From: Urechis unicinctus
Taxonomy: Eukaryota > Annelida > Polychaeta > Xenopneusta > Urechidae
DNA length: 64,000 nt
Reading direction: 5' to 3'
NCBI GenBank assembly: GCA_034190875.2
Contig: CM067355.1
Coordinates: 31,976,335 to 32,040,334, forward strand
In this document: piece after piece, positions 1-64,000 of the stretch
Numbering within the stretch: the first letter of the stretch is position 1
Layout of the letters: each line of letters begins with the position of its first letter
Made by a program: the position numbers and the translations under genes
Notes under the pieces: generated by a model
What the model saw: only the letters and a program-made list of their open reading frames with translations
What the model was told of the DNA's origin: nothing
Database searches by the model: none

Positions 1-312
1 TAAGTATGTATGTATGTATGTATGTATGTATGTATGTATGTATGTATGTATGTATGTATGTATGTATGTATTTATGTATGTCTGTATGTATGTATGTATG
101 TATGTATGTATGTATGTATGTATGTATGTATGTATGTATGTATGTATGTATGTATGTATGTATGTATGTATGTATGTATGTATGTATGTATGTATGTATG
201 TATGTATCTGTATGTATGTATGTATGTATGTGTATGTATGTATGTATGTATGTATGTATGTATGTATGTGTATGTATGTATGTATGTATGTATGTATGTA
301 TGTATGTATATG

Positions 313-344
<32 letters not shown>

Positions 345-705
345 TGTATGTATGTATGTATGTATGTATGTATGTATGTATGTATGTATGTATGTATGTA
401 TGTATTTATGTATGTATGTATGTATGTATGTATGTATGTATGTATGTATGTATGTGTATGTATGTATGTATGTATGTATGTATGTATGTATGTATGTATG
501 TATGTATGTATGTATGTATGTATGTATGTCTGTATGTATGTATGTCTGTATGTCTGTCTGTCTGTCTGTATGTATGTATGTATGTATGTCTGTATGTATG
601 TATGTATGTATGTATGTCTGTATGTATGTATGTATGTATGTCTGTATGTATGTATGTATTTATGTATGCATCTATGTATCGATGTATTTATGTATGTATC
701 TGGGT
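1..705. repeat. (TATG)n microsatellite, long
   Basis: Almost pure TATG tetranucleotide repeat with scattered interruptions (TGTC, TATT, TATC), becoming imperfect after about 530. It has no stop codon in three frames, so it produces three false open frames made of Met-Tyr-Val-Cys. It is the left end of a block that recurs at 6521. Confidence 0.97.
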
Positions 706-2477
706 ATTAATGAATCAACGAAGGAATAAATGCATAAAACAATGAACGCTTGTGTTTTCACATGCGAACTCGCATATATATGTTTTGCTATAGTTTGTAC
801 CTGTTATATAGATGCAGGTCTGGTTGCCACATGTCTTTTGGTGACAGAGTTGTGGATGTGATATTATCGAAGTCCTCGGGATTCCATTTCAAATACGAGT
901 TCCTCCAACGCTGTTATAAAAGCAATGCAACACATCAATGCTAGTTAATGGGTGTCTTCACAACTGGATAACCGTCTTCTGTATTTGATAAATGCTGAAA
1001 ACTCACCCATCGAAGCCAACCTTCAACAGTAAAGATATTTGACCGCTCGCTCTGAAATCATTAAATCGTGATTGAAGCATCACAAAGCACCATCTCTGTA
1101 TGAACATTTATTTGTGACTAATTGCATACAGTTTTTACATTTTATAAGGGCCCCCAGATGTGGGAACATAAGGGACCTCGTGACCCCTGAACGTAAAGAA
1201 CTTATTTATACCATCGATGCACTGTAATGGACATATTAAGAGAGAAATTCATTCCAACAATTGGTTGCAAATTATACGACAGAGGATAAGCCACAATTCA
1301 GTGCATGGGATGTATAACCATTAAATGCCATGCCTTTCACGGCATCATAGCTATCAGTATGCAAGTTAACTCACAAGTTCAAAAGCAAGCACTGCCAGTC
1401 CTATATCGACCTCGATAGTTTCATTCTGTGAAGTGATCGGCCGTGTCTTGAGATGGGTATTGTTCATCAGGTATGAATGTAACCTTGCCTCAGCTGATAG
1501 ATGCTGGTTTGTTTTCTGCGGGGTCCCAATCTGGTGAATTATACACTGAATAATAGAGTAAAAGCGGGTCGTTTTACGCGGCATGAAGGAGCATTGAGCT
1601 TTGTAAACTGACGTCGTCGGAATAAAAACCACTCAAATTGGCCGTCAGGTATGCGATTCATATTTTGACTGGGCACGCCCAATGCTATATATAGCCTTGT
1701 TTACACCAAACTGGTTTGCTAATATGAAACATAAATAATGTACTGCTACGAAAAACTTTTTTAAATCAGAGATAACTAGAGATAGCTGGCCGATTTGAAT
1801 CCGACGCCAAGTGAATCTCATTTTATTTGCGCTGGGTGGTCAGACAATCAGTGAACTCCCAGTAAAATGCGACAGAGAAAGAAATTAATGTTTTTGATAG
1901 ATAATGTGTATTTATCACAACCAAATGTATAAACCTTCCAGTCGTTCGTCTGATATAAAGAATCGGCCATAACCCTCCTCATAACTTTTGCTATATATAC
2001 GTGTTTATATTTTACTTCAATCCAGAAGCTGCAGCCGCCAATTACGACAACGCTTGTGCTCTCGATATTCAATGAATTTCGGATATAGATAATTAACTGC
2101 TGCTATAACTTTACTTCGCTCGGTTACCCATAATAAAGTCAAAACGCGCATCTTTATCCGACATTATCTTTCACCATTGACTATATCACACACATATATA
2201 CCCAACAAATCTTAATTCATAGTTTAGGCGAACTACACATGGTTTTGGAAAACTATCAGAATAAGCATATCAACTGAATATATACCAACCCGCTCCAAGA
2301 CATCCTGTAATGCACAGAAGATAAATGTACCACGGTAGAATATTCCTAAGCTGTCCCATCATGCATTTAAACATTACTAAAGCCGAAGAGTTGAGGATGC
2401 TAAGAGCCTGAGGAACGCATAAGGGGAGGTGCCAGCGAAACGCCCACTGAGGCTAATTGTGTTGTTTTTCACACGGT
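1..2477 (+). repeat. Recent duplicated block, copy 1
   Basis: This block, with its leading TATG tract, recurs in direct orientation at 6521-8618. Outside the tract I count only about six differences over 1.8 kb: single substitutions, homopolymer-length changes and one missing CTG. Homology stops abruptly after ACACGGTC at 2477. No convincing gene lies inside. Small minus-strand open frames at 1366-1632 and 1848-2072 show no protein family signal, and the first is broken by a one-base indel in copy 2. Confidence 0.93.
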
Positions 2478-2717
2478 CTCGGTCTCCGGTATATTCCTGA
2501 CAATATCAGCTTAGAATACGTAAAAGAACAAATATCGCTGAAGAAAAAACAGAAAGCTTCGGTTTTTTTATCCGACAGCTACATTAAAGAAATAAACGTA
2601 TTTGCGGGGATTGAGAAATCGGTCCTGATTCGAGGTGAAGTACACCCAAGTCAACAGAAATCTGATCCTTGCCATGTAGTCAATCTGGAAGTTGACACTT
2701 TGAATAAAAGTCTATAA
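2478..2717 (+). other. Unidentified coding-like fragment
   Basis: An open frame continues from the duplication boundary to a stop at 2715-2717. Its composition looks protein-like (SVFLSDSYIKEINVFAGIEK, then VLIRGEVHPSQ). The GEVHPSQ stretch loosely resembles the segment before the zinc-binding part of SWIM/YqaJ-type proteins that are common in mollusc repeats, but that is a weak impression. The expected Cys/His ligands are not reached before the stop. It could be a transposon-derived exon fragment or chance. It exists only beside copy 1 of the duplicated block. Confidence 0.22.
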
Positions 2718-4678
2718 GACGCCCAATGCAAGTGTCAGCAAGGGTTTGTATATTTTTTTCATTGATTGTAAGTCTAATAAACATTTAAGACTAATAGAAT
2801 CTTCCCTCTTGAAACAAAGAACGCTGTACACTATATGAAGATTAATTCTAATTCTGTAAGTTCTATATCTGCTATGTACAGATATAGCTCTGATGATATT
2901 CTCCACCTTTATTCTTCATTCAATAGCGCCATCAATTGGTTGCACGACATCACGGATCACGGGTTTAATGACCTTTACTATGACCAGGCTTTGCAACTGA
3001 GGGTATGATAATTTTGAGTTGACTCATAAGATCTATTTTGTGCGGGCTAGATGTCTTGAATAGGTTAAAACACATATACATCGCGAGATCAAAGGCCTAG
3101 TTAGCAGGTGCGATCACGTCGTTTCGTGGACATCTCGACGAGTTTGTAGAGTTAAGCATCCATCTTATAATAATCGTATGAATAATTATGGCATAAAGCA
3201 ATTTAGAAGTAAAACCTGCTTCTGCAACACACAAGAGAAAGGTGTACTACAGCCAAATACTCCCAGACATCTCGCTCTCATCGAGTAACAATTTGGAATG
3301 CATGTTTAGTATATATAAAACTTGGTGTGTGAAGCCACATTTTTCTTTTGTGTTTGCTTGTGTGTGAGGCGGAATAGATAGCATGGGCAAAGTCGACTCA
3401 ATTATGACACAAAACGCTCTGCACTGATACTAAGGCCACTCGCGCGAATAAAATATTAGATTTACGCACTGACATAAAGTGATTTAGAATATTAGAGTCG
3501 CCCCTTCGTGATAACATCTATCCATCCCACAATGTTGTGAAAAAAAACCTGCATCCAGTGTCCATGACGCAGTGCGCGCAAACATCACGTGACGTAGTTC
3601 ATAGGCTTTCAATTCATATATCATTGTTTTAGATGACTTGTTTTGCGTCAGGAGCTGCTGACAAGCGCAAGTATGTAACGTTATGCAGATATGAATGCAC
3701 AAACACAAACAGCCACGACATTCAGATGATACATGACATATGCACCACCGACCGCAGTGACGCAGTGGTTAGCTGCATTTGTAAGTTCGATTCGCAGGCG
3801 TGACAACAAGACTGCTAAGTCATGACGCAGATGGTCATGGTAAATCGTTGTCCCATCTATCAAATGGTCTGTACCCTTCTCGGTAGCTCAATATTACCGT
3901 GAATGACATTTGACCCAGCCAGTCTGAGCAACAGGCAACTTAGCAGGCACTTGAAGGGAGTCTGTCAAAGCATCACAATCATCCTCATTCACCACCGTCG
4001 CCGTATCGCCTGAAGTAAGCTCTTGGACAGGTGTGTGCGACATTAGTGGGTTTCTTTAGGATTATTAGTATGAAGGTTCTTGCGATAACAATAATGTCCC
4101 ACAACACATGATGGTAGTAGTAGTCAAAGATATAGGTCAATTACATCCTTTCCCTCATTCATACTTTCACTCACATTGCCTCTCTCGTGCTAACATTCCC
4201 TCACCTACTAAAGCATGCACAAATGCATCCATATCACACACAATGAGCAAGCTAGCGTACATGCACTATTTTACTTGCTAATGCACTTTTGTACACTTTT
4301 TCTTAACCACCATCTTATGCATCTGTGGCAATATAAGAATTGCTTGGTAATCAATATATAACTTTTAATCACTGAAATTGGTTGCATGCTTTTTTATTCT
4401 CAGCATATGTGTACTGGTTTATATTTATATTACCCAGCACACCTTGTGCTCTCTGGTTAATACAAATCAAATTATTATTCAATAAGTAATGATTTGCATG
4501 ATAGCTAGGAGATTTTACGGACAAATCATGCATTGGATTATCTGCATTATATCAATGTTTGTGGTTAATGTGCTTCAATATTGAAAAAAAAAATACTTGT
4601 TGGCATCAGTTGGCAATGTCATATTGGTCTAGCATGTATGGTATATAAATTTGTAGCCTCATTTACAGCAACTCTCCA
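2718..4678. other. Non-coding region 3' of the receptor gene
   Basis: No gene recognised. A possible tRNA-derived SINE head lies near 3750-3800: TGACGCAGTGG resembles an RNA polymerase III A box and GTTCGATTCG a B box, but the spacing between them is shorter than usual. On the minus strand AATAAA occurs at 4393-4398, about 280 bp past the receptor stop codon, and is a candidate polyadenylation signal. Confidence 0.5.
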
Positions 4679-4951
4679 TCAATAATGACCCATAACAAAG
4701 GCCATTATGATGCAAATGATCACAAAGAGAAGAAACAAGAGACGGTCAAGGACACAGGCCAGTTGTAGCCACTCCCCCGATATGATGTCACGCGGGCTGG
4801 CTGTTATCATCTGCATCTTATCTGAGAATCGTGACGTCACTTCCTGACAAGGGGCTTCCGACTCAGTGTGCTTCACATGCGATCGTTCAGCAACAGAAAT
4901 GAAATCATCCGCCGATACACATAGGATCTTGCCAATGCAATTCAGGAAAAT
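4679..4951 (-). CDS. Receptor last exon: M3-M4 loop and M4
   Basis: 273 bp including the stop. The acceptor is GTTGCAG|ATT. IFLNCIGKILCV corresponds to the amphipathic stretch after M3 in nicotinic subunits. A short hydrophilic loop follows, then M4 (LFLLFVIICIIMAFVMGHY) and TGA. Confidence 0.86.
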   Translation of the reverse strand: MFLNCIGKILCVSADDFISVAERSHVKHTESEAPCQEVTSRFSDKMQMITASPRDIISGEWLQLACVLDRLLFLLFVIICIIMAFVMGHY

Positions 4952-6393
4952 CTGCAACCCAAATAGTTATAACCAACTGCACATTGAATTATTATTTCAT
5001 TATTGTGCACAGAAATAAACATTGCTAATCATGGCATCCTCATATAAAAGAAGTACAAAACACTTACCGTCCTCACCAGCTGTGGTAACCCTTGACCTCT
5101 GTATGAACGGCTACGGATATTGAGTAGGAGAGCCGACACAAATAGAGATACACTCACCAGCACGATATTTGTGGTGAAGAAAATGGCTGCAAACAAATTT
5201 TTAAACATTTTATCATCGACTGCATTAATTTCGTTACCCCTTAGTGAAAGGGCTGTTACCACTTACAGCCACAACCATGTGCCAATGACATATTGGAAGT
5301 TACCTATGTTGGGCAATGAGGGGCTGGATTCTGGGATAAAGGCCTCCAGTTGGTCGAACATGAGTAAGTGGCCAAGCAAGACGCCAATTCCTGCTCAACA
5401 TATTTCATAGAATTGTACACGCTGTATTATCCTTAAGATCTGCATTTGTTAAAGGTATAAGTGAAGGCTGAGTTTACCCAACATAATCTTCTCGTTGGAT
5501 TCTGGAGGTAACAAGAAGATACTTGGAAGCAACAACGTTAGCACAATAGATGGCGCCATGATAAGCTGTGTTGTCTTGGTGATGCGTCGGCGTAACTCAA
5601 AGGTCATTTCGATTGTGGAGTACGTTTCCTCGTGGCCGTAATATCTCATCTCATACCGTTCAGCAGAGGCATTGACGATATCGAACTCGCAATTCGGGAT
5701 GTTCATACCTATGTCCACACCATTGCGTGTGGTAGGACGTATCTGTATGATGCAATTTTCTATCAAAACGCTGTACGGAACAGTCATTATTTTCAACAGC
5801 CTATCACAATATCACCTCCTAAAACTTACATTACAATACACTGTTATATTACATTGCACAGCGGTTCCGTCAACGCATGTGTGCGTCTGCAATTAGTTGG
5901 TGACAATATTGTTATGAAGAATAATTCTTAGGCAATTATTTTGCACGCCCATGATTGGCTGTACTCATTATCTTTTTTACTGGAATAGTAAGCATATTTT
6001 TGGGATTGCTTAAATCCTTTAGTCTCACATAATCTAATAGGTTGGAGTGTACAATGGATCGATAGTATTAGCATCGATTTCAAGACAAATAAGTGTTGTT
6101 GTAAATGACATTTCAGAAGAAGTGTGGAATTGATTTAATTGAACATGTCATAAACTCCCCAAATTCATTACAGCTCTATAAAACATCAACTCAATCGTCA
6201 AGATATTACCTGAGCATCATGATACACCCATGATCCGAATTTCAGCAGACAGATTTGTGTATCATATGGAAATTGGGAGAGGTCAACACCACAAAGTGAC
6301 TGAATGGTGACGGCTGGGAAATAGCTAACATTCCCGGCACTATTTACCACAGCAAGTATGCGATCAGAGAACACCTTAATTCCATCACCAGCA
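4679..6393 (-). CDS. Nicotinic acetylcholine receptor-like subunit, C-terminal five exons
   Basis: Part of a pentameric Cys-loop ligand-gated ion channel subunit of the plasma membrane. Exons are 6210-6393, 5478-5742, 5304-5390, 5068-5186 and 4679-4951, with phases that join cleanly (0, 1, 1, 0). The protein shows the Cys-loop with exactly 13 residues between cysteines (CGVDLSQFPYDTQIC), FGSW after it, the loop C region, M1, an M2 with conserved P at 23', M3, a short M3-M4 loop of about 75 residues, and M4 followed by the stop. Loop C lacks the vicinal Cys pair of alpha subunits (YYGHEETY), so this is a non-alpha type. Two N-glycosylation sequons are visible (NVS, NAS). Exons for the signal peptide and the first half of the ligand-binding domain were not found upstream, where the duplicated block begins. 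The gene may be truncated, or these exons may be more distant. Confidence 0.85.
5068..5186 (-). CDS. Receptor exon: M3
   Basis: 119 bp. The acceptor is TTTGCAG|CC and the donor ACG|GTAAGT. It encodes M3 (IFFTTNIVLVSVSLFVSALL) and the start of the cytoplasmic loop (GQGLPQLVRT), matching the conserved P-x-W/L-VR motif after M3 in this family. Confidence 0.85.
5304..5390 (-). CDS. Receptor exon: M2 pore helix
   Basis: 87 bp. The acceptor is GAGCAG|GA and the donor ATAG|GTAACT. It encodes IGVLLGHLLMFDQLEAFIPE and the M2-M3 linker. A rival donor CT|GTAAGT further downstream gives the wrong phase for the M3 exon, so the earlier donor is preferred. Confidence 0.82.
   Translation of the reverse strand, partial: ELASCLATYSCSTNWRPLSQNPAPHCPT
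5478..5742 (-). CDS. Receptor exon: loop C and M1
   Basis: 265 bp. I chose the acceptor CATACAG|ATA because it is in phase with the previous exon and gives the usual distance of about 62 residues from FGSW to the RRR that precedes M1. M1 is LIMAPSIVLTLLLPSIFLLP. The exon ends inside M2 after ESNEKIML at the donor G|GTAAAC. Confidence 0.83.
6210..6393 (-). CDS. Receptor exon with the Cys-loop
   Basis: 184 bp. The acceptor is TATCAG|T and the donor CAG|GTAATA. It encodes the stretch from SAGDGIKVFSDRIL through the Cys-loop to FGSWVYHDAQ. It enters in phase 2 (one base completes the first codon), so an upstream exon must end with two bases of a codon. Confidence 0.85.
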
Positions 6394-6464
6394 CTGATAC
6401 ACACAGATATAGCAATAAGGCTGCTAACGTGCAATTTTCGTTGTGGTGATGTATGTAATTATGT

Positions 6465-6567
6465 AAGTATGTAAGTATGTAAATAAGTAAGTATGTATGT
6501 AGTAAGTATGTAATGTAAGTAAGTATGTATGTATGTATGTATGTATGTATGTATGTATGTATGTATG

Positions 6568-6599
<32 letters not shown>

Positions 6600-6830
6600 T
6601 GTATGTATGTATGTATGTATGTATGTATGTATGTATGTATGTATGTATGTATGTATGTATGTATGTATGTATGTATGTATGTATGTATGTATGTATGTAT
6701 GTATGTATGTATGTATGTATGTATGTATGTATGTATGTATGTATGTATGTATGTATGTATGTATGTATGTATGTATGTATGTATGTATGTATGTATGTAT
6801 GTATTTATGTATGCATCTATGTATCGATGT
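6465..6830. repeat. (TATG)n microsatellite of copy 2
   Basis: Purer and shorter than its counterpart at 1-705. TAAG-rich degenerate units (6465-6520) precede it on the side towards the receptor exon. Confidence 0.96.
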
Positions 6831-8618
6831 ATTTATGTATGTATCTGGGTATTAATGAATCAACGAAGGAATAAATGCATAAAACAATGAACGCTTGTGT
6901 TTTCACATGCGAACTCGCATATATATGTTTTGCTATAATTTGTACCTGTTATATAGATGCAGGTCTGGTTGCCACATGTCTTTTGGTGACAGAGTTGTGG
7001 ATGTGATATTATCGAAGTCCTCGGGATTCCATTTCAAATACGAGTTCCTCCAACGCTGTTATAAAAGCAATGCAACACATCAATGCTAGTTAATGGGTGT
7101 CTTCACAACTGGATAACCGTCTTCTGTATTTGATAAATGCTGAAAACTCACCCATCGAAGCCAACCTTCAACAGTAAAGATATTTGACCGCTCGCTCTGA
7201 AATCATTAAATCGTGATTGAAGCATCACAAAGCACCATCTCTGTATGAACATTTATTTGTGACTAATTGCATACAGTTTTTACATTTTATAAGGGCCCCC
7301 AGATGTGGGAACATAAGGGACCTCGTGACCCCTGAACGTAAAGAACTTATTTATACCATCGATGCACTGTAATGGACATATTAAGAGAGAAATTCATTCC
7401 AACAATTGGTTGCAAATTATACGACAGAGGATAAGCCACAATTCAGTGCATGGGATGTATAACCATTAAATGCCATGCCTTTCACGGCATCATAGCTATC
7501 AGTATGCAAGTTAACTCACAAGTTCAAAAGCAAGCACTGCCAGTCCTATATCGACCTCGATAGTTTCATTCTGTGAAGTGATCGGCCGTGTCTTGAGATG
7601 GGTATTGTTCATCAGGTATGAATGTAACCTTGCCTCAGCTGATAGATGCTGGTTTGTTTCTGCGGGGTCCCAATCTGGTGAATTATACACTGAATAATAG
7701 AGTAAAAGCGGGTCGTTTTACGCGGCATGAAGGAGCATTGAGCTTTGTAAACTGACGTCGTCGGAATAAAAACCACTCAAATTGGCCGTCAGGTATGCGA
7801 TTCATATTTTGACTGGGCACGCCCAATGCTATATATAGCCTTGTTAACACCAAACTGGTTTGCTAATATGAAACATAAATAATGTACTGCTACGAAAAAC
7901 TTTTTAAATCAGAGATAACTAGAGATAGCTGGCCGATTTGAATCCGACGCCAAGTGAATCTCATTTTATTTGCGCTGGGTGGTCAGACAATCAGTGAACT
8001 CCCAGTAAAATGCGACAGAGAAAGAAATTAATGTTTTTGATAGATAATGTGTATTTATCACAACCAAATGTATAAACCTTCCAGTCGTTCGTCTGATATA
8101 AAGAATCGGCCATAACCCTCCTCATAACTTTTGCTATATATACGTGTTTATATTTTACTTCAATCCAGAAGCTGCAGCCGCCAATTACGACATCGCTTGT
8201 GCTCTCGATATTCAATGAATTTCGGATATAGATAATTAACTGCTATAACTTTACTTCGCTCGGTTACCCATAATAAAGTCAAAACGCGCATCTTTATCCG
8301 ACATTATCTTTCACCATTGACTATATCACACACATATATACCCAACAAATCTTAATTCATAGTTTAGGCGAACTACACATGGTTTTGGAAAACTATCAGA
8401 ATAAGCATATCAACTGAATATATACCAACCCGCTCCAAGACATCCTGTAATGCACAGAAGATAAATGTACCACGGTAGAATATTCCTAAGCTGTCCCATC
8501 ATGCATTTAAACATTACTAAAGCCGAAGAGTTGAGGATGCTAAGAGCCTGAGGAACGCATAAGGGGAGGTGCCAGCGAAACGCCCACTGAGGCTAATTGT
8601 GTTGTTTTTCACACGGTC
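6521..8618 (+). repeat. Recent duplicated block, copy 2
   Basis: Direct copy of 1-2477 at roughly 99.7 percent identity outside the microsatellite by my count. It ends after ACACGGTC at 8618 with unrelated flank. It lies on the 5' side of the receptor exons, just where the missing N-terminal exons would be expected. Confidence 0.93.
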
Positions 8619-9280
8619 CGACTTGCGTATGATAAGTGCCAGCAAAACTGCTAACTGCTACACGTCATGCCAAAGGTCAGAAAACGCTTTGCATTGACGG
8701 AGATGTAACTCGTACGTGTTGTTGTCAGTTTCTGTGCCATGTTTCATTCAAAGTCGAACCTACAATGCAATAAAACACGCGAAGAGTCACTCGTGGGGGA
8801 AACAATATGACCCCCTCACTCCCTTTCCACGAGCGTGAAATAGATATGTCACCGATATCATTTAAAGATTGCGAACAAACAGAAAAAACAAACCAACGGT
8901 TCCAAATTACACACAAAGCCTTGTCGTCACCCGCTCGTGTTGCTTCAAGATGATCCGTGACGATTGTCTGTCGCAAGCTACTGACGAAACAAACCCTTCT
9001 AGGTTGAAAAATCAAGTCTAAGGCGTTTAACGTTTACTTTTTCTTGTTGTTGTTTGTTTTGAAGTTCCTCGTTTGAATGGCGCTCTACTAATATGAACCT
9101 TGACTCGTCATTTGTGTTGTTAATAGCATGCAATCATACGCACGAGTTGTATATTTGGAATATACAGCAGATTTCATGCGTAATCTCCTCGATTATCAGC
9201 TTGCGTAATCTCCTCGATTATCAGAGAAGCGAATGTATGATTTAACTATGCTAACAGGCAGCACCTATGTGTATTAATAA
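8619..9280. other. No gene recognised
   Basis: Unique sequence with no family signal in the open frame at 8725-9015 (minus). A two-copy direct repeat of about 22 bp (GCGTAATCTCCTCGATTATC) is present near 9178-9225. Confidence 0.5.
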
Positions 9281-9585
<305 letters not shown>

Positions 9586-9644
9586 TCCGTATAGTGGGGA
9601 CATTGACGAAATTTAACTTGTGATTCGAACGTACTTGAAGGACA

Positions 9645-10216
9645 CGATTCTCAGCGAATTCCTATCCAAACGCTGCACACAAACCTATACAGTCATGATA
9701 AGGCTATCACAATATCATCTTCCAAAACGGTACATTACAATACCCGATCGTAGCAACTGGTTCAATCCTTCAGGGAGATGGCTCGTTCAGCACTGATTGC
9801 ACATGATTACGATATACGGTACTCCTGATCTCGTTTGGCTGGAGTGGCATACAGAAATCTAACAGGCTTGTGGGCTCTATATATTATCTAGTGTTCGAGG
9901 ATAAAAATGCACATGGTTTAACAGATGACGTGTATTACATTTAAACGATATGACGAATATACATTCATCGCACATTTCATTAATAATTCATTATTCCTCT
10001 TTTACATTTCACTGAAATCATCGAAATATGACATGAGCTTCATCAAAAACCCATGATCCGAATTTCAGCCGACAGACTTGGGTATGATATGTAAATTGAG
10101 AGTGGTCAGCATCACATAGTGATGGAAAAACGACCGCACGGTGATGCACTATGCGCCAGGCACTGCTCACCTTACCGAGTGCTTGATCGCGTAGTACTTT
10201 AATTCCACCACCAGCA
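9645..10216 (-). pseudogene. Decayed copy of receptor Cys-loop exon and following intron
   Basis: 10033-10216 matches the receptor Cys-loop exon at the same length (184 bp), without internal stops, and keeps 13 residues between the two cysteines (CDADHSQFTYHTQVC) and FGSWVF. The acceptor AG has become GA (CGTCGA|T instead of ATCAG|T) and the donor is CAT|GTCATA, so normal splicing is unlikely. 9645-9760 matches the end of the next intron of the intact gene (AACGCTG, then CTATCACAATATCA, then TACATTACAATAC), but the exon with M1 is gone and an AT tract follows. I read this as a tandem copy losing function. An unrecognised alternative exon remains possible because the frame is open. Confidence 0.7.
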
Positions 10217-10433
10217 TCGACGGAAACAAATATAGAAATAAGGCTATTAATGGGGTTGGTTTTTTTTTTCACGCATGACAATCTCTTTGTATATGCGTAC
10301 AAATGTGTGCATGCATGCATGTTTTTATAAACTAATGAAAGAATGAATGAATATCTAAAGCTTCGCAATTCAAACATAACGCGTAAGTAATAAATTGGGT
10401 TTACAACAGCTGACTGACTTGAGTTCAAATGGG

Positions 10434-11166
10434 AAGCCGACCTAATTCAATCTGCGCCGGGTGTTCATTATGTGTGGATTTTGAGAAAAGTATATATTTG
10501 CTACAGTATCAGCCTATTGGGAGAGTTATTTGGCATATATATGCATATATTTTATGATCCAAAAATGGGAATAAATGACGTATATAATTGAGATGAACCT
10601 AGATTCCACCCCCACCTCCGGTGAAAGAAAAGTACATAGTACGCCAGCGAAACGCCCACGAAAGCTAATCGAGGTACAACGATCGGATAGGTCTGAAGTA
10701 CTCGCGTATAAAACTTTAAAGCCATGGAAAAGAATATGCACTGGCCACGAATAGTCCGCATGAGTAATCAGTTAATCAGCCACAAACTATTACTTATAAG
10801 TACAACACTAGACCTAACCAAGAAATATTTCATGAAGTCTACAAAACCACAACAAGCAGGATTAATGTTAGGGGGGTTGGGGTCGCTGGGTTGGGAGTGA
10901 TTTATGAGGAAACTAGATGCAGAATTGTGTGCATGGGCTGCTGAGGCAGGTTTTTATCAGCATGACAGGAAGTTGGTGACAGGGATGGGCAGCCGTCAAT
11001 GCAATGAGGGTTTAACCTGCCGGAAGCAATTAACTTCAAATGATTGGTGATTGAATGAATGGAAGGATATAAGATGCCCACACGAATTCAAAGACCATAG
11101 GTCATAAAATCATGTAGAGATGTTTTTTACTTGTTGTTTCAGTTTTGCTCATGCGTCAATATTATA
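10434..11166. other. No gene recognised
   Basis: Unique sequence. The overlapping minus-strand open frames at 10526-10761 show no family signal. A G-rich patch lies at 10868-10900. Confidence 0.5.
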
Positions 11167-11329
11167 TTTCACACCGGTGACTGTTTACTTTCGTGGGAAA
11201 GGCACCGTGGTTTTTGATTAATTATCTATTTCAGTAGATATTCAATGGTCAAAGTCGCGCCTCGAATGAAAAATAAACCACGGTGCCTTACCCACTAAAG
11301 AAATGTAACCAAGCATTCACCCGTGAGAA
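11167..11329. repeat. Imperfect palindrome, MITE-like
   Basis: The left arm (around AAAGGCACCGTGGTTT, 11200-11215) and the right arm (AAACCACGGTGCCTTACCCA, 11276-11295) are reverse complements with few mismatches. Pairing continues outward to CACCGGTG and CACCCGTG. The form suits a small foldback element; no flanking target duplication is clear. Confidence 0.6.
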
Positions 11330-11418
11330 ATGCAGTATGACCTCACCGAGTTGTTGGTGTATCTAGTGGTTCAAGTCAACGGTCCACTAACCCACTCCAT
11401 TCCTCCAGCAAATATTCA

Positions 11419-12128
<710 letters not shown>

Positions 12129-12138
12129 ATATTGTAAT

Positions 12139-13122
12139 TAGTCAAGTTATCCTAGCCCCTTGGCTGTGGGCCCTGTTTACATGTTAATGATGTTCAATAG
12201 TCGCGCCAGGGTTTATGCTAACTACATCCCTTGAATTGGACTAGCATCCCATATTTGGGATGCTCCAATCAGAAGCCGCGTCTCTCAGGTACTTTTGAGT
12301 ACTTGTCGCCGTATTTGTTTGTACACTCCGTTTTACACCTCTTTTCATCAGAACTGAAGTATTTGTGTTGCGAAACCATGAAAATGACTCCAATGGAAGC
12401 CCTTGATTACGCGCCACAATCGCATGGCGTGGTATTGAAAGTCTTGTGCGCTCTGCTTCTTGATGGGTCGTGACTGTTTTGTGAATGTGCCTGCTAGGGC
12501 GAAGAAACATTTTGCTATACATTGTTAACTGCTGGTAGTACTGCTCTCGATGCAATGCTTGGAATGGGTCAGGGTTCGACACAAATGGTTGTCCGCTTGC
12601 CCGGGACAAGTGATTTGTCCTGTCGGACATGTGACTTGCCTAGTCAACTTGTCGAGTGATTTTTATGAGCCGGACACGCAATCTACAAAACCCCGATTTG
12701 TTGTTTCATGCTGAGGGTGACCCTTAATCGGCCAGAGATGCAGACACACAACTGGTCTCTGTAACATACTATCATGCAGCTAAGAATTAAAGCGCTTGCT
12801 GTGGTACCAACAGTGAACTTTTGAGACGCCCCATAATTCCAGAAGACATTCAATGTGTTCTCATTGGACGCAGACCACAAAAATGTACATGACGTCACGT
12901 AAAACCGAGAGTGCGTATCACAAGCCAGTTTCATGAGCCAGACGCGCGCAAGTAAGGTCAATCAGGATTACAACCTTTGCGTTGATTGGTCAAGCAGGGG
13001 CTGCCACGAAGATTAACGAACGTGTCAAATGAATATTTGGACGCGCCAGTTTTAGACCTCGTCTTGTCGTAGACTCAAGGGCGAGAAACGTAGCGGAACC
13101 CCTAGAGTCTGGGACGAAGACT
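12139..13122 (+). mobile_element. Non-autonomous DNA transposon, copy A
   Basis: Starts TAGTCAAG and ends GACGAAGACT. It is flanked by a 10-bp target duplication, ATATTGTAAT at 12129-12138 and ATATTGTAAC at 13123-13132. No transposase is visible. The 5' part carries extra sequence relative to the roughly 700-bp copies elsewhere in the window. Near the 3' end AGACTC..GGGCGAG and CCCTAGAGTCT can form a hairpin. The 10-bp duplications suggest a Mutator-type origin; the termini share only AGTC/GACT, so the superfamily call is tentative. Confidence 0.75.
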
Positions 13123-13654
13123 ATATTGTAACATTACTACAACCGATACAGGTATTATTACAATGTAAGTGCAAGCAGTTTTGGAGTACTGGTACTGTGA
13201 TAAAATTTCCGTTTTGAGGATTCCCAAAAAGCATGCTAGCAATGGCTGCAATAACAAGCTTATTTTGTCCTGTAACAAATAACTAATTAATATAAAAACA
13301 TTCAAATATAGATTAAACCAAAAGTAACCACTTTCCACTAAACGTAATTTCAAAAGATATAGGTCGGCTGCATATTAAACAGAATAATGTGTGCTATAGA
13401 TTATATTGTGTCACACATTGGTTCAAAACATGGTACCCCTGTCTTATCATACATTTAGAAAATACTGCAACTATTAACACAGCATGCCTGTCTTGGTGAG
13501 ACTGTAAGCACTGGACACAAGCCAAATATAATATTCAACTTACATGCATACATAATGTCCTTTGATCCAGCCATGCAGTAATTGAATGGATGATTAGTAA
13601 AGTTGCTTCAAAGGATGAACTATTTTCCAATGCCCAAAGCTGAAAAATTAACAA

Positions 13655-13855
13655 TTAGCTACAATATAGACTAAATACACAATATGAAACGCACAGAAAA
13701 TCAAATCCATGGAGATTATAAAAGATGGTTTCTGTTTGTTGATTGACCTTTGGCCATGTACCCTTACAATTTTCCTTGTGGCAGGTAGGAAGTCCTGTCT
13801 TCTCCTTGTACACCTGTTCATTCTCTGTCTCCAACCTGAGGCAAAATAGGATCAA
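13655..13855 (-). other. Exon-like segment inside the dispersed repeat, copy 1
   Basis: On the minus strand TTTTGCCTCAG|GTTGGAGAC is a good acceptor. An open segment follows, rich in charged residues (ETENEQVYKEKTGLPTCHKE), with a possible donor ATT|GTAAGG. The same segment recurs at 60046-60246 with mostly conservative changes. I do not recognise the protein. It could be a captured host exon or part of an unknown element. Confidence 0.3.
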
Positions 13856-14001
13856 ATATTTACATAATATGAAGGACTAATTGATATGTTGGCATGACAG
13901 GTGGGAAGGAAGTATCAATGATTGAATAGAATATAACATCCAACCACAAATTATCTGGTCAGTTATTGATAGTCATAAATAAAATATCACACAAATCCAT
14001 C

Positions 14002-14658
14002 AGTCTGCGCCCTAGAGTCTACGAAAAGATAAGGTCTTAAACTGGCGCGTCCGAATATTCATTAGACACGTTCGTTAATCTTCGTGACCAATCAACGCAA
14101 AGGTTGTGACCCAGATTGACCATAATTGCGCGTGTCTGGCTTGTGATACGCACCCTCGGATCTATGTGACGTCATGGACATTGTAGTGGTCTGCGTCCAA
14201 TGAGAACACATTGAATGTCTTCTGGAATTATGGGGCGTCTCAAAAGTTCAAATTGACACCACAACAAGCGCTTTAATCGCTTAGCTGCACGATAGTTTAC
14301 GTAATAGTCATTTAAAAAAACCAGTTGTGTGTCTGCTTCTCTCGCCGACTGTGTGATTAACGGTGCCACTCAGCGTGAAACAACAAATCGGAGTGTTGTA
14401 GAATGTGTGCCCGGCTCATAAAAATCACTCGTCCGGTTGGACAAGTTCTTCGGAACTTGTAGAACTAACCAATGAGAGACAACGACTCAAAAGTACCCGA
14501 CAGTGACCAAGAGACACGGCTTGTGATTGGAGCATCCCAAATCTGGGATGCCTATCCAGTTCAAGACATTAAGGTCTCCTAGACCTGAAGGCAAGACTAT
14601 TGAATATCAGTAACATGTAAACAGCGGCCGTAGCCATCAGGCTAGGGGACCTTGACTA
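14002..14658 (-). mobile_element. Non-autonomous DNA transposon, copy B
   Basis: Inverted relative to copy A. It begins AGTCTGCGCCC and ends CCTTGACTA. Flanking target duplication: CAAATCCATC (13992-14001) and CAAATCCATG (14659-14668). The hairpin-containing inner end is shortened compared with the copy at 61109. Confidence 0.75.
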
Positions 14659-14889
14659 CAAATCCATGGTGACTGACCAGATATTCAGTCAATGGTAATG
14701 TGAAGAGCAATCATTACAAACTCTCCATCACACACTGATGTATGACTGGAATTGCTTCATATATTCCAGAAAGTCTGACAATATTTCATTGCACTGGCTA
14801 TGCTGTAGATCCTATTCAAATGGAGCACTTATATTACACTTATAAATGTACACATATATTACACTTATAAATGTTTCAGAATGGTCATA

Positions 14890-15670
14890 TACCATATTTC
14901 AATGGACTGGAGTAGTCTTACATCATATTGCAATGTTCTGAGGAGGAGCTGTGAACCATATTTCATTGGACTGGATTAGCTGTACACCATATGTCCATGA
15001 ACTGGAGTAGCAATACATCATATTTAAATGCACTGGGGGAGCTGTACAGTATATTTTAATAATCTGAAGCAGCTGTACACACCATATATCAATAGCCTGG
15101 AGTAGCCATACACCATTTTTCAATAGACCTTAGTAGCTGTACATCATATTTCAATGTAATGGAGTAGCCATACACCTTTTTAATGGACTTTAGTAGCCAT
15201 ACTCAATGTTTCAATGGACTGGAGTAGTCGGGGTTCGTAAATAGATGGACTTGAGTAGTTGTACGCCAAGTTTCCATGGACTAGAGTAGCCAGGGTAAAT
15301 GTTTATATGGACTTCAGTAGCTGTACGTCATATTTCAATCGATTGGAGTTGCCATACATCATATTTCAATGTACTGGAGGAGCTGTACACTATATTTCAA
15401 TGGACCGAAGCAGCTCTACACCATATATCAATAGCCTGGAGTAGCCAGGGTTCGAATTTAGATGGACTTGAGTAGCCATACACCATATTTCAATAGACTG
15501 GAGAAGCCATGCACCATATTTCAACGGACTTGATTAGCCATACACCATATTTCAATGGACTAGAGTATCTGTACACCATATTTCAATGGACTGGAGTGGC
15601 TGTGTACCCAATATCAAATGACTGGAATGATTGGTGTTCATTTTGTAATAGACCAGAGTAACTATACATC
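14890..15670. repeat. About 30-bp minisatellite
   Basis: Degenerate tandem units of the type CATATTTCAATGGACTGGAG followed by TAGCTGTACAC or TAGCCATACAC, roughly 25 copies. The same array appears at 62030-62715 within copy 2 of the large repeat, and relatives occur again at 63710-64000. Confidence 0.9.
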
Positions 15671-16640
15671 ATATTTTAAAGGGTTGAAAGGAATAATCAC
15701 CATGAAAGGGTTTCACCTATGATTTGAGGCGGTTGAATTGCTTTATAAGAAAACGTTGGTTTAAAACTTTTTTTCTGTAAGGTTTACATGGACAATAATG
15801 GTTGTATAAGTTTTGTTTGTAATAGACTATCTATGTTAATTATGGTATGCTAGAAGCCATCAACAAAGGCAGGGTCCACGTGATATGTGGGGAGAGTAGG
15901 AAATGTACAATGTACTATTTGTTGTGATAATTGTGCCTAATGTCAGGAAGGTCTACATTTTATATTACTAGTTGCCATTAACAACAGAGTGGTCATATGT
16001 TATTTGGAGCAGCACATTTGCTTTCTTAGTTTTTCTCAACTAACTCGGGGGTCAAAGGTCATTCAGGGCTGATTATAGATGTCTAGTTACCATCAACATC
16101 AGAAGGGTCCATATATATGGGGAAAGCTAGCTTATTTTATAAACACGCATATGTTATCGGGGACATCTAGCTTGCTCAATAAGGATACCAACAGACTGTA
16201 TTAAAAAAATATGATGCATGATAAAAGCTGTTGTACATTTTGGATAATTATTTCGATATGAGTAAGAAATATCAGTGGCTGGAATTGTAATATCTGGTAA
16301 TATGCCCTTTTTGGATTCGGTCGGAAAAGGGACAGTAAATTTACCAATAGAAATACTTTGATTAATGTGCTTGAACTGTTGCACAAACTGAATTATCAAA
16401 TAATTGCTAACTTTTTTCGCTTGAATAGTCCACATAGTATGAGAAAAGCGATAGAACTATGATTAGATATGAATTTACACCTCATTTGCGTACAGCTGTC
16501 AAGTCAATACAACCCACCGCGTTATAGCCGCCCCATGCAATGTCGATAGCCCAGGAATTTGCAGTTCAAACGTGAACGATGATATATGCAAAAATCGTAT
16601 ATATTTAATACCGGCAAATGATCGATGAAAATCAGAGTAA
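15671..16640. other. Degenerate long-period repeats, no gene
   Basis: Segments containing CCATCAACA..AGGGTCCA and GCTAGCTT recur at a period of roughly 150-250 bp up to 16189, then unique sequence follows. Minus-strand open frames at 16154-16435 have no recognisable product. Confidence 0.5.
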
Positions 16641-16659
16641 AATTTGGAATATTTTCAGC

Positions 16660-16788
16660 ACTAAGATATATATAAATATATTTATACATACATATATATA
16701 TATATGCATCTATAAATACATATATATATATTTATATATATATACATAAACATATGTATTTATATATATAATTACATATTTACACATA

Positions 16789-16840
<52 letters not shown>

Positions 16841-16918
16841 TATATACACATATATATAAAATTAGATATATGCACGTCTCTACAAACATATTTTCATATA
16901 TCTATATATATATATACA

Positions 16919-16997
<79 letters not shown>

Positions 16998-17010
16998 ATG
17001 TCTCACATGT
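16660..17010. repeat. TA/TATATACA microsatellite cluster
   Basis: Two pure (AT)n runs embedded in TATACATA-type degenerate sequence. Confidence 0.95.
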
Positions 17011-17134
17011 CCGTTTATCAAGCGTATAACATCATGTGTATCATAAAAAACACAACACGTGCCTTCATAGGACGGATAGGTTCGCTCGAAAAACCTTCGC
17101 TTTAAATCTAAACCACCTGAATTTGCGGGCGTAA

Positions 17135-17136
<2 letters not shown>

Positions 17137-17217
<81 letters not shown>
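17137..17217. repeat. (TA)n microsatellite
   Basis: Pure alternating AT of about 80 bp between unique flanks. Confidence 0.97.
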
Positions 17218-17219
<2 letters not shown>

Positions 17220-17754
17220 TACTTAAACATTTGCTGCAAACCCATAATTTTTTTACGTGCGGTTGAACAAGGTCGCTGTGCTTAACGATCTCATTTCTAC
17301 AACTGATGCAGTTTAGCTGTCCCATGATGAACGGTTCATTTTGAAAATTCTCTTCACTAAAACGATATATTATAAGTCACTATGCCACATGGCGATATTT
17401 AATGTACTCAAGATGTACTCAAGTACAAAGGTAAAAGGCCGCTTTGAGATACTCATCAGGTGCCAGCAAAACCAACGCCACAGCTTGGTAAGTCAAAAGC
17501 TCTTGTAGAACAAGGGATGGACGGGCATGTTGGTCGCTGTGTTCAGTTCGTGTGTCACGTGTTTTCAATAGTAAAACTCGAACGCCTGTCCAACATATTT
17601 AACATACGAGAGAGCCAACGCTATGCAATACCATATGAGCTTTACGAGTTTTCAGGATATCTAGTGCTAATCCCATTTGTCGCCACTGCCCCCACCCACC
17701 ACCTCACCAAATCATTCTGACAATGCAAATCTACTTGATGCACAATTATTTTCG

Positions 17755-18035
17755 AATGACGTCACTCACACACTCACTCGTACCACTGTGACGTCATTCA
17801 CACACTCATTCGTACCACTGTGATGTAGTTCACACACTCACTCGTATCTATGTGACGTAGTTCACACGATCAATCGTATTACTGTGAGGAAATTCACACA
17901 ATCACTCGTACCGCGGTGACGTTATGAACACACTCAATCGTATCACTGTGATGTAGTTCACACACTCACTCGTACCACTGTGACTGTGACGTACTTCACA
18001 CACTAACTCGTACCACTGTTACGTTGTTCACACAC
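17755..18035. repeat. 32-bp minisatellite rich in CRE-like sites
   Basis: About nine degenerate copies of a 32-bp unit of the type GTGACGTAGTTCACACACTC plus ACTCGTACCACT. Several units contain TGACGTCA or a one-base variant, the CREB/ATF consensus. It lies about 700 bp past the 3' end of mucin-like gene A. The stretch 18036-18728 shows nothing recognisable. Confidence 0.85.
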
Positions 18036-18728
18036 CAATCGCCTTGAGCTTTAGGCATAATATGGTTCGTAACACGAATTATACTGAGAAAGATTTTGCC
18101 GTCTATGACGTCGTGGCTTTGCGCGTCATCTGTGATGTGTATTTATCTAGCGAGATCGGCAAAAAACGGAGTGATGCATAGCACATACAGAGCTGGAGTA
18201 CAACACTTATTAACTGTACTTCGACGATAATTTAAGAGTTACGTTTATCCTCTCTATTCCTAATGGACGTACTTTGGTAATCAAACAAATATTAGTATAT
18301 CTAGTTGGTTTGCATTGAGGAACTGAAAACAACATCCAAGATCATTTTACCACATACCAATTTTATCAAAAGCATCTGGTGATTGACTTATAAAATATGT
18401 AACAGGACCTCCATTTTACAAGTAATACATATATTTGTAGCAGCATACGACAAATTTCATTGATAATTAGCATTAATTGTATCTTACAACTTCATTTGGC
18501 AAGGCATCTAGCGTCCAGACTGGGAAGATCAACCTGATGTGGACAAAACATAGGTTAATACAGGTGTGCAGGACAAAACCCAGTGCATCATGGCATAACC
18601 ACGATCATATATAAGCATTGTACTGCAAGACACAATGATTATCATGGGTTGATAATGTTAAAGATCTTCAATAAGCAAATCTTATCAACACAAATTTTTA
18701 ACATAGCATTATCATTATATCATTGTGC

Positions 18729-18878
18729 TCATAGAGCGGGTACCTTTATTTTCGTGTCCACCTGTGGCAAATTGACGCTTAATTGTTCGGCAGCTGCTTG
18801 CAGTTCAGAATCATGGAAGGACGAGTTTGGGCTGCCAGAACTTTGGCTAGTAGTGTCCGAAAGGTAGTCAGAGAGGAT
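18729..18878 (-). CDS. Gene A exon 9: tail end and stop
   Basis: 150 bp. The acceptor is TTCAACCAG|ATC. It encodes ILSDYLSDTTSQSSGSPNSS and ends VDTKIKVPAL then TGA. A GTACCC site shortly before the stop could act as a donor, but gene B stops at the equivalent place, so I treat this as the last exon. Confidence 0.75.
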   Translation of the reverse strand: MLSDYLSDTTSQSSGSPNSSFHDSELQAAAEQLSVNLPQVDTKIKVPAL

Positions 18879-21800
18879 CTGGTTGAAATATACATGGAAT
18901 AAAAATAAGGAATCCATGCTCTAAGGGAGACTCACATTGAACTATGGCGCTTAATGATAGACATTCAAGAATCCTGCCCCCAAAACACACGCTTTCATAC
19001 CCCTGTCTCACATCGATCATCCCAAATCCTTATAAATGAGCTCTTTTCAAAAATGAATTTGCACAAGAGATTTGAAAATGCGACGACGTTCACCTTCTCA
19101 GCATGATCCGGACGTGCGTGTTAAGATCATTCTTACCTCCGTATCCGTATCACCTTTACTGCTTGCTCCATCTTCGGCCAGATGCCTAGCCTTGCTCGGC
19201 AGGTAGTCTGGGCGCGGAGACATCTCAGCGCCGTTTGATGTCATGTTATCGAGTGATAGGTATTCACCTTCGACACTTTACGAACACATATATAGTCCGT
19301 TTGTAATTATTAGCTTGATAAGTAGAGGAATAACGTTGATGAATAGCACCCAACAACGAGCCTATCTGTGGCGTGAACATCAAAATGCTCCAAGGTCGTA
19401 TATACTCCAATGCGAATAGGGATACACACCTGCCTTCCTCGGTATTTTCTTTTCGTTTTGACTTTCTGTTCCGCAAAACTCTCACTGTAATTACAGCTAC
19501 AATAATTATCAGGATAAAAGCAGCTACACCAGACACTGATATTATTATAGTGTTCTGATGGACGCATGTCTCAGTGAATACGATGGGCAGGTAAGCCGAC
19601 TGACATCTGCAGCAGACGAATATTGATTGATATATATAGCAGACAAAGGCTTCTCCTACGTTAGACACATAGCTTATTGGCAGCGTTTGTTGAGAGGTCT
19701 GCCTGGTACATTGCAGATCATGCACCAAACTTAATCTTATTTACACTAAGCTTTATTCTGATTGATGCTTGATTCAGATATATTTGATTGACACCATACT
19801 TTTTTCAGATTGACCTACACAAGGTAACCACTGTGCTCACCCTAATCCAGGTACCAACTGAGCGAATCCTATTTCAGGTACCCAGAGAACTCACCCTAAC
19901 CCAGGTACCAACTGGGCGAATCCTATTCCATGTATCCACTAATTTTTTCCTAACCAAGGTACCCACTACCCCGGGAACCAACTAAGTTTATCCTCACCCA
20001 TGCACCAATTGAGCGAATCCTAATCCAGGTACCCACTGAGATCACCCTAATCCAGGTACTAACTGAGCTAATCCTAACCCATGTACAAACGGAGCGAATC
20101 CTAATTCAGGTATCCACTGAACTCATTGAACTCGGGTACCCTGTGTGATCATTTTTACACTGGTGCTCAGTGTTATCATATTTATGCAGGTACCCAATGT
20201 GATCATATCAATTCCATTACCCAGTGGGATCATATTAATTCAGGTACCAAGCGTGATCATCTTAGCCCAGGCAACCCAACGTGATCGTCTTAGCCCAGGT
20301 GCCCGTTACGATCATCTAGGTAACACATCACAACACGGGTAGGGGGGGGGGGGGGCGTACAACAGTCCGCCCACAACCATATGCATACGATATTCCACTA
20401 TTGATACCATCCCAGCAGCCAACTCTACCCACCTCCCATTTCCTTGTACATCAGTCTCTCACCTGCAGCCCATAAACTCCCCGTCACGCTCGTCACATTC
20501 GCGATGGTGTGCTCCATAGTCACATCGTATCAAGCAAGATGGGATTACACTTATCGCTTGACATCGGTAACACAAATCACACACTCCTGGTATTCTACAG
20601 AGGGATCCTCGAATTGAGTCCTCTGAAACATAAACTATGCCAATATAACATACCATCCGCGTGTTCACCAGCGGAACACACGCACCAGCGGCAACACTAT
20701 GCCTCGCAGTTCAACCCTGCGTTATCAAGTATAACTATTTGTTTATCAAGCATAACGAGCGATAACACAGATAACAAAACTTACTTTCGTTCTCTAATCC
20801 ATCCGTGATATTATCAAAATAATCTTCATTAAGTTCACGGCCTCCGATTGATTTATTCCTCAACGAAACAATAACTTCGTCTGCTATGAAGTCTATCAAA
20901 TTATCCGTTGTGTTGAAGTGATCATTTACTTCCCGTATGTCAAAAATGGCGAGGTAGTAACACACGAGAAAGGTGTCGGATGTATGGCCGCCTAATAGCG
21001 CCCTGCTGTTCACGAGAAAGGTGTCAGTTGTATGGCCGCCTGATTGCTTCCTGTTGTTCACGAGAAAGGTGTCAGGTGAGTAGCCGCCTGATTGCTTCCT
21101 GTTGTTCACGAGAAAGGTGTCAGGTGAGTAGCCGCCTGATTGCTTCCTGTTGTATTGTTCTAGGGACTCTTTAACACTGCACAGTCATTTGGCATTCATC
21201 TGACTATCCATTTACCCAATGTGTAGACAGATGACAGGTTTGTTCGGTTACAAAATTGCGATAAACTTTGAAAGATATATTACGTAATGTTCATAAGGGT
21301 GATCGCACTGTATCCGGGAGTGTCAGCAAAGGCGTTCTCGAGCTGGAATTAATGGACAAATATCAATAGTTTGTGTGGCGTAAGATATGCATTTGGTGAA
21401 TAACTCTATCGGCAGGTTATTTATTAATTTGATAAACGGCAATGTTTGTGGGGGAGAATACTACCAGCGACTTATCATCTTCTTGACAAATTTAGCGAAC
21501 AGCTCACAATTCAAGAGGAGAATTCTACCAACAACTAATGAGCCGAGCGCATTATTTCCTATTACTTAAATCAGATATGTGGATTCAATAAATTTATAAA
21601 GAGATTGCGCTAACCACTTTAGTGACGTCCTGTTCGATCTCGGCTGTGATATTTTCATCCTTCAAGTCTTCTGCACTGCCTTGAAAGCCGAGTGAGGATG
21701 GAACGTCAAGTGTCGCATTACCTGAGAACAAGCTCATATAGCAACGATGACAATCTCAAGAAAAGTTCTGAAGGGGTTGGCAGATAATAAAAAACAAATC

Positions 21801-24800
21801 TTATGCGTAAGAGAAGTATTGTTCCCCCTTACTTAATATGTTATATAGCATACCTACCTAGGACAGGATCCATCATAGGGGGTGGTGTAGGTGGGGAAGT
21901 TGTAGGAGACGTGGGGGTCGTGGTACCTTCTGTCGTAAATTCAGTAGATTTAGATGATGAATACACATCGGTGGCAGGTTCTAGTGTGCCCTTTTCGGTA
22001 GTTGGCTCTGTAGATTTGGATGTGGCGTCAATTTCTGTGGTTGATTCAGTTGTAAAATCATTTGGTGTAGAAGGGTCAGTTGACTTAGTTGTAAGATCAT
22101 CCGTTCTGGAAAAGGTTGTAGATTCAGTTGTCAAATCATCCATTGTAGAAAGGTCTGCGGATTCAGTTGTAAGATCATCCTCTGAAGAAAGGTCTGTGGA
22201 TTCAGGTGTAAGATCACTTGGTGAAGAAGGAACTGTGGATTCAGTTGTACGATCATCAGGTGTAGAAGGGAATGTGGATTCAGTTGTAAGATCATGCGTT
22301 GTAGAAGAGTCCGCGGATTCAGTTGTAAGAGCGCGCGTTGTAGAAGGGTCTGTGGATTCAGGTGTAAGATCATCCGGTGTAGACGGGTATGTGGATTCAG
22401 CGGTAAAATCATCCGTTGTAGAAGGGAATGTAGATTCAGTTGTTATATCATCTTTTGTAGAAGGGTCTGTGGATTCAATTGTTAGATCATCCGGTGTAGA
22501 AGGGTCTATGGATCCAGTTGTTAGATCATCCGGTGTAGAAGGGTCTGTGGATTCAGTTGTTAGATCATGCGTTGTAGAATGGTCTGTGGATTCAGTTGTT
22601 AGATCATGCGTTGTAGAAGGGTCTGTGGATTCAGTTGTAAGATCATCCGGTGTAGAATGGTTTGTAGATTCAGTTGTTAGATCATGCGTTATAGAAGGGT
22701 CTGTGGATTCAGTGGTAAATGCATGCGTTGTAGAAGGGTTCGTGCATTCAGTTGTTAGATCATGCGTTGTAGAAGGGAATGTGGATTCAGTTGTACGATC
22801 AATCGTTGTAGAAGGGTCTGTGGATTCAGTAGTAAAATCATCCGTTGTAGAAGGGTCTGTGGATTCAGTTGTAAGATCAACCGGTGTAGAATGGTCTGTG
22901 AATTCAGTTGTTAGAACATGCGTTGTAGAAGGGTCTGTGGATTCAGTTGTAAGATCATCCGGTGTCGACTGGTCTGTGGATTCAGTTGTAAGATCATGCG
23001 TTGTAGAAGGGTTTGTGGATTCAGTTGTTAGATCATGCGTTGTCGAATGGTCTGTGGATTCAGTTGTAAGATCATGCGTTGTAGAAGGGTTTGTGGATTC
23101 AGTTGTTAGATCATGCGTTGTAGAACGGTCTGTGGATTTAGTTGTTAGATCATGCGTTGTAGAAGGGTCTGTGGATTCAGTTGTAAAATCATCCGGTGTA
23201 GAATGGTCTGTGGATTCAGTTGTTAGATCATGCGTTGTAGAAGGGAATGTGGATTCAGTTGTAAGATCATTCGGTGTAGAAGGGTCTATGGATTCAGTTG
23301 TTATATCACCCGTTACAGAAGGGTACGTGGATTCAGTTGTAAGATCATGCGGTGTAGAATGGTCTGTGGATTCAGTTGTTAGATCATTCGTTGTAGAAGG
23401 GTCTGTGGATTCAGTTGTAAAATCATGCGTTGTAGAATGGTCTGTGGATTCAGTTGTTAGATCATGCGTTGTAGAAGGGTCTGTGGATTCAGTGGTAAGA
23501 GCATGCGTTGTAGAAGGGTTCGTGCATTCAGTTGTAAGATCATGCGTTGTAGAAGGGTCTGTGGATTCAGTTGTACGATCAATCGATGTAGAAGGGTCCA
23601 TGGATTCAGTAGTAAAATCATCCGTTGTAGAAGGGTCTGTGAATTCAGTTGTTAGATCATGCGTTGTAGAATGGTCTGTGGATTCAGTTGTTAGAACATG
23701 CGTTGTAGAATGGTCTGTGGATTCAATTTTTAGATCATCCGTTGTAGAATGGTCTGTGGATTCAGTTGTTAGAGCATGCGTTGTAGATGGGTCCGTAGAT
23801 TCAGTTGTAAGATCAGGCGTTGTAGAATGGTCTGTGGATTCAGTTTTTAGATCATGCGTTGCAGAAGGGTCTGTGGATTCAGTTGTTAGATCATGCGTTA
23901 CTGAAGGGTCTGTGGATTCAGTTGTAAAATCATGCGTTGTAGAATGGTCTGTGGATTCAGTTGTTAGATCATGCGTTGTAGTAGGGTCTGTGGATTCAGT
24001 TGCACGATCAATCGTTGTAGAAGAGTCCGTGGATACAGTTGTAAAATCATCCGTTGTAGAAGGGTCTGTGGATGCACTTGTTAGAACATGCGTTGTAGAA
24101 AGGTCTGTGGATTCAGTTGTTAGAACATGCGTTGTAGAAGGGTCTGTGGATTCAGCTGTTAGATCATGCGTTGTAGAATGGTCTGTGGATTCAGTTGATA
24201 GATCATGCGTTGTAGGAGGGTCTGTGGATTCATTTGTAAAATCATGCGTTGCAGAAGGGTCTTTGGATTCAGTTGTTAGATCATGCGTTATAGAAGGGTC
24301 TGTGGATTCAGTTGTAAAATCATGCGTTGTAGAATGGTCTGTGGATTCAGTTGTAAGATCATGCGTTGTAGATGGGTCCGTGTATTCAGTTGTAAGATCA
24401 TGCGTTGTAGAAGGGTCTTTGGATTCAGTTGTTAGATCATGCGTTGTAGAATGGTCTGTGGATTCAGTGGTAAGAGCATGCGTTGTAGAATGGTCCGTGG
24501 ATTCAGTTGTTAGATCATGCGTTGTAGAAGGGTCTGCGGATTCAGTTGTAAACTCAGCCATTGTAGTAGGGTCTGTGGGTGCACTCGTTAGATCATGCGT
24601 TGTAGAAGGGTCTGTGGATTCAGTTGTTAGATCATGCGTTGTAGAATGGTCTGTGGATGCAGATGTAAGATCATGCGTTGTAGGAGGGTCTGTGGATTCA
24701 GTTGTAAGATCATGCGTTGTAGAATGGTCTGTGGATTCAGTTGTTAGATCATGCGTTGTAGAAGTGTCTGTGGATTCATTTGTAAGATAATGCGTTGTCG

Positions 24801-26463
24801 AATGGTCTGTGGATTCAGTTGTAAGATCATGCGTTGTAGAATGGTCTGTGGATTCAGTTGTTAGATCATGCGTTGTAGAATGGTCTGTGGATTCAGTTGT
24901 TAGATCATGCGTTGTAGAAGGGTCTGTGGATTCAGTTGTAACATCATGCGTTGTAGAATGGTCTGTGGATTCAGTTGTAAGATCATGCGTTGTAGATGGG
25001 TCCGTGTATTCAGTTGTAAGATCATGCGTTGTAGAAGGGTCTGTGGATTCAGTTGTTAGATCATGCGTTGCAGAATGGTCTGTGGATTCAGTTGTTAGAT
25101 CATGCGTTGTAGAATGGTCCGTGGATTCAGTTGTAAAATCATGCGTTGTAGAAGGGAATGTGGATTCAGTTGTACGATCATTCGTTGTAGAAGGGTTCGT
25201 GGATTCAGTTGTAAAATTGTCCGTTGTAGAAGTGTATGTGGATTCAGTTGTAAGATAGTCTGGTGTAGAAGGGTCCGTGGATTCAGTGGTTATGTCATCC
25301 GGTGTTGAAGGGTCTGTTGATTCAGTTGTAAGATCGTGCGTTGTAGAAGTGTCTGTGGATTCAATTGTCAGATAATGCGTTGTCGAATGGTCTGTGGATT
25401 CAGTTGTAAGATCATGCGTTGTAGAATGGTCTGTGGTTTCAGTTGTAAAATCATGCGTTGTAGAATGGTCTGTGGATTCAGTTGTTAGATCATGCGTTAT
25501 AGAAGGGTCTGTGGATTCAGTTGTAAGTTCATGCGTTGTAGAAGGGTCTGTGGATTCAGTTGTTAGATCATGCGTTGCAGAATGGTCTGTGGATTCAGTT
25601 GTTAGATCATGCGTTGTAGAATGGTCCGTGGATTCAGTTGTACGATCATTCGTTGTAGAAGGGTCCTTGGATTCAGTTGTAGAGTAGGTTTGTTCCGAGG
25701 CTATGATTGGAAGTATATTCCACTGTGATGTTCTATGCCGATCATCAATGCCTAATTCCTCCTGCACAACCAAGTCGCTGGCGTTCTTGAAATCCTGACG
25801 CATTATGGTGGGATATTCCATAAAATCGCTCAACCGATTATTACCCTTGCGTGCCGTGTCTCCGGAACGCACCAGGGACATCAATCCTGAAAGCAAAGCA
25901 AGCTCTTTGAGGGAGTCTATAACTAGTCCCTGAATGGGTCACATAACACAGACGAAGAGTTTTGGGGATGCGTTGGTTTGGGAGGGGGGGGGGCTGAGTG
26001 CGGAGAAGTCAATGAATTTACAAGATGACAAATATATCAAAATATAGCGATGAAATCTGTCGAACCAGGAGTATTTGTATCTATCATATCGATAGTAATG
26101 ATGAATGTTTTATTTCATATAAGGCGCGAGCGCTTGAAAAATAGTGATAACAGAACGGAGTTTGAACCCATGACTAGTCACCGGCAAACCAAGAAACCGC
26201 CATCACGATGATAGCACGCCATATATTTCCATAAATCCAATACATTCCGCAATGTTTGTACTTACTTTCTTTGAATTACACAATCGTCTCCAAATATATA
26301 AAATGCACCCCCTCCCACAACCACGCGAGCATGTAAATTTCTGTGTGAAATAACCATGTTAACGCTATTGTATTTTTACTTCAACCACCAATTCGACACC
26401 ACAATTGAAAACATGGTTATACCCACCGATTGCAATGAGGAATAACCACCTCAAACTCGCCAT
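18729..26463 (-). CDS. Transmembrane mucin-like protein A (SEA domain, 13-residue repeats)
   Basis: Nine exons rebuilt by hand: 26427-26463, 21858-25886, 21615-21721, 21284-21342, 20785-21176, 20463-20622, 19430-19606, 19137-19275 and 18729-18878. They join without frame conflict to 1749 codons plus stop. Order in the protein: signal peptide (MASLRWLFLIAIG), unique segment to about residue 80, Ser/Thr repeats of TTESTDPSTTHDL to about 1280, a Pro/Thr-rich stem, SEA-type domain (about 1360-1540, with an internal 16-residue repeat), ten-cysteine EGF-like module, membrane helix (about 1613-1636), and a 113-residue tail with YLSL and DYLSD motifs. Membrane mucins of this plan form heavily O-glycosylated surface coats; that role is inferred from architecture. 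Gene B at 27850-39317 has the same plan and exon order. No transcript evidence is available here. Confidence 0.85.
19137..19275 (-). CDS. Gene A exon 8: cytoplasmic tail
   Basis: 139 bp. The acceptor CGTAAAG|T has a weak pyrimidine tract but is the only one that keeps phase. The donor is GAG|GTAAGA. It encodes VEGEYLSLDNMTSNGAEMSP then RPDYLPSK; YLSL fits a YxxPhi sorting motif. Confidence 0.72.
19430..19606 (-). CDS. Gene A exon 7: membrane helix
   Basis: 177 bp, the same length as gene B exon 7. The acceptor is TGCTGCAG|A and the donor GGCAG|GTGTGT. It encodes CQSAYLPIVFTETC, the helix TIIISVSGVAAFILIIIVAV, and the basic stop-transfer RVLRNRKSKRK. Confidence 0.87.
19800..20340. repeat. Intronic minisatellite with GGTACC units
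   Basis: Degenerate tandem units of about 30-36 bp (CAGGTACCAACTGAGCGAAT and variants) in the intron between gene A exons 6 and 7. A run of 16 G lies just beyond, at 20341-20356. Confidence 0.85.
20463..20622 (-). CDS. Gene A exon 6: cysteine-rich EGF-like module
   Basis: 160 bp. The acceptor is GTTTCAG|AG and the donor GCAG|GTGAGA. Eight cysteines lie here and two more follow at the start of exon 7. The combined spacing is C-5-C-2-C-2-C-8-C-3-C-8-C-9-C-1-C-12-C, identical to gene B. The final C-x-C..C resembles the end of an EGF fold, which in vertebrate membrane mucins flanks the SEA domain. Confidence 0.85.
20785..21176 (-). CDS. Gene A exon 5: SEA core with four 16-residue repeats
   Basis: 392 bp. 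The acceptor is GTGCAG|T and the donor GAAA|GTAAGT. VKESLEQY is followed by four copies of a 16-residue unit (NNRKQSGGYSPDTFLV and variants), then CYYLAIFDIREVNDHF and the rest of the SEA fold. Without three of the copies the exon would be 248 bp, close to the 260 bp of gene B. The G-S-V-V-V-like cleavage motif expected here is absent. Confidence 0.78.
20965..21156. repeat. Four in-frame 48-bp tandem repeats in a coding exon
   Basis: Unit (plus strand) starts CACGAGAAAGGTGTCAG and ends TTCCTGTTGTT. Four copies: the two nearest the start of the exon are nearly identical and the last is the most diverged. On the coding strand each unit contains a short pyrimidine run and AACAACAG|G, a possible 3' splice site in the same phase as the main acceptor. 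Confidence 0.92.
21284..21342 (-). CDS. Gene A exon 4: SEA helix and PGY motif
   Basis: 59 bp, the same length as gene B exon 4. The acceptor is ATTCCAG|CTC and the donor AC|GTAATA. It encodes LENAFADTPGYSAITLMNI, matching the F/Y-x-x-x-P-G-Y/F stretch of SEA domains. Confidence 0.8.
21615..21721 (-). CDS. Gene A exon 3: start of SEA domain
   Basis: 107 bp. The acceptor is TTCTCAG|GT and the donor GTG|GTTAGC. It encodes NATLDVPSSLGFQGSAEDLK followed by DENITAEIEQDVTKV. Gene B has the related TLNMSSSLRLNGTWGGDDLE at the same place. Confidence 0.75.
21858..25886 (-). CDS. Gene A exon 2: 39-bp repeat mucin array
   Basis: 4029 bp open throughout. The acceptor is GCTTTCAG|GA and the donor CTAG|GTAGGT. 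It starts with a unique segment (GLMSLVRSGDTARKGNNRLS), then more than 90 tandem 13-residue units of TTESTDPSTTHDL or TTESTDHSTTHDL, and closes with SPTTSPPTPPPMMDPVLG. The Ser/Thr content suits dense O-glycosylation. No frameshift is seen over the whole array, which argues that it is under coding constraint. Confidence 0.9.
22090..25690. repeat. 39-bp tandem array with higher-order structure
   Basis: Plus-strand unit GTTGTAGAAGGGTCTGTGGA then TTCAGTTGTTAGATCATGC. Rare variants recur at fixed distances: TTCGTGCATTCAG near 22740 and 23520, and AATCGNTGTAGAAG near 22801 and 23581, both exactly 780 bp (20 units) apart. This shows block duplication on top of single-unit repeats. It corresponds to the mucin array of gene A. 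Confidence 0.95.
26427..26463 (-). CDS. Gene A exon 1: start and signal peptide
   Basis: ATG at 26463. It encodes MASLRWLFLIAIG, a positively charged then hydrophobic start typical of a secretory signal. The donor CG|GTGGGT was chosen because it ends in phase 1, which exon 2 requires; the nearby GTATAA would shift the frame. Confidence 0.75.
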
Positions 26464-27140
26464 GATGTTACTCGCCCGGTGCGTGTTCACGTATTGAACT
26501 CATTGCCTTAAAGCTCTAGCTACATATCTTATTCAAGTCCTAGTGGATATTTTTTCGATTGTCAATCGTGAGGATTGTGTGGGTGTTTTTATGTATTGTT
26601 TCTGTGTGTTGGGTGTGTAGGATTTGAAGTCGGACGAGCTACTCATGCGGTGAAGAAACCGCCTTCTGTTCACTCAGAGTCTTCTAGTTTCGGTTGATAA
26701 GAAGAAGTAAGGTGACATGATATACTGGCTAACGTTGTCAGGCTCTTGTACACTTGATGAGCTGATAAGCCCTCCAGGTAGTACATTACACATTCCGTCA
26801 GTTTGGCAGCGCTTGACAAACTAAACTGTTCCTCACAAATCGTATATGACCTACGTCAGATCACGTCACCAGGCAACCTTGCGAGGCTAGAAATACAGGA
26901 AGTGCTCCCTATCAATGTTCATTGTAGCGCGGGATCAAAGGTACACAACTATGTGACGAAGCACTGACTGTGTAACGAGTCGATCAAAAATACATGAATG
27001 TACGGTAGTGCTTGTGTACATAGCTCAGTAGAGTTAGTTGAAAATCATTAAGTGCAATCGCATTCTGATGCACCGCTTCAAAAATATGTGTCAAAATATA
27101 TTTCAATGACCGCATGTACCGGTGTATACAAATCAAACAT
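26464..27140. promoter_or_regulatory. Upstream region of gene A with X-box-like and CRE-like sites
   Basis: At 26865-26877 GTCACC-A-GGCAAC fits the RFX X-box pattern GTNRCC-N-RGYAAC. Two CGTCA half-sites (26854-26858 and 26864-26868) overlap or precede it. They lie about 400 bp before the gene A start codon. Function is inferred from motif shape only. Nothing else is recognised in this stretch. Confidence 0.3.
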
Positions 27141-27149
27141 TCAAACACG

Positions 27150-27316
<167 letters not shown>

Positions 27317-27849
27317 CATGTACTGTTTATCAATATATCTTTGCATCATCAGTTGTGTTAGGCGGCTTGTAACAGCTGAGCTAGTTGTTCTTTTGTAAAA
27401 CAAAAGTGTGATATGCGTGGCCTGCACGTGGACATAAAACGAGTCGGTCAGAACAAATTCAATCCCGATGTCAAGTGGTGGTATCTTATGGGATGATCTA
27501 TCAGCGTAACCCCCAACACAGGTATGACAAGACAAGGACATGGTATCGCAGTGATAACAAGGCAATCAGCCGACACTGGTTTCTATCAGTCAATGTTATC
27601 ACAGAAACACGGGTGCAACATACACTATCATCCTACAAACCGCTTGAAAGCAGAACCTTCGAAACACATCAGTATAGCAGGACTTTGAAACGTCGGTTGA
27701 AGATTAACACAATGCCAATAACCCATCCTATGCGCCTGAAATGTGACGTCGCTATGTTAACCGCAGAAGCTTGACGGCGAGTTATATATGTTTTTGTGCC
27801 GTCGTCCTGATCATAACCATGGTGACGCAGTGGGCGGTGTCGGTTTCAA

Positions 27850-27960
27850 CTATAGATGGGTAGTGACGTCCATATCCACAGCTATTTCTTCCAGTCTTTG
27901 CCCTCCTCTCCGGTCGCCTCCCCTAACCCTTGATGAGTCGGACAGGTAGGCTGGGAATTC
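27850..27960 (-). CDS. Gene B exon 9: tail end and stop
   Basis: 111 bp. The acceptor is TTTGCTCAG|GAA. It encodes EFPAYLSDSSRVRGGDRRGG and ends MDVTTHL then TAG. YLSD followed by Ser/Thr is shared with gene A exon 9 (DYLSDTT), the most conserved tail motif of the pair. Confidence 0.82.
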   Translation of the reverse strand, partial: EFPAYLSDSSRVRGGDRRGGQRLEEIAVDMDVTTHL

Positions 27961-30900
27961 CTGAGCAAAGACAGTCTCTATCATAGTAACGGCATATTAT
28001 CAGAAAGTGGTGCATGGTCGTGAAAATACATCTTGAGGACCAAATTTATGAATGGCCTTATTAATTACTCGATGCTTGCTGTATTATAATGTAGTTAAAA
28101 CCTCCAATCGACCCTTTGGACTCTTCAAGACCAATGTCCTTTGGACTCATCAAGACCAATGTCTACACAACTCATGGCAGACTGTAATTACGTGAGACCT
28201 ACCGCCGGGCCATCATTGTCGTCGTTTGTTTCGCCCATAGAGACCGAAGAGTAATTGTCATTGTACAAATAAGCTGTATTATGATGGTAGTGATACTCCT
28301 GCAGTTCATCGCGACTTCGTGGTATCTGCTGGAAACCCGCTTCACTGAAATTAAACATGTATGTGTGTTATAGGTAATTAGCATATAAAGCCAGGTGTTT
28401 GTAAATAGAATAGAATAAACCGAATAATATAAGCGTCTCTTCGATAGTATTATACTGAAAGAGACGTATTTCTCCCCGTGACAATACCACAGGAACCTCT
28501 CATAACAACTTAATAAATTTGGAGCACATAGAGGCGAATAGACTGATGAAAAGATATCCGTCGATAGATACCGTCTTTATGGCCCAATGCTGCGGACTTT
28601 GAGTTGATCACCAGTTGTTGTTGTTTTCGGTTTTTTACATGCGTTATATAAAACAAGTGCCCACTCCACGAACCAGCCACCAACCTGCTATCTTCAAATG
28701 GCGCGCTTCCTTTCTTCTTTCGCTTCCGGTACAGCAGCACGCCGAGCAGTGTGATGGAGATGCTGAGGAGGCCCCCTCCGAGGCCCACTGTGAGGCCTAT
28801 GATGACGTCTTTATGGGTACACGATGTGGTGTGTGCTATTGGCAGGTAGGACTCCTGGCAGCTGTAAAACAACGCTTCTCCTTAGACATCATATCAAAGG
28901 TCACCTCTTCATGGCGATGTATGAGGAGGAGAAACTAGCGTCGATACTTCAACACCACTTACTTGCTCGACGGGATATTATTGTGTACATTTATAAATAA
29001 TTCAAGGATATTGCTATCATATATATTCGTTTTACTTAAAATCCGAACATGTAACATCCTTTATATTGACAGCCAATATTAAGCTGTGGACATGACCGAG
29101 GTTTATAAAACATAATATAAGAATATTACACGCATCCCTGGAACTTGCCATCGACCACGTGACATTGTCTATGCTCTCTGTCGTAGTCACAGCGAATATG
29201 ACACAAGGCGGTCAGCTCACGACCAGCACATACGTAACACGGTTGACAGGCAGTTGGGCGGTCACAGATGTTACCGGTCAGGTTACGAACTCTTTCCGCT
29301 GGCACATACAACACAGAGTGCGAATGAGTGGAAGAAACACTGGACTCATCGAAACTAAAGCATGCAATTCTTCATTGTGACTGTCAACACTCGTATGAGG
29401 AGCTCGAGAGGCAAGTGGCGATCTGATAGAAACATTAGATGGTGCTGCAGCCCAAACACTTGCCCTACAACTACAATTTTGAATTATTGATGCTTTTTAA
29501 CTGCAATTACTCTTGCGGATTATATGTAGTTTTGACATCGGTAATGCACTACTGTTCTCTGCAGGAAAGGATCGGTCCACTTTATCCGACCATACACACA
29601 CTTCAGTATAGTAAGGAATATATGCTACTACCATAGTGAAGCTTGAAGGCTATAGTTTTATTAAGCAACTTCATTTTGTCAATCACTGATTTCCTTCCTG
29701 ATGATATGAAGTCACGGTTGTTTGAATGCAGGAATTTGTTATGAAATATTGTATCAAAACAACTCACCTTCCAATTCTAATTCAGCTTTCACTACAGTAT
29801 CGATGTAATCGGCATCAATAACACGATCTCCCGTTAACTTGCCTTTCAGAGATTCAATACTCGTGTTGGATATTGTTGTGAACAGGTCATCGATAGAACC
29901 AAATGCATCGCTAACTTCTTCAAGGTCGTAGGTGACCGTGTAGTTGACAACGACACTTTTTCCTTCTTCCAGTTGATCTTCGACCTCTTCCATATGACCT
30001 CCGACCTCATTATGTACTTTTAAGTAGCTGTAAATGTATGAGGTAAAACGAGCATAACATCAGAATTGGAACGGGTTTCATTGATGACGATATGGTGATA
30101 AGGTGGTATGGCTTGAGTTGTACTCTGAATGACAAGGCGAGGGCATTTTATTCGTACCCTCATCAAGCAGCCCACTATACACCAGTAAGCTCTGTATCTT
30201 TTAGTGTTTGACCGCCCCTGTGGTAGAATAGAATAATTTTCGTGCTTCAATTGTAATTGTAAACGCTTTGTAGAGTTATTTCGTCTACCATTATCTTACA
30301 CATTAGGTGGATTTGCCGATTTCGCGCAGTTTTTGCTTTTTTTCGACTTCTGTGGTTTCTGGAAAATGGTGTAAAGTGGGTTGTTTGGTTGGTGTAAATT
30401 GGAGGGGTGAGGGGGTGGTATTTGTATAGTGGGGTGATTGGTTGGTGTTAAGTGAGGGGTGGGTGGTTGGTTTATAGTGGGTGGGTATCTGGTATAAAGT
30501 GGGGTGGATGGTTGGTGTAAAGTGGGGTGGCAGGTTGGTGTAAATGTGGGGGGTGCGGGTGGTTTGTGTGTGTGGGGTTGTGGGTTTGTGTTAAGTGGGG
30601 TGATTGGTTGGTGTAATGTGGAGTGGGTGGTTGGTTGGTGTAAAGGGGGGGGGGGGTGTTTGGTGTAAAGTGTGTGTGTGTGAGGGGAGGTGGTTTGTAA
30701 AAAGTAGGGTGGTTGGTTGGTGTAAAATGGGGATGGGAGTGGTTGGTGTAAAGTGGGGTTGGTGGTTGGTGTATATTCGGTTGGTGGATGGTGTAAAGTG
30801 GGCGGGTGGTTGGTGGGTTGGTGTATACTGGGGCGGGTGGTTGGTGGATATTGAGTGGGTGTGTGGTTGGTGTATAGTGAGTGGTTGGTTGGTGTATAGT

Positions 30901-33900
30901 GGGTGGGTGGGTTGTTGTATAATGGAGTGGGTAGTTGTTGTATAATGGGGTGGGTTGTTGGTGTATTGTGCGATGGGTGGTTGGTGTATAGTGAGATGCT
31001 ATATGAGGAAGCTAAATATTGCTATTTAAAATGTGAAGTTGATAATATGCGCTTTAGATTGTGATGGAGACCTTTTCGTTAAAGACAGTGTCCATCAAAT
31101 AAACTCAACGTAAAATGACCTGATGTGCTAAATGTGGAACTCCACCCCCCCCCCCCCTCCCCCCACTTCTACCCACCCTCTCTCTTTCCGCCCCTCTCAC
31201 TCAGACAGTTACACTCCTTACTTTATACAGTACACACATCCAGCTGAACAGAATATTACCTTGTAGGGGTTACATTCACATACCGGTATCCCGGGATCGG
31301 TGCGTATGCCTCGTTTAACTGCAACAAAAGGTTACATTTTGAATATCCCTTTGCTCCAATTCTTGCCCCACAAGTGCATATTTCTTCTATTTCATATTAA
31401 ATATTGCATGCCTTGTTGAGGGTAACACTCAAGGGGTGACTGCGTACAAAACAGTGCGATATATGTTTACTCTGTCTAATGTATTGAGGGTCGCTTGTTG
31501 GTGCTAGACATTATATTTTTACCGATACGATCAGGTTATCCTCCAAATCATCCCCGCCCCATGTGCCATTCAACCGAAGTGACGAGGACATGTTCAGTGT
31601 CTCCCCTCCTATATGTACAAATAAGCATGTAAGCAGACAGACAGTGAATTGGCAATAAGGTGGCGTAAACAATGATCCAATTGATTATCCACATCATTAT
31701 CATTAAGGTATTCAGGATGGGAAGAATGTTGAAACAGTGTTCCTGACGCCAGGTGATTGATAAGGTTTGGACAGCATTATTGTCATCCTCTGTTGCTTAC
31801 CCAAATCTGGTTTGTGAGTCGGAGGTGGAATTTTTGGGAGCGCTTGTGTTGTTAACGGTTCTGTCGAAGTCGGAGCAGTTGTTGATTGTTCAGTTGTTAT
31901 TGCTGTGCTGCTTGGTGACGATGGGAACTCGGCTCCTGTGGTGAAGGATTGTTCAGTTGTTATTGCTGTTCTGCTTGATGACGGTGGGAACTCGGCTCCT
32001 GTGGTGAAGGATTGTTCAGTTGTTATTGCTGTGCTGCTTGGTGACGGTGGAACTCAGCTCCTGTGGTGAAGGCTTGTTCATTGCTGCTGCTTGGTGATAG
32101 GCTCCTGTGGTGAGCTAGTTGTACCGCGTCAATATATTTGAGGTAATATCTGCCGAGACACCGCCCGCTGATGTTGTTGCATTCGTTTCAGACGTTGATC
32201 CTGTGGTGACATCAAGAGTTGTAGTTAAATCCGGTGATGTTTGTGACGTCCTTTCAGGAGTGATTTCGACTTCCGAAGTTGATATATTTGTCGACCCTTC
32301 CGGGGTCATTTCAGTCGAGATATCCAGCACCAAAGTTGTGGTTTCCATTAATATGCCAGAGGTGGATTCGCTTGAGTTAAGGTCGACAGTCGTTAAATCC
32401 GGTAATACATTTGAAGTGGATTCAGAATCCGTTTTTGATTCTGCGGCCGACGTGGTCAAATCCGTGATTACATATGACGTTGTATCAGCATGAAAGTCCG
32501 TCGTTGTCATATATGTAACAGCTACAGAAGTAGTGTCTGTGGCAAATGTGGTTAATATATTCCGCTCTGAAGTTGTTCCAGATTCTATCGTCGATTTGAT
32601 TACTACTGAGGACAAATCTGTGAATCTTACAGATGTGATTTCGCTATCTGAAGTAGTGTCAGATTCATTGGCGAACTCAGGGTATGAAGTTGCTAAGTCT
32701 GTCGACGTTTCAGATGCTGGTGTGAATTCAGGGTCCGAAGTTGTTAACCTTGTCGACGATTCGTCTGTAGTGTTGGATTCAGATGTTAATCCAGAGACGG
32801 AAGTTGTTAAATCTGTCGACGTTTCGGCTGTGGTGATGGATTCAGCTGTGAATTCAGGGTCTAAAGTTGGAAAATCTGTCAACGTTTCGGCTGTGGTGAT
32901 GGATTCAGTTGTGAATTCAAGGTGGGAAGTTGTTAAATCTGTCAACGTTTCGTCTGTAGTGTTGGATTCAGCTGGGGATTCAGGGTCGGAGTTGTTGAAT
33001 CTGTCGACTTTTCGTCTGTAGTGTTGATTTGGATTTCAGTTGTCGGTTTCGTCTGTAGTCAGGGATTCGGAAGGGTCGGAAGTTGTTGAATCTGTCGACG
33101 TTTCGTCTGTAGTGTTGGATCCAGTTGAGGATTCAGGGTCGGAAGTTGTTGAATCTGTCGACGTTTCGTCTGTAGTGTTGGATTCAGTTGAGGATTCAGG
33201 GTCGGAAGTTGTTGAATCTGTCGACGTTTCGTCTGTAGTGTTGGATTCAGTTGGGATTCAGGGTCGGAAGTTTGTTGAATCTGTCGAATCTGTAGTGTTG
33301 GATTCAGTTGCGGATTCAGGGTCGGAAGTTGTTGAATCTGTCGACGTTTCGTCAGTTGTTGGGGATTCAGGGTCGGGGAAGTTGTTGAATCTGTCGACGT
33401 TTCGTCTGTAGTGTAGGATTCAGTTGTGAATTCCGGGTCTGAAGTTGTTGAATCTGTCGACGTTTCGGACCATTCGGCTGTGGTGATAGATTCAGTTGTG
33501 AATTCCGGGGTCTGAAGTTGTTGAATCTGTCGACCATTCGGCTGTGGTGATAGATTCAGATTTGTGAATTCCGGGTCTGAAGTTGTTGAATCTGTCGACG
33601 TTTCGGCTGTGGTGATAGATTCAGTTGTGAATTCCGGGTCTGAAGTTGTTGAATCTGTCGACATTTCGGCTGTGGTGATAGATTCAGTTGTGAATTCCGG
33701 GTCTGAAGTTGTTGAATCTGTCGACATTTCGGCTGTGGTGATAGATTCAGTTGTGAATTCCGGGTCTGAAGTTGTTAAATCTGTCGACATTTCGGCTGTG
33801 GTGATAGATTCAGTTGTGAATTCCGGGTCTGAAGTTGTTGAATCTGTCGACATTTCGGCTGTGGTGATAGATTCAGTTGTGAATTCCGGGTCTGAAGTTG

Positions 33901-36900
33901 TTAAATCTGTCGACCATTCGGCTGTGGTGATAGATTCAGTTGTGAATTCCGGGTCTGAAGTTGTTGAATCTGTCGACGTTTCGGCTGTGGTGATAGATTC
34001 AGTTGTGGATTCAGGGTCGGAAGTTGTTGAATCTGTCGACGTTTCGTCTGTTGTGTTGGATTCAGTTGAGGATTCAGGGTCGGAAGTTGTTGAATCTGTC
34101 GACGTTTCGTCTGTAGTGTTTGATCCAGTTGAGGATTCAGGGTCGTAAGTTGTTGAATCTGTCGACGTTTCGTCTGTGTGTTGGTGTTGGATTTCAGTTG
34201 TGGATTCAGGGTCGGAAGTTGTTGATTTGTTGAATCTGTCGACGTTTCGTCTGTAGTGTTGGATTCAGTTGGGATTCAGGGTCGGAAGTTGTTGAATCTG
34301 TCGACGTTTCGTCTGTAGTGTTGGATTCAGTTGTGGATTCAGGGTCGGAAGTTGTTGAATCTGTCGACGTTTCGTCTGTAGTGTTGGATTCAGTTGGATT
34401 CAGGGTCGGAAGTTGTTGAATCTGTCGACGTTTCGGCTGTGGTGTAGATTCAGTTGTGATTCAGGGTCTGAAGTTGTTGAATCTGTCGACGTTTCGTCTG
34501 GAAGTGTTGGATGTCAGTTTGTCGTGGATTCGGAGATTCCGGGTCTGAAGTTGTTGAATTTGTCGACATTTCGGCTGTGGTTAGATTCAGTTGTGAATTC
34601 CGGGTCTGAAGTTGTTGAATCTGTCGACATTTCGGCTGTGTGTGATAGATTCAGTTGTTGTCGAATTCTGTAGTGTTGGATTCAGGGTCTGAAGTTGTTG
34701 AATCTGTCGACGTTTCGTCTGTAGTGTTGGATTCAGTTGGGGATTCAGGGTCGGAAGTTGTTGAATCTGTCGACGTTTCGTCTGTGTGTGTTGGATTCAG
34801 TTGGGATTCAGGGTCGGAAGTTGTTGAATCTGTCGACGTTTCGTCTGTGGTGTGTTGGATTCAGTTGGGGATTCCGGGTCGGAAGTTGTTGAATCTGTCG
34901 ACGTTTCTGTCGACGTTTCGTCTGTAGTGAATTGGATTCAGTTGTGATAGATTCAGGGTCGGGGAAGTTGTTGAATCTGTCGACGTTTCGGCTGTGGTGA
35001 TAGATTCAGTTGTGGATTCCGGGTCGGAAGTTGTTGAATCTGTCGACGTTTCGGCTGTGGTGATAGATTCAGTTGTGAATTCGGGTCTGAAGTTTGTTAA
35101 ATCTGTCGACGTTTCGGCTGTGGTGATAGATTCAGTTGTGAATTCCGGGTCTGAAGTTGTTGAATCTGTCGACGTTTCGGCTGTGGTGATAGATTCAGTT
35201 GTGAATTTCGGGTCTGAAGTTGTTGAATCTGTCGACGTTTCGGCTGTGGTGATAGATTCAGTTTTGGATTCCGGGTCTGAAGTTGTTGAATCTGGATTCG
35301 GCTGTGGTGATAGATTCAGTTGAATCTGTCGACGTTTCGTCTGTAGATTGTTGGATCAGTGTGACCATTCGGCTGTGGTGGATTCAGGGTCGGGTCTGAA
35401 GTTGTTGAATCTGTCGACGTTTTCGTCTGTGGTGTAGATTCAGTTGTGAATTCAGGGTCGGAAGTTGTTGAATCTGTCGACGTTTCGTCGTCTGTGGTGT
35501 TGGATTCAGTTTGGGATTCAGGGTCGGAAGTTGTTGAATCTGTCGACGTTTCGTCTGTAGTGTGGATTCAGTTTGGGATTCAGTGTGTGGATTCAGGGTC
35601 AGGGTCGGAAGTTGTTGAATCTGTCGACGTTTCGTCTGTAGTGTTGGATTCAGTTGGGGATTCAGGGTCGGAAGTTGTTGAATCTGTCGAAGTTTGTTGT
35701 AATTCTCAGGGTCGGAAGTTGATCTGTCGACGTTTTCGTCTGTAGTGTTGGATTCAGTTGTGAATTCGGGTCTGAAGTTGTTGAATTTGTCGACATTTCG
35801 GCTGTGGTGATAGATTCAGTTGTGAATTCCGGATCTGAAGTTGTTGAATTTGTCGACATTTCGGCTGTGGTGATAGATTCAGTTGTGAATTCCGGGTCTG
35901 AAGTTGTTGAATCTGTCGACGTTTCGTCTGTAGTGTTGGATTCAGTTGGGGATTCAGGGTCGGAAGTTGTTGAATCTGTCGACGTTTCGTCTGTAGTGTT
36001 GGATCCAGTTGGGGATTCAGGGTCGGAAGTTGTTAAATCTGTCGACGTTTCGTCTGTAGTGTTGGATTCAGTTGTGTGATTCCGGGTCTGAAGTTGTTGA
36101 ATCTGTCGACGTTTCGTCTGTAGTGTTGGATTCAGTTGGGGATTCAGGGTCGGAAGTTGTTGAATCTGTCGACGTTTCGTCTGTAGTGTTGGATTCAGTT
36201 GGGGATTCAGGGTCGGAAGTTGTTGAATCTGTCGACGATTTCGGCTGTGGTGATAGATTCAGTTGTGAATTCCGGATCTGAAGTTGTTGAATTTGTCGAC
36301 ATTTCGGCTGTGGTGATAGATTCAGTTGTGAATTCCGGGTCTGAAGTTGTTGAATCTGTCGACCATTCGGCTGTGGTGATAGATTCAGTTGTGAATTCCG
36401 GGTCGGAAGTTGTTGAATCTGTCGACGTTCGGCTGTGGTGATGGATTCAGTTGTGAATTCCGGGTCTGAAGTTGTTAAATCTGTCGACCATTCGGCTGTG
36501 GTGATAGATTCAGTTGTGAATTCCGGGTCGGAAGTTGTTGAATCTGTCGACGTTTCGTCTGTAGTGTTGGATTCAGTTGTGGATTCAGGGTCGGAAGTTG
36601 TTGAATCTGTCGACGTTTCGTCTGTAGTGTTGGATTCAGTTAGAGATTCAGGGTCGGAAGTTGTTGAATCTGTCGACGTTTCGTCTGTAGTGTTGGATAC
36701 AGTTGTGGATTCAGTTGGAATTCCGGGTCTGAAGTTGTTAAATCTGTCGACGTTTCGGCTGTGTGTGATGGATTCAGTTGTGAATTCAGGGTCTGAAGTT
36801 GAAGTTGTTGAATCTGTCGACTTCGGCTGTGTGTGATGGATTCAGTTGTGGATTCAGGGTCGGAAGTTGTTGAATCTGTCGACGTTTCGTCTGTAGTGTT

Positions 36901-39317
36901 GGATTCAGTTTGGGATTCAGGGTCGGAGTTGTTGTTAAATCTGTCGACGTTTGGGTCTGTGTGTTGGATTCAGGTGTAAATTCAGGGTCGGAAGTTGTTA
37001 AATCTGTCGACGTTTCGTCTGTGGTGCTTGGATTCAGTTGTGGATTCAGGGTCGGAAGTTGTTAAATCTGTCGACGTTTCGTCTGTAGTGTTGGATACAG
37101 TTTGGGATTCAGGGCCGGAAGTTGTTAAATCTGTCGACGTTGGGGCTGTGGTGTTGGATTCGACAAATTTCAGGGTCGGAAGTTGTTAAATCTGTCGACG
37201 TTTCGTCTGTGGTGCTTGATTCAGCTGTGGATTCAGGGTCGGAAGTTGTTAAATCTGTTGACGTTTCGTCTGTAGTGTTGGATACAGTTTGGGATTCAGG
37301 GCCGGAAGTTGTTAAATTCGACGTTGGGGCTGTGGTGTTGGATTCAGGTGTAAATTCAGGGTTGGAAGTTGTTGAATCTGTCGACGTTGGTGCTGTGTGT
37401 GATTTGGATTCAGTTGTGAATTCAGGGTCGGAAGTTGTTGAATCTGTCGACGTTTCGTCTGTAGTGTTGGATTCAGTTGTGGGATTCAGGGTCGGAAAGT
37501 TGTTTGAATCTGTCGACGTTTCGTCTGTAGTGTTGGATTCAGTTTGGGATTCAGGGTCGGAAGTTGTCGAAATCTGTCGACGTTGGTCTGTAGTGTTGGA
37601 TTCAGATGGATTCAGGGTCGGAAGTTGTTAAATCTGTCGACGTTTCGGCTGTGGTGCTTGATTCAGCTGTGGATTCAGGGTCGGAAGTTGTTGAATCTGT
37701 CGACGTTTCGTCTGTAGTGTTGGATACAGTTTGGGATTCAGGGCCGGAAGTTGTTAAATCTGTCGACGTTGGGGCTGTGGTGTTGGATTCAGATGTAAAT
37801 TCAGGGTCGGAAGTTGTTGAATCTGTCGACGTTTCGTCTGTGGTGCTTGATTCAGCTGTGGATTCAGGGTCGGAAGTTGTTAAATCTGTTGACGTTTCGT
37901 CTTGTAGTGTTGGATACAGTTTGGGATTCAGGGCCGGAAGTTGTTAAATCTGTCGACGTTGGGGCTGTGGTGTTGGATTCAGATGTAAATTCAGGGTCGG
38001 AAGTTGTTAAATCTGTCGACGTTTCGTCTGTGGTGCTTGATTCAGCTGTGGATTCAGGGTCGGAAGTTGTTAAATCTGTTGACGTTTCGTCTGTAGTGTT
38101 GGATACAGTTTGGGATTCAGGGTCGGAAGATGTTGAATCTGTCGACGTTTCGTCTGTAGTGTTGGATTCAGCTGTGGATTCAGGGTCGGAAGTTGTTAAA
38201 TCTGTCGACGTTTCGTCTGTAGTGTTGGATACATTTTGGGATTCAGGGTCGGAAGTTGTTGAATCTGTCGACGTTTCGTCTGTAGTGTTGGATTCAGCTG
38301 TGGATTCAGGGTCGGAAGTTGTTAAATCTGTCGACGTTTCGTCTGTAGTGTTGGATACATTTTGGGATTCAGGGTCGGAAGATGTTGAATCTGTCGACGT
38401 TTCGTCTGTAGTGTTGGATTCAGCTGTGGATTCAGGGTCGGAAGTTGTTAAATCTGTCGACGTTTTCGGCTGTGGTGATGGATTCGGTTGTGAATTCAGA
38501 GTCTAAAGTTGTTATATCTGTCAACGTTTCGGCTGTCAAATCCATGGTTGTGTAATCAGTAGATGGTGTTGCGGTCGATTCTGAATCCGGTGTCAACCCA
38601 ACGTTCGAAGTTGCTAAATTCGTAAATGTATAAGCGGTTTCAGTTGCATTATCTTGGCCTGGAATCGTTATATTAGTAGGTGCATATGAGTCAAATTCCT
38701 GGATGAAATCAATGTCCACAATTGTCGATTCTGAATTAGTTGTGAGATTAGGTCTCATATATGTTAAATCTTTAAAAGATTCTAAAGCGTTATCTTTTGT
38801 TGCGGAAAGGTCAGATTCGGATATTGGTAACTCATTATGCTGTGTATAAGGGTGAAGGTCGGTGTTTTCTCTGAAGTCAAGCGATCGGTCTATAGCTCGA
38901 ACTCGCCTTGTTTGCACGATGTCTTCATTATCCACTCGGTCTGTTACCGCATGGTATGTCGATGTCAATTTCATAATATGATAGACTGAAAAAAAAGGAC
39001 ATTTTACCATGTCAAGCAAATTGAATATCGTCGGACGGCCAGGTTTCTATATATTTACAACGTAACCAATTTAGGGAAAATGTTGTTTGTTTCCAAAAGC
39101 TCTATATATGCAAAATCATTCATTCACTCTGGTGTCGTATCAGCGCTACGATACTCTTATCAATCGAGCTAATGTAATCAAGCCACTTTAAATCTACATT
39201 GCGGGACAAACACTGTTCTCCGGCGATGTATCAATAATCTTCCTCGAGAATGATGGCACCCAGCTCACCTGCTCCTAGTGACGCGATGCTACATAGAATC
39301 CGCCACACAACAGCCAT
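27850..39317 (-). CDS. Transmembrane mucin-like protein B (SEA domain, 21-residue repeats)
   Basis: Nine exons parallel to gene A: 39269-39317, 31801-38985, 31523-31608, 31260-31318, 29768-30027, 29130-29298, 28685-28861, 28203-28344 and 27850-27960. All junction phases agree with one another and with gene A. Order: signal peptide, unique segment with an RRVR basic site, a 6.7-kb Ser/Thr array of 63-bp units, SEA domain with YAPIPGYRYVNV and GKSVVVNYTV, the ten-cysteine EGF-like module, a Gly-rich membrane helix, and a tail ending VTTHL, which fits a class I PDZ-binding end. The nominal length is 2745 residues, but many small indels break the frame inside the array. Either the assembly is wrong there or the gene is becoming a pseudogene. 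The non-repeat exons are intact. Confidence 0.78.
28203..28344 (-). CDS. Gene B exon 8: cytoplasmic tail
   Basis: 142 bp. The acceptor is TTAATTTCAG|T and the donor GCG|GTAGGT. It encodes EAGFQQIPRSRDELQEYHYH then a Tyr-rich, acidic stretch (YLYNDNYSSV), offering several possible phosphotyrosine sites. Confidence 0.82.
28685..28861 (-). CDS. Gene B exon 7: membrane helix
   Basis: 177 bp. The acceptor is GTTTTACAG|C and the donor AGCAG|GTTGGT. CQESYLPIAHTTSC leads into the helix VIIGLTVGLGGGLLSISITL and the basic RKRKKK. The Gly-rich helix could favour tight helix packing. Confidence 0.87.
29130..29298 (-). CDS. Gene B exon 6: cysteine-rich EGF-like module
   Basis: 169 bp. The acceptor is TGTGCCAG|CG and the donor GCGT|GTAATA. 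CDRPTACQPCYVC and CHIRCDYDREHRQC are visible. Cysteine spacing is identical to gene A although most other residues differ. Confidence 0.85.
29768..30027 (-). CDS. Gene B exon 5: SEA core
   Basis: 260 bp. The acceptor is CATTTACAG|C and the donor GAAG|GTGAGT. It encodes YLKVHNEVGGHMEEVEDQLE, then EGKSVVVNYTVTYDLEEV and the closing helices. GKSVVV sits where self-cleaving SEA domains have G-S-V-V-V, so cleavage is possible but uncertain. Gene A has a 48-bp repeat expansion at this place; gene B does not. Confidence 0.85.
30350..31000. repeat. G/T-rich degenerate minisatellite in gene B intron
   Basis: Units of about 22-25 bp built on GTGTAAAGTGGGGTGG and TGGTTGGT lie in the intron between gene B exons 4 and 5. 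On the coding strand this is a C/A-rich tract. A C-rich run lies at 31143-31170. Confidence 0.88.
31260..31318 (-). CDS. Gene B exon 4: SEA PGY segment
   Basis: 59 bp. The acceptor is TTGCAG|TTA and the donor AAG|GTAATA. It encodes LNEAYAPIPGYRYVNVTPT, closer to the SEA consensus than gene A. Confidence 0.82.
31523..31608 (-). CDS. Gene B exon 3: start of SEA domain
   Basis: 86 bp. The acceptor is ACATATAG|GA and the donor TCG|GTAAAA. It encodes GETLNMSSSLRLNGTWGGDD then LEDNLIVS, alignable with gene A exon 3 but seven codons shorter at its end. Confidence 0.75.
31801..38985 (-). CDS. Gene B exon 2: 63-bp repeat mucin array, frame broken
   Basis: 7185 bp. The acceptor is TTTTTTTCAG|TC and the donor TTGG|GTAAGC. 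A unique segment of about 130 codons (YHIMKLTSTYHAVTDRVDNE onward) precedes about 100 units of 21 residues such as STDSTTSDPEFTTESITTAE. Diverged units at the 3' end keep the 63-bp period (TTGAEFPPSSS then TAITTEQS), and the exon closes LPKIPPPTHKPDLG. Numerous one- or two-base indels interrupt the frame, mainly between about 32990 and 38470, often in short G or T runs. The net exon length is still a multiple of three for the required phases. Confidence 0.7.
31860..38560. repeat. 63-bp tandem array
   Basis: Plus-strand unit contains GTTGAATCTGTCGACGTTTC, a GCTGTGGTGATAGATTCAG-type segment and TTGTGAATTCCGGGTCTGAA. The central units are very similar to one another; both edges are diverged. It corresponds to the mucin array of gene B. 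Confidence 0.95.
39269..39317 (-). CDS. Gene B exon 1: start and signal peptide
   Basis: ATG at 39317. It encodes MAVVWRILCSIASLGAG, hydrophobic with one early Arg. The donor is GCAG|GTGAGC, phase 1 as in gene A. Confidence 0.75.
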
Positions 39318-39811
39318 ATTAATCCTTTCACAATCAGGGACTCTCTCGAGCCTGTCAGCCTTACTCTAATCAACCCGTGCTCTGTATTGTATTTTCTGTG
39401 GACTCCCACCATGAACGTTCCCCAATATAACCTTTGGCACTGGTAACGTGTAGCAGGTGTCAACGGGGCTGTTTGCGGAAAGGAATCTGTTAAGGTGTGG
39501 TGTTAAGCTGCCAAGACGATGACACGGCGTCAATCAGGTATGTACTACGGCTTATCGATGGTATCAGTGCTGCATTAGGCAATATGTGGGCACACCTTAA
39601 AAAACTTACATTGAGTGTGTTTTCAAGTCTCGTTATGACTCGAATCCGCACCAATAAAGGTATAAATCACGCCGATTACATATATAGGTCCTGATTGTTA
39701 TTGACCTGATAAGCACTGAGGTGTATGTGGAGCAAATAACAACCAGTACTATGACAGATTCTGATGCGATATTCGTGGTCTTGCGAGCACGGATAGGTTT
39801 GTCGGGGTTAT
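39318..39811. other. Region upstream of gene B, no gene
   Basis: No recognisable gene or clear promoter element. The open frame at 39275-39463 (minus) overlaps gene B exon 1 in another frame and is a shadow. Confidence 0.45.
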
Positions 39812-39937
39812 GAGGACTTAATCATCGAAGAGGACTTAATCATCGAAGAGGACTTAATCATCGAAGAGGACTTAATCATCGAAGATGACTTAATCATCGA
39901 AGGGGACTTAATCATCGAAGAGGACTTAATCATCGAA
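39812..39937. repeat. 18-bp minisatellite, seven copies
   Basis: GAGGACTTAATCATCGAA repeated seven times, with one-base variants in copies 5 and 6. Confidence 0.97.
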
Positions 39938-40233
39938 TCACACTCGGTGGTAGGATCGTGTTGTTGTGTATATTAACAAACAGGAAGATAAATGACCCAC
40001 TTCATGAATAAAGCGTTAATTCAGGCGGGGCATTTTCACTAGTTTTCAGAGAGGAGCGTGATTGTTTCAATCGAATTCCTAGGGACCTGGCGCTACATGT
40101 CTGGTATAATATGACCCTCGCTTACCGTATTGAACTATAATGTACCGCTGGAATATGCGCGTGAAATATCAGTAATTATCCGTCCAGTTTTGATGCGACT
40201 GGCAGGGCGTGAGTTTAGTTATAGGTCCTGCGA

Positions 40234-40480
40234 TCACCTCAAGTATATAAGTGTTTCTTGGCTAAAACCACATTGATATACGGTCTCTGCCGTGGATACA
40301 TACGGATTACATTTATGAGGAAATTCACACCCCCTATATGTAGCAGATGTAGGAAGGGTCACCTGAATTTCGTAATCTTTGAAACCGCAGCGCTCCCTGC
40401 TGTTAGCCGCCTGACTAGGTAGAGCCTCCGTCAGATAGTACATGCTGATTGTTGCTATGGCTTTTATTATGTGCTGAAAA
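40234..40480 (-). other. Unidentified exon-like open frame
   Basis: On the minus strand GGGATTTTCAG gives a possible acceptor. An open segment follows, ending in CGFKDYEIQVTLPTSATYRG, CEFPHKCNPYVSTAETVYQC and a TGA at about 40234. The spaced cysteines suggest an extracellular module, but I do not recognise a family and no neighbouring exon was found. It lies about 0.9 kb upstream of gene B. Confidence 0.25.
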
Positions 40481-40491
40481 TCCCCCAACAT

Positions 40492-41300
40492 TCAAGGTGA
40501 ACCGATCACCATGTCCCGCCTTTTAATGGTATTTGCATATAATTAGGGACCTATCTTTTCTTTTATTAGAGATTGAACTTCAGTTGAATCATACATGATA
40601 TCCATGTTTTGCGTTGCAATTGAAAAGAAACGGCAATAGAACAGGAGCAGGACGTCACCAGGTGGCGCTGTCATTGGTTTAGGGAACAGCCCAACATTTT
40701 ATTTTTCAAACTACTAAAGAAACCGTACCGGTCTGGAGCTGTCATCTTTCTTTGCAGATAGTGTCTACCACACGATCAGAAAGGGATTAAAAAAGGTTCG
40801 CATCAATTTTGCGGTTGTCAACTCTGAAACGATAATTAATGCTCAGACTAAGCTCTTTCATCTGAGTTGACTATTAATGCAAACGATATTCTCCAATAAA
40901 CGCTTCACCAAAACAATTTTCTATTCAATAGCAGTGTCGTATTTTGTACATATTTAAATTCAGTTAAAGACTTGTCACCGCCCCATTGTCTGTATAACCG
41001 CTCCAGTGGCGTTGTCCCAGCTGCACGCAGGTTTGAAAATCATAAGTGAAGATGAATTATCGAGACAACATACATAGCATGAAAGTAGATAGAAACACGG
41101 CGATCGCGATCGGTCCATTACATCATAATTCATTGACAAGACTGGCTTCAAGTGGAGCAGTTTCATTGCTTGGTGGCGCTCAAACAAAACAACTTGTTCT
41201 TTCTTGCTCTGGTAGAACCGAAGTCGAACGGACATCGTCCTCTGCAGTCCTTGACTAAGTAAAGCGGACACATTTTTCTGTTGCGTAGCGGCGAATCGAC
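40492..41300. other. No gene recognised
   Basis: Unique sequence. Open frames at 40975-41271 on the two strands overlap one another and show no family signal. Confidence 0.45.
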
Positions 41301-41302
41301 TT

Positions 41303-42515
41303 GGCTAGGATCATTGTGAGTAAATCGACACAGGCAGCTGTATACTGGGTTAGGATCATTATGAGATACTGACAGAGTGAGCTGTATACTGGGCTAGGAT
41401 CATTATGAGGTACTGACAGAGGGAGCTGTATACTAGGCTAGGATCAATAAGAGGTACCTACAGAGGCAGCTGTATACTGGGCTAGGATCATTATGAGGTA
41501 CTGACAAAGGGAGCTGTATACTGGGCTAGGATCAATAAGAGGTACTGACAGAGGGAGCTGTATACTAGGCTAGGATCAATAAGAGGTACTTATAGAGGCA
41601 GCTGCATACTGGGCTAGGATCAATAAGAGGTACCTACAGAGGCAGCTGCATACTGGGCTAGGATCATTATGAGGTACTGACAGAGGGAGCTGTATACTGG
41701 GCTAGGATCATTATGAGGTACTGACAGAGGGAGCTGTATACTGGGCTAGGATCATTATGAGGTACTGACAGAGGGAGCTGTATACTGGGCTAGGATCAAT
41801 AAGAGGTACTGACAGAGGGAGCTGTATACTGGGCTAGGATCATTATGAGGTACTGACAGAGGCAGCTGTATACTGGGCTAGGATCATTATGAGGTACTGA
41901 CAGAGGCAGCTGTATACTGGGCTAGGATCATTATGAGGTACTGACAGAGGGCGCTGTATGCTGGGCTAGGATCATTATGAGGTACTGACAGAGGGAGCTG
42001 TATACTGGGCTAGGATCAATAAGAGGTACTGACAGAGGGAGGTGTATACTGGGTTAGGATCATTATGAGGTACTGACAGAGGGAGCTGTACACTGGGTTA
42101 GGATCATTATGAGGTACTGACAAAGGGAGGTGTATACTGGGCTAGGATCATAAGAGGTACTACAGAGCTGTATACTAGGATCATTATGAGGTACTGACAG
42201 AGGGATGTGTATACTGGGTTAGGATCATTATGAGGTTACTGACTGTATACTCAGCTAGGGAGCTGTATACTGGGGGCTAGGATCATTATGAGGTACTGAC
42301 AGAGGGAGGCTGTATACAGAGGGGGCTAGGATCATAAGAGGTACTGACAGAGGGAGCTGTATACTGATCAGAGGTACTGGAGCTGTATACTGGGCTAGGA
42401 TCATTATGAGGTACTGTCAGAGGGAGCTGTATACTTATCATTATGGGTACTGTAGGATCCTGGGCTAGGATCATTATGAGGTACTTTCACAGGCCGCTGT
42501 ATACTAGGCTATGTT
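41303..42515. repeat. 44-bp minisatellite, about 27 copies
   Basis: Unit GGGCTAGGATCATTATGAGG then TACTGACAGAGGGAGCTGTATACT. Copies alternate between TCATTATGAGG and TCAATAAGAGG. The last quarter (after about 42150) has truncated and fused units. Confidence 0.96.
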
Positions 42516-43334
42516 CCCTCAAACTATGACACGCCTCCCTCACGCCATGACACACCCCTTGCACTATAATTCATCCCTTGAACTATGACACACCCCTTGC
42601 ACTACATCATAAGTCGTAGGAGTGTCAGTCCAGTGGATTCATTATAAGTTAGGAGCTTCAACTAAGTTCGAGTATGCAATCAAGCATGTTACGAATACGC
42701 AATCAGGAAGGTCTCGATTAACTATTCCTTATGCAACCTGTCTCTGCTACGGGACCCGCCTAGAATAAGCTCTATGTGTAAGGTGATATATTCATTACAG
42801 TGGCATTGACACATCGGCAAGAGCTCAAGGGGGATCAAAAACATTCCATCGAGGGCACGTTTGATAATGATGACTAGAAGGTGTGTGTAGGGGAGGGGGG
42901 CTTAACTGTAAATACTCGCTAGACAAGTGGTGGTACAGCTGTGTTCAGTATTCATGTTCTAGTTTGATGTACCGTTAAATGCTCACAATTGATAGCCTAA
43001 CATCATGCTTAAGTCAAGTAAGCAGTTAGATGATTTCATGATAAAGGTTTTTTGAGCAAGTTTGATCTCATGGTGTTGAAATGATGATTGAACTTTACAT
43101 AGCAAGCTTACATATATTCTCTGGATTGGTCCAAATTATTCGTAAATCTTTAACACATCGCTCCATGTGGAAGCTGAGCTCATTGTACACATAGTTAATG
43201 CAACTTTTGGACAGAAAGAAAATTTGCAACCATTGATCGCATGTTGTATTTGATAATGTATTTGAGTTGAATACATAGGAATTTATGTGTATTTGATAGT
43301 TTTGTAATGGTGAGACTTGACTTGTACGGTATGA
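42516..43334. other. No gene recognised
   Basis: A short degenerate repeat of CACGCC/ACTATGACAC units at 42525-42605 is followed by unique sequence. Confidence 0.45.
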
Positions 43335-43462
43335 CTTATTTGGTCACATGACCAAGACGGAATATATCGAAGGCGAACTTATTTGATCACACGACCAAGA
43401 CGGAATATATCGAAGGCGAACTTATGTGGTCACATGACCAAGACGGAATATATCAAAAGCGA
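43335..43462. repeat. 44-bp tandem repeat, three copies
   Basis: Unit GGTCACATGACCAAGACGGA then ATATATCGAAGGCGAACTTATTTG. Each unit carries the palindrome GGTCACATGACC or a variant, which includes an E-box-like CACATG. Confidence 0.92.
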
Positions 43463-44450
43463 GGTGACTCGGCTGTGAGGGAACTTGATAGAGGGAGCGC
43501 AGAGGTACGTGACTCTCAGGGAGGGACTCATGAGTGTTGAAATTATATCAAACGGGATATCTTCTGCCTTTATAAACACGACGGTCGTTGAATGCGACGC
43601 CGTGGGTAAGGTAAGTGTAGGATTTAACGGCACACTAACAGTAAGATGTTATATGATGCCTGAAAAGGTGAGGTAAATAGGAGTTAATAAGATTAACCTG
43701 ATTAAGCAGCCGCCGCCAAGGATACATGGAAAAGAGATGAATATAAATATGGGTGAAGATGAGCTGGTAGAAGAAGATGAAAAAGGTAATAATACTAATG
43801 ACTATCCTAGGTCATGTCACCACCTGCCGATAAACTTGACCAAGCCATTCCTGCCTCGTGTCCAAAGTGTTGCACGGGAGTTGTCGCTAGCGAAAGTACC
43901 TCATGTCGGGAATATCCGTGTCCTCTACACTGAGGAGCGGATATTTTCCGGCGACGTTTGGGTAATGTCGGATGAGATGATCGGCTGTCATTATAGCCTC
44001 TCTGCCGCGAGGTGTCGAACCACCCCGTCCCCATCCCAGGCTGTAAGATAACAAACGGAGGAAAACAAATATCATATCGAGTCGGTCGCGTATGCCTCAG
44101 CTCAACTTTTCATCAGACCAAAAAGAGATTACCGCTGGCCCATCGACTCATGTCTTTGACGTCTTTATGAGAAATAAATGTTTCCATATTCACTGGAATA
44201 GCAATGATAAACGACTGTGACACTATTTAGGAAGGCCGCAGTATTATCATCTTTGGCAAAAGTTGACGAGAACCGGACAAAATGAGGATCTGATATAATT
44301 CAAATAACAGCAATTTATTAGGTAAACAGGAAATACAAAAGCCAAAGAGTTATGTGAGGACAATATAGCAAACCATATCAAAACAATCCCCAAAATGTTT
44401 TTTACAGCATTAAACTGGTTTTCTGTGCAAACGCTCTTGCCTTATCAGCG
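43463..44450. other. No gene recognised
   Basis: Contains an acidic plus-strand frame (GEDELVEEDEKG near 43750) and a Cys-rich stretch in another frame (CPKCC near 43862). Neither has convincing splice context or family identity. Confidence 0.4.
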
Positions 44451-44458
44451 TAATTGAA

Positions 44459-45345
44459 TTCCTAGAGGATGTTACTAAAATGATAGACACTGGGTGTCCC
44501 ATAGATTTTGTTCACTTGGACTTTCAGAAAGCGTTTCATAGAGTTTCCCACCAGTGGCCATGGTGTCAGCGGTAAGGTATAAGCTTGGACAAATTGATGG
44601 CCGAGTAACATAAGACAGAGGGTGGTGATAAATGGCATTGAATCAGATTGGTCAAGCGTTATTCGCGGTGTCCGTCAAAGGTCGCTCCTGGGGCCAATTA
44701 TCTTCTTAAACTACATGAATGATCTAGATACTGCTGTTGACATAGCATGTTTAAAAATAGCAAAGTGAAGAAGAAAAACCAGGTTCATAACTTACACCCG
44801 AGCTTATATAGCACATAAGTCTGTGAAAATGCGACTTAACCTAACACAAGTAAAGCCCTACATATTGGTCAAACAAACAAACATTTTGATAACAATGGGC
44901 GATTCTGCTCTAGAACAGGTGTATAGGGACGGGATTTGGGAGACATAATTGATCAGTCATTCATATATAGCAAACACTGCAGTGCTTCTGTCGTGAAGGC
45001 AAACCGAGTTGCTGGAATGATCACACAAACGTTGACAAATCACTTTATGGGAGCTTTTATCGAACTCTACATGACACTGGTAATGCCCCATAATACGCAA
45101 CTGAGCGTGAAATAGAACTATGAGACGAGCAATACAGCTCCTAACAGGTTGATTTCAGTTACGAACAAAGACATTTATCAGGAGGGACAGTTCATTAGAC
45201 CCTGTAAAAAAAACCAGCTTGATGTGTTTTTTAAGGACAAAAGACAAAGGTTTAAGCGATATTTTAACCCGGCTTTTTCGTGATATTATCTGAACAATGT
45301 AGGAAATTGCTATTAACAAATGGCAGGGCACTTCAGGGCCAAACA
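44459..45345 (+). pseudogene. Non-LTR retrotransposon reverse transcriptase, decayed
   Basis: FLEDVTKMIDTGCPIDFVHL then DFQKAFHRVSHQ is the RT palm motif of Jockey/CR1-type elements. After a frameshift, RQRVVINGIESDWSSVIRGV and LLGPIIFLNYMNDLD follow, then RDLGDIIDQSFIYSKHCSAS and KANRVAGMITQT. The catalytic FADD box that should follow MNDLD is missing and several frameshifts are present, so it is inactive. Its 5' end (endonuclease) is absent. Confidence 0.85.
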
Positions 45346-45599
45346 GACTTTTCGCTAAGGCCACCCATCGCCACGAGGTTTTGGGTGGCCATCATTGAAA
45401 ATCAACGCATGTCGGTCACTGATAATCTAACAGATTAATGTGATCGCCCGATTTGAGGGGTCGGGATTGTTGTCTAACAGCGTTGGTGAGCAGTTTATAG
45501 GAGCAAAGTAGACACGTAGTATTAACATGTTTCATTAAACTATCATGAAAAACTGTCGGGATGTAAAATACCGCGTTCCGCCTAAATCTGTATCTCGTA

Positions 45600-45752
45600 C
45601 GAACGTCCTCGTATTGCCGGTGAACGTTCTCGTATTGCCGGTGAACGTTCCCGTATTGCCGGTGAACGTTCTCGTATTGCCGGTGAACTTCCTCGTATTG
45701 CCGGTGAACGTCCTCGTATTGCTGGCGAACGTTCTCGGATAGCCGGTGAAGA
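45600..45752. repeat. 21-bp minisatellite, about seven copies
   Basis: Unit GTATTGCCGGTGAACGTTCTC. Being a multiple of three it gives a false repetitive peptide on each strand. No gene context. Confidence 0.93.
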
Positions 45753-47083
<1,331 letters not shown>

Positions 47084-47418
47084 ACCCACAAAGTAAGTAT
47101 ATCTATGTATACGCGCAGAGCCACCGACCCTTCATGTGGATTTTGACACAGATAATGTTCCATCTCAGTGCTTGTATTGCTCTTGTCTTGGGTTGTTAGA
47201 CGCATACAAGCAGGTTTGGAATGTAGATAGTTTAAATTTTGTCCATCATAATATGGATGTGACAATCACTTCACTGCTTAAGATTAGGATACTACTCGCT
47301 TACAAAGATGGGGATGTGTGTGGACAAAGGAACACATTGGGTTGCCCTTATCAGAGAAGCCATGCTTATACGAATTATCTGATTATTTCCATCTTACACT
47401 AACACTGAAGTTTTCTGG

Positions 47419-47452
47419 TGGGGGGGGGGGGGGGGGGGGGGGGGGGTGGGGA
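47419..47452. repeat. Poly-G tract
   Basis: More than 25 consecutive G, then T and further G. It can form a G-quadruplex and is a likely place for length errors. The surrounding 47081-48759 holds nothing recognised. Confidence 0.95.
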
Positions 47453-48759
47453 TTACATTACTTTCAATCTAATTATGCTATAATATGTGTTCCAGACCAT
47501 AACAGTGATTTGTTGGTTGAACTTAAAGGAAGCGCTTCACCTCGTGGATTGTGGAACGCAAGCACAGGAAGAGGAAAGGTAGTATATGTTATTGATATAT
47601 TTATGTGAAATGAACGATTAATTTGCTAATTTTCTCCATACCCTCCTGCCACTGCTGCTTGAACGTCTGTATGCAGCTGTCGACCATGGGGGAGAAGTTG
47701 TCATTGATGTGTCTGGGAAGCAAGAAGCAAGGGCCGGTCTATTTATTCTACAGTACTTCCATAATTACCAGATCTTACCTTGTATTTGACATATGTTCTA
47801 AGTAATTGTTTACCCTTCTCATTAAACTTGATGTTTGAATGATTGAGTCAGTCACTTTTTGGCCATAATTATCATCAAGGCAAAATGTTACCCATTTATG
47901 TTAAATTCAATTATGATCTGGTATATTACTGAGTACAGTTATTGAATCTGATCTACTACATTAATGTCCCATTGACAATCATGTATATATGTATTCCTCA
48001 AGGGCGCATATATTTCTTTGTAGATGGTCAGTGTCTTTATGCAAATGATGAGATGATCTTGTTGCTGAGAAAGCTTCATTTAAATTAGACCTGCCAGAAT
48101 GGTACTCACTGATCATTTTGTATGATGAATTTGATTATCATTGGTTTTTCTTTCCGGGATATAAAAGTAGCTGTCGATGTACATATGTTATGAAAAGTGG
48201 TTTGGTATCAGTGCTCCTGTGCATTAATGATTTGTAGTATTATACAGCTGTTACATGTGATTGCCTCGGTTACCTGATTTTTAATCATAACACTAAGGTT
48301 GGCCCTATATATAACCGACTTTAGCTGGTAAACCCCCTGTTAGGTGTGTTATGTTGCTCTTTTCACAGAAATGTACTACAATGGCGCTTGTTAGTACCTC
48401 TCTTCTACTTCAGTAAACGTGGGCTTAATTTGGAGAAAAGACCATTAACAGCTAAGGCTGGTTTCTCTTTCAACCAATACTAACAAAGGCCGAATAATTC
48501 AGTAACTATCATGTAAAATTTTTGAAGTAAACTCTGTCTTGTACATTTGATCACGTGTACAAGATGTTGCCATCGCACAGGAGCAGACGCCTCCACTAAT
48601 CCACTTAATGTCCTCGTGACATCAACATGTCATTCCAGCAGAATGGCGCTCGTCCTCGCGTCGAGTTCCGAGTTTTTGCAAACGTTCGTCAACAACAGTT
48701 TTGCCGTTGAGGAAGTCGTAGACCGGGGCTAACGCATGCCCGAGTTCTCTACTACAATT

Positions 48760-48987
48760 CATGTGTTACTGCGCGGGGTTATCAGGGTCAGATTCATCCA
48801 ATGAAAAGTTAATCGAAGTTTATATATATGTATATTCATGTATTACTGCGCGGGGTTATCAGGGTCAGATTCATCCAATAAAAAGTTAATCGAAGTTTAT
48901 ATATATGTATCATGTGTTACTGCGCGGGGTTATCAGGGTCAGATTCATCCAATGAAAAGTTAATCGAAGTTTATATATATGTATATT
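48760..48987. repeat. 73-77-bp tandem repeat, three copies
   Basis: Each unit runs from CATGTGTTACTGCGCGGGGT through AAGTTAATCGAAGTTTATAT. The three copies are nearly identical. Confidence 0.96.
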
Positions 48988-49281
48988 GGTTTGATTGGAT
49001 TGCAAGGCGCCTCCACAGGGCCGTTAGAGAAGCAGCGAATCATTGCCATAGGCCACGACTATCAGGTCCTTGGTAGCATGTTTGTAGGGTGTACCCTACA
49101 ATTGTACACCCCAACATTGACACCCAATCATTCTCAAATAATTGGGTGAATGTGGACCTCAAATAACTTTACTTTCCTTATCCTAAAGAAACACATCGAA
49201 CTTTGTGTTGTGAAGGAATGAATAACCGATCGTCAATTAGTTAGCACGAAAAGCAACTATTAGCGCCGAGTGATTAACACG

Positions 49282-49386
49282 CAGGCACTCATGTTCGGAC
49301 ATCATGATTTCCCTACACTAGCATTATGATATTACATCATAATGCAATGGACTTAACAAATCATGATGTCCGAACTCGGGTGCCTG
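49282..49386. repeat. Nested hairpin element
   Basis: The outer arms (CAGGCACTCATGTTCGGACA.. at 49282 and its complement ending ..GGGTGCCTG at 49386) pair over 29 bp with three mismatches. Inside, GCATTATGAT and ATCATAATGC form a second perfect 10-bp stem around ATTAC. It may be a small foldback transposon. Confidence 0.8.
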
Positions 49387-49399
49387 TGGATCAACAAGT

Positions 49400-52300
49400 C
49401 AGCCCCTCTCACTTGGTATTTCGAGCCGAATAAAATTTGAATTAAGGCAAAACAGATAACCACATAGCTGACGCCGAGTCAATTCATGTATATGTGAATC
49501 AGGCGAGCATAGGGTGGGCGTGAGGGCACCCTACAAACCCCAGAGCAGCCCTACATGGTCAATTGAGTTCAAAATGGCGTAATATTGATATAACCACAGC
49601 AACAAACCTGATACCGGTGACGTCACTGGCCGAGTATAGACGCAAAGCATCATGCAATGGGTCAGAGAACATGAAATACTAGTCAGTTATAATAACCTCA
49701 TGCAATGTGACTCGTACTACTCAAAGGGGTGTGGGCGAATTATACTCACTGTTATATCTGTGTCGGTCCGTTCCCAGAACTGACCTCAATGGGCAGCTTT
49801 CAGTGAGTTGTCAAAATCAGGAATGGATTCCGAGTTTGAGCAAGCCAAGGGTCCAGGCAGCTGAAATACGTGGATGGTTGAACTCTTGCATTAAACACCT
49901 ACTGATTAATACACGGACTGATAAACTCACGTGAATGTACTAATTAATTTACTTCATGGATATTCTTCCATTATATTTAAATTAGGAAGGAGAGATTGGA
50001 GCCCACTCTCCACCGACACGATAGTGCAGGGATTGTCAGGGTCAAAAAAGATCGCAAGCTCTGATTTGTCGAGCGTGAGCTCATAGGTTTTTCGACAAAA
50101 AGATCCAACAGTTGGAAATCAATACAAATTGATGCTTGAAAATTTTAACCACGCATAGCTTTTTTTTAAACAAAATGAATAAATATGTTCTGTCGCAGAC
50201 ACTATCACTATTAACGTTCCCACGGATTTTACATGAATAATTGGTCCAACGGTCGGTGTTAATGTATCAGCAGAAAGCGTGATTGAGAATACCGACCAAT
50301 ACTGACCGTATCTTCACGGTCGGTGATGCCTTTGCATAATAGACTAAGCATCTATATTAGTCTAAATGAAAATTATTTCCCTCACTTTTCGCAAATACTA
50401 ACATTTCGACCCTACCACTAACCCCTTCCCATCCTCCAGCCTCTTGGGCCCCAAAAAAGTGCCGATAGGGAGCGCTTATTTAACCTGGGGCCCGTCAAAA
50501 AGTAAGGTTGATATTCTCAGTCGCACCTCCAGCTGCTAATGTTACTTCTGACAAAATACAATATGCAACAGCATTTACTTATATCAGCAGTGTTTTGTGC
50601 CGAGATACCTATAGTCCGTGAACAATGTACTATATCAATGTCTTAGATTGTCATTTTTTGAAGCAAACACCTAACAATTGCAATGCGTTAAAATGTTTTG
50701 TGGGCATTCTGCTTCGATATGATCGTTTATTATTCGGCAAAAACAGATTCAAAACACCATTTACGGTACGCTACGAACTGTTCATACAGCGTCGCCAAGG
50801 AAAAGCTTGTTACGAGTAGCAACAAGACGGGGTACGGGAAGAACTACTTCCGGGTCACCGGGAAACGGCCAATTGCAATGCTTTAAAATGTAAGCCCGCG
50901 GTTCAGAGTACGGGGGTCTCCATTATAAACTGACCATGGTGAGATTTCATTTGGGGTAGGACGGGGTAATGTATGGTTGCTTGTACGACGTATAAGCAAT
51001 GTTATGTTAAAATTATTGTATTCTTGTAGACTTCTTCTGACTGTTAGGGGCAGTGAGGATGGGGTAAGAGGTGTGTGTATACTATTGTGAGTCAGTTCGA
51101 TTAGGATTGTTAAATCAAAGCTTATCTGCTTATACTTTTTCAATTAAATCTCGTCAGGTATGTGATATAACAGATGATCTTTGTTTTCAGCTGTACCCTT
51201 TCAGATTGATGAAAACCAGTGATTTGAGAGGGAATATGATGTATTATTCGATATATCAATGGAGGTATATTGTGGTAACATTTTGTTTTTAATACTGGAC
51301 AAAAACTTATATTCAATTTCTCATTAAACTTCTTTCCTGCCTCTGGACAGCTACACAAAGATAAGCCAAGTATGTGATTGAAAAATATATCCGTTATTGA
51401 ATTTCACTTTTAATTATTAAAATGTACATCTGCTGAAAATGTGCTCAATAATAATTGAATACTCTAATTTTAATATCAATATTTATTCTCAAGAATGATC
51501 AGTTCCTGTCATCAAGTTTTGTAAAACCGCTGAATAAAATTATGTCACCAATTCCCATATCTAGAATGTGTCAAGTGAATCCACCTATAATTTTTTTCTC
51601 CAGTGTCAAGTGTTTGCATTCATCCATGGCGAGTCGTAAAATTCACAAAGACCGAACATGCACATAGAGATATTTATTATGCTTCCAATGCCTTTTGATT
51701 CAGTCAAATCTTTTGTCTCAAATGGCCAGTGCTATACGTAGGTCGAAAATCTCTTTTTACAATGCAATTAGAGGTCAACTGTAGTAATAGATAGGTAATG
51801 AATGTGTGTTGTGTCTTTTGAGTTCAGTGTACGTAAAATTTACAGAGTGAGCTATAGAGATTTGGAAGTAGAGTCACATAAGCAGAGGCCACGTGTGACT
51901 TTCGCGAATTGTGTTAGCTTTTGAATTTGTTATGCTAAGGGATGATTGCTCCAGTAGGGTGCTAGAGAGTGCTGGAAGAAGGTTTGTCGCGACAAGTGGG
52001 CTGCTCCAGCACATGATAGTTGCAGAGTAAATAACCCTGGAGGTTCCTGGATGGTAAGTGCTCATGAAAGGTGGTAGTATAATACCATTAAGAGAGCAAG
52101 GAATAATGATAGTGGCGGGGGTATTTGTTTTTTTAATTAATAATGTGAAATTACGTTGTGTTGATAATGGTAATGATGGCTGAAGCATTCGCTATCTGTT
52201 GTGATGGTATCGTGGGAGGGGGGGGGGAGTGTTGGAGATGGGTGTGAGGGTGGGTGTTGATGGGTAGTTGGTTAACGTTATGATGTATCGATTTGTACTA

Positions 52301-52690
52301 GAATGCATACTTCGGATGAAAAAGCGTCGTCGATATTTTTCCGCGATATGTTATGTTGTCTTTTAAAACGTGGTGGGTATTGTGTTGATTGATGGGTTTA
52401 GTTGTGCAAGTGGTTGTTGTCTCTGTGTGGCATCGAAATATGTAGTGACAGTGGACGTAGTTCGAGTGTTTGTATGGATCAGTGGATGGATGGTCGATAT
52501 TATAGTAGTTGCCTGGGCGAAAGTTTGTGAAGATGGATTCTTTGAGTACGCTTTTATGTGTTGTCTTTGCGGTATTGTTGACTTTCGGTTGTATTTAATG
52601 TTGGAGATTATGAAGATTTGTGAATGTGTTGGTATTTGTGTGATATTCCTTGCGGTGACTGGTGTGTATAAATAGAGACCTACAATAGGT
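49400..52690. other. No gene recognised
   Basis: Unique, AT-moderate sequence with only short open frames on both strands, none with family motifs or convincing splice sites. A run of G lies at 52216-52228, with G/T-rich sequence to 52680. Confidence 0.45.
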
Positions 52691-53750
52691 ATGTGGCAAT
52701 CCCAAGCGGTAGGCGTGGGCCGATGTCCGCAGACCGCAGCTTGGGTCTCTCGCTTATCCCGCGCAGGGCGATCAATGATATCCTGGCTACGGATTGGCTG
52801 TTGTAGAGATTTCCACAGGGAATTCTTCTATTACGTAGATGGAAACCCCCATTTTCCCCTCGTTTTCGAATTTTTTGATTCCGTCACGTCATTGGGGAGA
52901 TATCGAGATTTACAAATTGTCGTTAGGTTCCGACGCTCCAAAACCTACTTTCTCATGCATAGACATCATCCTAAAGTTAATAGACGTAAAACAACATTTC
53001 ATCTAATAACTGGCCAAGTTTCATCAATATTGGTGGCAGGCAACTTGAGTTATACTTAGCGGAATGTCCCCATGTACATTCAGCAATGGTGTGGGTGTCA
53101 GCTGAACGTCGCAAAAAGCGGCCGCGCTTATCCCGCAATGTTAATAGTATATTTTTAAAACTCCATAAAAACGATAGTTACAGTTTAATCAAATTCTCGT
53201 TTCAAAATATAAATGACCGTTAATGCGTTTTGTCAGAAGCGGATAATTCAAACCAACGGACGTATTAGTCGTCTACCGTGGCGGTCAACATCAAAAGTGC
53301 AATTCGTCACGTCGCACGCAACGCGCCATGGCGCACCAAGTAGCTCAGGCTGCCGAGTCCAGATCAAAAGAATGCAGCAACGGACAAACTGTCTCTGTCT
53401 CTGTTCTTGACTGTATATAAGATTACCCTCGCACATCTACATTCATTATAACTCAAATTTTCATTGAATTATCTTGAAAAACTAAAAAGTTATGGCCAAT
53501 TCATTTCCCAGATCACACCATTTTGGCCTAGTCAATGCAAAACAGAGGGACAAATTTGTTAGTATTCATTGGACTAAAATCAACATAACTTTCTTGTTTC
53601 ATAACATATTTTGACAATCTTGGTGTCATTTTTTTTTCTTTTATTAAGCTCTATCAGAATAAAAAAAAAATTAAACTCAATTCTAAAATTATTTTTTATT
53701 TGTCACATACCTACCTACAACCGGCTTCTAAGTTCTATCTCCACGGAGTT
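52691..53750. other. No gene recognised
   Basis: An open frame at 52691-53059 (plus) has mixed composition but no recognisable domain. The rest is AT-rich non-coding. Confidence 0.4.
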
Positions 53751-53754
53751 TTGG

Positions 53755-53822
53755 TCAACTCGTACCCAGACCAACTCGTACCCAAACCAATTCGTACTGA
53801 GACCAACTCGTACCCAAGTTTT
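53755..53822. repeat. 17-bp minisatellite, four copies
   Basis: CCAACTCGTACCCAGA-type units in tandem. Confidence 0.85.
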
Positions 53823-54041
53823 ACGATTAATACCAGACTCACGTGGGATTCACTAATGTACAATAATGTTGAGTATAAACATCATCAATATAAATTTCCT
53901 TTATTTTGACAAGCAATCCCATATATGTTGTCGCCCTAAACAGATAAACAACTCTCATTGCGGACGTACCATGCCTAAAATAGCCCATTGCTCGCCTGTC
54001 ACAAGCGACCATAGCGCAGCGTCCGAGGCGTGGTGTACGTG

Positions 54042-54116
54042 GCCTTGGGTAGGGTAGGGTAGCGTCGGGTAGGCTAGCGTAGCTTGGGTAGGGTAGCGTC
54101 GGGTAGGGTAGGGAAG
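54042..54116. repeat. GGGTAGGGTAGCGTC simple repeat
   Basis: Short degenerate G-rich array. It resembles telomeric repeats superficially but the unit is irregular. Confidence 0.85.
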
Positions 54117-54118
54117 CT

Positions 54119-54550
54119 TTGGGGAGGAAGGGGAGGGGACCTACAGAAAGTTGTTGGAGAAGACAACAGACCCCCACACTCCTGGATCTACTTCAGTACG
54201 TTGACTCAGTGCAATCCTCTGTGTGGGAGGTCTCCAGCTTTATGAGGGCTACGAGGACCAACAATGACGTCGAGGGAGTAAATGCCAGAGCTGGAAGATC
54301 AAGCCTCCATTTCTACGCATTACTTTGTTCAGGAAGCAATGCTGGACCCGATTCTATGTCTTTGGTGTCCGAAGGGAAGTTGTGCCGTCAACAGAAGAAT
54401 TCCACGCGACAAACCCAAGGGAAAATCTTCACAGCACACAGGTTGCCCCTATTAGTCACCTCTTATAACATGCAGTAGGATACAGAGGGGCTATTCTACC
54501 CCCAGAGGGGTACTTTATGGTGGGACGAAAGTTAATGTTTAGCTTGTGGA
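54119..54550 (+). mobile_element. Possible SINE or retroelement fragment
   Basis: 54205-54255 (CAATCCTCTGTGTGGGAGGT then CTCCAGC..TTTATGAGGGCT) recurs inverted at 56458-56512. The end (CACCTCTTATAACATGCAGT, then GGGGCTATTCTACCCCCAGA) resembles a conserved tail sequence that I associate with metazoan SINEs, a recollection I cannot verify here. No internal promoter boxes were identified. Confidence 0.3.
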
Positions 54551-54969
54551 TGTAGCTCACATCTTTAAATAGTGAAGATTTGATGAATTCAACATTTGGT
54601 AGCTTTAGCAAAATTATTCACAAAAGTTAGTTAGTTATAGGGTGTGCAAAAAGATTTACAGCCACCATTAATGTGGTTCTTGGTTTAAGTAGGACCTGTG
54701 CCACTTCTCAACGAGTGGATGTGAGTGAATGAAAGAGATTTTTGGTTTGTATCATGTGTATTCCAGCCTAATAACAGTGATCAGCATAGATTCGGCTAAT
54801 TAAAATTTGCCGCACAAAATAAAAGATGACATTATTTAGTTGCTGCTTATATTTCTGCCTTGAAGATTGAGTCATTGTGGAGTATTCTGAAGGCTTTGTT
54901 CACTTTTAGTTGTGTGATTGTGTATTGTCTTAATTGTGTGGTTTAGGTTGTCCTGATGGGGCTCTGTCC

Positions 54970-56050
54970 ATACTGAGTGGGTCAACCAACTCAACCACTA
55001 ATATTGTGGGTTTGTGAAGTCAGATTCCACCTCAATGCTCCCTACAGACCCGCCACTGCAGGCTGTGAACCCACACAAGGCCATATGTCATGCCCTCATC
55101 ACGCCCATTTGCTGAAAACATGTGAAATTGATCTTGCTTCACCCTACACCATACTTTTAAAAGATCTATCTAAGACTGTAGTGCCAGCCTGGAAAGCATC
55201 AACCATCATGACAGTAGCAAAGAAACCGAAACAGGATGTGCTCAATGACTTCCGGCCAATCACACTATCAGGCTATGAAGTGCATGGAGTGTCAGGTACT
55301 GAAGCATCTCACCATGGATCTGCACCAATTCGGGTACCGGCAGCTAGGAGCGTTGAGGACTACACGTCTCCTCAAGCACTGTGTGCACCTGGTGACTCTG
55401 CTCATCTGCTGTTTGTTGACATTAGCCAAACGTTTAACAACATGAGGCCAACCACACGGTTTAAAATCTGAATGGACACTTGTCTGTGTAACTGGATCAG
55501 GAATGTAACGAGGACAAAGAAGATGATGAAGGACTTGAGAAGAGGGGAAAGACATGCTTATCAAGACTGTCTGAGTCGACCAAGCACTACCTACGACTCC
55601 TTTGGAATGACCATCTCAGATGAACTGCTCACATCACAAAACTCACCAAGAAAGCTATGAAGCGGCTGTACCGCCTACAACAGCTCTGTGAGTTTCACAT
55701 CAGCTTGCAACTGATGAAGTTCTTTTACTGATGTGTCATAGAGTCTGTGGTTGTGTTCAGCCTTGTAGTGTGGAAGTAATGCCACCTCCTCCAACAGAAG
55801 ACTCCTTGAACGAGTCACTACCCGTGGGGGTTGGATCCTCAGGGCCGATTAGACGAGCTGGGAAGTGCTATACATTCGTCAAGTGAGCATGTTGGGAAGC
55901 AGGATCTCAACGGCCAGGTGACATCTACTGAGAAAACACTTCATCCTGGTCCCAACGGGAAGGAGACTCAGGCAGTTGTCAGCAAGATGTAACAGACTGT
56001 CCAAGTCGTTTGCGTGTGAGGCTATTGGACTGCACAACACCTTATAAGCA
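54970..56050 (+). pseudogene. Non-LTR retrotransposon reverse transcriptase, second decayed copy
   Basis: KKPKQDVLNDFRPITLSGYE and HLLFVDISQTFNNMRP match conserved RT blocks (the second contains the first catalytic Asp). In a neighbouring frame LHQFGYRQLG shows a frameshift between them. Further on, LTKKAMKRLYRLQQLCEFHI and CVIESVVVFSL match the thumb region of such elements. Stops and frameshifts show it is dead. Its sequence type differs from the copy at 44459. Confidence 0.82.
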
Positions 56051-58750
56051 TGTTATCTATCTTGCACCTCACCTGTCATAATGCGCTCCTGCCATATGTA
56101 AGATCATAACGTCCTTATACATCATAACATAATTTTTTTGCATGCTCTGTTTTATTATTATTTATTATGTACTGTGTGGAATATTTTTAGCATCTGCTGT
56201 TTGTATATTTGTAGATGACCTATGATCCTGCGTGCACCTCATTGCCATTGTTGAAATAATATTTTGGTGTAATTTTGCTATGTTGATGGTGTCTCAGAGT
56301 TGAATGTTTATAGTGCTTCTACTGTGCCTGAAACCTGATTGTTTGTGGAGGTATCACGCCCGTCTATTATTGATAATTGTTTCAAATGTTTTGCATGTGT
56401 TTGTAGTTAGGCTGTCATCTGTTCACCATCTACACCAACCTCTGTTTACCATCCACACTAGCCCTCATAAAGCTGGACCAGCTGGAGAACTCCCACACAG
56501 AGGATTGCACTGTGTCTCTAGGGGATGTGTTGATTGGGGGACTTGTATGAGTTAAATGTTTGGATGAAGGAGCTTTGTTTCCGTTGTGTAGGGTATTTCC
56601 TGGGGGACCAGAGTTCAACAGTTGGTTCAGTATTTGTAGTGTTACTTCTTTGGCTGTTTGTGACATGTTTTTGATGCAGGAGCAGTTGATGTGGTCTGGG
56701 GCTATCTTGTTGTTGAGTGCATTGAGTTCTTGTATTGTAAGTGGGTCATTGGCTGGGTGTTGTAGTTCAGGTGGGTGTTGTTGAGTGCGTTATTGGGTGG
56801 GTGTTATTGTTTGCTTGTATACTTTCAAGTAGGTTATCTAGTGGGTGTTGTAGAGTGGGTCATTTGGTGGGTATTGATGTTTAGGTGTTGCTGAGTGTGT
56901 ATGTGTTTTTGTTTGAGTTGTTGTTTGTGGTTATTGAATGTAATTATGTTGATTGGAAGCTGCTTGTTGTCGGCAGGTGTGAGGCTATTAGGTGAGGCCA
57001 GGTATTGTGTTGGTGTTGATGCCTTTTAGTTTTTATGACAGTTTGCAGAGTTGTGTATTGCATTTCAGTGTCATTGTTTTGGATGTCTTGTAATAAATGG
57101 CATTGATAAGCTTTTTGGTTAAAGAAGGCAGGGTGATGGTAAGAAGAGAATCAAAGTGCTGTGCAAATAATAATAATACTAGTGTTGAATCACATATGAA
57201 CCTAGCAGGCTAGCTGTGCGCCTGGATTGTAATACCCAACAATTTATCCACCTCCATACACACACTCAGTATATTATGTGTGCTTTGATTAGCACCAATA
57301 AGTGTTATGAGTTGATCTGGTTTGGAGCGCGATCAAAAATGACCACAGCCAGACATGACTGCCGTGTAAATCTTAATTTGATCAAAAAGTAACTCTTTCC
57401 TCTTTATCAGTTTTAATGTCTTCAACTTCATCTCTCTCTTCTCCTTCAACGATACGTTCAGCAACATCCTTACTTAGCAGAGCAAACCTAAACCATACTG
57501 AACAACATTAATTGGAGTGGCATCATGGGTATAATCTGAGGTCTCATTGCCTGCCACTTGCCATCTAAGTACCACCCATTTCTGAAACATATTGTGCACT
57601 AGGCACCAATTTGGCTCTATCTAGCCAATAAAAAAACCCTCTTTCGTGGGTAAAGTTGTTAAGCATATACATTGGCAAGAAAAGTCATTTATTATTTAGA
57701 TTGAATGCATGAGCATACATGCACAGAACCCATAGATTTCTTTGGAAATCTGGAATGAAGATTTTCAGCAGTATGCAGAGGAAACAGTGCCTGGTGGCTA
57801 GGAAGGTTATTGCGCTGGCCAACACATGTGTTATAATACTATTCTGGCTCATACATTCTTAAAAAGCCTCCCCGCTTGATTATCAACACGAGAGCCCAAG
57901 CTGCCATCCTTAATTGCACTTCAATTTAAGGCAATTTCTAGAGGCAGTCTCCAAAGTGACATACACCTTTGACGCTTAATCTCACGCATGCTTTGCCGCC
58001 ACCCGAAATCCAGTAATTTGTGAGTCCAGGTTTAAATTATAAGAAGACTCTTCAAACTTGTCTTCTTCCACGCAGCGCTAACTTGACACAATGATATCAT
58101 CAATTATATTCATAATTATTTTGCCTCTATGTATGCAGATAATAAGACAAAATCTTACTATAAGTGAAGTCAACTGCGCTATTATCGCACCGTCTGGCAT
58201 ATCATGCGGACACACGTAAAATTAGCGACCCTTTATGTTACACATTACCCATAACGCTAATCTTATATCATTCAAGTATATGCGGGGTATAATCTCATGA
58301 AGGAATCTGCAGCTTAGGGAAGACGTGCGTATTTATCAAAATAATTAATGGAGAAGTATCGTTCACGTTTAATTCTCAATACAAATATATATGAGATGTT
58401 TATATAGATCTTCTCCCGCACGTACAACACATGCTATGAAAGTGTCACACCGTTGTGTGTCCGGACGTACATGTTTGATAGTGGCCATTTGCAACATATA
58501 TATATACTTTCCTGCACAATTATTCTAAACAGACTCTCCGCATCATAGCTTTCTTAAAACACTACTTGGGCAATAACCGTCACTCATTTACCCGCGCTCC
58601 AAACACCCCATGCAGATGTTATAATATTACACAAAAGTGACATACTAACTCATACGCACACATTGAACACCCATGTTTTTAATATACCATACATTACCCA
58701 TAATCAAGACACACTGATCGCTGCCGTAAGTTAATTTGTTCCCAGGTATA
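56051..58750. other. No gene recognised
   Basis: Includes the inverted partner (56458-56512) of the segment at 54205, a G/T-rich degenerate region of GTGGGTGTTG units (56690-56960), and AT-rich unique DNA. Confidence 0.45.
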
Positions 58751-58751
58751 T

Positions 58752-59072
58752 TTAAGCCATACAAGAAGGAGATAGCGCCTTCACCCGACGCGCCAACACC
58801 TTGAAGCCAAAGCTTACGTCTCCCTGACCAAGAAACTCATTCATGGGTGTAGCTGTCAGTTCTTCCTGGACATGGCTTATGCATGTGCCATACTCCTTAA
58901 GCAGGACCTCCAGGATGACAACAGCATCAGGGAACATCAAACAGATTATCATCCACTTGAAATGAGGAGAACTTTTATGAACATTAGTTATAATTCTAGA
59001 ATCGTTTAATGCTTGGAAAGAGTACTTCTGGAAGGCTTCGTTGCTGCTGTACATACAGTAGTGAACTTCCAT
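58752..59072 (-). other. Exon-like fragment of an unidentified membrane protein
   Basis: On the minus strand CTCCTCATTTCAAG|TGG is a good acceptor. The following 46 codons encode a hydrophobic stretch (WMIICLMFPDAVVILEVLLK) and then EYGTCISHVQEELTATPMNE, ending at GAC|GTAAGC, a good donor (about 58829-58969). The open frame itself spans 58752-59072. The hydrophobic segment is a plausible membrane helix. I could not assign a family or find neighbouring exons. Confidence 0.35.
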
Positions 59073-60045
59073 GGTCTTTCCTTTAAAAATAGTAATTTCG
59101 TTTACTCAGTGAAAGGTTTTGCGTTCAATATAAGTGATGATTTATCAAAAAATAAGCAGAATTAACACTCTGTCCATCTTGTTTCTCCTTTGATTGCCCG
59201 TTGACATCATTCTGGTCCAAAAAGGACTGAGTTGGCATGTTGGCCTGTTCACTTCCTACACCAGAGTGGACCTTGTGAGCATGGTCGCAGTTACCGTCCA
59301 AAGGGAGGTAAAGCTACATACTTGTCTGATCAAGAAGAAAATTAAGTTAGAATAGGTAGATAAGTCTGTCATTATATTCAAATATGTGTAATATATCACA
59401 AGCATTCTTTACAAGAGCTTACTGATTGAATTCTGCCAGTTTTAGACCTCGTCTTGTCGTAGACTCAAGGGCGAGAAACGTAGCAGAAACCCCAAGAGTC
59501 TGGGACGCATACTATATTGTAATATTACTACAACCGATACAGGTATTATTACAATGTAAGTGCAAGCAGTTTAGGAGTACTGGTACTGTGATAAAATTTC
59601 CGTTTTGAGGATTCCCACAAAGCATGCTAGGAGTGGCTGCAATAACAAGCTTATTTTGTCCTGTAACAAATAACTAATTAATATAAAAACATTTAAATAT
59701 AGATTAAACCAAAAGTAGCCACTTTCCACTAAACGTAATTTCAAAAGATATGGGTCGGCTGCATATTAAACAGAATAATGTGTGCTATAGATTATATTGT
59801 GTCACACATTGGTACAAAACATGGTATCCCTGTCTTATCATACATTTAGAAAATACTGCAACTATTAACACAGCATGCCTGTCTTGGTGAGACTGTAAGC
59901 ACTGGACACAAGCCAAATAGAATATTCAACTTACATGCATACATAATGTCCTTTGATCCAGCCATGCAGTAATTGAATGGATGATTACTAAAGTTGCTTC
60001 AAAGGATGTACTATTTTCCAATGCCCAAAGCTGAAAAATTAACAG

Positions 60046-60246
60046 TTAGCCACAATATAGACTAAATACACAATATGAAATGCACAGAAAATCAAATCCA
60101 TGGAGATTATAAAAGATGGTTTCTGTTTGTTGATTGACCGTTGGCCATGTACCCTTACAATTTTCCTTGTGGCAGGTAGGAAGTCCTGTCTTCTCCTTGT
60201 ACACCTGTTCATTATCTGTCTCCAACCTGAGGCAAAATAGGATCAA
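60046..60246 (-). other. Exon-like segment inside the dispersed repeat, copy 2
   Basis: Counterpart of 13655-13855, with E-to-D and K-to-T changes and the frame kept (ETDNEQVYKEKTGLPTCHKE). Acceptor and donor positions are conserved. Confidence 0.3.
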
Positions 60247-60361
60247 ATATTTACATAATATGAAGGACTAATTGATATGTTGGCATGACAGGTGGGAAGG
60301 AAGTATCAACGATTGAATAGAATATAACATCCAACCACAAATTATCTGGTCAGTTATTGAT

Positions 60362-61067
60362 TAGTCAAGGTCCCCCAGCCTGATGGCTGCGGGCGCTTTT
60401 TACATGTTACTGATATTCAATAGTCTCGCCTTCAGGTGTGGGAGACCATAATGTCTTGAACTGGACAGGCATCCCAGATTTGGGATGCTCCAATCACAAG
60501 CCGTGTCTCTCGGTCTCTCTCCATACTTTTGAGTCGTTGTCTCTCATTGGTCTATTCTACAAGTTCCGAAGAACTTGTCCAACCGGCCGAGTGATTTTTA
60601 TGAGCCGGGCACACATTCTACAACACTCCGATTTGTTGTTTCACGCTGAGTGGCACCGTTTATCACACAGTCGACGAGGAAGCAGACACACAGCTGGTTC
60701 TTTTTAACTGACTATCACGTAAACATACTATCGTGCAGCTACGCGATAAAAGCGCTGGTTGTAGTTCCAATTTGAACTTTTGAAGACGCCGATAGTTCCA
60801 GAAGACCTTCAATGTGTTCTCATTGGATGCAGACCACTACAATGTCCATGACGTCACATGGAACCGAAGGGTGCGTATCACAAGCCAGTTTCATGAGCCA
60901 GGCGCAATTAAGGTCAATCCGGGTCACAACCTTTGTGTTGATTGGTCACGAAGATCAACGAACGTGTCTAATGAATATTCGAACGCGCCACTTTTAGACC
61001 TTGTCTGGTCGTAGACTCTAGGGCGAGAAGCGTAGCGGAACCCCTAGAGTCTGGGACGCAGCAGACT
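60362..61067 (+). mobile_element. Non-autonomous DNA transposon, copy C
   Basis: 706 bp, from TAGTCAAGGTCCCC to GACGCAGCAGACT. A perfect 10-bp target duplication AGTTATTGAT flanks it at 60352-60361 and 61068-61077. The empty site is seen in the other repeat copy near 13970 (CAGTTATTGATAGTCAT), which confirms the insertion boundaries directly. Confidence 0.92.
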
Positions 61068-61108
61068 AGTTATTGATAGTCATAAATAAAATATCACACA
61101 AATCCATC

Positions 61109-61797
61109 AGTCTGCGTCCCAGTCTCCAGGGGTTCCGCTACGCTTCTCGCCCTAGAGTCTACGAAAAGATAAGGTCTTAAACTGGCGCGTCCGAATATTC
61201 ATTAGACACGTTCGTTAATCTTCGTGACCAATCAACGCAAAGGTTGTGACCCGGATTGACCTTAATTGCGCGTGTCTGGCTTGTGAACGCACCCTCTGCT
61301 CTATGTGACGTCATGGACATTGTAGTTGTCTGCGTCCAATTAGAACACATTGAATGTCTTCTGGAATTATGGGGCGTCTCAAAAGTTCAAATTGACACCA
61401 CAACAAGCGCTTTAATCGCTTAGCTGCACGATAGTATGTTTACGTAATAGTCAGTTAAAAAGAACCATTTGTGTCTCCTTCTCTCGCCGACTGTGTGATT
61501 AACGGTGCCACTCAGCGTGAAACAACAAATCGGAGTGTTGTAGAATTTGTGCCCGACCCATAAAAATCACTCGTCCGGATGGATTTCTTCGGAACTTGTA
61601 GAACTAACCAATGAGAGACAACGACTCAAAAGTACCCGAGAGTGACCGAGAGACACGGCTTGTGAATGGAGCATCCCAAATCTGGGATGCCTGTCCAGTT
61701 CAAGACATTAAGGTCTCCTAGACCTGAAGGCGAGACTATTGAATATCAGTAACATGTAAACAGCGCCCGCAGCCATCAGGCTAGGGGACCTTGACTT
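61109..61797 (-). mobile_element. Non-autonomous DNA transposon, copy D
   Basis: 689 bp, inverted relative to copy C, from AGTCTGCGTCCC to GGGGACCTTGACTT. It sits at the same place as copy B in the other repeat unit. Target duplication CAAATCCATC (61099-61108) and CAAATAAATG (61798-61807), decayed at two or three positions. Confidence 0.82.
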
Positions 61798-62029
61798 CAA
61801 ATAAATGGTGACTGACCAGATTATTCAGTCAATGGTAATGTGAAGAGCAATCATTACAAACTCTCCATCACACACTGATGTATGACTGGAATTGCTTCAT
61901 ATACTCCAGAAAGTCTGACAATATTTCATTGCACTGGCTATGCTGTAGATCCTATTCAAATGGAGCACTTATATTGCACTTATAAATGTACACATATATT
62001 ACACTTATAAATGTTTCAGAATGGTCATA

Positions 62030-62720
62030 TACCATATTTCAATGGACTGTAGTAGCTGTACACCATACGTCCATATCATATTTAAATGCACTGGGGGAGC
62101 TGTACAGCATATTTTAATAATCTGAAGCAGCTGTACACACCATATATCAATAGCCTGGAGTAGCCATACACCATTTTTCAATAGACCTTAGAAGCTGTAC
62201 ATCATATTTCAATCGAATGGAGTAGCCATACACCCTTTAATGGACTTTAGTAGCCATACTCAATGTTTCAATGGACTGGAGTAGTCGGGGTTTGTGAATA
62301 GATGGACTTGAGTAGTCGTACGCCAAGTTTCCATGGACTAGAGTAGCCAGGGTACATGTTTATATGGACTTCAGTAGCTGTACGTCATGTTTCAATCGAC
62401 TGGAGTAGCCATACATCATATTTCAATGTACTGGAGGAGCTGTACAGCATATTTCAATGGACCGAAGCAGCTCTACACCATATATCAATAGCCTGGAGTA
62501 GCCAGGGTTCGAATTTAGATGGACTTGAGTAGCCATACACCATATTTCGATGGACTGGAGTAGCCATGCACCATATTTCAACGGACTTGATTAGCCATAC
62601 ACCATATTTCAATGGACTAGAGTATCTGTACACCATATTTCAATGGACTGGAGTGGCTGTGTACCCAATATCAAATGACTGGAATGATTGGTGTTCATTT
62701 TGTAATAGACCGGAGTAACT
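62030..62720. repeat. About 30-bp minisatellite, copy in second repeat unit
   Basis: Same family and largely the same order of variants as 14890-15670, with a few units lost. Confidence 0.9.
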
Positions 62721-63300
62721 ATACATCATATTTTAAAGGGTTGAAAGGAATAATCACCATGAGAGGGTTTCACCTATGATTTGAGGCGGTTGAATTGCTT
62801 TATAAGAAAACATTGGTTTAAAACTTTTGTTTTGTAAGGTTTACATGGACAATAATGGTTGTATAAGTTTTATTCGTAATAGACTATCTATGTTAATTAT
62901 GGTATGCTAGAAGCCATCAACAAAGGCAGGGTCCACGTGATATGTGGGGAGAGTAGGAAATGTACAATGTACTATTTGTTGTGATAATTGTGCCTAAGGT
63001 TAGGAAGGTCTACATTTTATATTGCTAGTTGCCATTAGCAACAGAGTGGTCATATGTTATTTGGAGCAGCTCATTTGCTTTCTTAGGAAATGCACCATCA
63101 AAATATGTTTTTCTTAAAATAGTACAGAGATTTTATACAAGTTTTTCTCAACTAACTCGGGGGTCAAAGGTCATTAAGGGCTGATTATAGATGTCTAGTT
63201 ACCATCAACATCAGAAGGGTCCATATATACGGGGAAAGCTAGCTTATTTTATAAACACGCATATGTTATCTGGGACACCTAGCTTGCTCAATAAGGATAC

Positions 63301-64000
63301 ATGCCTTCAAAATTAAAAATCTATTTCTCTTTTGGGCATGCATAGATATTTATTTTACAAGATTACTCAAATAACTCAGGGGACAAAAGTAGTAATGAGC
63401 TAGATTTGTTATGGCAAAGAGCCATCAACATCATAAGGGTCCATGCACCTTTTGGGGCAGCTAGCTTGCTTTATAAGGAATGTGCTATCAAAATTTATTT
63501 CAGACAGGACAAGAGGTTTTTACTTAGGGGTAAATTGTCATTTGAGTCATGAATTTCATTGTCGGGAAGGATTAACATCAGAGGAGTTCATTTGAACTTT
63601 AAGGATGGTAGCTTGTTAAATAGGAAAGGTACAATCAAATGATGAAGGGACAAACACTGAAGCAGAGGTATATAATAAGCTCTGCTCACCTGTAGATCTT
63701 ATAAAAAAAAGAGTGGTCATACACCATATTTTAATGGGCTTTTAGTAGCAGTACACCAGACTGGAGCCGTTGTACACCATAATTCAATGAGTTAAATAGC
63801 CTAGAACCATATATCAATGAACATACTGCCGTAAACCAATGAATTAAAATGCGCTACAAGGCAATGAAGTAGGCATGCACCAAATATCTGTAGACGGGAT
63901 TAGTCTTACACAACAATTTAATAGACTGGAGTTGCATAAACAATATTTGAAAGGACCTTAGTAGCTTTACACTGATTTTGGATGGAGTAGAGATGCAGTA
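63301..64000. repeat. Degenerate repeat units and minisatellite tail
   Basis: Segments with CCATCAACATCA..AGGGTCCAT and GCTAGCTTG recur near 63200, 63425 and 63560, so the homology block of about 200 bp is itself tandem. From 63710 the 30-bp CATACACCATATTTTAATGG family resumes and runs off the window end. Confidence 0.75.

Follow-up and report, generated by a model that had tools for sequence, protein, structure and literature searches.

Genes A and B, two neighbors in the genome of Urechis unicinctus, probably represent two diverged subfamilies within a multigene family that encodes membrane-tethered mucin-like proteins. Each protein would have an O-glycosylated stalk, and its anchor would consist of a single membrane helix and a tail preceded by an SEA-like module and a ten-cysteine module; the loop of the SEA-like module would be either cut or uncut. 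The mucin-like reading draws support from the matched nine-exon models and the homology of A and B outside their arrays (E = 9e-36); from the Ser and Thr content, 40% in A and 40–41% in intact runs of the B array, together with the Ser/Thr arrays preceding the anchor in members on chromosomes C12 and C17; and from the presence of at least 17 family places, cysteines invariant in nine of nine aligned paralogs, and dN/dS values of 0.35–0.60 for A. The lack of an SEA or EGF profile match, a dN/dS of 0.94 between B and its paralog B', the broken array of B, and the composition of the C16c member count against it.

Structure of genes A and B

The window is a 64,000-nucleotide stretch of U. unicinctus DNA (GCA_034190875.2, CM067355.1, positions 31,976,335–32,040,334), and all coordinates are positions within it unless given in Mb. 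Gene models were read from the DNA sequence; exons were placed by their ends and then translated. Both genes are on the minus strand, arranged head to tail with 1.4 kb between them.

Genes A and B are real, and the structure given for them in a preliminary description is right: nine exons in the same order, with the same phases and with exons of 59 nt (exon 4) and 177 nt (exon 7) equal in length between the genes, were all reproduced from exon translation. The 16 introns all have GT-AG ends, and the exit phases at the eight junctions are 1, 1, 0, 2, 1, 2, 2, 0 in both genes. Translation and hydropathy also reproduced the common order: a hydrophobic stretch at the N-terminus, the Ser/Thr array, a folded module, the module with ten cysteines, a single membrane helix, and a tail. 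The evidence supports two homologous genes whose predicted products are type I membrane proteins, each with a giant Ser/Thr array and, next to the membrane, a cysteine module. As in membrane mucins, a signal-like N-terminus and one helix on the C-terminal side are indicated, by hydropathy only, and a long Ser/Thr-rich tandem array is present. The Ser/Thr arrays described earlier stand in both genes as regards composition and, in A, as an open frame (93.3 copies of 39 bp); the frame of the B array (84.6 copies of 63 bp) is broken by 70 stops.

Gene A, minus strand:
26427..26463, exon 1, 37 nt: start codon and the greater part of the signal-like hydrophobic stretch (translation, hydropathy)
21858..25886, exon 2, 4029 nt, stop-free: conserved N-terminal stretch, then Thr/Ser array (translation)
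22043..25681, 39-bp array, 93.3 copies, 13-residue unit with consensus TTESTDPSTTHDL (repeat search)
21615..21721, exon 3, 107 nt: SEA-like module begins (translation)
21284..21342, exon 4, 59 nt (translation)
20785..21176, exon 5, 392 nt: SEA-like module and internal repeat (translation)
20963..21153, exon 5 tandem repeat of 48 bp (16 residues), 4.0 copies, at the variable loop (repeat search)
20463..20622, exon 6, 160 nt: cysteines 1–8 (translation, alignment)
19430..19606, exon 7, 177 nt: cysteines 9–10 and membrane helix (translation, alignment, hydropathy)
19137..19275, exon 8, 139 nt: predicted cytoplasmic tail (translation)
18729..18878, exon 9, 150 nt: tail and stop; paralog A'' has the same end point (translation)

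Gene B, minus strand:
39269..39317, exon 1, 49 nt: start codon and hydrophobic stretch (translation, hydropathy)
31801..38985, exon 2 as modelled, 7185 nt: 70 in-frame stops, frame lost in the array (translation)
33072..38536, 63-bp array, 84.6 copies, 21-residue unit, many indels (repeat search)
31523..31608, exon 3, 86 nt: SEA-like module begins (translation)
31260..31318, exon 4, 59 nt (translation)
29768..30027, exon 5, 260 nt: SEA-like module with EEGKSVVVNYTV (translation, structure model)
29130..29298, exon 6, 169 nt: cysteines 1–8 (translation, alignment)
28685..28861, exon 7, 177 nt: cysteines 9–10 and membrane helix (translation, alignment, hydropathy)
28203..28344, exon 8, 142 nt: predicted cytoplasmic tail (translation)
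27850..27960, exon 9, 111 nt: tail and stop (translation)

The broken array of B, the repeat in exon 5 of A, and the further family members are features on which the preliminary description is silent. An Rfam search gave no match, and a Pfam scan of ten flanking frames gave a single weak one.

Gene A

The 1749-residue protein of gene A contains 40% Ser and Thr, and its frame is open throughout, including the 1343 codons of exon 2. The consensus of the array fits 95 of its 98 13-residue units, with Thr forming 35% and Ser 15% of the residues. Single changes in the array comprise 84 synonymous and 170 replacement changes, compared with 31 and 85 possible ones. Therefore, the constraint on the array sequence is weak only. 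The hydropathy of the protein peaks only at residues 1–19 (1.61) and 1615–1633 (3.07). The 48-bp repeat accounts for the length of exon 5, which is 392 nt in A and 260 nt in B.

Across exons 3, 5, 6, and 7, the dN/dS is 0.60 for A and A'' and 0.35 for A and A''' (208 codons each); it is 0.40 for A and A' across exons 5, 6, and 7 (173 codons, exon 3 being left out). These values fit purifying selection acting on the anchor of A.

The broken array of gene B

Relative to its 63-bp unit, the array of B contains 144 indel events in 5480 nt (38540–33060), while its two intact runs have Ser and Thr contents of 40% and 41%. The helix encoded by exon 7 has a hydropathy of 2.09, and an N-terminal peak of 11 residues reaches 2.26. 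One-nucleotide indels in the array have no clear homopolymer bias: 31 of 59 insertions match a neighboring nucleotide (0.43 expected) and 12 of 37 deletions fall within a homopolymer (0.44 expected). Simple homopolymer read error is for this reason not supported as the cause of the frame loss.

It is possible, although doubtful, that B is a pseudogene with a truly frame-lost array, and that protein is produced only from A and some other copies. The in-frame stops and indels of the array agree with this, as do the indel pattern, which is not that expected of simple read error, and lesions outside the arrays of other copies, namely a stop in exon 8 of B'' and a 1-nt deletion in exon 3 of A'. Furthermore, the dN/dS of B and B' is 0.94 (226 codons; exons 3, 5, 6, and 7), so purifying selection on B is not shown. 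However, exons 1 and 3–9 of B (1053 nt) contain no internal stops and every splice site is intact. Moreover, broken frames track the length of the arrays, which fits consensus errors. Among the six arrays on chromosome C14, those of A (4.0 kb), A', B', and A''' are open, that of A''' being counted as such with its first stop after 191 codons and its donor not placed, whereas those of B (7.2 kb) and A'' (8.4 kb) are broken; the reading frame also shifts in the long array of C12e. Because the two longest of these six C14 arrays are broken and the four shorter ones open, we suspect that the breaks in B and A'' are assembly or consensus errors in long arrays, technical rather than biological, and we infer that B is functional. 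The broken arrays are a warning that an assembly may make array-bearing genes look like pseudogenes.

Homology of A and B and copying of the gene pair

The preliminary description saw only scattered shared residues outside the arrays. Instead, the homology is continuous: exons 3–9 of A and B share 92 of 308 residues (30%), with 60 gap columns and a BLASTP E value of 9e-36. The Smith-Waterman score is 329, compared with a maximum of 60 among 300 shuffles of B. In a tree of ten rows, four groups corresponding to A, B, C12, and C16 have support of 98–100%, with 100/99 for each of the A and B branches; the branching order among A, B, and C12 is not resolved in it, and the program warned of long branches. 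The low identity and the separate, well-supported branches bear out the earlier view that the duplication is old.

The window from 14 to 59 kb is colinear with the next ~47 kb, with 79–96% identity in long rows outside the arrays, among the matches listed. Since these colinear B-A blocks are far more similar than A is to B, sequence comparison indicates that the A/B split is old and that the B-A block as a whole was copied later. It is very improbable that A and B are an ordinary recent tandem duplicate pair and nothing more. Their head-to-tail arrangement at a short distance, in the same order as in two other B-A sets nearby, is what such a pair would look like; nevertheless, their identity is too low, their branches are separate, and their relatives are on four chromosomes. 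The recent event is the copying of the whole B-A block, with 82–96% identity among the listed rows, not the split of A from B.

A multicopy family in the genome

There are at least 17 family places, including both window genes, on chromosomes C12, C14, C16, and C17: eight at 31.86–32.06 Mb of C14, five at 42.89–42.99 Mb of C12, three on C16, and one on C17. All family counts are lower bounds, and the 17 leave out weaker or partial places at 50.480 Mb of C16, 30.817 and 30.827 Mb of C14, and 26.31 Mb of C11. Searches of the species' own 1.19-Gb genome gave 54 matches to exons 3–9 of B at E ≤ 10, 50 to exons 3–7 of A at E ≤ 1, and 26 to a C16 member at E ≤ 1. The script that modelled paralog exons required the phases of A and B, so these models are consistent with conserved phases and are no test of them. 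For at least 16 exon seeds without a script model, partly owing to strict splice scores, frames were read by eye; the script likewise overlooked exons already established for A and B. A literature search covering titles and the beginnings of abstracts found no published description of the A/B family.

The order of B followed by A occurs three times on C14, in the window pair, in the B'-A' pair downstream, and in an inverted B''-A'' set. In the inverted set, B'' is represented by exons 7–9 only, and A'' follows. One further B copy consists of a broken exon 5. Members on C12 and C17 likewise have Ser/Thr arrays ahead of the anchor. In the C16c member, an acid-rich region with 22% Ser and Thr is followed by just a short Pro/Thr/Ser stretch. 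Therefore, not all members of the family are mucin-like.

The ten-cysteine module

The sequence before the helix has the pattern C-x5-C-x2-C-Y-x-C-x8-C-x3-C-x(7,8)-C-x(8,9)-C-x-C-x(10,12)-C-x-H, with alignment gaps allowed. The last cysteines are preceded by Y-L-P and followed by H, and all ten cysteines with the YLP...C.H signature are invariant in the nine aligned paralogs; A' and C12b also carry all ten cysteines. Outside this alignment are C16a (six cysteines, then a stop), C12c (frame lost near the eighth cysteine), C12d (exon 6 not found), and C17 (only exon 7 modelled). The module had been described as EGF-like. That assignment is not supported, as there are ten cysteines rather than six, and no EGF profile matched A, B, or nine paralogs at E ≤ 10, nor was there any other convincing Pfam match. 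A PDB search with the cysteine module gave no match to it; the helix of sodium-channel beta-2 appeared at 0.095.

The SEA-like module

Both proteins had been assigned an SEA domain, and profile searches of the joined exons, the check proposed with that assignment, gave no SEA match. The Pfam profile PF01390 did not match exons 3–9 of A and B or nine paralog segments at E ≤ 10, although with the HMMER filters few matches above 0.1 survive. Searching the entire genome with the Pfam SEA profile gave zero matches, as it did in all 14 control genomes, and is therefore uninformative. No SEA domain was found among PDB sequences for the A/B module or by hhalign of the module against MUC1. In a PDB profile search, an ADGRF1 chain (E = 0.42) and designed proteins (4.3e-5 to 0.0012) appeared, and neither is counted as support.

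Exons 3–5 may instead form a small alpha/beta domain unrelated to SEA, with the ten-cysteine module as a separate new fold; we consider this unlikely. SEA is itself hard to detect by sequence: the MUC1 SEA used as a query reached the next SEA chain in the PDB only at E = 0.066. A structure model of exon 5 of B alone has the element order E-E-H-H-E, as in the second half of SEA, albeit with a mean pLDDT of only 61 and a pTM of 0.43; its least sure residues, 13–23, lie between two strands. Fold searches with this model gave nothing convincing. B retains SVVV where the second strand begins. In membrane mucins SEA sits between the stalk and the membrane, and the module occupies the same position. 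The low-confidence element order and this position make the SEA reading plausible but unproven, and the module is referred to as SEA-like rather than SEA.

The variable loop

The paralogs diverge most in the loop between the two strands, and the sequences of the loops are best read as those of a fast-changing putative cleavage loop in membrane-tethered mucins. R-X-K/R-R sites (RXRR or RRKRR) are present in six of 13 loops: KTRNRR or KTRIRR in C12a, c, d, and e, and SRRKRRAV in C16b and C16c. The motif occurs in none of the six C14 loops, including those of both window genes, and is absent from C16a. The loop of B, EEGKSVVVNYTV, contains the SVVV-like EEGKSVVV, and that of B' is EEGGVVVNYTV. 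The loop of A contains four 16-residue copies (NNRKQSGG...DTFLV), of which A' and A'' have about two and A''' one. Where the autoproteolysis motif would stand, A has GGHTSDTFLV, and C12 and C16 members have sequences of the IVADY and IIAEY types. The motif itself, G-S-V-V-V (or GSIVA), was not found in the loops of A, B, B', C12, or C16.

SEA domains without G-S-V-V-V exist, such as that of Gpr126, which is cut by furin instead. According to one published study (PMC6954182), furin cleaves human Gpr126 and Notch2 within the loop that is the site of autoproteolysis in MUC1. The C12 members and two C16 members resemble Gpr126/ADGRG6 and Notch2 in having RXRR or RRKRR just before the strand at which SEA domains are cut. 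They differ in that Gpr126 and Notch2 are other proteins with another topology; moreover, window genes A and B lack the motif.

A more speculative possibility is that the family switched between loop states: near-canonical SVVV in B; furin-type RXRR or RRKRR in C12 and two of three C16 members; and, in the A branch, no known site in a loop and strand that grew by tandem repetition (one to four 16-residue copies). If so, the mechanism of stalk release would be evolvable and switch between paralogs, and the ten-cysteine module would be an undescribed membrane-proximal domain. The family would make it possible to ask if, in SEA-like domains, autoproteolysis and cutting by furin substitute for one another.

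Proposed function and relation to known proteins

The Ser/Thr array is predicted to be densely O-glycosylated and to form a stalk extending away from the cell surface. The SEA-like module, ten-cysteine module, single helix, and short tail would anchor it, in the topology predicted here. By analogy with SEA proteins, the mid-module loop is the likely cut site, of furin type in C12 and C16 members, whereas the loop of A would not be cut. Cleavage, or its absence, would determine if shear can detach the stalk. The most likely role of the proteins is a glycosylated coat on the epithelial cell surface, in which the SEA-like loop would either retain the stalk or let it go; such a coat may serve as a barrier or in lubrication.

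Vertebrate SEA-type mucins share a plan of signal, large Ser/Thr repeat stalk, folded module, cysteine module, helix, and short tail. Like MUC1, MUC3/12/17, MUC13, and MUC16, the A and B proteins have a signal-like start, a stalk encoded by one giant exon, a juxtamembrane module, a cysteine module, a helix, and a tail. Unlike these mucins, they have no Pfam SEA or EGF match, ten cysteines rather than six, and no G-S-V-V-V. Membrane mucins are thought to have arisen repeatedly by the joining of Ser/Thr repeats to an anchor. Because the family combines a common anchor with very different stalks and loops and with co-copied B-A blocks, it could be used to ask which part is selected.

The order of stalk, SEA, cysteine module, and helix is also that of interphotoreceptor matrix proteoglycans and other SEA-EGF-helix proteins. 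The family resembles these proteoglycans in its order of stalk, SEA-like module, cysteine module, and helix; by contrast, it has no Pfam or PDB sequence match. C16c contains an SGSGSGEGSGE stretch, which we take to be of a kind able to carry glycosaminoglycans. The ten-cysteine module may be a useful marker for such genes elsewhere.

Duplication and repeats around the gene pair

The whole block bearing gene B and then gene A, which probably encode mucin-like membrane proteins, is duplicated colinearly, with window 13-59 kb corresponding to 59-98 kb. The duplicated block includes 31-bp satellites, located at 14886-15597 and 62137-62654. When aligned to its reverse complement, a 1.5 kb stretch at window 60340-61825 gives an 88% match. 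The left edge of the window contains a repeat unit approximately 6.1-6.5 kb long, the tandem copies of which are near-identical in the block comparison.

Repeated segments in and around the window
59-98 kb (32.035-32.075 Mb of C14): second, colinear copy of the B-A-bearing block
300-2478 and 6449-8618: copies of the tandem unit, 98.3% over 2180 columns
2476-6860: further stretch of the tandem unit, 97.2% versus sequence left of the window
39812-39937: 18-bp unit GAGGACTTAATCATCGAA in seven copies, ~0.5 kb upstream of the start of gene B

Elsewhere in the joined 240-kb region that surrounds the window, the exact 18-bp unit does not occur.

An open frame beside the pair (window 10021-10446, minus strand) weakly matched the neurotransmitter-gated channel ligand-binding domain PF02931 in a Pfam scan of flanking frames (E = 8.7e-05), its 22.5 bits falling short of the 26-bit cut-off. 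This frame probably represents one exon of a nicotinic-receptor-like gene.

Paralogs with apparently different exon structure

The C16c paralog differs in exon 2, the Ser/Thr array exon of genes A and B. Its exon 2 (loci L046 and L048) is a 364-residue frame that carries an acidic repeat, SGSGSGEGSGE, followed by a short Pro/Thr/Ser stretch; it is no mucin array. The C12c paralog (L041, C12 42926501-42930500) appears to have no intron separating exon 4 from exon 5, which form part of the SEA-like module; by eye, the two exons read through in one frame.
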